From Diplonema papillatum (taxonomy: Eukaryota > Euglenozoa > Diplonemea > Diplonemida > Diplonemidae): a stretch of 64,000 bases of DNA. A program made the translations under genes and the position numbers. The notes under the pieces were generated by a model, which saw only the letters and a program-made list of their open reading frames with translations, had not been told where the DNA came from and did not search any database. How positions within the stretch are numbered: the stretch's first letter is position 1; each line of letters starts with the position of its first letter. Below are positions 1 through 64,000 of this stretch, piece by piece. The DNA lies in the NCBI GenBank assembly GCA_030068145.1, contig JAPJBO010000623.1, positions 1-64,000 of the forward strand, given 5' to 3'.

Positions 1-655
1 CAGCCAATGACCCGCAAGCGGCACTAGAATGACTGCCTATGACCAACGAACGGCGCTAAAATGACCACAAATGCCCATGAGCCACACCTGAATGACGGAC
101 CAAGAGCGGCGCTAAAACGACTGCAATGGCCAAACTGCGGAACGAGAACGACTGCAACTGGCTGGAGATCGCCCAGGAAGGACAGCCAATGACCAACGAG
201 CGGTACCAGAATGACAGTGAACGGCCATAGAGCGGTACCAGAACGACTGTGCCAGAATGCCAGCAAATGGCCAAGGAGCGGCGCCAGAACGACTCTCAAT
301 GACCAAAGAATGCCGCTAGAACGACTGCAAATGTCTAAATCAGCCTTGCTTGAGGGACGGCAAATGACCAGCAAGCGGCACCAGAATGACTGCCGACGAC
401 CAAAGAACGGAGCTAGAATGACCACAAATGCCCAAAGAGCCGCGCCTGAATGACGGCGAACCGCGCCAAAGAGCGGTACTAGAGCGACTGCAAATCTCCA
501 AAGCACCTTTGTTTGAAGGACGGCAAATGACTGCAGAACGGTGCCAGATTGACAGCCAATGGCCAAGGATTGGCACCAGAACGACTGCCAGAGATCGTCC
601 CAAGAATGACAGCCAATGAATGACCAGCAAGCGGCACCAGAAGTAACGAACAGCG
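1..655. repeat. Degenerate minisatellite, ~31-33 bp unit
   Basis: The stretch is built from imperfect copies of a unit of about 31-33 bases with a core like agcggcaccagaatgactgc followed by aatgaccaac. A higher-order unit is also visible: the phrase with gagggacggcaaatgacc near 350 recurs near 513 (about 163 bases later). Open frames on both strands here only translate the repeat (Ser/Phe/Leu/Trp-rich on minus) and are not genes. The array may continue past the left edge. Confidence 0.8.
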
Positions 656-1117
656 TGACACGTGAATGGTATCGTTTGGCTGAACAGGAAACTGTCCAAA
701 CCTGTCAAAGAATCTGATCAATCATCAGGCAAAGACAGTTGGATAAACAACAAAGACTGCCTGCGTCGGCCGCGCTTGCAGCGCGTTTCCGAGGAACACC
801 ACGAGGAGGTGCAGGTCAGATTTTTGTCCCTCATGTCAAAAACAAGCAATGAGCCATCGTCTGGACTTCGAAGCGGAGGATGATGAGGAATATCCTTTGT
901 GTGACTCTTGATCCCTTTGAAGAGTTTCCTGCAGTTCACAGGGCCACCTTGCCAAAGGAGCTCTCAACAATGCGATGAGCGCCCCTGATGTCGAAATGGG
1001 GAAGAAGTTCCGATCTTCGAACGATCGTCGTTCGTCTGTACTTCGAATTCCTGTGAGGGTTTCTTCAGATGCATCGGTCAAAACCATCATCAAATTGAGC
1101 ACGCACACCGCTCTCTG
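656..1117. other. No gene seen
   Basis: Short frames only; none has recognisable composition or motifs. I see no RNA gene or mobile-element end. Confidence 0.5.
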
Positions 1118-1312
1118 CCCCACAAGCCAATTCCTAGGCAATTCCTTAAGGAAAATCATCAAAAACCCAAACTGCAGCCACAAAAAGCAGCCCGACTAGG
1201 ACACAACCGCAAACGGAACCCAAAAACAATCGGAAACCCCAGGAAAGTTTGATCCACACCGGTGTGGGTTCATAAAACGCCTGCAAAATGTGTCGCCAAA
1301 CCGCCGGGACCC
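1118..1312. repeat. 195-bp duplication, copy 1
   Basis: This segment, starting ccccacaagccaattcctag and ending at the ccgccgggaccc block, is repeated at 1682-1877 with only a few substitutions. The right edge runs into four head-to-tail copies of an 11-base unit (gaccctgaaag) at 1306-1346. The two copies are direct and 564 bases apart. Confidence 0.85.
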
Positions 1313-1387
1313 TGAAAGGACCCTGAAAGGACCCTGAAAGGACCCTGTTTTTCGGAAAAAAGGGGGGCCCCCAGCAGCTCAAAACCA

Positions 1388-1665
1388 GAAACCTACCACT
1401 TGGGTGGTCCTAAAATGCTCGGGAAATGCAAAATACGTGGTCGGATGCTCGTTTAGGCTGAAATAATGGCTGCAGAATGCAAAAACAAGACAGAGTCACC
1501 TCCCACAAGGCAATTCCTTAAGGAAAACATCAGAAAACCCAGGGGGGGCGTCACCAGAAATCCAAAACTCGAAACCTACCACTCAGGTGCTCATAAAATG
1601 CTCCGGAACAGCGAAAAACGTGGTCAGACGCTCGTTTAGGCTGAAATAATGGCTGCAGAACGCGA
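1388..1665. repeat. ~80-90 bp module in direct copies (1388-1482, 1570-1665; third at 1879-1952)
   Basis: Three diverged copies share the order gaaacctaccact, a tggtcctaaaa-like block, then gctcgtttaggctgaaataa. Copies one and two continue into aatggctgcagaa. Interleaved with the 195-bp duplication, they give a mosaic typical of repeated insertion or unequal exchange. Confidence 0.7.
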
Positions 1666-1681
1666 AAACAAGTCCAAAACA

Positions 1682-1877
1682 CCCCCACAAGCCAATTCCT
1701 AGGCAATTCCTTAAGGAAAATCATCAAAAACCCAAACTGCAGCCACAAAAAGCAGCCCGACTAGGACACAACCGCAAACGGAACCCAAAAACAATCGGAA
1801 CCCCCAGGAAAGTTTGATCCACACCGGTGTGGGTTCATAAAATGCCTGCAAAATGTGTCGCCAAACCGCCGGGACCC
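1682..1877. repeat. 195-bp duplication, copy 2
   Basis: Near-identical direct copy of 1118-1312. It lacks the 11-base tandem array that follows copy 1 and instead joins directly to the third ~80-bp module. Confidence 0.85.
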
Positions 1878-1974
1878 GGAAACCTACCACTTGGGTGGTC
1901 CTAAAACGCTCGGGAAATTCAAAATAACTGGTCGGATGCTCTTCTAGGCTGTACTTCGTGTTGAAAGCGCTTTG

Positions 1975-2745
1975 CAGCACTGCTATTTGGTGTGGCTTCC
2001 AAACCAGACGGCTCTTCCGTGAAACAACCGAACCCCTTGTTGATTTTCTCTGGTGCTGGCACCGTCAGAAAGCTGCAGAGGCCAGTGCCTACAGCAAAGA
2101 CGTGAATGTAGCATTCACAAAGTGTGGTGTCAGCACGAGCAAATTTTTATCTTGGAGTACGGAGAATACCTGGCCAAGGAATATATGGGACAGCGGGTGT
2201 TACTGATAGTTGACTGCTACTCCTCACGTCACCAAAGCTGCTGCACAGTCTTATGTGGAATTTCTGTTATCATCATTCCATCTGGCTGCACTCAAGACGT
2301 CCAGTTTTGGGACCTGGACGTATTCTTCGTCCTCAAACACTACTACGATGCCTGTTCATCTAACAACTTCTTCGACACTCGAAGAGTGAGAATGACGGAG
2401 TGGCTGGCCCAGGCAACTGCGAAAACCCTCGACAAGAATAATGTGCATGTTAGCTTCAAGAAACTGGGCTACTTCCTTGGGTGCCCAGGGAGTTTGGCAA
2501 AAAATGATGTCAAACTCTGTAAGTTGCCAGACTACGTGTGGACACCGCAGATAGGCAAGCACTCAACTACGGGGAGGAATGTGTGCTCTACCGCAGCTCT
2601 GAAACCCGTTTCTGAACTGAACTGCTGTCCAAGGTGCAACCTCTATGTCGTTACCTCCTTCCTTGACGAACACATCAGCCAATGTGACGGCTCTGGCTCA
2701 GCACCGTGCCAAGCACCACAGCCTTCACAAGATGCCCAGTCATAG
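1975..2745 (+). pseudogene. Broken pogo/DDE_1-family transposase
   Basis: The longest open piece (2053-2745) carries LLIVDCYSSRHQ, which fits the second catalytic Asp region of DDE_1 (pogo/jerky) transposases, and IPSGCTQDVQFWDLDVFF, which fits the LPPNTT..QPLDxGVF block holding the third acidic residue. A Cys-rich tail (CCPRCN...HISQC) could bind zinc. Upstream, DDE_1-like phrases such as PLLIFSGAGTVRKL and FTKCGVSTSKFLSW lie in the other two forward frames, so at least two frameshifts interrupt the gene, and the first catalytic Asp and DNA-binding domain are not visible. Family assignment rests on motif order only. It is the only clear plus-strand protein signal in the window. Confidence 0.7.
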
Positions 2746-5700
2746 GCTGACGTGAGCGCCGGAGCTGGAGGCGAAGAGGAAGAGGTCAATGTGCCACAAT
2801 CGCAGTTCCACAGCTCGAGCAGGAAGTACAGTTGTGTTGCACTGCAAATTCACCGAGAGAACCTGGATTCCTCACATCAAAGTGTGTCCACCGCACTGGA
2901 AAGGCGAAAACGTTTTGCTCTGAACTGCATCCAGACTGCCGTGTGTCAAATAATAAATAATTTTAAAAAAATTGACAGCCTGGCGTGTGTCAAATAAATG
3001 TTATTTTTCGACCCCCCCCTTTACTGCACAGGAAGGTAAAAAATAAAAAATGGACCCCCTGAGTTCTGCTGGGTTTCTGCCGGGTTCTTGCTGGGTTCTT
3101 AGCGACTTCTTACAGACTTTCTACCGGGGTCTGGATCACACCAACAAGGGATCCTCAGTCACTGAGTCAAGTTTTGAGACCTGATTTGCGGGAGAAAGCC
3201 CGAAAACTTGATTTGATGTGTGACTTGTTGTCGTGATCTCAGTATTCTACTGTTTGACAGGCATTGACTTGGTTGGGAACTGGCGACTTAACGGCAAAGT
3301 ACTTCAGTGTTACAACTGCAAACAAAATTCAAAAGAAGTGCGAAATCAAAGTGGGTGAAGCTGACATTGGTCTACGTTGTTTTATGCTTGCCAGGGAGTG
3401 TGTATTTAAAAGACCTCAGTGCTGAACCAAACATGGTGTCATCTTTATGACAGGGATTAAAGGGACTGTTGTTGCTTGTAGTCAAGAGGAACAAACACCG
3501 CAACGATGAACCATGCTTCCTAGATTCAGGGCCACACTTTCCCACAATCTTTTGAGTGTCTTAGGTAGCTTGCTTGAGTGTGTGTGTGAGTTGATATGAT
3601 CTTGTTGAAAAAAATGCAGTGGTCTGCAAGCCAACTTTAGGGTCAGAAGATGTGACAGGATTGAAAGTTCGCATGTCATATTCAGTCTGCTTCAAGATAC
3701 AAGCAAGAGTACCAACACACAGCTGTGATCGCAGCGTTGGTGGATGTCCTGTAGTCTGTGATTTGGTGATTCGTGCATGAGGAACGTGCTTATTTGTTGC
3801 AATTCTCAGTGCAAGTGTGCTTCTTTGAATATACCCAGAAGACAAGGCTTGCAGTGCACCAGATCCAAGGAGGTGGCAGTAGATTTCTCTTGGGGAAATA
3901 GAAGCCTGAATTCCGCACTAAACTCCGAACCTGAGGCGAAAACATGATGTGCTTCGAGTGTATGTGTACGAGTGGTGCCCTCAAAGGCTACCTGGCTTCA
4001 CATATAACGCTTTGGGTTGGATGCAGGGGTCTCTGAGAGTGCCAGAAGGCTGTGAGCTCTTTCGCTGTCTTTGCAGCCGGCGAGCCCACAACCCGCAAAT
4101 TTCTCGGTTCCACCCCTTCTGTTAAGAATGCTTTGTCGATGCCGACACACATAACTTGACAAGGATCTGTACTTCCTTGCATGTGGATTCACAGGATAAA
4201 AAAATAATTTCACAGCATGTGGATTAGCAGGATAATCATTGTAATGTGTTGTGACAAGCAAAAAGACGGGGGGGAGGGGGGGGGGGGGGGGGGGTCTCGC
4301 TCATGGACTAGGTTTTGGCCGAGGCTCTTGTAAAACGTCCAGGGCTTCCCCTGGGGCTGGGCTGGTTGATGAGGTCTCTGCTGCAGTTGGACACGTGGTT
4401 TCTGTTGCAGTTGCTTTCTGGGGGAGGGTTGGGAACTGGGGGCTCTTTCGAAACACGAGCTCTGCAGGCGGTGCGACCCCTTTGTATACTGTGTCTAGAT
4501 CTTTTCTGCCTGCACTGCTCTTTTCTCTCTTCCTGTTGTGTTGTGTTTCTTAGGGCACATCCAATTTCTTCCAAGTGCAACTCCCCTGTTGAAATCACGA
4601 AAAGGGTCCCCTATACCCGATGCTAAGCCAATACAACATTCGAAAAGAAGGTTGAAGTAAGGCTGAAAGCAGTAAAGGCAGGGTGTGGTACCATGGGTGG
4701 AGAGCAGGTGGCGTGGGTGGTGATTGTACAGTGGCGTGGGTGGGTAGTGTCGGCCACTGGCCGATGAACTGCTCGGAAAACAATACTGCTGTTGGCATCA
4801 ACATGCGATAGGAAGGAAATTCTCGATGAAGCCGCCAGACAAAGAACCGAAGAGGCCCCACGTGCTGTAACTACCGAACACATGTTGAAAAGGCATGAGG
4901 TCATGCACGGTCAACCCCTACATCAACACACAAACACAACAGGGGAAAACAAGTAGAATCGAGTGTCTACTGCCCCTGGCCTGCATTCACGAGCGAAACG
5001 AGACGAAGAACGAGGTGCATACAACAGAGACCAGAGGACCCTAGCCCCTTGCGGGGTTCATACCTTATTCACAGAGTCTGGCACTCCCACTTGCCCTTGT
5101 AAAAAAACTACGCATTTTACATTTACTCCAAGAAGATTTGGCAACCAAGCACCCAAATTAGCTAAGATTCCCTCACGGGATAAGCTGGCAGCCAGGGCAT
5201 GCTGATCCGTGTGGTCCGTGTACTTAAAAGTTCCAATGCTTAACGGCTTTATCAGGTGGGCGGCCCTGAGATTACCCCCTCAGGTGACACCACTTTATCT
5301 TTAGCCATACTTTCACCCTCTTCAAAAGGTGTGGCCCTGTCATAAAGCAAATCATTAAAAAGCGGCTTTATTATTAGCTTGTCAGATTTCAGGATTCGTC
5401 CCTATTCTACCTTTCTGAACTCCCATAGCAATCCTACAGAACCCCTGCAACACACACTATTGGTCCTGCCCATTTATGTGACACCTATCGAGCCACTGAC
5501 CCCACCTCGAGCTCCAGCAGCTGCCGGCTATGGGCCTCCCTCTATGGTCTATGGATCGTTTAGTGTACCCAGTTACACCTTTCCCCCCCATGTTATCGTT
5601 TTGCCGAGAAATGGAAATGACTCGATTAGGTTGTCGTACAAAATAAGAGCTCGTCACTCGCACAACCGCGGCTGATACAAAACTAATGATGATGATGACG

Positions 5701-6709
5701 GGAAGAGAGAGTTGTTTTCGTTGAACGCCGTGCCTGATCGTTTTTTACGTAAAGCTGGATTCAGGACGCAAGTGAAAACGCCACGGTTTGCGGCGACGAG
5801 CTTCTCATTTCCTCCAACATTTCATATTTGGTAAAAAAAAAAAAGAAGAAGCATTTGGCCCTTTGGGTGGTTGGCTGAAGGGAAATGCACGCCATGTAAC
5901 AATGCACTTTTCACAGGCTGTTAGACACTTCCAGGCCCACGAAAGAGAAGATCGTGAATACTAAATACCAGAGCCTCTTGACACAGGTGTTCTCCGTCAA
6001 GTAGGCACACAGTGCTACCAAAGTTGCAGCACGAAGTGGGACCTAAATCATGCCGGAATGAAGACTTTGTGTCAGTTCTTGCGCGGGTTTGTACTTTCTT
6101 GAATGGCTATAGATCGTTAGTACGATCCTGGTAAGATCCGAGGTATTTAACCCCTACGGGTGGGGACGTACAATTATGTTGTTGAAGGCAGAACCCCAGC
6201 TGGGGTTGGGCAACACACTTCTGCTAAGACACTTCAAAAAGGAGCATTCCTGCTGCTGTGGATAGATGTGTATGAAACCTTTGCAAGGAGCATCAGATTT
6301 TGGAGTCAGAAACCTCTTGAGTTTGACAGAAGGTTTCTGCGCACTGAACCCGCAAGCCCCCTTAGGGTTCAAAAGATTCCAACAACAACTCAGCTGAACT
6401 CGTTTTTGGGCTTCTTGGGCGTGTTTCTAGGCTGGTTGAATCCCTTCACACAGCGGAACTGGATCTTGGGATAGGGGAGGTAAGACTTCTTTTTGTCAAA
6501 CGATGCTGGAGCAACGTTCGACGTGCTTTCAAGCTCAAGATTTGTCGAAATCACACTCCCTATTATTTCTAAACTGTTTCGAGTTTTTACGAAGCTGGTC
6601 TTTTTGCGTCCCCGGTTGACCATTGGTAAAAGCGTTAGCAGTGGGTCACTGTCGGTTGGGCAGGCCTCTCTGTCGAAAGACCTTCAACATCATTTGTTGT
6701 GTGCAACTT
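2746..6709. other. Gene-free stretch with simple repeats
   Basis: I see no gene with recognisable motifs in these 4 kb. Visible items: two close direct copies of gtgtgtcaaataa near 2940 and 2982 just after the transposase relic, a G tract at 4268-4294 interrupted by one A, and A-rich tracts near 5834 and 5100. The right end (about 6500-6709) should hold the 3' untranslated region of the myotubularin gene. Confidence 0.5.
4268..4294. repeat. Poly-G tract
   Basis: Seven G, one A, then nineteen G. Such tracts are prone to polymerase slippage and assembly error; local length should not be trusted. Confidence 0.9.
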
Positions 6710-9700
6710 TTAAGTTCTCATTGAAAACGCCTCAAGCGGGTGCTTTGTGGCACAGGTTTTGCAAACTCGCACTTTCTGCACATAGCCGAGGCCAGGCAAA
6801 CAAAGGCGACCCGGTGAGCATCCCGAGCAAAAGATATTGCCACATGCTCTGCAATGATGCCTCCGTGTCCAGAATGTAAAAGCTGCCTGGCACAAAGTGC
6901 AGCAGGGTGCAAGGGCATCTGGTGTCCAGCGTACAGTGAAGAGAGGCTTCGTGCGCCCAGCAACACGGATATGACTGCTTGCTCCTGGAGAAAGCAAAGA
7001 AGGTGCATAAACAGAGCCAGGAGTGCACTCTTCGGGACACAAGAGCGACATCGCATCAATAGGTGAAGAGAGACATGCGCTTACCACCAAAGACATGATG
7101 TCATGTATCCTCTTGTGTGGACCACCCAGGTGGCAGGTTTGGTTTCCTGCAGAAGCAAAGCCGGAGGTGTACCTCAGGTGATACGACCAAACAATGCACA
7201 AGTCCCACTCACGGGTGGGTATTGAAAGAGCTACCCCACCTTCAGGCTTATAAAGCACGTTGAAGCTGCTTTTGTGCCCATCCAGTGCTGATTCTTCAAA
7301 AAGCGAAGCGGTTCTGTTGCCGAAGTAGAATTGTTGTCTTTCGTTTTCAGAATCAAACAAAAAGGCACCACGTTTTCTGGTGTAGGTGTGGTCGGCCAGG
7401 TGGTTGAGGTGGTTTTCATTGAACTGAAATTCACCGGGGCTTTGCCGTAGTATGTGCCAAGTGCATTCTAGGAACAGCAAGAACACCGGAGCTCGATGTG
7501 CTGGAGCACCAAAACATCTCGTTTGGAACCCGTGTCCCTTCTGCAGCCATTCCGCAGAAATGAGCTCTGCGAACCCTTTGTATGTTCGATAGTGAGAATC
7601 GAGGCATAGCATGGCAAGCGAAGAAACAAGCAGGGACCAATCCCTGCCTGAGTCGCAGATGACCAGGGCCGAATCGCCTTTAGCTACACTGTGCTTGACT
7701 TTGTCAGCCGCTCGCAAGGCAACCGCTATGTGGTCAAACCACCTTGTCTGTGCAATACTTTCTGTCCATGATGCCATGTGGGTAGAAGTGCCATCAGCAT
7801 CAGAAACACTACCCCCTGAGCTCTCACACCCATGTGATTCAGATGCTTGGACAGCCATGCTTCCAAATCCGTGCCCCGATGCTTGCAGGTTGCTACTAGC
7901 AGGACTAGTTTCACCGCGACACGTCGAATTTCCGAGGATCTCCCTTGCTGAAAGAGATCTGCCACGAGAATCGGAGGAAGGGCGTCTACCACCCTTTGAT
8001 AGTGAACGCATTGGGGACAACAAGTCTTGAAGCGCTGCAAGGGAGGACGAAAGACCCTCAAGATCTGGTAAATGACATTGTCGACGACTGAACTTGGCGG
8101 GGTGTTCAGGGTCGACTGGTCCTTTGAAGCTGGGGGCTGATGAACAACCAAAAACAACAATGTTTGGCACTGTGGTGGCATGTGACTGATTCTGCTGTGG
8201 GTCTGCATCCAATACTCCAAAAGACACCGATAGCTCCCCGTGTGATGCCACTTTCTGTACGTGTTGCTCCCCGCACCTTGGTGCATTGCTGCTAGCCAAC
8301 ACATTACGGGTCGCAACCCACTGCTGTGATTTAGAGTTGGTGTCGAAGTGCTTTTCTGCAGCGAACTCATCTGCAGCAGGCTTGCTGGGCTTCGTCTTTG
8401 AATTGTACTTCCAGGACGTTGGGTGCTGCTTGTTTCTCAGACTGTTGGATACACTCCAGCTCTGCCCGGTGCCAGATTTGCTGAGCCCCATTTCCTCCTC
8501 GTGGCCGCTTACTCTATTTTCCATGTAGCCACCCTGTTCAAGTACAGCAGCACTGAGGATGAGGTTTCTCGGGTTTCGAGCTTTACTTGACTTGGTGAGC
8601 TGTACTTGAGTGACCTGCTGCCCTGTCGGCCCGTTGCATGCACCTCCATCTGTCACGCAGTTTGAAACACTCGTGTCGGCAAACCCGCCAGTACCAGACC
8701 GCACTGGCATCATTTCTTGCTCGGTCGAACTGAGTTGAAAAGAGCTCTTCTTGGTGCCAGACAAACTAGTGTCAGCACCCTGTGCTTCGTGTTTAACAGC
8801 CCGAGTGACACGGAGAGAGCCGGACACAAGAGAATTGTTTTCGCTTTCGCTCACACTGCATGATGCCTCAGCAGCAGGCGAGCCGCAATCAACTTGTCCA
8901 CAATTACCGAACAGCAGTGTCGGTGTCATTCCTGGACTTGCAGAACTCAGGGCGAGTGAATCGCCTTCGTGTTCATTGATACCACAACACAACGTGCTGT
9001 CGACCGTGGGATGATTCATCGAGCTGCCAGAATACTGTCCATCTGTCGGGGAGCGCAACGCTGTGGCACGAGCAGAGAGGGGCGACACCACGGGCAAAGC
9101 CGCTTTCTCTTTGGTACGACTCCCAGTTGCACTTTGCGAGGTCTTATTTTTGCTCAGTTCCAAGTCCTGCAAAAACTGTGCCTGATCAAAACTGTGAGGC
9201 GCAGCTCCCAATAGCCGGACTACAGCTTGGTCTGCAACAAATGAGCTTGGTGTGCCTGGACTGTCACTCAAGCTGGAGCAACATGCAATGCATGCCCCAG
9301 TCGATCTATCCACCCAGTTAACTACTGGAAAACGCCCATTCCTCCGCACTGAAGCAGATGCAATCAACATCTTGTCTGATACCGCCTGGGGCACAATGAC
9401 TTTCTCCGGATAAGACGTGCATAACTGAAATCCCTTGTTCGCAAGTGACACCCTGTACCCGCCAAACCCTCTTGATTCACGGCGTGAGCGAAGCGAGCTA
9501 TTCGCGCATGTTACCGTATCACTGTCTGTCATTCGTTTGCTGACCCCTGCACCCAGGTCCTCTTGGCTTTGAGGATGTGCTGGTGCCTTGGAGGGTTGAT
9601 CTTCGCTCACCTCGGGCACCTTGGTCTCTGCACCGGCTGTGTCTACAGGGATAGGTTCAGTGACTTCACTACACGTCCCAGAACGAGGCGTGACTGCAGT

Positions 9701-10969
9701 TTCGCCGCAACTTGGCTCTTGTTCAATCGGCGCATCCTCGGGGAATCTGTCATTCCTGCAGGTGGTGTCGTCGCAGTAGTAAGCGTCTTCGTCATCACGT
9801 TCAGCTTCATCACTGATGGAGCTTGGTTCTTCAGTGGGTGCTGACTGAAGCGCTGGGCTCAGAGCAGATCGACGCGGTGTACCTTTGAAGCGCCTGTCCG
9901 AGTTATTGTCACTTGCACACGAAGCTCGTCTGTCGCTGGTACATGAAGATTTTCGAGGTGCTTGCCGTGGAGAAGTGTCAAGCGCGCTCGTTTCTTGGGG
10001 ATGTCGGTCGAGTGATGGCGTTGTATCTCTCTTCTGAGCTCGAGGGGGTGTTTGACAGGGTGGGGGTGACGCATTGCTTGTTTGGACACTGAGGATAGCA
10101 GGGGCCGGCATGTCTGAAAGCTTCGCTTGTGGGCCTGCTATAAATGCCTGTGGATTCTCGAGTACCTCATCGGTCGATTTCGCTTGATTGGCAGATTCTG
10201 CCCTGTCTCCATGCTTTGTACACACATTGGTTGCAACGGTGGTCTTAGCTGGGTCGGTCCACGACGATTTGTGGAAGCCCGTAAAGTGATCAACGGACCA
10301 ACTCTGTAAAGCTGCAAAGATAGCGGACGAGCTCCTTCTGGCCGATGTCGGGGGCACCGGCAGCGTGTCGGCAGAGGAAGAGTGCGGATTGTGGATAAAC
10401 GGCTTGTCAGCATCAAGGGCTGCAGCGACCGGAGATAATTCCGTTTGGATCCCAAACATCCTGGCCAACAGAGTGTCGGCATCCAGTTGTTTTTGGGGGC
10501 GAGGTGCCTGACCGTCCTGTGTCCGCACCGACGGTGAATGGCACGCGGGGTGCCGCGTTGAACAACTCACCAATTCAGCTGCAATAGCCTCGAGGCAGGC
10601 CTGGAATGCTATCTCGCGGCCCTGTGTGCTGCAGTCGAACCGCAGGACGAGAGTCCACACGTTTCTGCACCGCAGTTCTACGAGTTTCTCAGCACCACTG
10701 TCGCTAATGCAAAGATCAGCGACAAGGCACGTGGAAAGGCTAATTACTGGCGCGATGTCGTGGGCGAGATTCGCATGAGGTTGGATGTGAAGGAGGATGC
10801 GATCATTTGTGACTGACACGGTGCACGCGGTGTGCTTTTTCTCGCTGCAGATGAGATCGGCAGGACACGGTTCCGAAAGACGCATCACTTCGCCATCTTT
10901 CAAGCGCGCCTCATTGTGGTCATGAGTAGTTGCTGGTAGGGCGGCAAGAATCTCGTGCCACAGGTCCAT
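6710..10969 (-). CDS. Myotubularin-like pseudophosphatase with PH-GRAM and FYVE domains (1419 aa, one exon)
   Basis: Domains in order: a PH-GRAM-like region (about residues 20-130); a Ser/Pro-rich low-complexity region; the myotubularin N-part with GRFPVVNW near 540; another long Ser-rich insert; the catalytic half (about 1070-1250) with W..HI, LDSHYRTYKGFAELISAEWL, PVFLLFLECTW and FNENHLNHLADH; and a FYVE zinc finger (about 1347-1408) with WTPD, RRHHCRACG and RVC. Active myotubularins carry HCSDGWDRT (C-x5-R); here the site is ICDSGRDWS (Cys1105, Trp1111 in the Arg place), so 3-phosphatase activity on PI3P/PI(3,5)P2 is probably lost. FYVE should bind PI3P on endosomes. Architecture resembles MTMR3/MTMR4, but the gap between GRFPV and the Cys is about 560 residues, several hundred more than usual. 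The start ATG at 10969 is the first in the frame; no intron is needed. Confidence 0.9.
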   Translation of the reverse strand: MDLWHEILAALPATTHDHNEARLKDGEVMRLSEPCPADLICSEKKHTACTVSVTNDRILLHIQPHANLAHDIAPVISLSTCLVADLCISDSGAEKLVELRCRNVWTLVLRFDCSTQGREIAFQACLEAIAAELVSCSTRHPACHSPSVRTQDGQAPRPQKQLDADTLLARMFGIQTELSPVAAALDADKPFIHNPHSSSADTLPVPPTSARRSSSAIFAALQSWSVDHFTGFHKSSWTDPAKTTVATNVCTKHGDRAESANQAKSTDEVLENPQAFIAGPQAKLSDMPAPAILSVQTSNASPPPCQTPPRAQKRDTTPSLDRHPQETSALDTSPRQAPRKSSCTSDRRASCASDNNSDRRFKGTPRRSALSPALQSAPTEEPSSISDEAERDDEDAYYCDDTTCRNDRFPEDAPIEQEPSCGETAVTPRSGTCSEVTEPIPVDTAGAETKVPEVSEDQPSKAPAHPQSQEDLGAGVSKRMTDSDTVTCANSSLRSRRESRGFGGYRVSLANKGFQLCTSYPEKVIVPQAVSDKMLIASASVRRNGRFPVVNWVDRSTGACIACCSSLSDSPGTPSSFVADQAVVRLLGAAPHSFDQAQFLQDLELSKNKTSQSATGSRTKEKAALPVVSPLSARATALRSPTDGQYSGSSMNHPTVDSTLCCGINEHEGDSLALSSASPGMTPTLLFGNCGQVDCGSPAAEASCSVSESENNSLVSGSLRVTRAVKHEAQGADTSLSGTKKSSFQLSSTEQEMMPVRSGTGGFADTSVSNCVTDGGACNGPTGQQVTQVQLTKSSKARNPRNLILSAAVLEQGGYMENRVSGHEEEMGLSKSGTGQSWSVSNSLRNKQHPTSWKYNSKTKPSKPAADEFAAEKHFDTNSKSQQWVATRNVLASSNAPRCGEQHVQKVASHGELSVSFGVLDADPQQNQSHATTVPNIVVFGCSSAPSFKGPVDPEHPAKFSRRQCHLPDLEGLSSSLAALQDLLSPMRSLSKGGRRPSSDSRGRSLSAREILGNSTCRGETSPASSNLQASGHGFGSMAVQASESHGCESSGGSVSDADGTSTHMASWTESIAQTRWFDHIAVALRAADKVKHSVAKGDSALVICDSGRDWSLLVSSLAMLCLDSHYRTYKGFAELISAEWLQKGHGFQTRCFGAPAHRAPVFLLFLECTWHILRQSPGEFQFNENHLNHLADHTYTRKRGAFLFDSENERQQFYFGNRTASLFEESALDGHKSSFNVLYKPEGGVALSIPTREWDLCIVWSYHLRYTSGFASAGNQTCHLGGPHKRIHDIMSLVVSACLSSPIDAMSLLCPEECTPGSVYAPSLLSPGASSHIRVAGRTKPLFTVRWTPDALAPCCTLCQAAFTFWTRRHHCRACGNIFCSGCSPGRLCLPGLGYVQKVRVCKTCATKHPLEAFSMRT

Positions 10970-12258
10970 GGTTTGATGTGGTGTTTTCGCTAGGGTTCTT
11001 CCCCCCCTTGTTTATGTTTCCTGGAAAGCATTGCACTCAATAGAATACCGTACAGCATAGTATGCAAGCGAAGCCAACAATGAGCAAATCAACTTTTTCG
11101 AGAAAGCTCGAGCTGTGAACCGACCCGCAGCAGCGACCTGCAGTACAGATGGTGCTTCCGTAAACCGCTGTTCACATGTTTACATTCCAGTGAGGTTTTA
11201 AGCTAAGGTCAAGGTGTGAAATCACAAACGCAAGTTATTCAAGCTGGAACTGGTCATAGTCGAAGACCGGAAGGTGGTGTCAGACACTCCTGTTGCCAGT
11301 CAAGATCATCGGTATTTTCTACCGTTCGAAGAAGGCGAATAGCAGGCAAATTAAAAGGCAAGTACGTACAAATCACTGATGTGCGTGCATACTATGACAA
11401 CAGATGAAGATGGTTTTGAGGTCCCGCTGATATGAGCGATCATGAAACATGAGACACACACTGTTCTGGGACCTTCGATTGGCACCAATCCTGGTTTGCA
11501 CACCGCCGGAAAGGGGCCGAAGAAGTGTCAAGGGACGAGGCAACATACGTTCAAAAGCAAAAGAAAAGGTGTCTAAATGAAGATCGGCTCTGACTCTCCG
11601 GTGCTGCGGTGTGCCCATTACGAACGAAGACATACGATGTGTTGCTTTGTGTACGTTTACAGTACATGTAAGGTGGTATTCGACAAAGTGGACTTATTAC
11701 CCTTTTAAAATTACAACCCCTTTGCAAGCCTAGGAGCACCGTGTTGCTCAGGCAGCGTTTGTGCTGGAATGATGCTGAGTTCGGGATACGTGCCGAAATC
11801 AGAAATCTCTACGAGAGCTAGTTCCGACTACTATTTCCATTGCAGGTTCAGCCCGGGCACACAGCTTCAATACCTTCTCATCTGTTCGCCGATTTTCGGC
11901 GATTCCGATTTATTCACATAGTCCCGTCTTCTTGTTGCGTTCGTGGGGAGTCATTTGCAAGCAAATGAGTATTACACAATCACACTAATGCATTTTCTTG
12001 TTGTGTTAGTGGGGAGTCATTTGCATGTAAATGAGTACCACGCAAAGTCCCTCGCTCTTTGCATCGGGTGGTTTACGTAGGTGTCGGAATAAGATCGTTC
12101 GCTCAAGTCTTCTTCTTGCTTTGCAAAGACCTTCCTCGCGTCCGGGAAAATGGCCACGTCCACCAGGGGAAGATTTTCTCAGCACAAGATGCTCAGGGAG
12201 GAGTCTTCACCCTATTCACATTGCGGGAACCAGTGTGCACAGGGGCCTTCATGGAAGT
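10970..12258. other. Intergenic, no gene seen
   Basis: Upstream of the myotubularin gene and downstream of PIP kinase 1, both minus strand. It should contain the first gene's promoter and the second's 3' UTR, but no recognisable element stands out apart from the duplication at 11929-12038. Confidence 0.5.
11929..12038. repeat. Tandem pair, 66-bp period, with palindromic core
   Basis: Two copies start with ttcttgttg and share gtggggagtcatttgca, each ending in aaatgagta. The first copy contains the palindrome catttgcaagcaaatg. Function unknown; it sits just downstream of PIP kinase 1. Confidence 0.75.
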
Positions 12259-14139
12259 TCACCGCTTGAGCCCACCCCCGCCCCGGCCAGCTTTCTTCCC
12301 ACCAACCCGTGTTGCGGGCTTTTTGACCGGTGCTCGACTGGCAACGCTAGCTGCAGAGGGGACAGGCACACTAGAGGCGCTCACGCTCTTGCTCAAGGGT
12401 TTTGCAGGTTTTGCGGGCGGGTGGCTGGAGGATGGAGGCTTCTGCGGCTGGCCTCTTTTTGTGGGACGCTGCTTGTCACTGCTGTGAGTATGAGCGGCAC
12501 TTCGGTCGGGGGGAGACGCCGAAATGACATGGGCAGGTTTGAATAATGAAAGCGGTTGCTGAGATGCATGGCCTGTGAGAGCTTGGAGTGGCGCTTTAGA
12601 CGTTGGCATGGGAGAAGTTGGTAAATGGTTGGCAGGGGATGCCTCAGGTTGAACCTTTGGTGTTGGTGACAGATGAGGGGAGGAAAGGCCGGTGGGTGGC
12701 AATGCAGGTGATGGCATCCCAGGTTGTTCCTTTGGTGTTGATGTGGGATGAACGGATGGTGTCCTGGAGTCACTTTCGATGGCATCCAACACACTGTCTT
12801 TGCAGAAGCGAACGAACCGGTCACAGTACTCGCGAGGGGGAATTGTGCTGATCGCATTGCTATCGCAGAGTATCGACTTGGCTGCATTCGCCAGCTTTTT
12901 CTTCGTGTTGTAGTCTTGTAAGTAGTCGATGATTCCTAGCACGAATGTGCTCCCTTGTCCAGCAACGACTAAGCCGCCAATCGAACTTGCGCCCAGTTGC
13001 TTGTCTAACAGTGAAGCCCGCCTTCTACAGTTCCTACTGCTGCTACTATGTGATGCGACTGACCCGTTTAGGACAGAAACAGATAGACGCCTGCTGCTGC
13101 GGTTGAGTGCTTTCGCTGCAATTGAGGACGCTCCTGCGCGCCTCGTCTTGCCCTGGGTTCCGGGGCCCTCGCACTCCCCGACAAGCAAAGAGTAGTCCAT
13201 AATACCCATGTCGTGCAAGAAGCTGGCATCACGCTCGATGATCCCGCCAATTTTTATCTTCAGCTTTTCCGCAACGGTAACCTTTTTTTGCTGCGCCATC
13301 CAGTCGCCGTCTTTAAAGACAATTGTGCGACTGTCGGTGGGCCCTGCTGTTTTAACGAAGCGGCCTTGTATGCTGCCTTTCAGATCGAACAGCCGGGTCA
13401 GCACAAGCTTTTTTGATGCAGAACTTGAACAGGAGAGACGTCTGCTGCTCTTGCCGTTGATGCTTTTCGCGTCGTCAACAGGTGATGGGTTCCCACTGGG
13501 GTCCGAAGTGACATGTGGTTCTTCGCTGAGCTTTGACGGCAGTGCAACTTCACACGCTCCGACGACATTTTCTACGGCAACGAAATGATGCATGGCGCCT
13601 CGTGCTTGGAGGGTAAAAAGTCCGAGTGGTTTGTTGATCAAGCTGCCAGGGTTTGCGGCGAAGTGCTCGACCAGTGAGGATAGCACTTCATTTAATGCAC
13701 GCACTTCACCTTCAGTCAGAGTCTTCAAGAGGAACAGTCGATCGTGGGATTCGGAAAAAATGGCTCCTGACTTGCCGGCAGAAGCGGAGCTGCAGTTGAA
13801 TGGTTTCGACCAGCTCTGTCTCCACTGCTCGTTGCTGATGTGAGCGTGTGTGTGACGGATCCACTTGAAGAAGGCCGGTTGGTAAGTGCGGACGGATGCG
13901 CCGTCGCCGAAGTCGTAAAGCAATGATATGCGTGCCTCGTCGTCTCCAAACTCGTGCCTACTCTTTTCGCTGTTGTCGCACAGCGAAGTAGCCACCGCCG
14001 ATTGTGCGACGTATGCCCGCAGATCGTCGGGATGCGGGCGGTTGAACCACCAAAAGCTCCTCGGGAATTTCGTCCGCTGGCTCATGCTGCGCCTGATCGG
14101 GTTGCCTCTTTCATTTTTGCCTTTCTCTTCATCTCTCAT
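12259..14139 (-). CDS. Phosphatidylinositol phosphate kinase 1 (626 aa, one exon)
   Basis: Transfers phosphate from ATP to the inositol ring of PI4P or PI5P to give PI(4,5)P2; acts at membranes. Motifs from the chosen start: AFFKWIR (about 90), nucleotide loop GKSG (122-125), catalytic Lys in LFLLKTL (139), NPGSLINKPLGLF, LFDLKGS (252-256), KDGDW, IERDASFLHDMGIMDYSLL (MDYSLL at 314-319), GIIDYLQDY (402-406) and a C-terminal IPPREYCDRFVRFC block. The core is interrupted by Ser-rich inserts before DLKGS (about 45 residues) and between MDYSLL and GIIDY (about 80). The last 130 residues are Pro/Ser/Ala-rich and end in a basic Gly/Lys tail. The frame is open to an ATG at 14241, but residues 1-34 look like untranslated or intronic sequence, so I prefer the ATG at 14139. 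Sub-type (4- or 5-kinase) cannot be set from sequence alone. Confidence 0.92.
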   Translation of the reverse strand: MRDEEKGKNERGNPIRRSMSQRTKFPRSFWWFNRPHPDDLRAYVAQSAVATSLCDNSEKSRHEFGDDEARISLLYDFGDGASVRTYQPAFFKWIRHTHAHISNEQWRQSWSKPFNCSSASAGKSGAIFSESHDRLFLLKTLTEGEVRALNEVLSSLVEHFAANPGSLINKPLGLFTLQARGAMHHFVAVENVVGACEVALPSKLSEEPHVTSDPSGNPSPVDDAKSINGKSSRRLSCSSSASKKLVLTRLFDLKGSIQGRFVKTAGPTDSRTIVFKDGDWMAQQKKVTVAEKLKIKIGGIIERDASFLHDMGIMDYSLLVGECEGPGTQGKTRRAGASSIAAKALNRSSRRLSVSVLNGSVASHSSSSRNCRRRASLLDKQLGASSIGGLVVAGQGSTFVLGIIDYLQDYNTKKKLANAAKSILCDSNAISTIPPREYCDRFVRFCKDSVLDAIESDSRTPSVHPTSTPKEQPGMPSPALPPTGLSSPHLSPTPKVQPEASPANHLPTSPMPTSKAPLQALTGHASQQPLSLFKPAHVISASPPDRSAAHTHSSDKQRPTKRGQPQKPPSSSHPPAKPAKPLSKSVSASSVPVPSAASVASRAPVKKPATRVGGKKAGRGGGGLKR

Positions 14140-15149
14140 GATCCCGTCCTTCCACCCAAGGGTTAATAAGAATGTGTGAGAAAAGCATTCAATACAGACT
14201 ATTCGACAAAAAGTTGTTAAAAAGTTGGGTGTGCTCAACATTAGTGTGTTTCGGTTCTGTATTTCAGCTCATCAGTGCAGAACCTGAGTGACTGCAGGGT
14301 GACAGCAGTGTGTGTGTGTTTGGCATCCCTATGTCCTACTGGTGTGACACAGTCAACGGAACAGACATTGACACTAAGCGGAAAATGAAAACCTCTTGTT
14401 TGTGCAGTGGCACGAATTAGGTGGATGACCGCGATAGTGCTGTGGCTCCGGGTGAACATGGAACAAGTAAGCGCGCAACTGGAAGCGCACCGGGTGCTTT
14501 TTTTTTTTTTTTTCCTTTTTCTTTTTTTTTACAGCGAACATTAATCACGGAATGCAAAGGAAGGCTCATGGTTTTTCAGGAAAGCGGGTAACGGAAACCA
14601 TGACCATGAAATTCTACAGTGTGTATAACATGCAGGGTCAAAACCTTGTGTCTTTTTGAAAATGGCAAAAAAAAAATTTCCGGAAAAAAATTGGGTTTTT
14701 TGAATTTTAAAAGTTTGGAACAAACTCTGCAGTAATTTTTGAGGAAGTTGAGCAAAAAAAAAATTTTCCCAAAAAAAATTTAGGGCTCCATCGGCCCCGC
14801 GGGAGCGTTTTAAAAAGACACAAGGTTTTGACCCTGCATGATAACTGGTCGGGACGACCTTGGAGCTGATGCATGAAACGACTGCAAACCCTGAGGTCTC
14901 AGCACATGACAAATGTAAGCGTTCAGTATCGAAGAGCTTTCCCGACGTGCACACGTTACTGTGGTGTTGGTGGTACGTAACAGCGATCGCTCTGGACAAC
15001 CTCACAGGCCAAGGAACGTAGCCGAGGTCCGTTTGGTAGAACAGCGCATTAAACGTGACAGCACTTTGCGGGGATGTCAGCTAATTTCGTGCACGAGTTG
15101 AAGGCAAGCAAAAATGATTCAATGTCAAGACGGGACGGGCTTGAAAACT
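14140..15149. other. Intergenic between the two PIP kinase genes
   Basis: Contains a T-rich tract (about 14500-14530) and the MITE at 14629-14840. No gene seen. Confidence 0.6.
14629..14840. mobile_element. 212-bp MITE with ~34-bp terminal inverted repeats
   Basis: The left end catgcagggtcaaaacct and its continuation tgtgtctttttgaaaa is mirrored by the right end, which reads gttttaaaaagacacaag then gttttgaccctgcatg. The element is flanked by ataa on both sides (14625-14628 and 14841-14844), a plausible 4-bp target duplication. The interior is A/T-rich, with blocks such as aaatttccgg, and has no coding capacity. It therefore looks like a non-autonomous DNA transposon. No second copy was noticed in the window. 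Confidence 0.85.
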
Positions 15150-18100
15150 TCAACACACCTGGAAGCTCGAAGGGGCGCCGACAATGTTGCTTACTCGCGG
15201 TTTGTGCCTAAAAATGCTGGTGCAGAAAGACTGGAAACGATTTCCGTACTCGTCGGCGGGGATCTGTTCATAAATTTGTCTTCTCGTGAGTGTCCGGGCC
15301 TTTGAAGTGCATGAAGTCTCACGTTACTTCTCCTACGTGTTTTACCCTGGGTCAAAACATTGGCCAAGAGGCATTGGGCATGGCACAGCAGCAGTGAACG
15401 CAAGATAAGCATGCACATGCTGTCGGAAGCTAAGTTATGTCAATATCACCCCATGTACTCGTTTTTTTAACCAGAAAGGTGCAAATAGCACATACGCGAC
15501 ATACTCCAGTCCGTGAGTAATCAAGCAATATGTATTTTGTGAAGCTATTTCGTGAAGGAATTAATATTTTTTTCTGACAGGCGCTAGGGGGTTTTAAGTT
15601 GTTTTTTGCTGGAGTCTGGTGGTGGGCCCCCGGTCCGGCAGGTCACAGTGCGGTTGCGCGGGGCCACGCAGCAATCGCATGTGCGAGTACATGTGCAGCC
15701 CGGGAACACACAGGACAGCAGCGCGCCACGCGTCTTCGTGGGAGTCAGCAGCGGCTTCGGGCCCCGCTGCCTGGGAAAAAGTACTCGTTGTGCTCGCGCT
15801 TGTAGTTCACGCACCTGGACACCACAGCCACATCCACGGTTTTGTTGGGGTGCTCCGCATTCCACGAACGCACTATGTTGTGGTGGTGATGGCAAGATAG
15901 CATACCGTTGAAAGCTGTTGCTCAAAGAAAGCAAACTGTTTGAAGAAATTTGCTAACTTCTTCAGGGAGTGATAGTTGGTCAACGTGTCGATGATGCCCA
16001 TAAAGAAGATCTCGTGGCAATCGTGGGACAAGACCCCGTTGTGATAGCTGTGTTTTTTTTTGTTTTCCGCGACCCATTTCTAGGATTTTCGCCGACATGT
16101 GAACTCGCTTCTCTTTTTTGATTGTCCCAGAAGCTTTCTCTACACCCCTGGAAACTTCCCATTTCGGGAAATCTTAAGGCTCAAGGGCCAAAACACGACC
16201 CGCTACACTCTACGTTAGAGAGCTGCTTTCCCGAAGGTGTATTTCAGGCAGAGCCACGACAGCAGCCGTCGCGGTGCGGTTAATAACCTGCCTACTCTTG
16301 CTCATTTTCGGAATTAGTTTTGCCGACGACCCTTTTTTTCAGAGTTAAGGTTCGCTTGATTTTTCCTATGCTAAAGATCTCAGGGAATGATCTCTACGAA
16401 AACGTGTAAAAGTCTTCTGTCAATACATGGACACCAACGGTTTTGTAAACTCGAAGGTCAATGTTTCACCTTTGTGCATGGGTACGTGCAGCCACCGCTC
16501 AGCAGTGCACAAACTTGGGATGCCAAAAGCTACTTCGATGCGCTACAAGCAGCCGGATTCTTGGTCGAGAGGTACCTCTATGCAACAAATCCCGTGGGTC
16601 AATGGTGGAGCTGATAAGGTTCAACATTACTCGGCCCAAACAAAGCAAGGAAGGACTGTAAATTCGGCATCTGTTCAACTGAGCCAGTCCACCCCAGTCA
16701 TGGAATGCTTTTTTTTCGGTTGCTTTGTGTTGGTTTCATTTTCGTGTGCTGAGGCCGGCCCAATTATTAGAAAATAACTCAACGTATCTGCTTTGACTCC
16801 GAATGTAAAATCTGATTGATCATCGCCTACACCACTGCGGCCCCCCTGCTCCACTTCTTCCTCTTTTTTGTTCTTCGCTCAGCCACCGTGTGCTATTTTC
16901 ACTCAGGACTTTGACCTGTTGTGCTTGTGTTTCTTGTCGTGTAGGGGTAGACCCGCATGACCTCACGTGAGTACAACATCAGTACTTGGTGTCGAGCCTT
17001 GCTTTCCGAGCTGGCGCTTATGTAAAAACCCCGGATAGGAACGTCATCCTGGAAGTTCGCTGTTCCAGGCTGACGCCACCTGACGGTGGGCTTCGTTGGA
17101 CTTTGAGTACTGTCTTGGGCATACTACTGACTCTTCGGTCGAAGCGGTGTATGTGTCCCTGTGATGGAACGGATGGTCGCTGGTGACAGGCCAGCAGCAG
17201 GGTCGTATGCTTGAGCCACTTGCTTACGCTTCTCCAAAGTCAGCTCGGGCTTCACAATGATAAGCAGCAGCGAATAGTCCATCAGGTTGTGTTTTTTCAG
17301 GTATTCTGTGTCTTTCTCCAACTGCTGCACAATCATCTTGTGCGCTGCAGGTGGGACTCGAAAATCCCGCATGAGGTCCTTGTCCTTCAGTGTACCACTG
17401 GCCTTCTTGTTGACATGCGGGAGCTTGCCAGGTTTTGGAACTCTGCCCTTCAGGTCATAGATCTCCATCGACAACTTCATGTTGGCAGGGACGTCGGTGA
17501 TATTTTCGAAAACGAGTATGTACTTCGTCATTTTGACCTGTAATGTTTTTTTTGGTGTTACTGGGGGGCGGGTCGAATACACGAGGTATCTTGAATACAA
17601 GAGGAGCCTCAAATAGAAGCAGCATTTTGGAAATCTGGAAAAAGGTTGGTTTTTTTCTTGGTCCGCATAGCAGACCTTTTTTGACGGTTTTTCGCGATGA
17701 GCTCCGATGAAGAGAACCGTGAGAAATAGACCCGGAGACCAAAAACTATGTGTGTGGTTCATGATGCGGGGCGCCGGGCATGGAAACCACAGGTTTTTAG
17801 AGTTAAAGTTCTTAAGTTTTTTATTGGGAAAGACGAGAATCGACCCACTGGTTGGTGGCTTTCTCCGCGAATTGTGCTCGCGTTCAGCTCGAAGAGAACC
17901 GTGAAAAATAGACCCGGACCGCAAATTACGTGCGTCTTCCAAGAAGAAGGGGGTTCCCGCGGGTTCCAACGTTTTTCTATTTCTTGTTCGGGAAAACTGC
18001 AGGATCAGCACGGCGAATACAAGAGGTACCTACCCCCCCCCGTGTTTAAGATCGCGTTTTTCCGTGTTTAAGATCGCCCCCCAAAAAAACCGATCTTATA

Positions 18101-19002
18101 CACGGGGGGGGACGATCTTAAACACGGGGGGGGGACAAAAAACACCCCAAATTTTTTTTCCGCTGCGCGGGGCCCTGAACCCCCCCCCACAGTAAAAACG
18201 CCCAAAAAAAAACTTTTCCGCTGCGCGGGACCCCACCCCACTCCCCCCCGTGTATAAGATCGCCCTCATTTCTCAAAAAAACCGATCTTATACACGGGGG
18301 GGAAGGGTGCGATCTTAAACACGGGGGGTGGTAGGTACCTCTTGTATTCGACCTCCCCCAGTAAGCTGTGCGCATCGCCCGACCCATCACAAGCGAGCAA
18401 CATAACCAACAGCACTTGGCTCTCTGAATCTACTAGATGTGGATCTGCAGTTTGTCAAATGTACAGCAAACCTTCCCGGACTCGGCCACTTCTTCGACAC
18501 CGAGAAGCATGAGGTGGCGCATCAACAAAGAGTTCGGAGACAGCTCGAAATGATTCAAGTAGTCGTTTAAGCTTTCGCACTGCACCTGCACTTCTCGCTT
18601 GTCAATGGTCTTGATCATGTAGTGGCCGTTGATGGACTTAATAAAAGCGGCACCGGACTTCCCAGATCCGAGTTCAGCAGACCGCGGTTTGTCCTTTGTG
18701 GCAGTCCATTCTTGCGTCCAATCGGCGTGGGTGATGTGGTTGTTGAACTTCGGATCCTCTCTGAAGTGCCTGAAAGCCCGTGGTGCGTAAGACACAATGT
18801 GAAGCTGGCCGCCGGTGGCCGGTGTGACTGCATCATCCAACATTTTTGCTTCGGAGAAATCTCTGTTCTGCAAAGGATGGTCTAAGCTCACAGAATTAGT
18901 TTTCATCGCATCCTCCGAAGCTGTGAGAATTGCCTCAGCAATGGAACTCTCCCCCCAGTTCATTGCCGAGGTGTCATAGAACAGACTGAAACAGCACGCC
19001 AT
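15150..19002 (-). CDS. Phosphatidylinositol phosphate kinase 2 (398 aa, four exons)
   Basis: Exons on minus: 18472-19002, 17128-17537, 15906-16047, 15150-15263. All junctions are GT-AG and phases match; the frame closes to 399 codons. Motifs: YAPRAFRHFRE (about 72), nucleotide loop GSGKSG (112-117), catalytic Lys in HYMIKT (131), LSPNSLLMRHL, VFENITDVP, EIYDLKGR (205-208), KDLM, HNLMDYSLLL (263-268), FFMGIIDTLTNY with Asp334, and STIPADEYGNRFQSFC at the end. This is the compact catalytic core of the PIP4K/PIP5K family, with almost no extension, unlike its neighbour. The intron sequences are unusual: intron 1 holds a foldback element and a ~185-bp duplication, intron 2 a dispersed repeat. Uncertain points: the last exon may instead be spliced at a good GTAAGC donor (at the PR/VS codons) to a further short exon; I ended it at the in-frame TGA at 15150. 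Confidence 0.88.
16873..16969 (+). repeat. Dispersed repeat family R1, copy in PIPK2 intron 2
   Basis: Shares a ~100-base block with 47893-48030 and 56137-56248: a ccaccgtgtg start, ttttcactcag, cctgttgt, then gacccgcatgacctcacgt (the longest exact block in all three). The other two continue into caacacgtggttcggtagtt. No coding; likely a transposon end or solo LTR fragment. Confidence 0.7.
17703..17940. repeat. Diverged ~185-bp tandem duplication in PIPK2 intron 1
   Basis: The phrase gaagagaaccgtgagaaata followed by gacccgga occurs at about 17710 and again, with changes, at about 17895, each followed by a similar cttgttcggg/attgggaaaga-like stretch. Both copies lie within the intron. Confidence 0.6.
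18014..18350. mobile_element. 337-bp foldback element in PIPK2 intron 1
   Basis: The ends are inverted copies: cgaatacaagaggtacctac at 18014 and gtaggtacctcttgtattcg ending at 18350. Between them the block gtgtttaagatcg/gtgtataagatcg with flanking C or G runs appears about six times in alternating orientation, so the whole element can fold into nested hairpins. A related phrase (cgaatacacgaggtatcttg) lies at about 17574. I see no clear target duplication and no coding capacity. Confidence 0.8.
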
Positions 19003-19664
19003 GTTTGTTGGGCAAGGCAGATATCCTTCTTAGAAGGTATTCCGCCCCCCCCGAACCCCCCCAGCACCGGCCAGTGCTGTCCACCCTTGCCTGGCAAGTC
19101 GCTTTTTTGAGCCGAAAAAGAAGAATTGCGGGGAATTGCGGGTTTTGTTCGTCTGTCCTGGTTTGCCATGTTTACACCTCGCGCTGCACACTTCCGCTGA
19201 CTTCCTTGCTGTGACAGTGTGGAACAGAATTTTGAACGGGAGAAGGCCGACCCCTCCCGGGTTACAGGTGAGGGTCATGACACATCTGCTTTCCAGCCTG
19301 ACTGAGTTTGTATCGCCAGCCCAGAAATGCTGGATTGTCCTGTCTCTCGGCGCTGAGACCCAATTAAGAGGAACTATCCTGGTACATGCAACTTGTGGGC
19401 GAATGGAATGTGCGCCGAAGCTTATACAAGTTGATCAAAGGTAAATGGCAAAAAAAAAAATGAAAATGTGGGAAGTCGGTCGGATAAACGTTGAAGACAG
19501 CGAATCTGCGAGGTTCCAGCAGATGAAGAGGCTTGCTTTCTTGGTTCAAGCGGGAAGACAGTGTGAAGAGTAGAATCAGTACAGAAGCAGAAAACCAGTG
19601 TCACGACAGGACACGATAGTTGTCCTTGACTGGACTGTGAGATCTGCGGTTCAATACGGCTACT
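19003..19664. other. Intergenic, no gene seen
   Basis: Between the start of PIPK2 and the stop of the dehydrogenase gene. C-rich run near 19050 and an A tract near 19450; nothing else recognised. Confidence 0.5.
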
Positions 19665-21457
19665 TTAGTACCCCGCCTGTTTGTCGACGGGTGTTGCCCA
19701 CGGCTTACCACCGATGAAGGCGTCGTAGTTTTTCCTCCAAACCTTCCAAGCAAGCTCTCCAAAGTCAGCCGTTTTGTCGGCATTGTGTGCCGTGAGAAGC
19801 AGGTTCTCAAGGTCCCACAGGGGCGAGCTCTCGGGCAGCGGCTCCATCTTGAACACGTCGAGAGCGGCACCTTTCAAGTGCCCTGTCTTCATCACGCGAG
19901 CCAGCGCGTCCTCATCAACGACGACGCCGCGCCCAATTGACATGAAAACTGCGTCGCTCCGCATGCATTTGAATGCTGCCTCGTCGAAGAAGTCGCTGTT
20001 TAAACAAAAGATTCGAGTGTCGTGTGTTTGTCGTGTACTATGAGCGTGTGTGTTCGATAATGAGCAGAAGTAGAAGTGCGCAGTATGGCGGCATGCTTGT
20101 TGTAGTTGACATCACTCGTCTCGCCAAAAGTTTCTTTTTACTCGTTCCCACTCCGGTGCACGATGAATAAAAGCTGGAGCATACAGGGTTTCTGGTGTCC
20201 CGGGGAGAACAGAGACGACATAGTCGCATTGAGCGAACATTTCGGCCTTTTGGTCTGTTGAATAAGTCTGGTCGGCCAATCCGCCGTCGTCCTTGCCTAC
20301 GTTTCTGTGTTGCAGAAGGTATTTCTAAGTATTTGGGAGTGTTGGTAGCAACGCGTCCGATCAGGTTTTGGCTGCCGGTTTTACGCAACTACAAGATGCA
20401 TTAGAAAAGGCTGCCACCCGTCGTGTCCCCCCATTGCGAGTCTAGAGGAGAAACGTGTTGCTCAAGCCGGTGTTGTTTTGCAACCGAGCCTTTTTGCCGG
20501 CGCTTGCGCGTGCCCTTTCTGTCCAGCAAACCACGCCTGTCAGCCGCTTGTGACGCCCGGCCAAGGTACTCTATCTGCAGTCCTTTTCCAGCGAACGTTT
20601 TTCGGGGGAGCTTTGGCCGCGTGTATGCCTCGAAACCCAGGGCAAATTCCACGTGTCGTGGGAAGGAGTTGGAGCTGATCTGCACCAGACTCTGTAGCCA
20701 CGAGACCAGCGTCTTTACATGCGCTACAGGTGTTTGGGGTAAAATGGTAGAGGAAATCGAGGGAACAGGTCCCCACTCCAGGTTTCCCTGCACGATGGCT
20801 CACGTCCTCTGAGAAATAGAATCGTACGGGTACGTCCTAGAACAGAAGTACATTAATACACAGTGCGCTGCCACCCGACGCTTTTTTTGTACGCAAAAGC
20901 CAAAGAAGGGCACACCGTCGCATGGCCAGAACCCGCATGCCGACTGCTTTGCAGTACTTGGCAGAGAGCTGCGAAATGTCACCGAAGCCCACGAACCCAA
21001 TGGTCTTGGTATCAACGACGTCCATGTTGAATCTGTCCCATCGCTTGGCCGCTCGGTTGCTCATGCATCTCGGTATCTGCTTGTTGAAGTAAAAGCAAGC
21101 GGTAAGCACCCACTCCGCAAGAGATGAGCTGAAAGCGCTTCTTCCATTAGTCAAGGGGATGTCACGAGGGATCAGGTGCTCTTTTATGAATGGAGCGATT
21201 GTGTCGACTCCAGCGGGGAACGAGTGCACCCACCGGATATTCGGCATCGTAGGGAATATCTTAATCAGCCCGTCGGTCAGGGTACTGTCCAGGCTGCAGC
21301 AGATCATAGCCTCGACCTCGTTCAGCTTGTTGCTCGTCATCGCCTCGAACTCCGCTACGCCACCCTTCAAGAACTCGACGCCGTCCACGGTCGGTACCTG
21401 TGTCAGGCACGGGTGCGTCTTTGCACCCACAACAGCGATCAGCCGGCTTCTCGACAT
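19665..21457 (-). CDS. D-isomer-specific 2-hydroxyacid dehydrogenase (330 aa, three exons)
   Basis: Exons on minus: 20916-21457, 20185-20304, 19665-19995, all GT-AG with matching phases. NAD(P)-dependent reduction of 2-oxoacids to D-2-hydroxyacids; family members include glyoxylate/hydroxypyruvate reductase and D-lactate-type enzymes. Seen: Rossmann loop GFGDIS (G157, G159, S162) after TIGFV, then DYVVSVLPGTPETL, FKCMRSDAVFMSIGRG with catalytic Arg243, DVFKMEPLPESSPLW with Glu272, and LLLTAHNAD with His291. The R-E-H triad and 330-residue length are normal, so it should be active. The N-terminus (MSRSRLIAVVGAKTH) shows no obvious targeting signal. Substrate cannot be assigned. The GTATGC donor of exon 2 matches donors in the PIPK2 and coiled-coil genes. 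Confidence 0.92.
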
Positions 21458-22195
21458 GTTCGCGGGGTTGTGTTATGTGTGGAAGCCTAAAAAGACGTCG
21501 GCAGAGTACTAACCTGAATAAGAAATGATAAAACGAATGAACAATGCAACGCAAGAAGAAGGTTGAATGAAGGATGTCGTTCACCCGGGGGAGTAACGCG
21601 ACACACTTTGCGAAGACGCTGTTGTCTGCTGTCTGTTCCTTTGTCACAAATGTACCGTGTCTCCTTGCATAGGGAAACCTTGTATGCATCACCTGTAGTG
21701 AGCCCTAACTTCTTCGGATACACACTTGTTCGTTTGTTGTTTGTTGTTTGTTTGTTGTGCCAGCGGCCTTCAGTTCTGTTCTGATACGATTTTCAGCGCG
21801 TCAAAGAGCATGGAACAGCAAACGCGGGAAGCACAAAAGTTTGAGATTTGGATCTAAGTGACGGTTCTACGAGGAAAGAACAATGGCTTCCCACACGAGC
21901 TATCTAAAGTGGCGGAAGAGCAACAAAGGTACAATCCGTAATCGAGTAAGGATGCGCTTTAATTGCGTTGATGACGCAATCGGCATTCGAACATTTTCGT
22001 CCCGGAAGCAAAAGGAAAAGATTAAGAGGGGGAGAGAGAGACAAGGCGGGTGCGCACCGCGACTACTACGGGTAGGAGTCATCAGATGCCCTCAGTTCGC
22101 TCAATCTTTCAATAGAGCGAAGAAACTCCAGCAAAACGCTGGTCGTCGGTGTTTCGACTCGGCCCTCTGCAAGAGGCTGGCCTCATTGGTTGTTG
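21458..22195. other. Intergenic, no gene seen
   Basis: Between the dehydrogenase start and the end of the next minus-strand gene. A GA-rich run near 22025; nothing else recognised. Confidence 0.5.
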
Positions 22196-22702
22196 TCATT
22201 GTGTTTTGGAGACACGGACACCAGTATCCTTCACCCATCGGCCCGACGACCGTATTTCCCAAGAGGATGAAGCAATGCTGAAGGGAAGTGTAGCAGGCGA
22301 TGTGACACGGGCAGATCGCAGGTACGCCGCACCCTCTGCGATACCCGAAAGGGCTGTGGAGTAGCCGTTTCCGTTGCCACAGGTCCCGTACCACCTGTGA
22401 GACCCATCGGGCTCGGGCGTGAGGATAAGCCACTTGTCCGCGGAGGAAAGCCACGGCGTCGATTCTCCTGCGATGGTATCCTGGGCTACGTACAACCCTT
22501 CGGCCTGAGGCAGATTCGGGCAGATCACCCAGGTCTTTAGCGACTGCTTCTGCGAAGCATCTCCAGCAGCTCGCATTCTTGTGTACGAATTCGGCAGTCC
22601 TGTTGTGTAGGTATGGTCTGGCCCGGTAAGGTCCTCGAACGACAACCCCAGGAGCGAAAGCACCAACGTTCAACAACAAGGCACACACACCGATACTCTC
22701 AT
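22196..22702 (-). CDS. Probable small secreted protein, start interrupted by TGA
   Basis: The body (to 22196) has normal protein composition: WVICPNLPQAEGLYV, STPWLSSADKWLILTPE, HRWYGTCGNGNGYS and a C-terminal GRWVKDTGVRVSKTQ. The spacing of Gly-x-Tyr, Pro-Trp, Trp-Leu and a later Trp resembles the motif in the neighbouring gene (22879-25992). The frame has no ATG until 22702, where it would give MRVSVCVPCC, a stop (TGA at 22670-22672), then TLVLSLLGLSFEDL; together these look like a signal peptide. Either the gene is broken, the base is an error, or the true first exon lies elsewhere. A gtgtgtgtg run just before the TGA is slippage-prone. I do not recognise the family. Confidence 0.5.
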
Positions 22703-22878
22703 CTCGGAACCACCACCCTTAAGTACACACAGAGCAGAGGGATATCTTCCAATATTGCCGAAGGTCATCCGGAGACTTTAAACCCCGCACTCTAGGAATG
22801 CATGGCAAAACAAACACGCGTTTCCTGTTCCCTGCTATCTGACGACACTGCCACCTCCTCGCACGTGGTGCCTCTGCA
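22703..22878. other. Short spacer
   Basis: About 175 bases separate the leader ATG from the stop codon of the upstream coiled-coil gene. It would carry that gene's 3' end and the small gene's promoter; no distinctive element seen. Confidence 0.4.
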
Positions 22879-25800
22879 CTAACGCTGTCGACCAGCCACC
22901 TTTTCTAGACAAGGCATACCAGCAATAGTGCGCGACACGCGAGTGCCACCCAGGGGTGAGCTCCGCCTTGGAAGAACGTCATCAAGAGCCGGATCCCGTT
23001 CGTCCCAAGGCACTGGCGGTGACTCATGGCGGGACTCGACTGGTTTTTGCGGTGAATGCACGCGTGTTTCCAGGCCCCGGTCGTAGCCGGGCAGTGTGTC
23101 GTCGCGGGTCGGGGAAAATGACAGGCGGGCAACGAACCCGTGACTTCTATCGTCTACAGCACTTGGCCTTTCCCTCGGTGGTGACGGTGAATGATGTCTT
23201 GTCTGCCTTGCCGGTGACGCGTGCATTCCTGGGTTCGGTTGAGAAGTCCTCGCATAGTCCGGAGCGGCGTCACGGGGTACTTTCCTGGTAGGGGTGACAA
23301 CTCTATGCATGGCAAGTTCGTCAATTCCGTCGGCAAAAGACACTCCCCTACGCGGTAATACGTGGTCTGGTTGTCCGTGTTGTCCGGCCGGGTACACTTG
23401 CTGAAAGTGAGAGGGAAACAGTTCAATGCCAGGTGGATGCTGTTGTGTCTCGACCATCGGTCGGCTTGGCAGCAACGAAGGAATGTCCTGTTCTTCTGAC
23501 GGTCTCCGAGGCGAGATACAGCGAGTCACAGGAACTGGTCGCTTCGGCTTTACAACACTCAACTCTGCTATGCTATCCCATTCATCAAAAGCTGCGGTCG
23601 AGTAGGTGTTGTACATTCCATGCGCAGACTCATAGGCCCCTTGCCTTGCAACAGACGTGCTGTCAATCACAGCCGGCGCATGACTGATGGATGATTCCAG
23701 GCTGGCTAAGATGGCGTCGACGTCGGTCTGCGTTCTGTTGTTGGCATAACTTTGCTGCGAAGCTGGCAGGCTTCGCGGGAGCTTGTTGGTCTTTCTCAGG
23801 ATGTTGATCAGAGCGCTGAGCTTCGATTCAGTTGTCATTTCACGCCTCTTGGCATCAGCAAGGTGGGTTTCTGTCTCGGCAAGGCGGATTAGTGCTGTTT
23901 TTAACTCGTGCTCTCGATCCACGAACAGAGTCGCCACCGCTCTTGCTTCAGCGGCTTCCTTCTCGGCTCGGATGGCACGCTGCTTGATGGACTCGTGGGC
24001 AACAAGCTCGGTGTTGAGGCGCTCGACTTCGTGTAATGCTGCGGACAACTCGTACTTGATAGTGTCGTACTCTCTCCGAGGCACCATAGCCGCGGCGGCT
24101 TGCAGGTTAAGTGTTTGGGATTGCGACGCAAGCCTCAGTTCTGCCACTTCTTTCTCGCAGGCGGCTGCTCTGCTGCGGGCATGATATGCATCTTGTTTGG
24201 CCTCTTCGCCCATGCCCTGCTCCATGATGCACACCTTTTCCAACTCTTGCAGCCTGAGGCGAAGGACAGCGACGTCCTTATCTGCTTCGGCCGCTCTTCT
24301 CCTGGCTTCCAATGCTTCTTCTTGGTACTGGCGCACCGCCCTCGTCACGTGGCCTGACGCCTGCATATTATCTGTTTGCGCATTATTCAAGCGCTGTTGA
24401 AGAGCTACGACGTGGTCCTCCGCTATCTCTGCCCGGCGGCAAGCCTCGAGTCTTTGTCCCTCTGCTTGTTCAACGAGAGTCCTGGCGTCGCCTGACTGCT
24501 CGAGATGTATGCGCATGTCTGAAACTGTCTGTTCTGCGGCAACAGCACGGTGTTGCGCTTGTGACAGCCGTCCAGACAACTCGAGTCCGTGTGACAGCTC
24601 GGCATCTGTGTGCGTGACAATCCTTGCGGAACGTATCTTCCCAGAGTGGCAATCGGTGACCTTCGGGTCTATTCGTTCTGCAGCCGGAAGAGGCTTTCGC
24701 GGTCTTCTGCTTTGCTTTGCCATGTCCATTGACCCTTTGTCCGGCTACAGGGATTTTCTTATTGCAAGTGTAAGACGTTGAAAAATGGATCATCCTGACA
24801 GTTCCCTAGTGAATCCATGTGTATTAAGTCCAAATCGCATAGACAAGGACGTTTCAGCACAGGTCAATCGATGTTGCTTGCACCTATTCTTTAGTTCTGG
24901 CGGTGCTCGCAACACGACGAAACACCACGGGAGCGCATACCAAGTTGCGCTACAAGGTGTTGGTTGTGCTTGTCGAGGGATTCTACGCGTTGCGAAAGCT
25001 GCACGAGTTCCATGTCCGCGTCTCGTGGAAGGGGTGCAGGAAAGCCGCTGGCACGGCGTGCCGTATCTTCTGCATGCACCAGCTGTTGGCGCAGGGAGTG
25101 GATGAGTGCTTCCTGTTGGTCGAACGACGCGTGAGCGGAGCCAGTGTGCAGCAGCTGGTCCCGCAGTGCGGCTTCTGTGACCGCCATTTGCATGATTTGG
25201 TCGTGTAACGACGCAATAACCGATGTCGCGGCGTCCCTATCGGCACTGAGAAAAGCGGCTTCATGTTGCAGCTTTACGGTGTTCACCTGCGCAGCGCCTT
25301 TCTCACTTCTCGGTATTTCGCGCTGGGCGACAAGCCCGTCATGTTGTCCATAATTCTGGACGGCTGACACCGCGGTTCTGCTCCGCACAGGACTGGACCG
25401 ACGGCAACCATCCAGCGACGCGCCAGCTCTAAGCACACTCGGACACGTACCGACGGCGATGCTCGGGTCTGCATGCCAGCCGTGCCCATCGCCGACTTGC
25501 CACTCCTTTACTTGGTTCGGCATTTTTCCCTTATGCTTTCCTACAGAAGCAATCAGTCCTGAAGACTCGTCCTGCATCAAGCTCTGTGCATCGTCCGTTA
25601 TCATCCAGCCGCCGACACGAGTGGAGAATAGCCACAGTTTGTCATCGCATGACCAAAAAGGTAGGCCATTTACCTGGGTATGTGTGTGTCTAAATTTAGC
25701 TGGCTTAAGTGGACAACGTCTGAAGCGAAGTATAGCCCGCTTGTCGGCTTTGATCTGCTTGACTCCCACTGAGGCAACACTAGTCCACCCTGCGAAAACC

Positions 25801-25992
25801 GTGTGCTATGCGCGCGGACTGTGAACGTTGCTATGTGACTTGTAACACTACCTTCTCATCGCCCGACGAGGCTGACAATTCTGCAGACCTCTGATCGGCA
25901 AACAAAGAACAACACACCTCCCCTCGTTTCAGCATGTACGTTCCGCTGCAATGTTCTGCATGGACCGGCGACGAGACGACAAGCTTCAAAGG
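22879..25992 (-). CDS. Coiled-coil protein with N-terminal Trp-rich motif (5' end not found)
   Basis: Three exons can be joined in phase with GT-AG borders: 25918-25992, 24941-25673 and 22879-24677, giving about 868 residues. The first junction restores HCSGTYMLKRGE to VNGLPFWSCDDKLWLFS, followed by GGWMITDD and SSGLIAS, a compact Gly-Tyr / Asn-Gly-x-Pro-x-Trp / Trp-Leu / Gly-Trp module. The second restores HLVAQL to ERIDPKV across the GTATGC donor. The middle is a long heptad-rich coiled coil rich in Ala, Glu, Arg, Gln (LSQAQHRAVAAEQTV, RAAEADKDVAVLRLRLQELE and more). The last ~270 residues are Pro/Ser/Arg-rich with RQTRHHSPSPPRERP and are probably disordered. The 5' exon is short and begins after a TAG acceptor, so further upstream exons are expected. 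A cytoskeletal or scaffold role is a guess. Alternatively, 22879-24729 could be its own gene starting at the ATG at 24729. Confidence 0.68.
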
Positions 25993-27340
25993 CTACAAGG
26001 GTTTGTTCGGATTGACCTTCGAAAGACGAACCAAGGGGGTTCGGCAGAAACATTCTGGCAAGGTACGATGTTATGCATGTGGGGTATGCGACTTATGTAC
26101 CTGAGCAACGGGGTTCGTTGCTCACATAAAGGGGTTTCCTGGATAGGTTTAGGCCCCTGGACAGAAGCCCCCAGGCAGCAAGCGAAAGAACCCACCCAGC
26201 GCCTATCAGGATCAAAGAAGTCCGCGCCAGACGACACTCGTCCTCGAGACATCCGCTTCCTCACCAGGATTGGCTTCTGCGGCGTATTCTGACGAGTACT
26301 AACACGTGTAAGGTTATTATTCCGTTGCTAATCCAAGAAAACATCGGAAATCACGCTTCGCTTACATGCAACGCGACAACTCCTATCCTGAGATGAATGA
26401 ATGAGAACTGAAATAAACGAAAACATACCGTGTTTGAGGCCATTGTACGCTGACAATTCCCGCTGAAAGCGGCAAGTTGGCGAGCTACCTTTCCATTTTA
26501 TTTCTAGTTTTGTAGCCGTTCTTTCACACCTTGGCCTCTGCTGAAAGGTTGGTGTGGACAACAACGATTGAAGACTTTCGGACTGGCCTTGGCACTTCGG
26601 ATAAAAGAACTGGCTTCTTGGAGGGTCCCCAGTGATGTCAGTGTTCCCACTCATCTTAATTCGGTTCTAGCGCAACTCAGCAAAGAGTTGGTGATCCTGG
26701 CAGCAACCTTGAGTAAAGTCTGCGCGGGTCAAAGTGTTAAAGCGTCTCGGGAAGCAGATACCAAGAAAAAAGGCGAGGTATCGCTGCAAAGGTTTCTTAC
26801 ACGGTAGTTGGAGCGGGAAGAGTGGCTGACATGCCCGGGTGGCCGAGCGTAAAGCGGGAAACGAAACATCAGTTTGTCCGGACGGGATGGGTGCTGTGCA
26901 GCTTGATACATAACATTATGGACGCTATGCATCGAAGGTACGCAAGATTCTAATAGCGCTTTGCAGCAAGACAGCAGCAGGCATTTAAGTGCAAGCAAAG
27001 CAGACAACATAAATACCGCCGCCAAAAGAATAAGAGAGAAACGAGTTATATAATATAATTTTTTATTATAGTGCCGGGACGATCTCACAAAGAGTTTCCG
27101 GTCTCCCCACTTCTGAAGAACAATAACGACACGGTCTCTTTGCTGGGTTGTGCGTAGCTCGCCATGCCTGTACAGGGAGCACCTGGCCAGGTCATCGCAG
27201 TCAGTTGTCAGTGTTTGCTCTCTTCTATCCAGTTCACTCTCGATATCGATGTCCCAAGTGATGCGATGGAAAGCGAGGTCGCGGACAATCTCCCTTGAAG
27301 CGCCCGCCATTCTTGGATGGCGGCCAGACAAGAAGTTTTT

Positions 27341-27600
27341 AAGCGAATCTGAAGCAAATCTGAAGCAAATCGACTTTGCTTTTTTCGGGGGTCACCAACT
27401 TTGCTTAAATTTGCTTTGCTTGCCAACTATGTTCAATTTGCATTCCCTTGTATCCAATGGGACTACTAATTACCCTCATGCCCTAATGGAATTGCATTGC
27501 ACAATGCAATCCGTTGGGATATAAGGAACCACAATTCGCTAAATTTTGCTTAAATTTGCTTAAATTTGCTCAAGCAAAATTGAAGCAAATTTAAGCAAAG
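27341..27600. repeat. Palindromic AAGCAAATTT/AAATTTGCTT element
   Basis: Left side: repeated aatctgaagcaaatc then ctttgcttaaatttgctttg. Right side: aaatttgcttaaatttgctc facing aagcaaatttaagcaaag. The strand can fold on itself at both ends and across the whole ~260 bases. It ends close to a protein-like frame but encodes nothing itself. Confidence 0.6.
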
Positions 27601-28660
27601 TTCGGCAGGAATGGTGAATCCAGCGTTGCATGCGGGCACTGTTCTTCATAGCGAATGGGACATTCTGCAGGGAAGTACCCCTTTTGTCCAATGTGCAGCG
27701 CGTGGCCGAAATAGTGGACCACAATCGTACCGTTTGCCTTACCTCCCGGTTTGCCGCAGTCTCTGCTTGTTCGCTCTGCTCTTTCCAACGCTTTTCGTGG
27801 ATTAGAAGGTCGGTATTTTGATTTTCCTTGGTCTCTTTGTGGTCCCATCTCACCTTCAAGACACGGCTGTGTCACGCATGCTCTTGACAGACGCTAGCGT
27901 CTGGCATTGTGCGTGTGTGTTACAGTCGTTGTAGCAAGGGGTTTCACCCAACACTCGGATGAGGTTCGTTACTTCACCGCCGTAGGCTGTACCCTGCCTG
28001 AAGGTCTGTTTGGCTGTCGGTGTTGAACTCTTTCTTCAACAGCATTGCCCAGTGTCTGCGCTCATTCTGCGGTTCTTCTCTCTTGCCTGACTCCTTGCTT
28101 CCACCCGGCCTACGGGTAGGATAAAACCTGCCGCTCAGTGTCGCAGCTTTGCGAAGCCCTGCCGCTGCGGCACGGCTCGCACCTTGTCACCGGCCTTACT
28201 TGCCGTCTGCTCTTGGTAGGTGCACATCGACTTCGAACGTCTGCTGGTTCGGTGTGGCCTCTTGTTGAGACCGGCCATGTTCCCACCTCGTTGACATGCA
28301 ACTACTGCCCCCTGTTCTTTGAACATGACCCACCGGACAGTAGAGGAACGAGTGCCCTTGTTCATGTCTAACGCCCCCTGCCTCATAGACGCAAGGTCTG
28401 AGAGTCAGAACCTTGAACACATCGAGTCGTTCTTCAGCTTTTCTGGTGTCATATTGGGGGTTTCGATCGTCCTTCTCCTTCTGTTCCGGGAACACGGTAC
28501 GAATGGTTGAGCCTTGCGAGACTTTTCTTCAACGGCACCATTCTTGTCGCCCTGCACGGCTATCGTACAACGCAGTCCCGGCTCCGTTTCCGCAGGTTCG
28601 CCTTTTCCTGCCTTCGTTGCATACTTCCTTAGTTGTCAAAATCCCTAGTGCATGATGCCT

Positions 28661-28762
28661 ACTTTGCTTGAATTTGCTTAGATTTGCTTTTCTTTGCTCG
28701 TAAATCTGAAGCAAATCTCCTGAGCAAATTTAAGCACAGTCGTCTTTGCTTGCCAACTATGA
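28661..28762. repeat. Second AAGCAAATTT palindromic cluster
   Basis: gaatttgcttagatttgctt faces aaatctgaagcaaatctcct and gagcaaatttaagc. It shares ttgcttgccaactatg with the end of the left part of the 27341 cluster (about 27416-27431), so the two are members of one family. Confidence 0.6.
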
Positions 28763-31700
28763 TTGAAGTAGTGGGAAATCTGGGAAACTCGCGTTTTGTG
28801 CTTCCGGCGATAATCGCGCAGTCAGTTGCCTGTGACGGCATTCTTTTTTGCTTGCTGTTCAGAGTTTTTTTTTTGTCAACAAGAAAACGACAATTAACAG
28901 AAACCCGTCGCAGTTCGCAGTTAGAGTCGGCTCAAGCATCGTTTAGACCGAGTTCGTTTCGCGACCGAACTCGCTTCGAGACCGAGATCGTTTCGAGAAA
29001 CGGCGAGTATCCAACTAATCACTGAAGCATCAAGCAGTAGTAGTTGTTTGAACCTGAAATGCAGCAATATAGTGCGGTACCCATTGCTTGCAAATCTGTG
29101 ACGATGATGTACAACTGTAGCTGGTTGTCAACTCGAATGGAATGAGATACAAAAAACAGGGAGTGAGGGCCAACGTTTGCGACAGGCCCTCATTACGAGG
29201 ACGAACCAGATGACTCCGAGGATACTTCGCTGGGGAGGTGTAGCACAAACCAGGACTGCCTGCTGCCCTCTGCAGTTCTGTTGTCTTCGGGAACTTGATT
29301 GCTCAGTCTTTCCGAGGCGATGACCTACTTGTTGTCGCTTTTTGATTTCGCCCCATCGCGATGGGAGGACAGGTCCCACCTCAGCACTTCAACAAGGTCT
29401 CCGAATTTATGGGATCGTCCCCCAAAGAACTGGGAGTGCAGGCATCAGAGACACGAAGTCACCCGCCCTGCTTTGGGCGTTCGGTGCGCAAAGCGTTTCC
29501 TACGACCAGCACTCGAATACTGCAATACTATTATGTGCCGCCCCCCCAGTGGCACCCCAATTTACCAAGCAAAAAAAGAAAATGCAATTGCTTGCATTTC
29601 TCTGGCCAGAGTATTCCTGTATGTCGAAAGCTGTGGAGTCAAGCTTTTCAGCTCGATTCAAGAATGAATGTACGATGCTGCTCTTTTACTTTTGCTGCAC
29701 ATCTTGCGGGCTAGGCCCAGGGTCTTCTGCGAGGAGTACAGTGCGTTGAGGGATGCTTTTAGCGTAGCCATCTCCAGAGAAGAAGGTCGAAGAGACTCAT
29801 TTCGAAGGTTTGCCGCGACGTGTCAACGAGGATCAAGTCTTCTGTTCATGAGCTGGATGCGATAGTAACATTTTCTGAGCTGGAAGTGATAGTAACATTC
29901 GTAGTTGTCGAACTTCCGAAGCAGTCGGAGACAGCGGACGCAGGTCGTTTCTTTTTTCTCACGGCGACCCGCCGTCGTAAATACCGACTGTAATCTCGCG
30001 GCCGTGAAAGCTTTGTGCTCTAGTGATCAGGAGGTTGACCAGATCCCCAAACCGCCTTCGCCAACGCCACGCCGGAAGTGACCAAAAATTATTTGTTTGT
30101 TCTTGGTTGGTGGGACCTGTCAGCAAACTGACGCTTCGCTGAAAAACGGGGGCTGTGTGCGAGAACCGTATCGCTACCGCACTATCCACTACTCAGGACC
30201 CAGCTTTCCCTTTTTTATCTCACGCAACAAGGCCTCGAGCGAAACTCGGCTGATATTCGCTACGAACTCTTGTTTTTGTTTACTCTTTCCCGCAAAGGGA
30301 CCAACAACGGTCGAGAGGATTGGGCACTCGGTACACCATGTGTATATCATTCGCACTGTCGCACTATCTTTCAGCGCGAAAAGCATTTACGTACATCGAG
30401 AAGTCTCCAGTAAACTTTGCTGGCAGAATAGCCAACCGGCTTCTACCTGCGGATGACGGATCGTTGTTTTCTGGTACCACGGTTGGTATTCAAGTGCAAG
30501 TTTCTGACAATGCTGTAATATTGAAAAGGTGAAGACTGAGCAAAAAAGAAGCTAAGGTCGAAGCGAGACAACCGTGAACAGCGTTCGCGGCTCTTGCTTG
30601 CTGGCGGGACAAGCGCGTATGGTAACTGAACAAAAAGGCGATCCACAGACCCTTTGATAGAGATTCAAATCAGTGGGTGACGCGAGATTTGTGGCACTGC
30701 ATCCCCATCACATGCTGCAACACAAAGACAAGTTGGGGCAACACAGAGAAACTCGACACAACGCCGTTCAACAGCTGCGTGACAGAGTACGTTAAAGTGA
30801 TTGCCAGAGGTGCCGATGGTTCATAAACATCGTGGGTATCGGATGAATTCCAAAAAATCGGTGCTCTTTATGGAATACACGCAGCACTCTGCCGGACTCT
30901 TGTTGCGATTGTACTTTTGTCCTGACAGAAGGAACTGGTGTCTCGTCGCTTATTGGATTTGTGGTTTTGTTCCTTGCAACAACAAGTGACCCGATGCCGC
31001 TCGTCTCACCTTTCAGATTCGGCTGTAGCGCCGGCATTTATGCAATTCCGCAGCTGTTGGGTGGTGTTAAAAGCGAACCTATTCTAAGACTTTCCCTGGG
31101 CCAGACGTAGAATCCTGGTTCTATCTGAGCCACTTCTGGTAAACAGGACTGGCACGGGATGAACCGAGCTTACTTAAGGTGTCCGAGTGATCGCTCATCT
31201 AAGAATGTTGGTTCATCTTGACAGCAGACGGTGGTTATGAAGGTCGGCATCCGATAATGAGTGTGTAACGGCTCAAATGCACCGGTCCCGAAAAAGGAAA
31301 ATGCTCAAGCGATCCAACCAAAATCGGCCGTGTACGGTATTTGGATATGATTTTAGGGGGGGGAATGATTCTTGGGTTTGAAGAGCGCGTGGTGCTTGCA
31401 CCACTGAGGCCAGGTTATTTAACCGCGGATTTAGTGAAGGATTGTTCAGGAAACGGTCGTGAGCGAAACCCGACCAGGTAACGACCATTTCACTGTCTTC
31501 TTTGTTTTGTGATGCGAACATCACGAGGTGCTGTCCGAAGACACCGCCCACGTGAGCACTGTTAAGCAGCGGTTGCCAGATACTCCCGTAGCACCTATTC
31601 ACGGGTTTGCAGGGGTAAAAAGGAAGCCCGGGTTGGGGGGGGGTAAGAAATATTGGGGGGATCGTTACGTGTGCGGAGGGATGGGTTTAATGTTTAGCAG

Positions 31701-32859
31701 ACGGCTGTCTCGGGGGGGCAAAAGATCCTTTTTTACGTCGGTTTTTTCGAGACGGTCAAAGTCGAGGTGACTTCAAAAGCGTGGCATTCACCGTTTTTCT
31801 TGAGTCAAAGAAATGTCAACGTTTGGTACCAAATGTGTAGCCAGCCGGCAGCATTCCGCCAGGGTCGTTGACGTGGATGATCCTTCCCGGTTTGCCCAAC
31901 TGGTAGCAACGCGTTGTTGCAGTCGGTCCAACGGTCGAACTGGAGTAGGCACACACAAAAAAGACAGGCGCTTCGTTTTGTTATCGTTTTCTCACTTGTA
32001 TTTACCCTAGGTAAAGAACTCTGATCAACCACCAAAACACGCTGTCACTACGTCTTTTTAGCCTGCACAATACATTAAAGGGCAACCCGCAAGATTGTTA
32101 GTACTAAAAAGTCTAGAATTTGAACACCACGAAGCACCTTTCAGAGTCCCCTTCAAATGCGGTAATATTGCTTGCAGACCTGGCGAAGCTGGCGCACAGG
32201 GGAGTCGACGATCTAGTGCAAAAAAGGACAGGAGTCGTGCTCAATGACAATGAGGATTATAGTCAAAGAGCAGGACAGACACTCGCCAGTCGTCCGGCAA
32301 ACCACACCGGATTTGGCTTCAGAAGACTTGAAGCGTGAGACTTTCTAACCATGCAAACGCAAGAATGGTACCTGCCGCAATATCGCTATGCGAGTTGAAC
32401 TCGTCAGACGCGAGGAGCCTGTTGACGCTAAACCCAGCGTGCGTGGGATGCGCGAAGAAGCGCATTCGTAACCGATCCAGGCAACAACATCGTGAAAGCT
32501 CCTCTGTACTGGGAACACCAGGAAGCGACAAGTGCTCTAGACACCACCAACACAACCCCCTGAGAACTTGAAGGACGGACGGACGCCTCAGGTGTAGGAG
32601 ACACCACGTAGAAACGTGGTGGATGAAGTCCTGGCCTCAGGTTGTACCTAAGGTGCAGAGATGATGGGCATGCGCCCGCGTGAGGTTTGAATTCGCAGCA
32701 CGCCCACAGCTCGGCTGGGTGGAGACACCGCAAAGCCCCCCCCCCGCCCTAGTCGTCAGGCAGGGGCAACGCTTTTACTTTCGCGTTGCGTGAAAGGTGG
32801 CCCTGTGGGCGAAAGTTACTGGATTCGCAGTGATTATTCCCGGCGGGGCATGCGGGCAG

Positions 32860-35800
32860 TCACTGGTTCCCCGGGAAATTCTCCGAAGGCACCTGACCTT
32901 TGGAGTACTGCGGCGTGCCCGCTTCAACTTTCTGGGGGGCTTCGTGTTCATCCCCCTCTTCTTCTTCCTCTTCGTCTCCAAAGCACGAAGGCGCGATCTT
33001 CGCCAAGAGAGGCCGGAAGCTGGCAGTGTTCCCTTGCGGTCCGAAGAAGCTGAGCGCCGGCAGGAAGAAGAACACCGCCCAGATGAAGCTGAAGACGATC
33101 GTCAGCAGGAAGATCGCGCCGAACTTGAAAAAGAACTGAATCCAGGTGCAGAACAGGATCAGCGACGCGCCAATCGACGTCGCCGCCCCGCCCAGCACTG
33201 TCGGACCCATCTCGATAACAGTTGCGTAGGTCTTGTACTGCCTCTCCGTGGCACCGTACACCCTCGCAATCGTTTCCGTAGAAGGCGTCCTGACGTGCGC
33301 GTAGTGGATTGCGTAGTGCACGACGTAATCTACGGAGATCCCGACGAGCATCGTGATGGAAACGGATTCGATCATCGACATCTCCCAACCTATGTAGAAC
33401 ACCATCCCGATGACACAGCCGACGACACCTATCAGCTCCAACAACACGAGGAGGCAAATCAAGAAATTTGTCGTCGCGATGCACACAATAAGCGCAGCCA
33501 GACCGAGCGAGATGAAGGCGCCCTGGAAAGCCCCGTCCACCAACACGCGTTGCACGTGCATCAACACCCACACGTCGGACGAATGCAGCGCTTGACCGGC
33601 CCAAGGGTTCGCCGTGGAGCCGTATATATTGTTGACCCACGCCGGGTTGTCCTCATTAATGCTGTCGATGAAGTCTTCCCACGCATCATACCAGTCTTTA
33701 GTTATCGAGTACGCGTTGTTGAAGGTGCGAAGGGTGGTGTTGAACGTGAAGTACACGAGGTGGATCCCGGTTGGTGAATGGTCGAAGCCGTCCTCGTAAG
33801 CGAACAAGATCTTGTCGCTGTATTTGTCGGATTCGCGTACAAACTCGCTGCCTGGACCGAAGCTGGCCTGGCGTGCGATGTTGTCGTGGATGAAGGCTTC
33901 AGCGACGGTGAGGAACTCGCTCGGGGGAACCGGAAATGATTCGTTTCTGCTCTGCCTGAATGCGCGCAGGCCCTTCATGAAACAGTTCTGATCGTCCTCT
34001 CCGTCCGCCAAAAGCGTTCTTTGCAGGTACGCGCCCTTTCTCGACATGTTCAAAACCCTCTCGCATAAAACGATCCCAAACTCCTGAAACTCCGTGGATG
34101 CAAACGCCTCCTGCTTCCCCGCGAAGTCCGAGAACACTGCGACTCCCTTTTCGTCAGGATCGTACTTGTCGAAGTCGACCCTGTCCACCGGGTCATCGGG
34201 ATCCAGCCCGAATATCACGCTCACCGAGTATATAGCATCGTTCTCGTCCGTCACGAAATCGTTCGTCTGGCTGTCCATGTACCGCTGGAACGGGTGCCAG
34301 CTGGGCAGCCACTGGTCAATCCCGGTGGCCGGCTTCAGCTGGAACGCGCCGATGACCATCACGATCCAGAAGATGAACAGGCAAGCCGCCGGCGCCAAGC
34401 GGGCGGCGGTCCACAGCCACGGTTTCTGCCGCAAGCCGTCTAAGCAGGCAGAGCCCGTGCTTGCGGATCGCCCGCTCGTGTCCGCTGCCGTGTGGTGCGC
34501 TTCCATTGCATCGGGATCCACCATACCTGACAGATACGGTGCAACTCGAGTCCGGAGGAAAGCCTGCATGGTAGACGGTGGCTCCGCGTTGTACTTCTTC
34601 GCAATGTCTTTAATGTGATCCGACGCCGCTCGCAATGCGTTTGCACAGCTGCACAAGAGGAGGAGTCCGATGACGAGGATGAAGATCCAGAGCAGGTAGA
34701 CGCTGCTTTCCCTCGGAGACGTGTGGTCGGTCTGCAGCAAGATGAAGCCCAACAGGTATACCACCAGTCCAACGACTCCCATACCCGCTGCAGCCCAGGT
34801 TCGTTTCCGGTATTCGAGATCCTTCCGCAGCTCTGTGTAATCAATGGCAGCGTGTTCTTCGTTGACTGGGTGAGCCGCGCGTTTTTGGACGTCTTCCCGC
34901 TTTTCCGTCAGCTCTTCTTCGGTTTGCGCGCACCGCGCCTTGTTCAGCTTCGCGTGCATGCACGTCGGCTTTTCGTCGTCATACACCCCCACCAGCATCG
35001 TGAAGCAAGTGCAGCAGTTGAACCACGAGCCGCACATCGTCTGACCGCAGCAGCAGCACCCGAGCGTGTTCTCGAAAGTGCGGTGGTACGCGACTACGGT
35101 GGCTGCGAAGAAGGTCATGCAGAGGGTGTAGTCAAAGAAGACGAGCAGCGTCGCGAAGAGGCCGAACGTCGAGATTTCGAGCAGCGGCGACGTCATCGAC
35201 GCGACGAAGGCTGCCATCGTCGTGATGCTCGTCACTGCCGTGGCCCGCCCGGCGATGCACCACGCGCGGCACAACCGAGTCTTCAGGTCAACGGGGTGCA
35301 TGCTGTAGTACTCTTCTGATTGCTCCCAGTTGTCGAAGAACACAAACAAGTCATCGGCTCCGATGGCAAGCATGATGTACGCCGTCAGAGTCGAAAACCC
35401 GAAGAAACCTTTCACCTGTGTGGTGGGGTGGACGGGGAATCTTTTAAACCAGCTTTGCAGCACCTTGAAACCGTGCGTGTACGGCAAAGACCAAATTGCA
35501 ACAATTGCCTTTCCTCTGTTTCCGGGCGGTTTGCAATGCCACTATGCTGACGCATAATGTACTCGCTTGGTGCTTTTGTGTCGCTCGACGCTGTCACTAT
35601 GAGCAACATGGGTGTCCTTAGTCTTTGATGTCCATGGATCTCGAGTGACTTGACGTTCTTGCTTAGCAACAACGCGTCTCAATTTTAATCGGCGGTGTTT
35701 TACAACGCAGGCTTCTTCAACCCGTAACACAGTCTGGAAAAGAAGAACACACCCCGATGATCGAATAATACACGAAGTACGCCAAAGGAAACGGCATGAT

Positions 35801-37165
35801 GACCTGCAGCATGCCGAACGACGCGAGGAAGAACGATCCCGTGTGGATCTGTACGTAGAGATACACGAAGAAAAAGGAGGCCATGCTCAGAAGCGCGTCG
35901 CGGATGAGAACATCGTCGAACTGTGGCTGCATGACGCCCTTGCCTTGGAAAAGAACGTCGATCGGCCCGTCCTGCGCGTCGGCCTGGAAGTACGTGAGGA
36001 AGCCCTCGGTGTAGAACTCGGCCAAGAGCGACACTTGGTCCTCGTTGATCGTCGCTGACATGACGCTGCTCACTCTGGGGAACTGCGGAGGGGCACACGC
36101 TGTTGTGTTTCGGTAAATGCCGGCGTAGTTAACCCAAGCGCAGCCCTCAATCGCTTCGCAGGCTGCCTGCGTTGGTGTGTTGATGTGGCAGAATGCGTGG
36201 CTCTCAGGGAGGGATCTTTCCATCGGTCCGCCGTATTGAACCATTGCCTTCGTAACTTGCGTCCCGAAGTTGGAGCCCCGGTTCTTGCCAAAAAACCCGG
36301 ACAAATACGTGTGTCTGACAGCGCGTGGGTCCGCGTCGGATACAATGACACGTTCACACAATGCAACGAAGAAATCGAGCATGTACTGCGTCGGCTCGAC
36401 ACCGCCGAGTTCAAGCTCGGCTTGGGGGCGGTACGCAGGCTCCGCTTCAGCCAAGCAGCGCTCGAAGAACGCCGCGTCGGCTGTCATCGCCCTCTCGTCG
36501 CACACTAGTTCTCCGCTGACGCTGTCCGTGACCGCCCAGTACGTGTTGTACAGGAAGTAAACGGGTGAGTTCTGCAGCGGCGAGGCGCACACAATTTTCG
36601 ACCCGTCCTGCAGCGGGCTTTCGAAGGTGTAATCCCATGACTCGATGTACCACGGGCAGCTAGCCCCGGGGCAGTCAGCGTTGCTTGCAAACCAGTTCGC
36701 TCGGCAGTAGAATCTGTAGTCCTCGTGCAGCCGGAGATGGTCCTCGGTGGCTTTCATCCACTTCACGTTCCCGAGGGTGAAGACTTTGTCGGTCTCCCCA
36801 GTCTTGTACACCAGCGAGTAATAATCGATCGTCTTTTCGCGTAGCAAATCATCAACCGCCCCATCATCCCTACGCCTCTCGATTTTCTCTTCGACATTTT
36901 CCATGGCATCCACGATCTCCGTGTTGATGTTGTCCCAGACACGGAAGTCTGTATTTGCAACCTTGAACCCGATCACGCCGAAGCCGATAAAAGTGAACAT
37001 GATGAACAGAAAGAAAATAATGCCCATGAGTACCCACGGGTACGTTGCAATGCAGTCGGTGATCCGCAGCCGGCTTTCCTTTCGGCGCAGCAGGGGAGTC
37101 TTCTTGACCCTGGGCGGGTACGCCGCCGTCGGTGGTGCCATAGGATTCAGCACTACCTCTGTCAT
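32860..37165 (-). CDS. Dispatched/Patched-type RND permease with sterol-sensing-like core (1322 aa, two exons)
   Basis: Exons on minus: 35753-37165 and 32860-35415; donor GGG|GTGTGT and acceptor CACACAG|GTG join phase 0 to give YYSIIG-VKGFFGF. Pattern of the RND superfamily: TM1 near residue 45 (VLMGIIFFLFIMF), a large extracellular loop with Cys-rich QAACEAIEGCAWVNY, a first five-TM block with GADDLFVFFDNW (Gly490-Asp493), a second TM after AARLAPAACLFIFW, a second loop, and a second block with GISVDYVVHYAIHY (about 1160), then GASLILFCTW and FIWAVFFFLPALSFF. The paired GxxxD/GADD acidic residues are the proton-relay positions of Patched, Dispatched and NPC1 relatives. The tail is Glu-rich (DEEEEEEGDE). 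It probably exports a lipid or lipidated cargo at the plasma membrane or an endomembrane; cargo unknown. A protist orthologue of Dispatched or the apicomplexan Patched-related proteins are the nearest named groups. Confidence 0.9.
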
Positions 37166-39205
37166 CCTGCGCTCTCTTCCTCTTTTCGGCTACCTTTAGC
37201 GGAATATGGGGTGTCTTTTCTTTGAAATGAATGATTAGAGAGGTCCTCACCTTTATTTCCTCCACAGACTGCAACGAAGTATTCGACGCAGGATCTCTGA
37301 TGGGGATCAAGGACTTACCGTTGAGTGTGTCTGACCTTTACAGTTCATGGTGGTTCACATTCCTTTCCCCCGTACGTGCTTCGCCTGATCAAACCCCCAA
37401 GGTGCAACTCATCACCAGAATGGGTGCTCTTTTCCGGCACAGATGACGATCGTGCCCTTGACCTCGAGGGAGGTCCCTGGCTTAAAAAGCGACCGCGGAG
37501 TGCCTGGCGGCTGTATGCAGGATGGTTGGTCTGTTGAAAAAACTCCGGCGTTTCCGCATTCGTAGAGGTTGAATGAGGAAACGGCTTCTGGGGCCCCTCG
37601 TGGGCCTGGGCCCAATTAAGTGGGTGCCTATGGTGTCCTGGTTGGATTAGGTTCTAGTCTGCCCTTTCCGTGGTGACTGTTGTTATTTCTGGGTACTTTT
37701 AGTGTGCTTTCATTCTGTCAGCCGACCCTGGTACTTGATGTTCGCGTGCTCAAAACTCAGCTTGACCCCTGAGGTGAACGAATTGCTCCAGTTAGAACCG
37801 CCAAAGGGCCAAAACCCTAAAAGGACCCTAGAAGGCAAATAAGCGTGGAAGACGCTCGCTGATCCTCCGAACGTCCTCCGCCCAGTTGCTGGCAACCGTT
37901 GTGCGATTCGGTCTGCTTCGTTCGGGTTAACCCCATGTTACTTTTTGGATACAACAAGGATGCTGTTAACTTTCACAGAGAGAACTTTGAGACAGTGATC
38001 ATGTACCAGACAATATGGTCCTGACGAGGTAGCTGTTGCAGCCGTGTGTGCAACGGCGCCTTCAACTTTTCGTGTGGACAATCAGGCCGTTCACTCTCAT
38101 GCAACAAAAAGCGGCGCATCTCTATTATGTGAGTGTGTCGCACTGATTATCACGAAGGCTGTCACACTCGTAGCCGATGATACACTGGATGGCACACTGC
38201 CTCACACGGATTTTCCACAGGAAAGACCACTTTGCTTGCAGCTTCAGACTAGCTCACCTGAAGGCAGTTGTTAAGGCAGGTTTTCTCTACCGGCGGATGT
38301 TGTTTGCTAGCATCGTTTTGCGACTGCCTGAGGAACGCGGGACTTGAGCAACGTAATAACGTAATCAACGGTGCTTTAAAGGCGATGGGGGTTCCTCTCG
38401 TACCTCGTCTAAACACCCAGGCTAACCTAAAGTCAGGCAGTGCAATCTTTTAAGGACATGAGCCACTGGATTGCCATGCACTAGCGGCCAAGACTTGCCG
38501 AAGTGAAGGGAAACGTAAGGAAAAGGTGAGGGAAGAGGAACCTCAAAGAGTAATAAGGTACCTCCTGCGGGCGGTGGTAAGTTGGTTGTTCTGGTGTTAC
38601 CTGTCGGGCGAGTCGCTGTTCCGATGATTCCGGTCCAGTGGGCGGCCGTTTGGTGACACGGGCACTGGTTCGGTTTCGGTTGAGGTTCGGTTTCGGGTTC
38701 GGTTCTGCCACCATCACTCCTCACCCGAACTTCTGGGTTCGGGTTCGATTTCGGGTTTGGCTCGCCGTGGGCGTCAACTCGCGACACGTGATGTCTCCAT
38801 GTCACTGCCAATGTCAGCGTGGAGCATGGCAGTGCACTCAAACGCCACCTTTCGCTGTTGTTCCTGTCTTGAGCACTCAAACTTTGAGTCAAAGCGCACG
38901 CGCCCGCTCTCCTCCTTCGTTCGCTGCGAGTACACACGAGACTGACAGGTGGTCAAAGTTTTCGCTTGTCCAGCTATGCTGCGAGTCAGCACGACTGACA
39001 ACGCGGGATGAAGTCCATCAACCGAGAGCTGACTCAAAGCATAGCAACAGCAACAGGAGCCCAGCGTCGGGACCCGGCTGGACGAAAAGTTTTTCTTTCG
39101 CCGTAGGTATCCGGATGGTCGAGCCAACCACCCTTGGGTTTCAAGGTGAGTGGTGGTTCAAGCCCCTCCTCGGCAAGTTTTCCAGCATTTTCCTCGATTT
39201 GTCAA

Positions 39206-39310
39206 AACAAATTTGTGCCCTTATATCCCAGTTTGGGATATAAGGGCACAAAATTTGTTTGAAGTGGGATATAAGGGCACAAATTTGTTTTGAGTGGGAT
39301 ATAAGGGCGT
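39206..39310. repeat. Strong palindrome plus tandem arms
   Basis: acaaatttgtgcccttatat with cccagtttggg at the centre (39233) and its mirror form a ~26-bp-arm hairpin. The arm unit gtgggatataagggcacaaa is then repeated twice more in direct orientation (about 39265 and 39294). Confidence 0.85.
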
Positions 39311-39370
39311 TACACCGTCTCCCGTCGTTTCAGAGTGTCTCCCGCCCCTAAAACGTGTCTCCCGAGGCAG

Positions 39371-39433
39371 GAGACATTCTGAGATGGTGGGAGACATTCT
39401 TAGATGGTCGAAGACATTCTCAGACGGTGGGAG
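39371..39433. repeat. 22-bp tandem repeat, 3 copies
   Basis: Units of gacattctgagatggtggga type, immediately right of the palindrome; gtgtctcccg blocks to the left (about 39318-39365) are the inverse of the gggaga part. Confidence 0.75.
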
Positions 39434-39667
39434 ATTCGTTCCCACTACAACCCAAAGTGAAGAAAAATATCTGAGCCAACCGCTCTGAAAGGGGGGGGGG
39501 GCTCATACAAAGGTTCACCAAATAATAAAAACACCTTCCCTGAGCACCCCCCGACCGGTCGATTTGCGACTTTTGTAGCCCTCTATTCGCCGGGCGGTGC
39601 TGTCAGCACTTGTTCCGCGTCGTATCCAGTACATGATGCTGGCGGTTGGGGAATCGGCGACCGCGAC

Positions 39668-39890
39668 AATCTGTGACGGTAGACTGCATATAGTAGGGGT
39701 ACAAGGAGTACCACCACGTACCGTAGAGGTTTGAACTTGTTATGCACCAACAATCTGTGACGGTAGACTGCACATAGTGGGGGTACAAGGAGTACCATCA
39801 GCTTTGAGCTTGTTATGCAGCAACAATCTGTAACGGTAGACTGCACTTAGTAGGGTACAAGGGGTACCACCACGTACCTACATACCTAGC
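39668..39890. repeat. ~75-84 bp tandem repeat, 3 copies
   Basis: Copies start at 39668, 39752 and 39825, each beginning aatctgtgacggtagactgc (third has taacgg) and containing gggtacaagg(a/g)gtacca. Confidence 0.85.
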
Positions 39891-40005
39891 TGTCCAGCAG
39901 GGATGGGATAACGTACGGCCTCGTGGTCCTCAGCTCCCGGGGTGCGATGCAGTATCGGTGCAATGCGACCTCGCCTTTCCGGTGCGAGGTACCCGGGGAA
40001 GAATT

Positions 40006-40065
40006 GCGATGAAAACGGGGCGGAGCTGGAGGGCAGGCCACTTCCCTCCGAGCAATCTTGACCTT
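40006..40065. repeat. ~60-bp duplication (second copy 40522-40580)
   Basis: gcgatga(a/c)aacggggcgg followed by agctggaggg and ctccctc(c/t)gagcaatct; similarity continues weakly for ~80 bases. Copies are direct, 516 bases apart. Between them, cctagaataacccctgg (40500) is the inverse of a gggtttattctaggg block at 40168. Confidence 0.75.
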
Positions 40066-40182
40066 CGCAAAGAAAAAAAAAAGAAAAAAAAACACGACTT
40101 GGGAAAGGGGAAAGGGGGGGTAGAAGAGACTCCGTGGGTAGGTGTGGAACTTTGAGGGGGGAACTGCAGGGTTTATTCTAGG

Positions 40183-40232
40183 GTCCAACGGGGGTCCAAC
40201 GGGGGTCCAACGGGGGTCCAGCGGACCCGTCT
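40183..40232. repeat. 12-bp tandem repeat, 4 copies
   Basis: gggtccaacggg-type units; last copy diverges to ggtccagcgg. Confidence 0.85.
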
Positions 40233-41815
40233 GTAAGAGAATGAGAGTCACAAAGGGGTCCAAGGCGTCCAACTGCTTTCCAGATGGTAGCTATCAGAAA
40301 GCCTGTGTCCCACTGCTGCGATGATCATGTGTATGCCGTACGGGAACTCCACCTTACACGGTCATGTCATTGCGCTTGAAAGGGGAAGAGCTGGACTTCG
40401 CTTAAACTGCAGGAATGCGTGAGGAATTGAGTTTGACCAACAGTGTATTGGAAAAAGACTTCCGGCTCAGTGCCCGTATTCAAAACCGAACCCCCAGAAT
40501 CCTAGAATAACCCCTGGAACTGCGATGACAACGGGGCGGAGCTGGAGGGTAGGCTACCTCCCTCTGAGCAATCTAGACCTTCGCGAAAACACAATTTTTT
40601 TGGGGAAGGGAGTAGCACTCTGTAGGTAGGTATGAGGGGGAAGTCTTAGTTGAGTGTTCAGGCAGGATGGGCGGGGGTTGTTGTAGATTGTTCTGTACGA
40701 GATGGTTCGTTTCCGGGGGAGAGGCGAGATGTCGCGGTGCTGCGTAACTCCGAAAAAAAATTAGTGTGGCGCTTTCTTTTGCGCTTGTTTGTGCGCACTA
40801 GCGGAACTCACCTGCTTCGGTAGGTTTTACGTAGGACGCTGCCAACTACTAATTTTTAGTACCAACAATGCATTGTTAACACAAAAAAACAAAAACAAAA
40901 GGAAAATCATGCAAGTACTGTGAGGCAAACAAGGACAAAATCTACGACTCTATGGACCACGCCACGGCACCATTTGCGATGTCATTTGAGGGGTTTACAT
41001 GTCCGAATTCACTTTGAACGGCGTCACGGTGAACATTTCTGGATTACTGACCCCTACACGCGGGGAACCTCGTCGCCTCGGTTTCCGGCGCAACTCCCGC
41101 GGTCACGTGCCACACCCTTTGACTTGTTTTGATGTGTTCTCGGGAAAGGTCAGCGCGGCCGTGGCGCCACGAGAACACATACAGGTGGGTGGGGAGAGGC
41201 CCTGGGACTGCTAAGGCGTGACTAACCCCGTCCCTGTCCCTCCAGGGAGTCGCCCCGAATATAGCCTGGCCCACCTGACGGTAGGGGTCCACACCCTTTG
41301 GTGGCAAAGGTGATGAAAACGATGAGATTCTTCGCGAGGGTGTATACCTCTAGGGGGTGTTTCCTGCATTAGCACTTCTTCGTTGCCTTCGTTTTCCCTT
41401 TCGTGTGCAACCGTTGTTCGGAAATGTTCCCGTCAGTACAGATACAGTACTAATAAGAAAAAGATCTTCGTTTCGTGTTCGGGCACAATCTTGCCTCTCA
41501 TGTAAAAATTTAGCTAGCTTGCTTGAGCGCCGAAGGCGCGTCTGTGATATCCCAATTGGGCGTACGCGATGTTCCTATTTCCACTCTCTACGAGGTTGGA
41601 CAGGTATCATGCAAACATCCAGGCCGTTTCCCTCTCCGTTTGTACTCCCCTTCCCTGCTTGGCGACAAGTGACTCCGCGCCACTTCCCCGCGAGCGAGTC
41701 TCGGAACAGGACGCAAAAATGTGACCCAGCAGGTGGCGCCTGCCGATCATGAGGCGAGGTCCTGCCAGATTAGTTAGCTATGCCACTAGAGCTGAGTGCG
41801 GCTCCGATTCATAAT

Positions 41816-41995
41816 GTGACTCTAGTGATTAGCGTTCTTGCCTTATGAATACCAGTCTCTGTGACTCTAGTGATTAGCGTTCTTGCCTTATGAATACCAG
41901 TCTCTGTGACTCTAGTGATTAGCGTTCTTGCCTTATGAATAACAGTCTCTGTGACTCTAGTGATTAGCGTTCTTGTTACCAGTCTCTTTCATTTG
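41816..41995. repeat. 45-bp minisatellite, 4 copies
   Basis: Units start at 41816, 41861, 41906 and 41951 with gtgactctagtgattagcgt. The first three units are nearly identical, the third differing in its last codon-sized block (aacagt). The last unit is shortened after ttcttg. Period is a multiple of three but no long frame runs through it. Confidence 0.9.
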
Positions 41996-42609
41996 CCAGT
42001 CTTTGATTTTCATTTCAGGCGGATGCAAGCGGAACAGCCAGTCAGGCTACAAGCCCCGGTGCGTGCCCTGAAATGGGACATGTCCTTGGCAGTTTGCACC
42101 TGCTGTGCAAGATTGGAGTGCTTGGGACATAGGGGGCACAAGGGTGCTTTATGCTAGTATTACCCATAATAGCACAACGACCCAGTGGTGTACGTTGTGA
42201 GGAAGGCGAAACCGAGGATTCAAAGTGTTTGACAGTTCTGGAAGTGGTGGTTGTTGTGGGTAGGAAAGCTTTGATTGAAAAGGTCGAGCCCTAGTTGGTA
42301 GCGACTTTTTTGGTTGAAAACGTGAGGTCTGGGCAATAGTCCAGAGTTTTGTTCGGTCGGGATGACGTGCGCGTTCTCGTTGGAGCGGGGCGCAACGGGC
42401 AGGGCACTACCCGGTATACAAGTCTACAACCATGATTGTGTGAAGTGCAGAGCCGGACTGGTCTGGTTTCACAATAGTAATGTGGAAACAAAAGTGAATA
42501 TCGTAGGGAACGTGTCAGTTAGACTTTGGCGGACACTTGCCGGCATCGTGGAGAACCCCCACCCCCAGGCATCTTGTTAAGAACCATCCATTGATCCATC
42601 AGCCGGCTG

Positions 42610-42610
<1 letters not shown>

Positions 42611-42643
<33 letters not shown>
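42611..42643. repeat. Poly-C tract (33 C)
   Basis: Uninterrupted run of C; G and A/T runs at 42720-42740 and 42861-42880 lie close by. Length is assembly-sensitive. Confidence 0.9.
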
Positions 42644-42645
<2 letters not shown>

Positions 42646-43289
42646 AGGCTATTTTCACTGTGGAGGGGGGAGACGCTACCTGTCACACTCTAAGGTGGTC
42701 ACCACGGTGGGCGGTCAGAAAAAAAAATTTTTTTTTTTGCCCCAAATACCCCAAATACCACACTTTGGAAAAATTTTTGTGGGCCCACTTTTGGCAGGGA
42801 ATTTTGACCATTTCACCTTAGAGAATTTGACCACCCAGCCTCCAAGGCAACTGCACTGTAGAGGGGGGGGGGGGGGGTCTGGTTTATCCGGCCATCCGGC
42901 CAAAGTGGCTGATCCTTAACAAGAGCGCTGCCCACCCCCCGTGGGAGTCTCTATTAGCGGGAAAAGGTGGTTCCCCCCAACACAATTTGTGTTGAGCCGA
43001 GACGAAGTTGGACGAGAGGCGCAATTTTTTTGTGGTGTCGTTTTGCGGTTAAAAGACGGACCTAAACTCACTTTTGATGGCTTCAATGAACGCAAGCAGC
43101 TCAGAATGATATGATTTGAAAGGGTCCCCCTATACAATTCGTGCCGGTCGTTGCCAGAGGCGACAAAGTGGATTATGAATCCACTTTATCCACCCACAAC
43201 TCCCCCACTGACCCAAAAAATAAGGCCGAGACCCCCCCAGGGGGCCCGGGCCCGATATTTTTTCCAGGGGTTTTGGCCCTGAACGATTA

Positions 43290-43400
43290 TTTGTTTGTGC
43301 GATTTAACCTGTATGTGATTTGGTTAAACCGCTGCCAACGTTCTTTTTAGCTGTAACAAATACTGTCTCCAGGGAAGCAGAAATTGGTTGTCGCAAAAAA
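43290..43400. repeat. 111-bp terminal direct repeat, left
   Basis: tttgtttgtgcgatttaacc ... gttgtcgcaaaaaa, with no mismatch to the right copy that I can see. It follows the RT ORF on the element's 3' side. Confidence 0.92.
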
Positions 43401-43606
43401 GAACAGGCATCGGAGCACGAGCGGCCCCTATTCGAACCCCCCCCCCCTCCTACCGTGAGCGACTGATGACGCGGGATGGGACCCGGCGGAAGACTAAGCA
43501 AAAAGGCGGTTGCTCGCCTGATATGATGAACTGCATGCCACACGGAGGAAGAACCAACCGACCCACTTGACGAGGACTCGACGAAGTGGGCTGTCGATGT
43601 TGGGCG

Positions 43607-45200
43607 CTAACATTGCGGGCGATTTAGTCTTGTGTACTGATCCGCGATGTTCTGGAGCGACGGGACGTAGCTGATATTCAGCCGGCTCCTGGATGAGGCC
43701 AAGCTCTTGTTCATCAGAGTTAGCAGCTGCATCGCATCCTGACGAAGCGTGTAGCCGCGGCGTACGCAGCCTATCACCGCCTTGTTGTCACACAGCAGGT
43801 TGATGTCCACGCTCGACTGGCCGTGGACCGCGTGCTGTACGGCCCGAACGACGGCGTATAGCTCCTTCATGAAGATGTCCGCGTGGAGTAACTCCGCAGG
43901 AAAACCGCCGTAGACATGGGACCCGTCTGCCACGAAGGCCCATGCCGACATGCTGGCGTCGGAGACGACATCGATCGAACGAGTGTAAACCGGTTTACAC
44001 CATTGCCGCCAGGCGTTACCCCGCATGTCGGAGCACTGGGCAACGAGGCAGCTCTTGACCGCAGCTGGGCAAGGCGCGACGGAGTCCCAGAACGCGCTGT
44101 CGGTGGACGAACGGCCGGAAGCCAGGGTTGACATCCACTGCAAGAGGAGAAGTACCTCGTGGAGAGGGTACCCCATCACGTGGCGACGCCAGAGCAGAGA
44201 CCCAGTCAGTTTCCACCACACGCGGACGGGAGCCTCACTACACTCCCGGATGCGATCCATCACCGGTCCAGCCTTCCCTATCCAGGATGGGTCCACACGC
44301 CATCTCTTCGCTGCGAGGTCGACTTCCAATCCCAGCAGCACCGCCCGGGTAGAAGGCTTGGACCAGCTCCCGATGGTCAAGCCGTACTTCGAAGTCAAAG
44401 CCTTGAAGCGAGCTGAGGCCTCTATAACTTCGGCCTCAGTGTCCGCCACAAATATCACGTTATCGATCCACGCGAGAACCTCAACGTCCACACCCTGAGC
44501 GGCGGCAGCCGCAAGCTCCAGCGAGACCGCCTGGGCCGCCTGAGGCGCAGCGCGGTAGCCCATCGGCAGGCGCGTCATCCACAACAGCCTGCCCTCAATA
44601 CGGAAACAGAAATACTTTCTGACCTCTGGAGGCAGCGCAAACTGGAAAAAAAAGGAGCGGAAGTCGAACTCAGCCACCCACTTGCGGGACAGCACCGTAC
44701 TCACGATGGTGGCGTAGCTGGGTAGGTCGCAGGGCGGCAAAGGCACGTGTGCCGTGGCCCGGTTGATTGACTCGCAGCTGAGGATGAACCGGAGCTGACC
44801 GGGGGCCCGTTTATCCACCGTAAACGCGCCGTGAAACCAGCGGGAAGAAGCCGCCTTGGGGACCGGCGCAGCGATCTTCAACGCGAGCAAGCGCTCAACG
44901 TGCGGCCTCATTCGTGAGTTGCGCGGACCAGGGCCGGATACGAACGAACCCGGTCTTAACATGCTTCCGATGAACTCGGAATCCAGTAACCATCGCATGT
45001 TGGTCCGGAGAGCGGGAAAATCGTGCAAGAGCGCTTCGTGACTGAAGGGCGGAGCCGTCGAAGCTATTTCACCTTCATAGGATGCTTTCGTTACGCGCTT
45101 TCCACTGCTGGCGTCCAACCAACCGTTGGCGTAGTCGTAACCCTGGAGGATCTTGTCCAGGTGGCGCGGCCACAATGGAGGCTTAGCGGGGCGGTGGTTC
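43607..45200 (-). CDS. Reverse transcriptase-RNase H of the YR retroelement
   Basis: Copies the element RNA to DNA and removes the RNA strand. RT motifs: FTVDKRAPGQLRFI and the catalytic EFDFRSFFFQF (motif A), LPMGYRAAPQAA, then WIDNVIFVAD at motif C, where YxDD is expected, so the second Asp is Asn. LTIGSWSKPSTRAVLLGLEVD follows. RNase H: VVSDASMSAWAF, FMKELYAVVRAV, NLLCDNKAVIG and QNIADQYTRL keep the D-E-D pattern. The frame stays open far upstream to 46159, but there it only shadows the recombinase gene; protein-like sequence begins near 45195, four codons from the recombinase stop. The first ATG after that is at 44998, so translation probably uses frameshifting or re-initiation. Confidence 0.85.
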
Positions 45201-46119
45201 AGTCGGTTTTCTGCAGCGCAGCTGTACCCGGGACTGTCCGCTGGACCGGCTGCCAAAGGTGATGCGGCGTGTACAGCCGCGTCGTCCTGGGGTTGAGGTG
45301 ACGACCTACGCACATCGCTGCTTGCTCTCCTTCCACAAAAGCCACCCAAGTCAGCGCGGCATGTCTGATCCTGTGTGAAGGAACCCCCAGCTCCTCTTGA
45401 AGGAAACTGTTGTAAGCCTGTCTTGACAGGTTGGGGAACACGAACGCCTTGGGGCCGCTGGCAGGGCGTTGGATGGTGATCCATTCCCAAAAAGGCGTCA
45501 GAAAAGCCCCGCTTCGTGGCAGTAAGAGACCCTGTCCTCGGGACGTCGGGTCGGTCTTCCCGCCGACAAACAGGATCATGACCTGTTGCTTGTCCACCGA
45601 CCACATGTGGTCCAACCGGACCCGTTGCAGGTCCACGAACCGGCACGCCGTCGACCACTGGAACCGGAGGGCCATGGTATGCAAGCCGGGGCCTCGTGAG
45701 ACCACCTGTAGGACCTCCTCTTTGGATGGGGTCCGCCCGGCATCGCGGGTACGTCGGTCCTCGAACTGATCCATGGTCAGCCTGACCGAGCGCCGGTATG
45801 CGCTCATCCAGTTCACCCGAGACATCCGGAAGTAGGTCACGTACTGGAGAGCCGACTCGGCCTTGATCTCGCCAGCCGTCACCTTCCGATTCACCCACAT
45901 CAGGAAGGCTTCCTCGTCGGATAACGTGGGGCGAAAGCGTCGGGCCTCCTCCGCGTATCTCTGAGCGCGGCTCACCACTGACAGCATGGCAGGGGTGCTC
46001 TTGTAGCACTTCTGCACGGCGAGGAGGAGTGCCTCCTGATCCCTTCGGAACCGATCTTGATCGGGACACCCGAAGTCTTGTTTCCGAGGTAGTGACCTCT
46101 TTACCACCTCTGCCCACAA
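45199..46119 (-). CDS. Tyrosine recombinase of the retroelement (306 aa)
   Basis: Inserts the DNA circle by strand exchange. Signature residues: Arg in STACRFVDLQRVRLDHMW, Lys in FVGGKTDP, HRIRHAALTW (H-x-x-R box), then VGRHLNPRTTRLYT with the late His and nucleophile Tyr. Length fits the phage-integrase-like domain. The N-terminal helical region (about 1-130) would be the core-binding domain. It lies between gag and RT, overlaps the RT frame, and its ATG is 40 bases into the spacer after gag. Confidence 0.88.
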   Translation of the reverse strand: MWAEVVKRSLPRKQDFGCPDQDRFRRDQEALLLAVQKCYKSTPAMLSVVSRAQRYAEEARRFRPTLSDEEAFLMWVNRKVTAGEIKAESALQYVTYFRMSRVNWMSAYRRSVRLTMDQFEDRRTRDAGRTPSKEEVLQVVSRGPGLHTMALRFQWSTACRFVDLQRVRLDHMWSVDKQQVMILFVGGKTDPTSRGQGLLLPRSGAFLTPFWEWITIQRPASGPKAFVFPNLSRQAYNSFLQEELGVPSHRIRHAALTWVAFVEGEQAAMCVGRHLNPRTTRLYTPHHLWQPVQRTVPGTAALQKTD

Positions 46120-46155
46120 ACCCGCGGTAGGCAGGCCTGCGGGACTCGCCGACCC

Positions 46156-47082
46156 TCACCTTCGAGGCCTCTTCAGGGAGGGCTCCTTCTTCTCCTCCTT
46201 GTTGTCTGCCTTTTTTGCCAGCTCGGCCATGGCCTTCTGGGCTTGGATCAAGGCCGCCTTCGTGAAGTCGGCATAGTCCATGGACCCGAAGCGAGTCTCC
46301 CAGGAAACCTGGAACTCAGTGCCGTTCGAGTGGAGGCATTTAAGGCGAAGGGCTTCGAGGCGGACCATGATCTGGTGCAAAACCTGGAGGACAGGCGGGG
46401 AGCTGTGTGCCAGGGGCATCAGAGCCGTGAGCGTGGAGAAATGCATCCTCCGCTCATGATCCAGGGAGCTTCCCGCATCGTGGGGGTGCTCTGGCACCAG
46501 GTGGTACGTGTACCGTGCCTTAACCTCCGACAGAATCATCTGTCGCCCCTGTCCGCTCGCCAATCCTTCCAGCCAAGTAGTGACTCGACGAGGATCCACC
46601 GCTTCGGTAGTGACCGGTGCGGCTGGCACTGGAGCGAGCTGAGCCCGCATGGCAGACTGTGCAAACAATGCAAGAAAGGCAGTCTTGACTGGCCCCTCTT
46701 CGAGAGCAGCGAGCAGGGAGCATGGGTCCAAGCTCGGGGGGACGGCCGGATCGTGATCACGGGTCCCCCTCGCGTTCTGTTCTTCTTTTAGGCTGCTGCC
46801 GGCCAGGTGTAGTGACACCAGGCACTGGGGACAGACCCAGCCGTCCTCGGACAAGTGTTCGAGGAACAGGGGCGCGACCTCCTTCGGCAGGGATGCCTTC
46901 AGGCATGACGGGAACCCCCGTTTGCCGCACCGGGCGCAGAAGGCACCCGAGTTGTGGGTCTTTCCACAGTCGACGCAGCAGTCCACGTCCTCGTCGGCGG
47001 CCTCCCAACCGTCGGGGGCAAGGACGACCTCGATGGGAGACCAGTCGACAGCCTTCAGGTCAATCGCCATCTGCACGAGCAA
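46156..47082 (-). CDS. Gag-like zinc-finger protein of the retroelement (308 aa)
   Basis: First ORF of the element on minus. Near residues 33-100 it has a Cys cluster (CCVDCG, FCARCGKRG, SCLK, WVCPQCLVSLH) with C-x2-C pairs like a treble-clef/RING zinc finger, typical of YR-retroelement gag but unlike CCHC gag knuckles. The C-terminus is Lys/Arg-rich (KKADNKEEKKEPSLKRPRR) and may bind nucleic acid or act as a nuclear signal. Starts 6 bases inside the right 111-bp repeat. Confidence 0.75.
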   Translation of the reverse strand: MLVQMAIDLKAVDWSPIEVVLAPDGWEAADEDVDCCVDCGKTHNSGAFCARCGKRGFPSCLKASLPKEVAPLFLEHLSEDGWVCPQCLVSLHLAGSSLKEEQNARGTRDHDPAVPPSLDPCSLLAALEEGPVKTAFLALFAQSAMRAQLAPVPAAPVTTEAVDPRRVTTWLEGLASGQGRQMILSEVKARYTYHLVPEHPHDAGSSLDHERRMHFSTLTALMPLAHSSPPVLQVLHQIMVRLEALRLKCLHSNGTEFQVSWETRFGSMDYADFTKAALIQAQKAMAELAKKADNKEEKKEPSLKRPRR

Positions 47083-47087
47083 TATTT

Positions 47088-47198
47088 TTTGTTTGTGCGA
47101 TTTAACCTGTATGTGATTTGGTTAAACCGCTGCCAACGTTCTTTTTAGCTGTAACAAATACTGTCTCCAGGGAAGCAGAAATTGGTTGTCGCAAAAAA
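47088..47198. repeat. 111-bp terminal direct repeat, right
   Basis: Identical to 43290-43400. The gag ORF stop/start boundary lies at its inner edge, so its sequence serves as leader of the element. Confidence 0.92.
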
Positions 47199-47584
47199 CT
47201 CTCTGGTACGAGATGCAATTCGTTTACAATTCCATTCCAGGGCCCCAGACTGTCCTTGAGCACAAAGGACTCAAAAGCGTTCAATAACGTCCTCGGAATG
47301 TATTTTTCGGCACAGCCACGAAACCTGAAAGAGGTTTTCAGGCTCTGGCAGGTCTAGCTGGCTGCCTAAAGGGTAAACCACGGCTCAGTCACCCAAGGTG
47401 GGCGTTGAAAAAACTTTTTTTTGGGGGGGGGCCGGAATCCAGGAGTCACACCTAAAGCGTGTGACACCCGCTTTTTCAACTCCAGCTTTAACTCCAGTTT
47501 CTGGGGCACTGGACTCCGTGTTCACTCATAGGCCCGTCTTGCAGCAGCCAGAAGGCCGGGCTGGCCTCACACAGCCCCACACAT

Positions 47585-47680
47585 GCATACGTATGCAGCC
47601 GTATGCGTATGCATATTTTCAAATCTGCATACGCATACGTGTACGCATACGCATACGTATGCACGTATGCAGCCAGCCCA
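47585..47680. repeat. GCATAC/GTATGC hairpin cluster
   Basis: gtatgcgtatgca (47601-47613) is perfectly mirrored by tgcatacgcatac (47626-47638) around a 12-base AT loop; further gcatacgtatgc palindromes flank it on both sides, and the outer arms ccagccc/gggctgg also pair. A dense cruciform-prone patch. Confidence 0.85.
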
Positions 47681-47820
47681 GCCTGAGGGGCTCCCCCCTG
47701 TCCGGCATGGGGAGGGTGCCCCCCCATGCCTGACATTGTCCGCAAGGCAAAGCTAACCCACACGTTCGCCGGTAACAAACCAAAAAAATACTCGACGTAG
47801 CTGCTTCGACTCCGAATGGA

Positions 47821-47872
47821 AGGGGGGAAATATAGAGGTAAGGGGCAAATATATAGAGGTAAGGGGCAAATA
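47821..47872. repeat. 24-bp direct repeat in R1 copy
   Basis: atatagaggtaaggggcaaa occurs twice in a row immediately before the R1 repeat. Confidence 0.75.
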
Positions 47873-47892
47873 CAATACAAACACAATCTGAT

Positions 47893-48030
47893 TTGTTCTT
47901 CGCTTACACCAACCGTGTGTTGTTTTCTCACTCAGGACTTTTGACCTGTTGTGTTTGTGTGATTTGTCGTGTAGGGGTAGACCCGCATGACCTCACGTCC
48001 GTTCAACACGTGGTTCGGTAGTTTCAGCAC
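47893..48030 (+). repeat. Dispersed repeat R1, copy 2
   Basis: Shares gacccgcatgacctcacgt and flanks with 16873-16969 and 56137-56248. The upstream phrase cgacgtagctgcttcgact (47795) also matches one ahead of the first copy. Confidence 0.75.
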
Positions 48031-48074
48031 TTTGGATCCCTTCTGTTCTTTAGAGTGAAAGTTCGCTTGAAACT

Positions 48075-48147
48075 GGGCGTTTAATTCAGCTAATTTCGCG
48101 CAAGCGCCGGCAGGAGCGAGATCTACCAAGCACCTTCCTCCGATTTT
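48075..48147. repeat. 73-bp block duplicated at 51581-51653
   Basis: gggcgtttaattcagctaat ... ttcctccgatttt is the same in both places, with different flanks. In one frame both read LIQLISRKRRQERDLPSTF, so they could derive from a coding fragment. Confidence 0.8.
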
Positions 48148-48520
48148 GTTTGGTATCTCGTGACTGTCGCTTCCCGAAACTGACTTGAACCGAAAAGCGA
48201 GTACGGGCGCGGCAAGTCCTTGGTTGCAGGTGGCGGCAGTATGGTGTCGGCATCCGGCGACACGTTCTCGAGGGAGGACTATGCTGTTTTGCAACGAAGT
48301 TCTTGCTGTCCCAGAGAACGTCCTCAGCGACTTCTCCGGAAGAGGGCCATGAGCTCTGCAAGGTCTGCATTGCAGTTGGACAATGCGGTCCGGCATTGCT
48401 GCCGTGCATTGCAGTAGCGGGTTTCGTTCAATGAGAGGAAAGGAATGAAGAAATCCGAACCGACCCCCTGTATGTAGATTCGTCAAGCCTCGCAGGTTCC
48501 CTCGGAAAATCAGTGAGAGG

Positions 48521-49386
48521 GCCGTGCGCCCTGTCCCAGAGACTGTCCATGTGGCTTCTCCGGAAGAGGGCCTTGCGCCCTTCCCAGAGGTTGTCTCCGT
48601 GACTCCTCCGGAAGAGGGCCGTGCGCCCTTCCCAGAGGCTGTCTCCGTGACTCCTGCGTGCCCAGAGACTGTCCATGTGGCTTCTCCGGAAGAGGGCCTT
48701 GCGCCCTTCCCAGAGGTTGTCTCCGTGACTCCTCCGGAAGAGGGCCGTGCGCCCTGTCCCAGAGACTGCCCATGTGGCTTCTCCGGAAGAGGGCCGTGCG
48801 CCCTTCCCAGAGACTGTCCATGTGGCTTCTCCGGAAGAGGGCCTTGCGCCCTTCCCAGAGGTTGTCTCCGTGACTCCTCCGGAAGAGGGCCGTGCGCCCT
48901 TCCCAGAGACTGTCCATGTGGCTTCTCCGGAAGAGGGCCGTGCGCCCTGTCCCAGAGACTGCCCATGTGGCTTCTCCGGAAGAGGGCCGTGCGCCCTTCC
49001 CAGAGGCTGTCTCCGTGACTCCTCCGGAAGAGGGCCGTGCGCCCTTCCCAGAGACTGTCCATGTGGCTTCTCCGGAAGAGGGCCGTGCGCCCTGTCCCAG
49101 AGACTGCCCATGTGGCTTCTCCGGAAGAGGGCCTTGCGCCCTTCCCAGAGGCTGTCTCCGTGACTCCTCCGGAAGAGGGCCGTGCGCCCTTCCCAGAGAC
49201 TGTCCATGTGGCTTCTCCGGAAGAGGGCCTTGCGCCCTTCCCAGAGGTTGTCTCCGTGACTCCTCCGGAAGAGGGCCGTGCGCCCTGTCCCAGAGACTGT
49301 CCATGTGGCTTCTCCGGAAGAGGGCCTTGCGCCCTTCCCAGAGGTTGTCTCCGTGACTCCTCCGGAAGAGGGCCGTGCGCCCTGTC
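48521..49386. repeat. 48/49-bp minisatellite, ~18 units
   Basis: Units are built of ctccggaagagggcc(g/t)tgc, gccct(t/gt)cccagag and one of two alternating tails (actgtccatgtggctt or gttgtctccgtgactc). Most are 48 bases, keeping frame; variants with tgtcccagag are 49 and shift it. In frame on plus it reads VHVASPEEGRAPFPE / VSVTPPEEG, on minus RRSHGDSLWEGRTALF. Long ORFs on all frames come from the repeat alone. Two decayed units sit at about 49738-49850. Confidence 0.9.
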
Positions 49387-51241
49387 GACGTCGCAAAGCT
49401 GACAGCCAAGAAGCAGAATCAACCTCTGCGCAATTGATCATCGACTTGAAGAACAACGCAGCGCAGAGTGGAAGCCCGCTTGAAAGACAGGTTGGTAGGC
49501 TGGATGCCGATCTCAGTTACAAGGCGACCAGGAAGAGCTGCAGAGCACCGTCGATCTCAGGTGGACGCGGAAGAGTCGACAGAGATGAAGGCGGCCCTAC
49601 TCGATGCGAATCGGCGCGTGAAGTAAATGCAGGTCGGCAAAAGGAGGATCGTTTCGCGGCTTGAAGAAGAGCTCCGCATATTCGAGACGGCAATGGACGA
49701 CGTTGAAGTCGCGGATCCGGACCCAGCGACCGGCGACTTCCCAAGAGGGTCTCGCGCCCTGCCCAGAGGCTGTCGCCGTGACTCCTCCCGGAAGAGGGCT
49801 GTGCCCTGTCCCGGAGATTACTCCGGAAGAGGGCCGTGCGCCCCAGGAAGAGGACATGGGACCGAGCTGTCTGGCAGGAAGACCCGTGCAGTCCCAGAGA
49901 CTGTCTTCCGCGACTATAGTGGGCCTCCTACTGTTTCACAGGTGTAGTAAGAACTGGGGAAGCGTCTGAAATTGCGCAGCTTCTTCTTTTTGTTTGGAAA
50001 GGCAGGGCTGGTGTCGCTGTCCGATAGCAAAAGGACCCCGAGGCCGTACTCCTTGAGGACTCGGACCGAGTCTCGGCAGTCAAAAGTGGGCGAGCATCAC
50101 GACGGCGGCAGTGACGAAGTGAAAGAGGTGTCTGCGCTGCGTGGCATAGGGCGCGTAATGACGTTCGGAGGGTGGGCCGGCTTGTGTGTGCGTTCCTCCC
50201 CTGCAGATGTTCATGACGTGATAGCTGCAAGTTGATAAGGAGTATGCCCCGGAAGCGAGGCCGTGGCAACAGAGATGGCGCAGATGGATGACTCGTTGTA
50301 CTGTGCGGTCGTAGGACCCCGGTCGAGGCGGCCGGGCAGTCCCTCCAAAGGTCGGTGCTGGGAAGGCGCTCCACGTGGCTGCACTGTCAGGTAGGATGCT
50401 TGCCCAAATAGTTAGGGCGCTTTCTGTAAGCAACTAGAAGGCGATCGTCCTGTGGATGTCAACATGCATTTCGGCAGGGGTCAGTCTACCGATCCATGTA
50501 CTTAGGTGCTTGGGAGCTTGATTCGAGCGGAGTCGAGGACGAGGCAGCTTGTGGCTCCTGTCACACGCTCTGCAAGCACAACGATTTTTCCGAAGTCCTT
50601 CCGCATTTAGGAATGTCCCTTCTGGCCTCGCTCGCGCTGGGTAAACGATGGAAATGACGCTGCGAAGTAGTTGCATGGTGCGTCTGAGCACGAGATGAAG
50701 TTTCGTATGCCGCGGCCAGTTTTCTTGTCGTCGCTGACTCTCATGAACACATTTGAATGCGGATGCTCAACACAATAAACGCTACGTGGGCGCTATGTGA
50801 GTGTCTCGTATTTCCTCGACGAGCCATGTTGGCTGTGTGTGGGAGGAAGATGGTCAGCCACAGTTTTTTCGTCGACACCGACTCCTGGTTTATAGAGGCT
50901 GACGCTCTAGGGTGCCAGCAAGGCACTGCAGCTCACGGGCTGCATCCCAGGACCGTTGATGCCTGTAGTCCCTTAGCAAGTGCCGGAACGCTCTGCAATT
51001 GGTGGCATCTTGCTCTCGCATTTGGAGCTCAGGTGGTCAGAAGTTGGCTTCTGTAAGCCGTGGGAGCGCGTCCTCGAACAAGGTGTGGCTGAGAAGAAAG
51101 TGGCTCACCTGGTCGGGAAGAAACGACTTGTCGGCAGCGTTTCCGCGTGTGGCCTCTGCGTAGGAAGAGGGAGATGCATTCCAGTCTGCTGTTCCTCCCT
51201 ACTCGGTCTGCTGGCTAGGGACCATTGGGATAGAAGCCATT

Positions 51242-51580
51242 GGGACAATCCCATGGTACCGCGTGGAGAGCGCGATCGGGCCCACGGCAGCGCAAGCCCG
51301 TGCTCACACGCCGGTCGAGCTGGCAACGGTGGTTGCGCACGCAGCCGTCTGCTTGCGGTCGCGCCGGCTAGGCCCGCAACTGCAGCCGCCATGGCGGCCA
51401 TATTTTCGCCGGGCAGCTCATCCCATCGCGCCAGCAATCCAGTTAAGGAACACAACCGAGGCACAGTTGTGAAATGTAGCCGAGGTATGCTTGGTAGAGG
51501 CTATTAAACAAGAGTTAAATTCGGACGTCGGAGCGGCGACGACGGCTCAGAAGGCAACCGCACCGAAGGAAGAATTTAAT
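51242..51580. repeat. ~320-bp direct repeat, copy 1
   Basis: gggacaatcccatggtaccg ... gaaggaagaatttaat. Matches 52990-53300 nearly base for base, but carries three extra short blocks (about 12, 10 and 6 bases), two near gggccca and one at ctgcagccg. Spacing 1748 bases. Could be LTRs of a short non-autonomous element or a plain duplication. Confidence 0.88.
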
Positions 51581-52989
51581 GGGCGTTTAATTCAGCTAAT
51601 TTCGCGCAAGCGCCGGCAGGAGCGAGATCTACCAAGCACCTTCCTCCGATTTTCCCACCCACCCACCCAGGAAATGGAAGGAAAGAGGATGTCTAGGAGT
51701 ATCAGGCAGCTCTCCTTCGTGAAAGGTGAGTTCTTTGATGAAGAATGGAAGAGCTGACAGTGTCGCTGCAGGGCTCCCGGTCCTGTCTCTCAGGAATCTT
51801 CCCTATAGCTATCGCCCGGTCCCCCCCTTCAAGGTTTACGTGTACCTTCGCCTTCAACGCTTCTCCGGGGGGTGGGAGGCTTCGCGAGAGACCCGGGAGA
51901 TCGTGGGGACGTCCCGGGGGAGACCAGCGAAAGGAAAGGTGACGGCACAGCGCCGTACGCTGAGTGCGCTCAGAGCACACGCTCCGGAGCGCGCACGGGA
52001 CCACATCGGGTCCCCGAATACAACCGCGAGGACGAAGGCCGTCTACAGCTCCAGTACAGCGGAGTATGCGGCGAGAACGGGGGTGAGCCATATCCGACCT
52101 CTGTTCGCCGCCTGGAGGGTTTTTGGCGGCTGCCTGTGCCCCCGGAGCCGTCATTGTCTGGGGCATTCGGCAGCAAAGGGGGGAACTAGGTCTATCCTTT
52201 CGAGACAGACCCCCTTGTACCGTTCCCCTTCCCTTTGATGCAGTGCCAGACGAGCCTCATTCCACCTTTGCTGGGCCAATATCCTCGGTAATGATCGACT
52301 GCATGCTGCAGGATCTGTGCGGTCCTCGAGCAACTGCGGCGCGGCGGAGCACGCGGTGCTGCACGAAAGCTCCTGATTCGGAGGCTCTTTCTACACTGCG
52401 TCGGGAGCCTCCTTTCTCAGCGCCCGCTGGTCGTGGAGGACAAATCCCCGTGCCAAAGTCTCCGCGCCGATCGCCTTCATGGTGCCTTTTGCAATGACAC
52501 CCGGCTCGTATCAGGTACTGCCCGGTAAGGTCTTCTCATTGCTGAAGAGAATGGCGCTGGCGAGGCGCCGAGTTGCTGCGCCCTTTTCCCCAAATCACAC
52601 CGAGTACTACGGCGTCCTCCGCGGGACTGAGGCCAGAGGTGCTGGACACCCTGAGTAGGCTGGGCTGGGCTGGACTGTACGGTAACCGGTATGGGACCCA
52701 CTGGAAGAGTGGGCAGGTGCTGCACCCTCTTGGGGGTCGGAATGAGGTCGTCACAGGGCGACTGGGCGGATGCGGCGCTGATTCGAAGGTGCGGCGAGAA
52801 GGCTCCCCGTGACCCGCGCCTGGACCTACGCGGTCAAGTTTTATTGCCCGGCGGCGGTACATGTGTACAAGTCGAAGAGCGCAGCACTCTAGCTGTGTTC
52901 AGAGTGCCTGGCTACTCACGGTGGTGCGTTCGTACGTACTTTCAGTGTGCAGGTTTGTGTTCCCTGGTTTGCTAGAGCTGTCCGGCGAA

Positions 52990-53300
52990 GGGACAATCCC
53001 ATGGTACCGCGTGGAGAGCGCGATCGGGCCCAGCCCGTGCTCACGCTGGCAACGGTGGTTGCGCACGCAGCCGTCTGCTTGCGGTCGCGCCGGCTAGGCC
53101 CGCAACCGCCATGGCGGCCATATTTTCGCCGGGCAGCTCATCCCATCGCGCCAGCAATCCAGTTAAGGAACACAACCGAGGCACAGTTGTGAAATGTAGC
53201 CGCGGTATGCTTGGTAGAGGCTATTAAACAAGAGTTAAATTCGGACGTCGGAGCGGCGACGACGGCTCAGAAGGCAACCGCACCGAAGGAAGAATTTAAT
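52990..53300. repeat. ~320-bp direct repeat, copy 2
   Basis: Second copy of 51242-51580, lacking the three short blocks. Followed by ttttaaagtctccgg, a phrase also found near 57967. Confidence 0.88.
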
Positions 53301-53426
53301 CCGGGGTTTTAAAGTCTCCGGGTGACCTTCGTCGTTAAGGGAAGATGTTCTTTGTCGGGCAGCATCGTCGAGCATTTCCTTTCAAGCTGGCGCTTATGTA
53401 AAAAAAAAAAAAAAAAAAAAAAAACG

Positions 53427-55361
53427 GAGAAAACCATAAGGGAAGCACTTAAGTCGGGAAAATATTTATCGGAAACTGTTTCCGATAAATATTTTTTTTG
53501 TTTCCGATAAATATTTTTTTTGTTTCCGATAAATATTTTTTTTGTTTCCGATAAATATTTTTTTGTTTCCGATAAATATTTTTTTGTTTCCGATAAATAT
53601 TTTTCTGTTTCCGATAAATATTTTTTTGTTTCCGATAAATATTTTTTTGTTTCCGATAAATATTTTTTTGTTTCCGATAAATATTTTTTGTTTCCGATAA
53701 ATATTTTTCTGTTTCCGATAAATATTTTTTTGTTTCCGATAAATATTTTTCTGTTTCCGATAAGTATTGATCACTTTGACAGTAGGTTCACCTACTTCGT
53801 CCCGTGGACGAAGCCAAATACGATCGTTTTTCTATCTAGTTTCGGGTCGAAAGCCTCCCCAGCAAAGGCTGTTCAATTTTCAACACCAGATACGCAAACC
53901 TTTTCGAATGCAGCACACGGGTATCCAACAAGTGACATCTAACTATCTGGTTGCATTGAGCAGTATCCGGATCTGAAAGCTGAAGACTTTGTACCACTTC
54001 ACCGCGACAAAGGTCACGAACGCAGTTGCAGTAAAACTGCGTCTTGCGCACGAGCGCGGAAATCCGCCACCCACCATTCGGCTAGATATTGCAAGAACAC
54101 AACTGCAAAGCTTACTACAAACGGATAGTGTTACAAAGGCGAACGAATCATGCGAGAACCTACGTAGGGGCCCCTCAACAGCTTTCAGAACGGCAAGTCA
54201 AGAAAAGGATAAGTTTGCACATTCTACTTCCGTCTGATCTGCATGTTCCCCAGTTCTACCCTTCGTTGATCTGTTGTGTGTATTCGCAACGACTTCATCC
54301 GGGTCCTACGCGGCCCCAATACGACAAAACTGCATGCGGTCCTGACCAGGTAACATCCTCCTACCTGAAAATGTCTAACCACGACTACGGATTTGGTGCC
54401 ATCGAGGCAGCCATGGAGTGTAAGTATGCCAACGGGGCTTAGTAGTATCGGGGCTGCCGTGCATACTAGTTCCCGTAAAATATTTGTTTCCCTTGACTTG
54501 TGCCATGTCGGACGGTAGGATTTTCCGCGTCAGCCTCATTTCAATCCTGGAGACAAAAGCACTCACACAATAAAGACTAGCCCATTTCACGGGCCAAAAC
54601 TGCCTTTGTTGCAGAAATCAGCAACACAGGCAAGCGATGACAGAACAGCGCACACGAAGACGACCGGCTCTGAAGAGACCCGCGCCGCAAACTGCGCGAG
54701 CAGAGGGTGCCAAGCAAACCAGGAAGGAAGGCGAGGAGATTCAGATGGCACAGCAGGACGCCCGCGAGGGATCACCGAGGTCGAAAGACAGAAAAGGGAA
54801 AGCAGGCGTGGCCGGCTTGAAAAGCTGCAAGCGCGGAGAAGGCACAGGTACAGAGCAGTCCACATGCAGACGAGCAGTGAAGCGGCCCACATCACAGAGG
54901 TCTATCACACTGGCTCCGGATTACTTAGGGTCCTCGCAAAATCCAATGAAATTGCTTGCCCAATGGGACTCCCCTTGGGCACATTTCGCACTGGGGACTA
55001 GTCCCCAGGAACCCGTATCAAAAATATTTATCGGAAACAAAAAATATTTATCGGAAACAAAAAATATTTATCGGAAACAAAAAAATATTTATCGGAAACA
55101 AAAAAATATTTATCGGAAACAAAAAAATATTTATCGGAAACAAAAAAATATTTATCGGAAACAAAAAAATATTTATCGGAAACAAAAAAATATTTATCGG
55201 AAACAAAAAATATTTATCGGAAACAAAAAAAATATTTATCGGAAACAAAAAAAAATATTTATCGGAAACAAAAAATATTTATCGGAAACAAAAAAATATT
55301 TATCGGAAACGTTCCGATAAATATTTTCCCCACTTAAGTGCTTCCGATATGGTTTTGTCTC
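53427..55361. mobile_element. 1.9-kb foldback element with satellite arms (FB-like)
   Basis: Outer inverted repeats of about 50 bases (left gagaaaaccataagggaag..., right the complement) enclose two inverted arrays of 20-22-base units, gtttccgataaatatttttt type: 14 units on the left (53479-53780) and 14 in reverse orientation on the right (55020-55310). At each end the last unit is flipped, making a hairpin. Core 53781-55019 is 1.24 kb and encodes no protein I recognise. The element lies between A runs (53400-53424 and 55362-55370), so target duplication cannot be read. The layout recalls the FB transposons of Drosophila; homology is not implied. Confidence 0.88.
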
Positions 55362-55539
55362 AAAAAAAAATGGGAGGAGGATTGGTAGCTCGCAATTTTC
55401 GACAAAGACGCTCGTTGGACACAATAGAAACGATCGAAAGGTGGTTTGACTGTTTGACACAGCCAGTGTTCTGGAGCTGCGTAGAGCAGCCGTACACAGT
55501 GTACTCCAGCACCGGGTAGGGGAGTTACCTGTGCCGGGT

Positions 55540-55645
55540 ATAGGTGCATCCGCATATCCAGTGTGAAATCCGGTGTTTAGCACCCGCGAATCCGGTGTGG
55601 ATCCAGTGTGAACACTGGATATGCGGGTGTGCCACACCCGCAAAA
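55540..55645. repeat. Small inverted repeat around ccggtgt blocks
   Basis: ccgcatatccagtgt (about 55549) pairs with acactggatatgcgg (about 55611), and gcgggtgtgccacacccgc is itself a palindrome. About 105 bases fold into a nested hairpin. Confidence 0.75.
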
Positions 55646-56136
55646 TGGATGGTGGAGTCATTGCAACTCCCCCCACTCGGTGCCGGAGCACACCGTGGGA
55701 CTTGATAATGACGCTTGTTTTCTCTTTTTGGAGTGAAATGTATGATCGAGAATCCGGGGTTTCTCGCTGGCATCAAAACAGGTGTTTTGGGTTTCTTCGT
55801 TCTCGATTTAGCCTGTGAGGAAACTGAACCGCCCAAGTAGGTCCTTCTGATCATGATCATTTTCCAATCTGCCACCTGAAACCACGTCCAGGATTTGGGC
55901 TCAGGGTAGTGCGGTTAAAGAAAACTCTAGTTTCCCTTTTCTACTCTCTCCTACTCTCGCGGTGTACGGTTTTCTTTCCACCCCCTCTCCTTTCCATCCC
56001 GCCCCCTTTGTTGGCAAATAGCAGCCCACGCGGAGGCGCGGAGGTGGATGATTTATTTTGTGCTTGTTGTTGTATGTCAGTCATACATCAGCCTAACTTG
56101 CGGCGAGGTGGACAAAGTCGGATAAAGTGGTTTTGT

Positions 56137-56248
56137 GCTTTGCTTGCGCCACCGTGTGTTGTTTTTTTCACTCAGTACTTTTCCCCCTGTTGTTTTTGTT
56201 GACCCGCATGACCTCACGTCCATTCAACACGTGGTTCGGTAGTTAGCA
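56137..56248 (+). repeat. Dispersed repeat R1, copy 3
   Basis: ccaccgtgtgttg ... gacccgcatgacctcacgt then caacacgtggttcggtagtt, closest to copy 2. Confidence 0.7.
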
Positions 56249-57787
56249 CTTGGGATCCCTGTCGGGCAGCTGCGTCGATAGCTAGGCTGATGTATGGTAT
56301 GACAGGGTAGTACGTTACACCACAGTATTTTTGTTCTGGAGTGTTTCCTCGCTGTGCTCATGGAACGGCAGTTTTTAGCAGGCTTGTTGCCAAAATACGA
56401 GTACTAAAATACCTTTTGGCGCTGCCAGATTCGGTCCGCGGTCCGAATCTCGTAACAGTAGCTAATCCCCTGAGTATGTTTAGAGAGTGTTTCGACGATG
56501 CTGTGGACGCCCGGATTGTCGTCTTTCCCTGGTTCCTGCCTCCTTGGTTATTGCCACGTGCCAGCCCCTCAGGAGCACGTCCGCACAGACGGACCTGCGC
56601 GAAAGAAGTGCGTAGTTTTGTTTTGTATTTTTTGTTTGTTGAATTTACTTACTACAGCAACATTTCGAACCCCTTTTTTTGAAGCTACTATCTCTTACTT
56701 CCTGCACAACATTTCTCGCAGCAGAAACAAAAAAGGGTGGAGGATGGGGAGTTTGCATTTTTGACAGGGGAGACTCGTTGGCACAATAAACGCTAAAAAA
56801 AACGGATCTGGCGCTTCCTTTGTTTGTGCGCACTTCCTTCAAACCTGTTTTGTTCATCCAACGGGTGTGAGGATAGTAAGCTGCCATCGATCACGCATTT
56901 TTGGACGGGGACACTCGTTCACACAATAAACACTAAAAAAAGACGAAGGCTGTATGTTGCCCTCCACAGCCAGTATTCTGCAGCTGCACGGGGCAGCCGT
57001 GGCTGGGGATCTGACGAGTGGACGCTCACGTTCTCTTTGTAAAGGGAGAATTTGCTTGAGTTTCAAGCTAAACGACCCGACAGGTTGGTTCTTTTTCTTT
57101 TTCCATTCCTTTTGGGTGGCGTGTTTAGTCTTTCGACGATGCCGTGCGGGTACCCAGGTTGACGTCTTTCGACCCTTTCCTCGTCTTTCTCCAACGACGG
57201 CAAGTGTCAGACTAGCCCACCTGAAGGCGGTTGATTCATTTCAGTTTGGTAGGTGTTCTCTACCAGTAGTGTTTGTTTGAGTTGTATGTTTTATCTTTTC
57301 CCACGACGAAAGAGTCAGCCTATGGCATGCCGTGCGCGGCGTAAGGTGGTTGTTTCCTGCAACAAGCTTTGTTGGATAGACCCCCAAGTGTCGATAAAGC
57401 AATTGTGTTAACCGAAGATCTAACATGTTTTTTCTTACCTTTACTTTACCCGTGCTCGCACCTGTTTTGAACAGGCTTCTTGCTGCGTTGCATTGAATGT
57501 GATGCCGTTGTTGCTCAGCGCGGAGTAAATACTGCAGACGCGTCCCTGCTGAGTGCGCTCGATCGACGCCGTCCAAGCCGACGCCTTGCGTCACTCCTTT
57601 GATTGTAAATATTGTTCCGTCTTTCTTCCAGACTTTCTGCGTCGCTACATCTTGGGCGTAAGCTGTGCGAAGAACTTGCACTCTAAGAACAGGGTCCTGT
57701 ATGTACGCAGGCGGTTTGGGTGTGGTAACTCAGCATTTCGGTAGAGGGTCTTTTGCGTCACTGAGTGACAGTGCTCCTCCTAACGCC

Positions 57788-58437
57788 GGAGGAATTCCTC
57801 AGGAAGAAAGAGTGCCAAAATGGCACCGGCATTTGAAGGCAGCTACTTCACAGACACACCAGGCAGTCCGTTCACGATAGCCCATTCCTGAATGAGAAGA
57901 CCGCCCACATTTCTTTGTGCATGTCGGAGGATTCGCCTGTTTGAATCTAGCGTTAGAAGGTCGGTATTTTAAAGTCTCCGGTTGACCGTAGAGGCTTGGG
58001 TTGATAAAAGTGAGAGGGTGCCGCTCGTTTCGGGTGATGTGTCGTTCCGTTGTGAAACCTTGTGAAGTCCCCTAACGCGTTTAGGGGGTGTTGGGGGAAT
58101 GTCAAGTTCCTTCCAAATACGCATTACCCTTCGAGTTTATTGTCATTGCTCCTGCGAAAAGGAGCGCTGCTCGCGGTGTACTCTCTGACGCATTGTCCGA
58201 AGATAGGGTTGAGGAATTCCTCAGGAAAAATGAGTGCCAAAATGGCACCGGCATTTGCGAAGGCTACTTCACAGACAAACCAGGCAGTCCGTTCAGGACA
58301 GCCCGTTCATGAATGAGAAAGACCACAACACCAAGACCCACACTTCTTTGTTCGTGTGTTTGAATCGAGCGCTGCTCACGGTGTACTCTCTGACGCATTG
58401 TCCAAAGATAGGGTTGAGGAATTCCTCAGGAAGAATG
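57788..58437. repeat. Mosaic of duplicated blocks before the vWA gene 3' end
   Basis: The block gaggaattcctcaggaa...gagtgccaaaatggcacc with caggcagtccgttca occurs at 57788-57917 and 58208-58325, and its start again at 58418. A second block, gagcgctgctcgcggtgtac to gatagggttgagg, is at 58162-58214 and 58367-58419, and inverted at about 58594-58643. gaggaattcctc is a 12-base palindrome. Confidence 0.85.
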
Positions 58438-58910
58438 AGTGTCTCCCGCCTGAATCCGCTTCGAGCTTGGTTCAAATCAGAGGCAGGGGTCGCGTTTTCA
58501 CAGTGGTATCGCGCGGTGCTATGTCCAGCTTCCGTTCTGCTCTTTTGCGACTGGGCACACCCACGAGCTTGTGTCGTCATTCGCTCAGGCCGGAGGGATT
58601 GCTCGACCCTATCTTTAGACTATGCGTCAGAGAGTACACCGCGAGCAGCGCCGCATCTTTGACGGCAAAGTGCCAACAAGGGCACCCGTCAGCAGTTCAT
58701 GTCCGGAACCTCCCCCCGCACCCGTCAGCAGTTCGCTTAGGATGCAGCAAGTTCTCTCTGTACACGGAGGCAACCACGTACTTCACATATATAAACCAAG
58801 GCTGCTCGTTTCATATAGCTTACACAATCAACAAGTGCGTCAGCCAGCAAGTCCTTCGAAGTGCCCTTTTCCCTTAGCTTCAAGCTCCTTGGAGACTCCA
58901 GTTAGCTTAC

Positions 58911-61900
58911 CTACTGTTGAAGAAGGGAGCTGCCCATATGTGACTGCGACAACAAGGAACAGGAAGCGTTCAGCTGCGATGGGGAGAACAAGGAACTTTC
59001 CGAGAAGATGTTGTCTTCATCATCCAGGACTTCATCATCAAACACATGCGCTTTGCCTGCCGATAGGTGCTTCAACTCGTCGCTCCCCTTCTTCACGCGC
59101 ACGACTCCTGCTGCCATCGTCACGATAGCGAGCCCCATGAATAGGAAAACTACAGCATGCGGGATCTTTGCATCTCCGATGACTAGCCCGTTGTAGCACT
59201 CATCAGCGAACACTCCTGCTGCTGCAATGACGGCACCTGTATCCGAACCTGCATTGCTGACATTCAAATACGAGGTTCTGCCACCGAATCGCTCATGTGT
59301 CAGAAGCTCGATGTACCCTTGCTGCTCTTCGCTGTAGCCACACACCTTCAGACTCTTGTTCCCGTCGGTGCCGGTGACTGTTTCGATCAGCAGCTCTTGC
59401 CCGGAATTTTCCAAGCGAGGGCTCTTCACGAGCACGCCTCTGGCACAGTTCCCTTTAAGCACAGCTTCCCCTTCCGCTGCACAGAAATCATCTTGCTGGC
59501 AGTTCTCATCCATGTCAATCACTTTCACAGCGTTTGTCGACACATTCCCGCCCCATGAGCCCGCAAAGCATCCATGCACGATGATAGTAAAGTACTTTCC
59601 TAACAAGGGCGTGTTGGGGTACGCTGTGTACCAAACAGCACCCTTCGGCAAGCAAACTTGCGTGTTACAGCTTACTCCAGTCCACCCACTGTCGCAAACG
59701 CACATTCTCGACTGACCAGTACAGAAGCCGTGGCCACTGCACGTTGTCTCCCGAGAACACACTTCACAAGCCCCAGCAGGAGAGATGGAAAACCCACAAG
59801 TCTCGCACTGGCTCCCAGTCCAACCAGTCTTGCAGACACAACAGCTAGACTCGCAGTTCCCGTGGGCGGTGTTGACTTCGCAGGTTCCCTTCACGAATTG
59901 GCAGCGGTCTCCTTCCCCCCTTTCGCAGGCATCTTCTGTGGTCCTGTCCTTGCACATCGGAGGGACAACGGCGCATCCACTGTCTTGGTTCCACGTGCAG
60001 CGAGACTCGCTGTTGCACGTTGCTTCGTCAGTGTAACCGCAAGGGTGGTCACTGCAGACCCCGTTGTCCCACTGGCAAAGGGATCTTTCTACGCAGGTTG
60101 CTTCGTCTGTCAATTCGGCGCACGGAAGAACAACACCACACGTTCCTTCGTTCCACGAGCAGCGCGGCTTGCTTTTGCACGTTGCTTCGTCAGTGTAACC
60201 GCAAGGGTGGGTACTGCAGACACCGTTGTCCCATTGGCAAAGGGACTGTTCCACGCAGGTTGCTTCGTCTGTCAGTTCGGCGCACTCCGCACCGAGATCT
60301 TGGCAGGCCTGAGAAGCAACGTTCCACTCGCATGCCAAGTCGCTCTCACATTGTTCTGGAGTTACCATCGCACTGCATGCCACGGGTACGGTTGGTGCCT
60401 CTTCGCACGTTTCGTCTGCTGTGCTCCATTCACACGTTGACGTCGTCTCTGCGCATTCTTGAGGGGTGCAGTGTTTCACGCAAGCACTCTGAGCGCAGCT
60501 GCGGCTGGTGGCCAACCACACACATTGCAAGTCGGTTTCACACGTCGGTTCCGTGTCGTAGAATGCGCAAGGCCTGCGGGCATCCGGCATGGCACCGAGT
60601 AGCACTTTGCCGAAAGGCTGGGTTGGATCGCAGATGGATCCTAGCGCATCTGGTAGTTGCTCCAAAAACATTGTTTGCAAAGAAAGAGAAGCCGGAGAGG
60701 AGACAATAGGCAGCCACGTGTTCTTCACAGCTTCATCCGAGCCCGCCACTGTCGACGCTCTGCGGAGCACCACACACAGGCGGGTGGCCGAAACCGCATT
60801 CAAGCCTTGCAAGTAACTCGACGAAGTCTCAGAATCCTCCAAGGACCCGTACCCAACCACAATGAGCACGTTCTTCCCACCGGAGGCTTCCTGCAACGCG
60901 CCTGCGCTCGCCGTCAAAGCCTTCTGCACGAGTGCTTGCCCGCCCAAGAAATTGTCAGCATGCCACTCCAGCTCGTCAGACAACTTCTTCTTCTTCGACG
61001 AAAGCTTGCCCCCAGCACCAACCCCAAAAGGTGCCAAACCGAGATTGCTCTTCACAACGCCGTTCTCTTTCGTCCCGGAAAACTGCAAGAGCGAGACCTG
61101 CATTGGGTGGCCCCCTGCTTGGCCTTGGCCGCTCTGGCCCAAAGGCAAGTCGTGAATCCAGTCCTTCAACATCGAAAGCACGGCATAATACCCGTGAGGC
61201 CGCCTGCCAAATGCCTGGCTCAGTTCCGAAGACCCACTGAAAGCGACTGCGATGTTCAAGGATGGGCACAACGCGTACTTTGCGCCCGTGCATTGCCCGC
61301 TTTCGGAAGACCCAGACTCGCCAGCAAAACACTCGGAGTGAGACTTGCACTCGCAAGGGTCCTGTGCTTCGCATGTTGCAGGAGAGCATGCCGTCGTTGT
61401 TTCGTTCCACGAGCAGAAAAAGTTCGAGCTTTCGCAGAGTCCTCGAGTTGTCATGCTCAGGCATGGATCTTGCACACACAGCCCTGGCGACACGTCGACC
61501 GACCAGTGGCAGCCTTCGTAGGTTTCACACGCGATTTCTGTCGGAAGCTGGGCACATGTTTTCAACTGGCAAGCGGCTCCCTCCCCGCTTTCGCCAGACA
61601 CCCATTCACACGCCAAGTCCGCTTCGCATTCGGCTGGCTCCGCGCTCTTGGTGCACTTTGCCACCTGGCAGCCAGCAGCTACAATCGCAATGTCAACCTT
61701 CCCGCTCTCACACTGCGGTTCGTTGTTCTCCCACTCGCACAAGTACCCTTTTCCTGCTGTGCTTTCCACCTCCATCGACAGCCACAACCCCTCTGGTGTC
61801 GTCATGTAAGCTGCTGCATTGCTGCTAAAACTAGGTTCACCGGGCATCCAGTTCGTGAACGTAACCTCATCCTGATCTCCACCGGCCCAGGACCAGAAGT

Positions 61901-64000
61901 CTGACATCCCGCGAGCCCCCGTCCAAGCGCCGCCTTGTGCAAACTTCAGAATTTCCTCAGCTTCTTGTCCGTCGACAATTGTAGCCAGATACCCGGCCCT
62001 GCCGGCCAACGTCGCATTATTGCACGCAGCCGACGCGTCCAGCCACGAGCATCCTTCCAACCCACAAGATTGGTATCGGTAGAATCGGTCGGTTACTGCC
62101 GAGAACAGCCCGGGGCCCAAGTTCCACGAAATTGTTCTAGGCAACAACTTGTCGGAACTGGTGGTGAACGTGATGTGCGACGACGCATCCGCATAAGCAG
62201 ATGCTGACAGAGGTGTAGCAGTCGCCGACGAGAGGAACAGAGCTCCGGCGTGTGCCTGCCACTCTGTGCTGATGCCGAGGACGGCACAGTCAGGGCAACT
62301 CAGCGAGTCCTTCCCTTCAGAATACCCTTCCGAGATGCGCGCCGCCGCACCGTGGACGGGAGACTCACAAGTCACGTCTTCACCGCATCCCGACATCTGA
62401 CAAGTCAGACCTGCCAACGGACGTGCGGGTTGGCCTGTCGTGTACGTGAGGGTGACAGGCGGACTGGCAGTGGTTGTTGTAGCCGTTTCGTTTACCACGT
62501 AAGCGATCCAGTTGCAGTCAGCCTGCGCTTCGCACGTCGTCGTGTCTGAAAACGTGCACGCTGGTGGGGCGCACTGACCTCGGTCGCTGTCCCACATGCA
62601 CGTTTCATCTGTGCTCGCCAGGCAGCCTGTCTCCGTTTCATGGTCGCACCTTTTGTATTCGCAACTCATCGTTTGTTCCCACCACTCACACGCACCGTCC
62701 GCTGCACAGTCCGTTGCATTTCCTGATCGTTCTTCACATGTCTTGGCAGGAAGAACGCGAACGCACGTTGTATCCCAGCGACAGCCCCCCTCGAAATCGT
62801 CTTTGCACAAGCCTTCTGTGCAGTGAACCGAGCAATGAGAGTTGATGCACGCCGCATGTGCATCATCCCAGTCGCAATCAGCGTTTCCGATGCACCCCCT
62901 CTTCGACGAAAGCCGCGAGCACACGACGAACTCGCTGCTTTCGTTTGCAACGAACGCACCAAACACCGTTTCCGGGTCGCAAAGCCCAGACAGGATGTCG
63001 GCGCGAAGACCTTGCAGCGAAACAGCAGCGAAATGGCCTGTCCTCGGCTCCGAAGCCAGCCAGCGCAAGGATTCGCTCGCTTCGTCAGAGAAGGCAGGCG
63101 AAAAACTCGGGTTCGTCACGAAAACTGAGAAGATCGAAACGCCGTGTGTTTCCAACGACGCCTTTTCCGCTCCCACCTGCGATGAGTCCGCCACAACCGT
63201 ACCTCCGATGACCAGCAACACCTTCTTCCTCTCAGACCCACTAGACTGCTCGAAGATCGACGACGCGACAGAGAGCCCTTCCGCAGCACCTGTCGCTCCG
63301 TTCGAATCGTAAAAGTTATCCAAATGCCACGTTAGCTCATCGTCCACCTCATCCGCCAACCCTGACAAGCTGCCAACAGGTGACTTCGCCTGGGAACTCG
63401 TCGAGAACTGCACAACCGAAAGTCGAACGCGTCCCGACTTGTCGCCGATACCAGCACCCACCGCAGCAGCGTCTTCTGAAAGCGGCAGGCCTGGGACCCA
63501 GTCTCTCAATGTTTCCAGCAGTCCAACAAACCCGTGCGGGTGTCGGCCGAACGACTGCGACATGGCATGCGATCCGTCGATCATTATCACGACGTCAAGT
63601 CCTGGACAAGTGCCATACGGCACCCCCACGCAGAAGCCTCCTTGCGCTTGGTACGCGCAGCCTTCCTTCGTGAGGCAGTCGCAGTGATCCAACGACGGGC
63701 ACGCTAGCTTTTCGCACCGTGACTCCGCAGAATTGTACCAACACTGGGCCTTCTCGTTGCACTCATTCGCAGAGCTGTCGTACTCCGCACACGCATCTCT
63801 CGCACACATTGCCGGGCTCCTCGACACGTCCCATTCGCACCGCTCTGATGCACCCACGCAGCACAGTTCATCTTCGCTGTATTGAGCGCACGGCTTCAGC
63901 GAACAGCTTTGTGCCCCAGAATTCCACTGGCAGTAGTGGTCGGATGCGCACAAGACTTCTGTCTGCATGCCTGCTCCGCAGCGCTTCAAAGCGCAGCCGT
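58911..64000 (-). CDS. Large cysteine-rich vWA / C-type lectin / EGF type-I membrane protein (5' truncated)
   Basis: Open to the right edge; at least 1692 residues are here. In order: Cys-rich PSI-like repeats; vWA domain 1 (about 130-340; IMIDGSHAMS); more C-x-W-type Cys repeats; C-type lectin domain (about 640-760; GYLATI, FSWAGG-like WSWAGGD, NWMPGEPSF, YLCEWE); vWA domain 2 (about 905-1130; VAFSGSSELS); a 54-residue tandem repeat (TDEATC..LCQWDNGVC..PCGYTDEATC, twice); EGF-like modules (about 1370-1446, CSGHGFC, CVCDSGWTG); a beta-rich stalk; one TM (AVVFLFMGLAIVTMAAGVV, about 1613-1632) and a ~60-residue acidic/Ser-rich tail. The metal-ion (DxSxS) sites are incomplete. An adhesion or recognition role at the surface fits; architecture recalls apicomplexan TRAP/MIC adhesins but no TRAP tail was seen. 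Confidence 0.9.
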   Translation of the reverse strand, partial: GCALKRCGAGMQTEVLCASDHYCQWNSGAQSCSLKPCAQYSEDELCCVGASERCEWDVSRSPAMCARDACAEYDSSANECNEKAQCWYNSAESRCEKLACPSLDHCDCLTKEGCAYQAQGGFCVGVPYGTCPGLDVVIMIDGSHAMSQSFGRHPHGFVGLLETLRDWVPGLPLSEDAAAVGAGIGDKSGRVRLSVVQFSTSSQAKSPVGSLSGLADEVDDELTWHLDNFYDSNGATGAAEGLSVASSIFEQSSGSERKKVLLVIGGTVVADSSQVGAEKASLETHGVSIFSVFVTNPSFSPAFSDEASESLRWLASEPRTGHFAAVSLQGLRADILSGLCDPETVFGAFVANESSEFVVCSRLSSKRGCIGNADCDWDDAHAACINSHCSVHCTEGLCKDDFEGGCRWDTTCVRVLPAKTCEERSGNATDCAADGACEWWEQTMSCEYKRCDHETETGCLASTDETCMWDSDRGQCAPPACTFSDTTTCEAQADCNWIAYVVNETATTTTASPPVTLTYTTGQPARPLAGLTCQMSGCGEDVTCESPVHGAAARISEGYSEGKDSLSCPDCAVLGISTEWQAHAGALFLSSATATPLSASAYADASSHITFTTSSDKLLPRTISWNLGPGLFSAVTDRFYRYQSCGLEGCSWLDASAACNNATLAGRAGYLATIVDGQEAEEILKFAQGGAWTGARGMSDFWSWAGGDQDEVTFTNWMPGEPSFSSNAAAYMTTPEGLWLSMEVESTAGKGYLCEWENNEPQCESGKVDIAIVAAGCQVAKCTKSAEPAECEADLACEWVSGESGEGAACQLKTCAQLPTEIACETYEGCHWSVDVSPGLCVQDPCLSMTTRGLCESSNFFCSWNETTTACSPATCEAQDPCECKSHSECFAGESGSSESGQCTGAKYALCPSLNIAVAFSGSSELSQAFGRRPHGYYAVLSMLKDWIHDLPLGQSGQGQAGGHPMQVSLLQFSGTKENGVVKSNLGLAPFGVGAGGKLSSKKKKLSDELEWHADNFLGGQALVQKALTASAGALQEASGGKNVLIVVGYGSLEDSETSSSYLQGLNAVSATRLCVVLRRASTVAGSDEAVKNTWLPIVSSPASLSLQTMFLEQLPDALGSICDPTQPFGKVLLGAMPDARRPCAFYDTEPTCETDLQCVWLATSRSCAQSACVKHCTPQECAETTSTCEWSTADETCEEAPTVPVACSAMVTPEQCESDLACEWNVASQACQDLGAECAELTDEATCVEQSLCQWDNGVCSTHPCGYTDEATCKSKPRCSWNEGTCGVVLPCAELTDEATCVERSLCQWDNGVCSDHPCGYTDEATCNSESRCTWNQDSGCAVVPPMCKDRTTEDACERGEGDRCQFVKGTCEVNTAHGNCESSCCVCKTGWTGSQCETCGFSISPAGACEVCSRETTCSGHGFCTGQSRMCVCDSGWTGVSCNTQVCLPKGAVWYTAYPNTPLLGKYFTIIVHGCFAGSWGGNVSTNAVKVIDMDENCQQDDFCAAEGEAVLKGNCARGVLVKSPRLENSGQELLIETVTGTDGNKSLKVCGYSEEQQGYIELLTHERFGGRTSYLNVSNAGSDTGAVIAAAGVFADECYNGLVIGDAKIPHAVVFLFMGLAIVTMAAGVVRVKKGSDELKHLSAGKAHVFDDEVLDDEDNIFSESSLFSPSQLNASCSLLSQSHMGSSLLQQ

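Follow-up and report, generated by a model that had tools for sequence, protein, structure and literature searches.

A foldback-type Mutator-like transposon family with arms of tandem arrays in Diplonema papillatum

The element and its neighbours in the window

The window, the whole stretch of 64,000 nucleotides of D. papillatum DNA analysed here, carries a Myotubularin-FYVE gene with two PIP5K-like frames close by (6710-18011), a reverse transcriptase frame (PF00078, E = 9.5e-9) beside two further frames without Pfam matches (43607-47082), a 48-bp/145-bp tandem array with about 15 copies of the 48-bp unit (48516-49386), and a cysteine-rich frame of 1,692 aa with VWA and EGF-like domains (58911-63989). 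By eye, the second of these looks like a candidate DIRS-type retrotransposon with a putative tyrosine recombinase. The subject of this report is an element of 1,937 bp that spans exactly 53425-55361, with AAAAAAAAA at either flank.

An earlier note, made from the letters of the sequence, had described two facing arrays of 14 units with flipped end units, enclosing a core and lying inside outer inverted repeats. That description was accurate, and the left boundary lies 2 bp further out than it had been placed (Table 1). Tandem Repeats Finder (TRF), run on the window, reported 21-bp arrays at 53477-53768 (13.8 copies, score 522) and 55020-55310 (13.9 copies, score 527). Counted unit by unit, each arm has 14 forward units, the degenerate innermost left unit included, plus one flipped unit at its outer end. 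The outer inverted repeat comprises 34 bp per side, with six differences between the two sides, and is followed inward by the flipped unit. A 30-bp end probe, allowing up to three mismatches, found only the two ends of the element in the window, and 0 in 100 shuffles. Its long inverted ends, built from short units in tandem and variable in number, place the element in the foldback structural class.

Table 1. Parts of the foldback-type element, in coordinates of the window
Feature	Position	Strand	Remarks
Target duplication, left copy (A9)	53416..53424		Inside an A25 run and uninformative alone; the 9-bp size rests on other copies
L-type outer end, 34 bp, CGGAGAAAACC...AAGTCGGG	53425..53458	+	0 mismatches to the family L type, 6 to the R type
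Flipped unit adjoining the L end	53459..53477	-	Pairs with the first array unit as a short palindrome; on the L side of 37/38 complete elements
Left array, 14 units of GTTTCCGATAAATATTTTTTT, 20-22 bp, innermost degenerate	53478..53767	+	TRF and unit count
Core, 1,252 bp (1.25 kb), non-autonomous filler	53768..55019		No match to the autonomous interior
Right array, 14 units	55020..55310	-	TRF and unit count
Flipped unit adjoining the R end	55311..55327	+	On the R side of 38/38 complete elements
R-type outer end, 34 bp, from outside inward GAGACAAAACCATATCGGAAGCACTTAAGTGGGG	55328..55361	-	0 mismatches to the R type; TATCGGAA in common with the array unit
Target duplication, right copy (A9)	55362..55370		A9, as on the left

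Copies, target sites and an autonomous partner

We searched the genome that contains the window (271 Mb, 2,910 contigs). The whole element gave at least 138 matching pieces among the best 40 of 1,797 candidates scored, and the end patterns, with up to three mismatches, were found 225 times for the R type and 290 times for the L type; reversed patterns, used as a control, gave 0 and 0. On these results the structure is genuine, present in many copies and more than chance would give. The earlier note had proposed this search and had named the lack of any other copy as its counter-case; what was found is hundreds of ends.

A total of 47 loci were examined, namely 39 from the best places, seven long-span places (described below) and the window, a sample biased toward well-preserved, young copies. 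The two end types differ at 6 of 34 positions, and these six fixed differences are kept in nearly all ends read. Most ends score 0 or 1 mismatch against their own type. The exceptions score 2 (the L ends of L015 and L030 and an outer R end of L028) or 3 (the L end of L024 and the R end of L045). In L015 and L024 the L end seems to carry two of the six R-type bases, so limited exchange between the two ends happens. An assembly artefact, at the level of the family, is ruled out by the presence of the same unit signatures in independent copies. With gaps ignored, 32 family cores (lengths 1,220-1,278) had a mean pairwise difference of 0.27% and a maximum of 0.87%, and 5 of the 32, in this sample biased to the best matches, had no substitution relative to the majority. 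A stretch of 127 codons running up to the end of the core is open in 32/32 cores, a divergence of 0.27% being too low to test for coding.

L and R ends face each other at 40 of the 47 loci; the remaining seven are without one end or its flank. At the 40 loci the 9-bp target duplication was perfect in 35, had one mismatch in three (L028, L036 and the composite copy L012) and was worse in two, L027 and L042, which we class as without duplication. Because homopolymer duplications cannot prove size, the estimate of 9 bp is taken from the non-homopolymer pairs, of which 21/25 matched their own partner compared with 1/600 cross-copy pairs. Empty sites, whose comparison had been suggested beforehand as a way to read the duplication, give the same size. 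The L016 insertion sits in a repeat, and when its flanks were joined, 39 of 44 matching rows spanned the junction; the 9-mer was present once in 4/4 aligned empty sites (three exact, one with one change), at 93-94% identity through the junction. The empty sites are paralogous to the filled one, and the duplication measures 9 bp.

A+T makes up 95% of the 35 perfect duplications, compared with 53% of nearby flanks. Entirely A/T duplications made up 24/35, against 0.53% of the 9-mers of the window (binomial P = 9.5e-47), and homopolymers 14/35, against 0.17% (binomial P = 2.7e-30), the background in both cases being this window only. The targets are A/T tracts, and they include the family's own arrays: 6 of 93 ends, in 5 of 47 loci, have array units abutting them on the outside. 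Such insertion could explain why some copies (L012, L023, L028, L038 and L043) have extra ends, which come from either nested insertion or recombination inside arrays. One could suppose that the arrays are chiefly a landing pad, A/T-rich and attractive to the family's own insertions, with nesting and recombination remodelling the arms. The abutting ends, set against arrays that by estimate form a tiny part of the 271 Mb, and the extra-end copies agree with this. However, 26 of the 38 elements whose arms were counted (below) are of uninterrupted size and unit signatures are conserved across copies, so arm variation does not come mainly from nesting; we regard a chiefly landing-pad role as possible but doubtful.

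An autonomous partner had been predicted, and it exists. Long spans were found by pairing L and R ends by hand among the first 100 listed of each type. Three of the seven long-span places (L049, L050 and L052) each have one long open frame between the family's ends and arrays; these elements measure 5.4-6.1 kb and are 97-99.5% identical to one another across their main alignments. The frames of L050 and L052 match the MULE domain PF10551 at 35.3 and 35.7 bits, a modest match above the cut-off of 27.6, and a DBD_Tnp_Mut match in L050 was below threshold. In the L050 protein we picked out by eye the motifs FLDG, MTDR, CLRH and NAVESLN, a SWIM-like CxC...CKH and a CCHC; the first four are candidates for the catalytic D, D, CxxH and E of a MULE transposase.

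A protein search of the genome gave at least 82 matches, and at least five loci open over all 531 query residues, among the best 81 of 476 candidates scored. The five are the query's own locus, three that are each 100% identical to it (C16, C818 and C1180) and, with a short in-frame gap, L052. The remaining matches listed are relatives, some of them partial and some distant, the latter at 25-32%. Four of the five open-frame loci (L049, L050, L052 and C1180) have both ends together with a perfect 9-bp duplication, that of C1180 being ATGTTTTTT at both flanks; at C818 the stretches examined contained the R end but no L end. Taken with the low divergence of the cores, the identical transposases point to a young family with recent and perhaps ongoing activity, in a sample that favours young copies. 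As a separate observation, at least 17 matches, at 85%, cover query residues 90-241, 16 of them in a frame of 159 aa (e.g. C187:272643-273098); these form a second dispersed derivative, probably of a sister MULE.

The remaining four long-span places have the same ends and other content, with the whole 1.25-kb core in L053 and L054, most of it in L048 and none in L051. The last of these (1-4391) has both ends, a perfect duplication, ATATTAGAT, and one outer unit on the left and none on the right; it carries an open frame of 506 aa, possibly captured. BLAST of the window core against L049, L050 and L052 gave no match. With nothing in common between the core and the autonomous interior, copies with the 1.25-kb core did not arise from autonomous ones by simple deletion. 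IMG/VR and GTDB contigs, each scanned once for short peptide patterns taken from one protein, an approach that reaches close relatives only, gave no virus or prokaryote relatives. A viral contig (L059) has one exact match to a 20-mer unit.

Unit counts and sequence of the arms

We counted contiguous outer units in the arms of 38 elements. Left arms had 1-14 units (mean 7.7) and right arms 0-20 (mean 11.4), the right being longer in 28; counts were equal in five elements and unequal in 33, with no significant correlation (Spearman 0.19, p = 0.26). We then set aside 12 elements longer than 1,950 bp, several of whose counts are lower bounds because the arms are interrupted. In the 26 uninterrupted elements left arms ranged from 6 to 14 units and right arms from 7 to 20, the right was longer in 22, and the two were again uncorrelated (Spearman -0.12, p = 0.56). 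Thus the equal unit count reported earlier is true of the window copy, at 14/14, but is atypical of the family, being seen in 5/38 elements and in 4/26 of uninterrupted size.

Exactly equal arms were nevertheless more frequent than expected, at five against 2.2 among the 38 elements (P = 0.045), four against 1.05 by re-pairing among the 26 (P = 0.004) and, without the window, three of 25 against 0.95 (P = 0.03), in a test with small numbers that was made after the data had been seen. The right arm was shorter than the left in 0/26 uninterrupted elements against 1.77 expected (P = 0.047; without the window, P = 0.18). Small as the numbers are, this surplus favours a degree of equalisation in arm length.

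Unit spacing averages 21.1 bp, and each side has its own pattern. Read from outside, the right signature is 21,20,23,22,20,21... and is common to many non-autonomous copies and to the autonomous L049 and L050, L052 having a shorter right arm without the 23,22 step. The left signature is 22,22,22,21 in many copies with the 1.25-kb core and 23,23,21 in the autonomous ones. The elements with equal arms (L036, 7/7; L037, 9/9; L044, 8/8; and the window, 14/14) keep in each arm the signature of its own side, and the left arm of the window starts with 22,22,22,21 and not with the right-hand 21,20,23,22. We also compared the first 150 bp of the arrays in 34 elements (L041, L048, L051 and L053 being left out of the 38). 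Identity was 0.930 between left arms and 0.959 between right arms, compared with 0.899 between left and right arms of the same copy and 0.897 between those of different copies. The left arm of the window was 0.954 identical to other left arms and 0.917 to its own right arm.

These data bear on the copy-and-mirror mechanism that the equal counts of the window copy had suggested, and on a milder form of it in which the two arms anneal as a hairpin whose stem is then copied or trimmed so that they become equally long. The 14/14 of the window, the surplus of equal arms in both sets, the absence of right arms shorter than left among uninterrupted elements and the R-type bases in two L ends are all on its side. 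Against it, lengths are unequal in most elements (33/38, and 22/26 uninterrupted) and uncorrelated, an arm is no more like its own partner than like the opposite arm of another copy, equal-armed copies retain separate signatures, and the ends keep their six fixed differences. The arm identities, the side signatures and the fixed end differences contradict mirroring of sequence, and mirroring or its milder form is in our judgement very unlikely as the account of the arms. Length equalisation alone, without sequence mirroring, may occur, and the extra units in the left arm of the window may have come from slippage, unequal exchange or local conversion from the right arm.

An 8-bp word, TATCGGAA, is common to the R terminus and the array unit, a likeness equalled in 103 of 5000 letter shuffles; the exact word is absent from the L terminus. 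This touches on the idea that the satellite came first and that pre-existing arrays were captured by a transposon. The clean tandem arrays are in its favour, but the side-ordered arms and the word shared by R end and unit fit growth from the terminus, if indirectly, and capture is hardly probable.

Proposed mechanism and comparison with known systems

With shared ends, 9-bp duplications, empty sites, near-identical copies and a transposase gene between the same ends all seen directly, the element in the window is very probably a non-autonomous copy of a Mutator-like (MULE) family with foldback-type ends, served by the transposase of rare autonomous relatives. In the mechanism we propose, the rare 5.4-6.1-kb relatives would make the MULE transposase, which would recognise the shared ends (the 34-bp terminus, the flipped unit and the 21-bp array), act in trans on the short non-autonomous copies and move them by cut-and-paste, inserting the element into A/T tracts with 9-bp duplications. 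The word TATCGGAA, present in unit and R terminus, may be the transposase recognition motif. The mean unit spacing is about two helical turns of DNA; the arrays could supply extra binding sites, as tandem units are said to do in one Galileo (below), presented by this spacing on one face of the DNA. The arrays would mostly lengthen and shorten independently, by slippage or unequal exchange and not by mirroring.

Several observations sit less easily with this mechanism. The PF10551 match is modest, the exact word TATCGGAA is missing from the L terminus, and the core is unrelated to the interior of the autonomous members. The surplus of exactly equal arms in uninterrupted copies is not something that independent arm growth predicts. 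L051, with its one and zero outer units and perfect duplication, suggests that elements may manage without arrays or that its arrays disappeared afterwards; L053, with two and one outer units, is less clear as a short-arm case, as it has further units inside the element. A broader scheme would cover the surplus, in which the arrays are both a helically phased platform of transposase sites and preferred A/T-rich targets, so that self-insertion and arm pairing rebuild the arms. We consider this dual role rather unlikely; if it were true, the transposon would carry and feed its own landing pad.

The non-autonomous copies of widely ranging arm length, many of them young, lie in one genome with hundreds of ends and with near-identical autonomous copies whose frames are open, so that both the effect of arm length on transposition and the growth of arms can be tested directly. 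The family also clearly exemplifies the insertion of Mutator-like elements into A/T tracts. It leaves the classification of transposons unchanged: it is a new foldback-type MULE, a known kind of mobile element, and its nearest precedent is Tm1.

The first reading of the locus had likened it to FB/Galileo-type foldback transposons. The foldback type stands, and the layout is alike; kinship with Galileo does not, because a partner with a MULE transposase and a 9-bp duplication identify a Mutator-like element and not a relative of Galileo and the P superfamily. Two features of MULEs were found, a MULE-domain transposase in elements with the same ends (L050 and L052) and a duplication within the 9-11 bp of that group, with which the empty sites agree. 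A true Galileo relative, or an element of the FB lineage, in a protist would share the inverted ends with variable numbers of tandem units, as described for Galileo F copies (PMC3573991). It is nonetheless extremely unlikely: the account in that paper gives 7 bp for the Galileo duplication, and Pfam on the L050 and L052 proteins gave MULE and no P-type transposase or THAP domain at E <= 0.01. At the same threshold the L050 and L052 frames had no Pfam match to FLYWCH, the mark of the Phantom subclass and Tm1, or to the PHD finger of Rehavkus.

Earlier work has found MULEs in protists, stramenopiles among them (PMC6446971); the same paper lists one oomycete MULE group with SWIM and CCHC. A foldback MULE of a protist was not among the matches listed in our literature search of titles and abstract openings, which ran outside subscription papers and preprints and is not proof of absence. 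A barley MULE (PMC9168764), judged from what its text offered, was not relevant as a comparison.

Galileo and Tetris of Drosophila, as portrayed in excerpts of PMC3573991 and PMC4079207, also have tandem units within inverted ends. The two ends of Galileo change length independently, and the tandem units of one Galileo are said to contain extra transposase sites; in Tetris a 37-bp stretch is common to terminus and unit. They differ from the present family in their units of about 210-220 bp and their duplications of 7 bp (Galileo) and 8-10 bp (Tetris), and in that Galileo has a P transposase while Tetris, in these accounts, is without a known partner. Rehavkus (PMC6446971) has a 9-bp duplication and a minisatellite ahead of its 3' end, and is described there with a PHD finger and from arthropods and annelids; a minisatellite is present here, but as part of both inverted arms, each of which is an array. 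MuTAnT of Medicago is, in the sections of PMC4486113 that describe it, a foldback-ended MULE with 9-nt duplications where readable, simple-sequence A/T targets and one autonomous partner. Its targets are mainly (TA)n microsatellites, and its ends are inverted repeats of about 144 bp made of a few modules, with no 21-bp arrays.

The closest likeness is to Tm1, the Mutator/Foldback family of root-knot nematodes, as described in PMC3169594, and this common plan is why we class the present family as a foldback-type MULE. Tm1 has two unlike short termini, A1 usually at one end and A2 at the other; tandem short units, variable in number and differing between the ends of one element; 9-bp duplications; a MULE transposase in the autonomous member; and non-autonomous members, MITE-like ones among them. 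The A1 terminus, CGGTTAA or CGGATAA, resembles by eye, possibly by chance, the CGGAGAA of the L end here. The units of Tm1 are most often 14 bp, with 1-9 per terminal inverted repeat, compared with 21 bp and up to 20 per arm in our family, and its transposase is of the Phantom type, with the FLYWCH domain for which we found no match. A/T-tract targets distinguish our family from Tm1 as described there. Lastly, Tm1 is called inactive and senescent (PMC3169594) and Tetris has no transposase reported in the corresponding part of PMC4079207, whereas here the sampled copies are young and autonomous members with open transposase frames are present.
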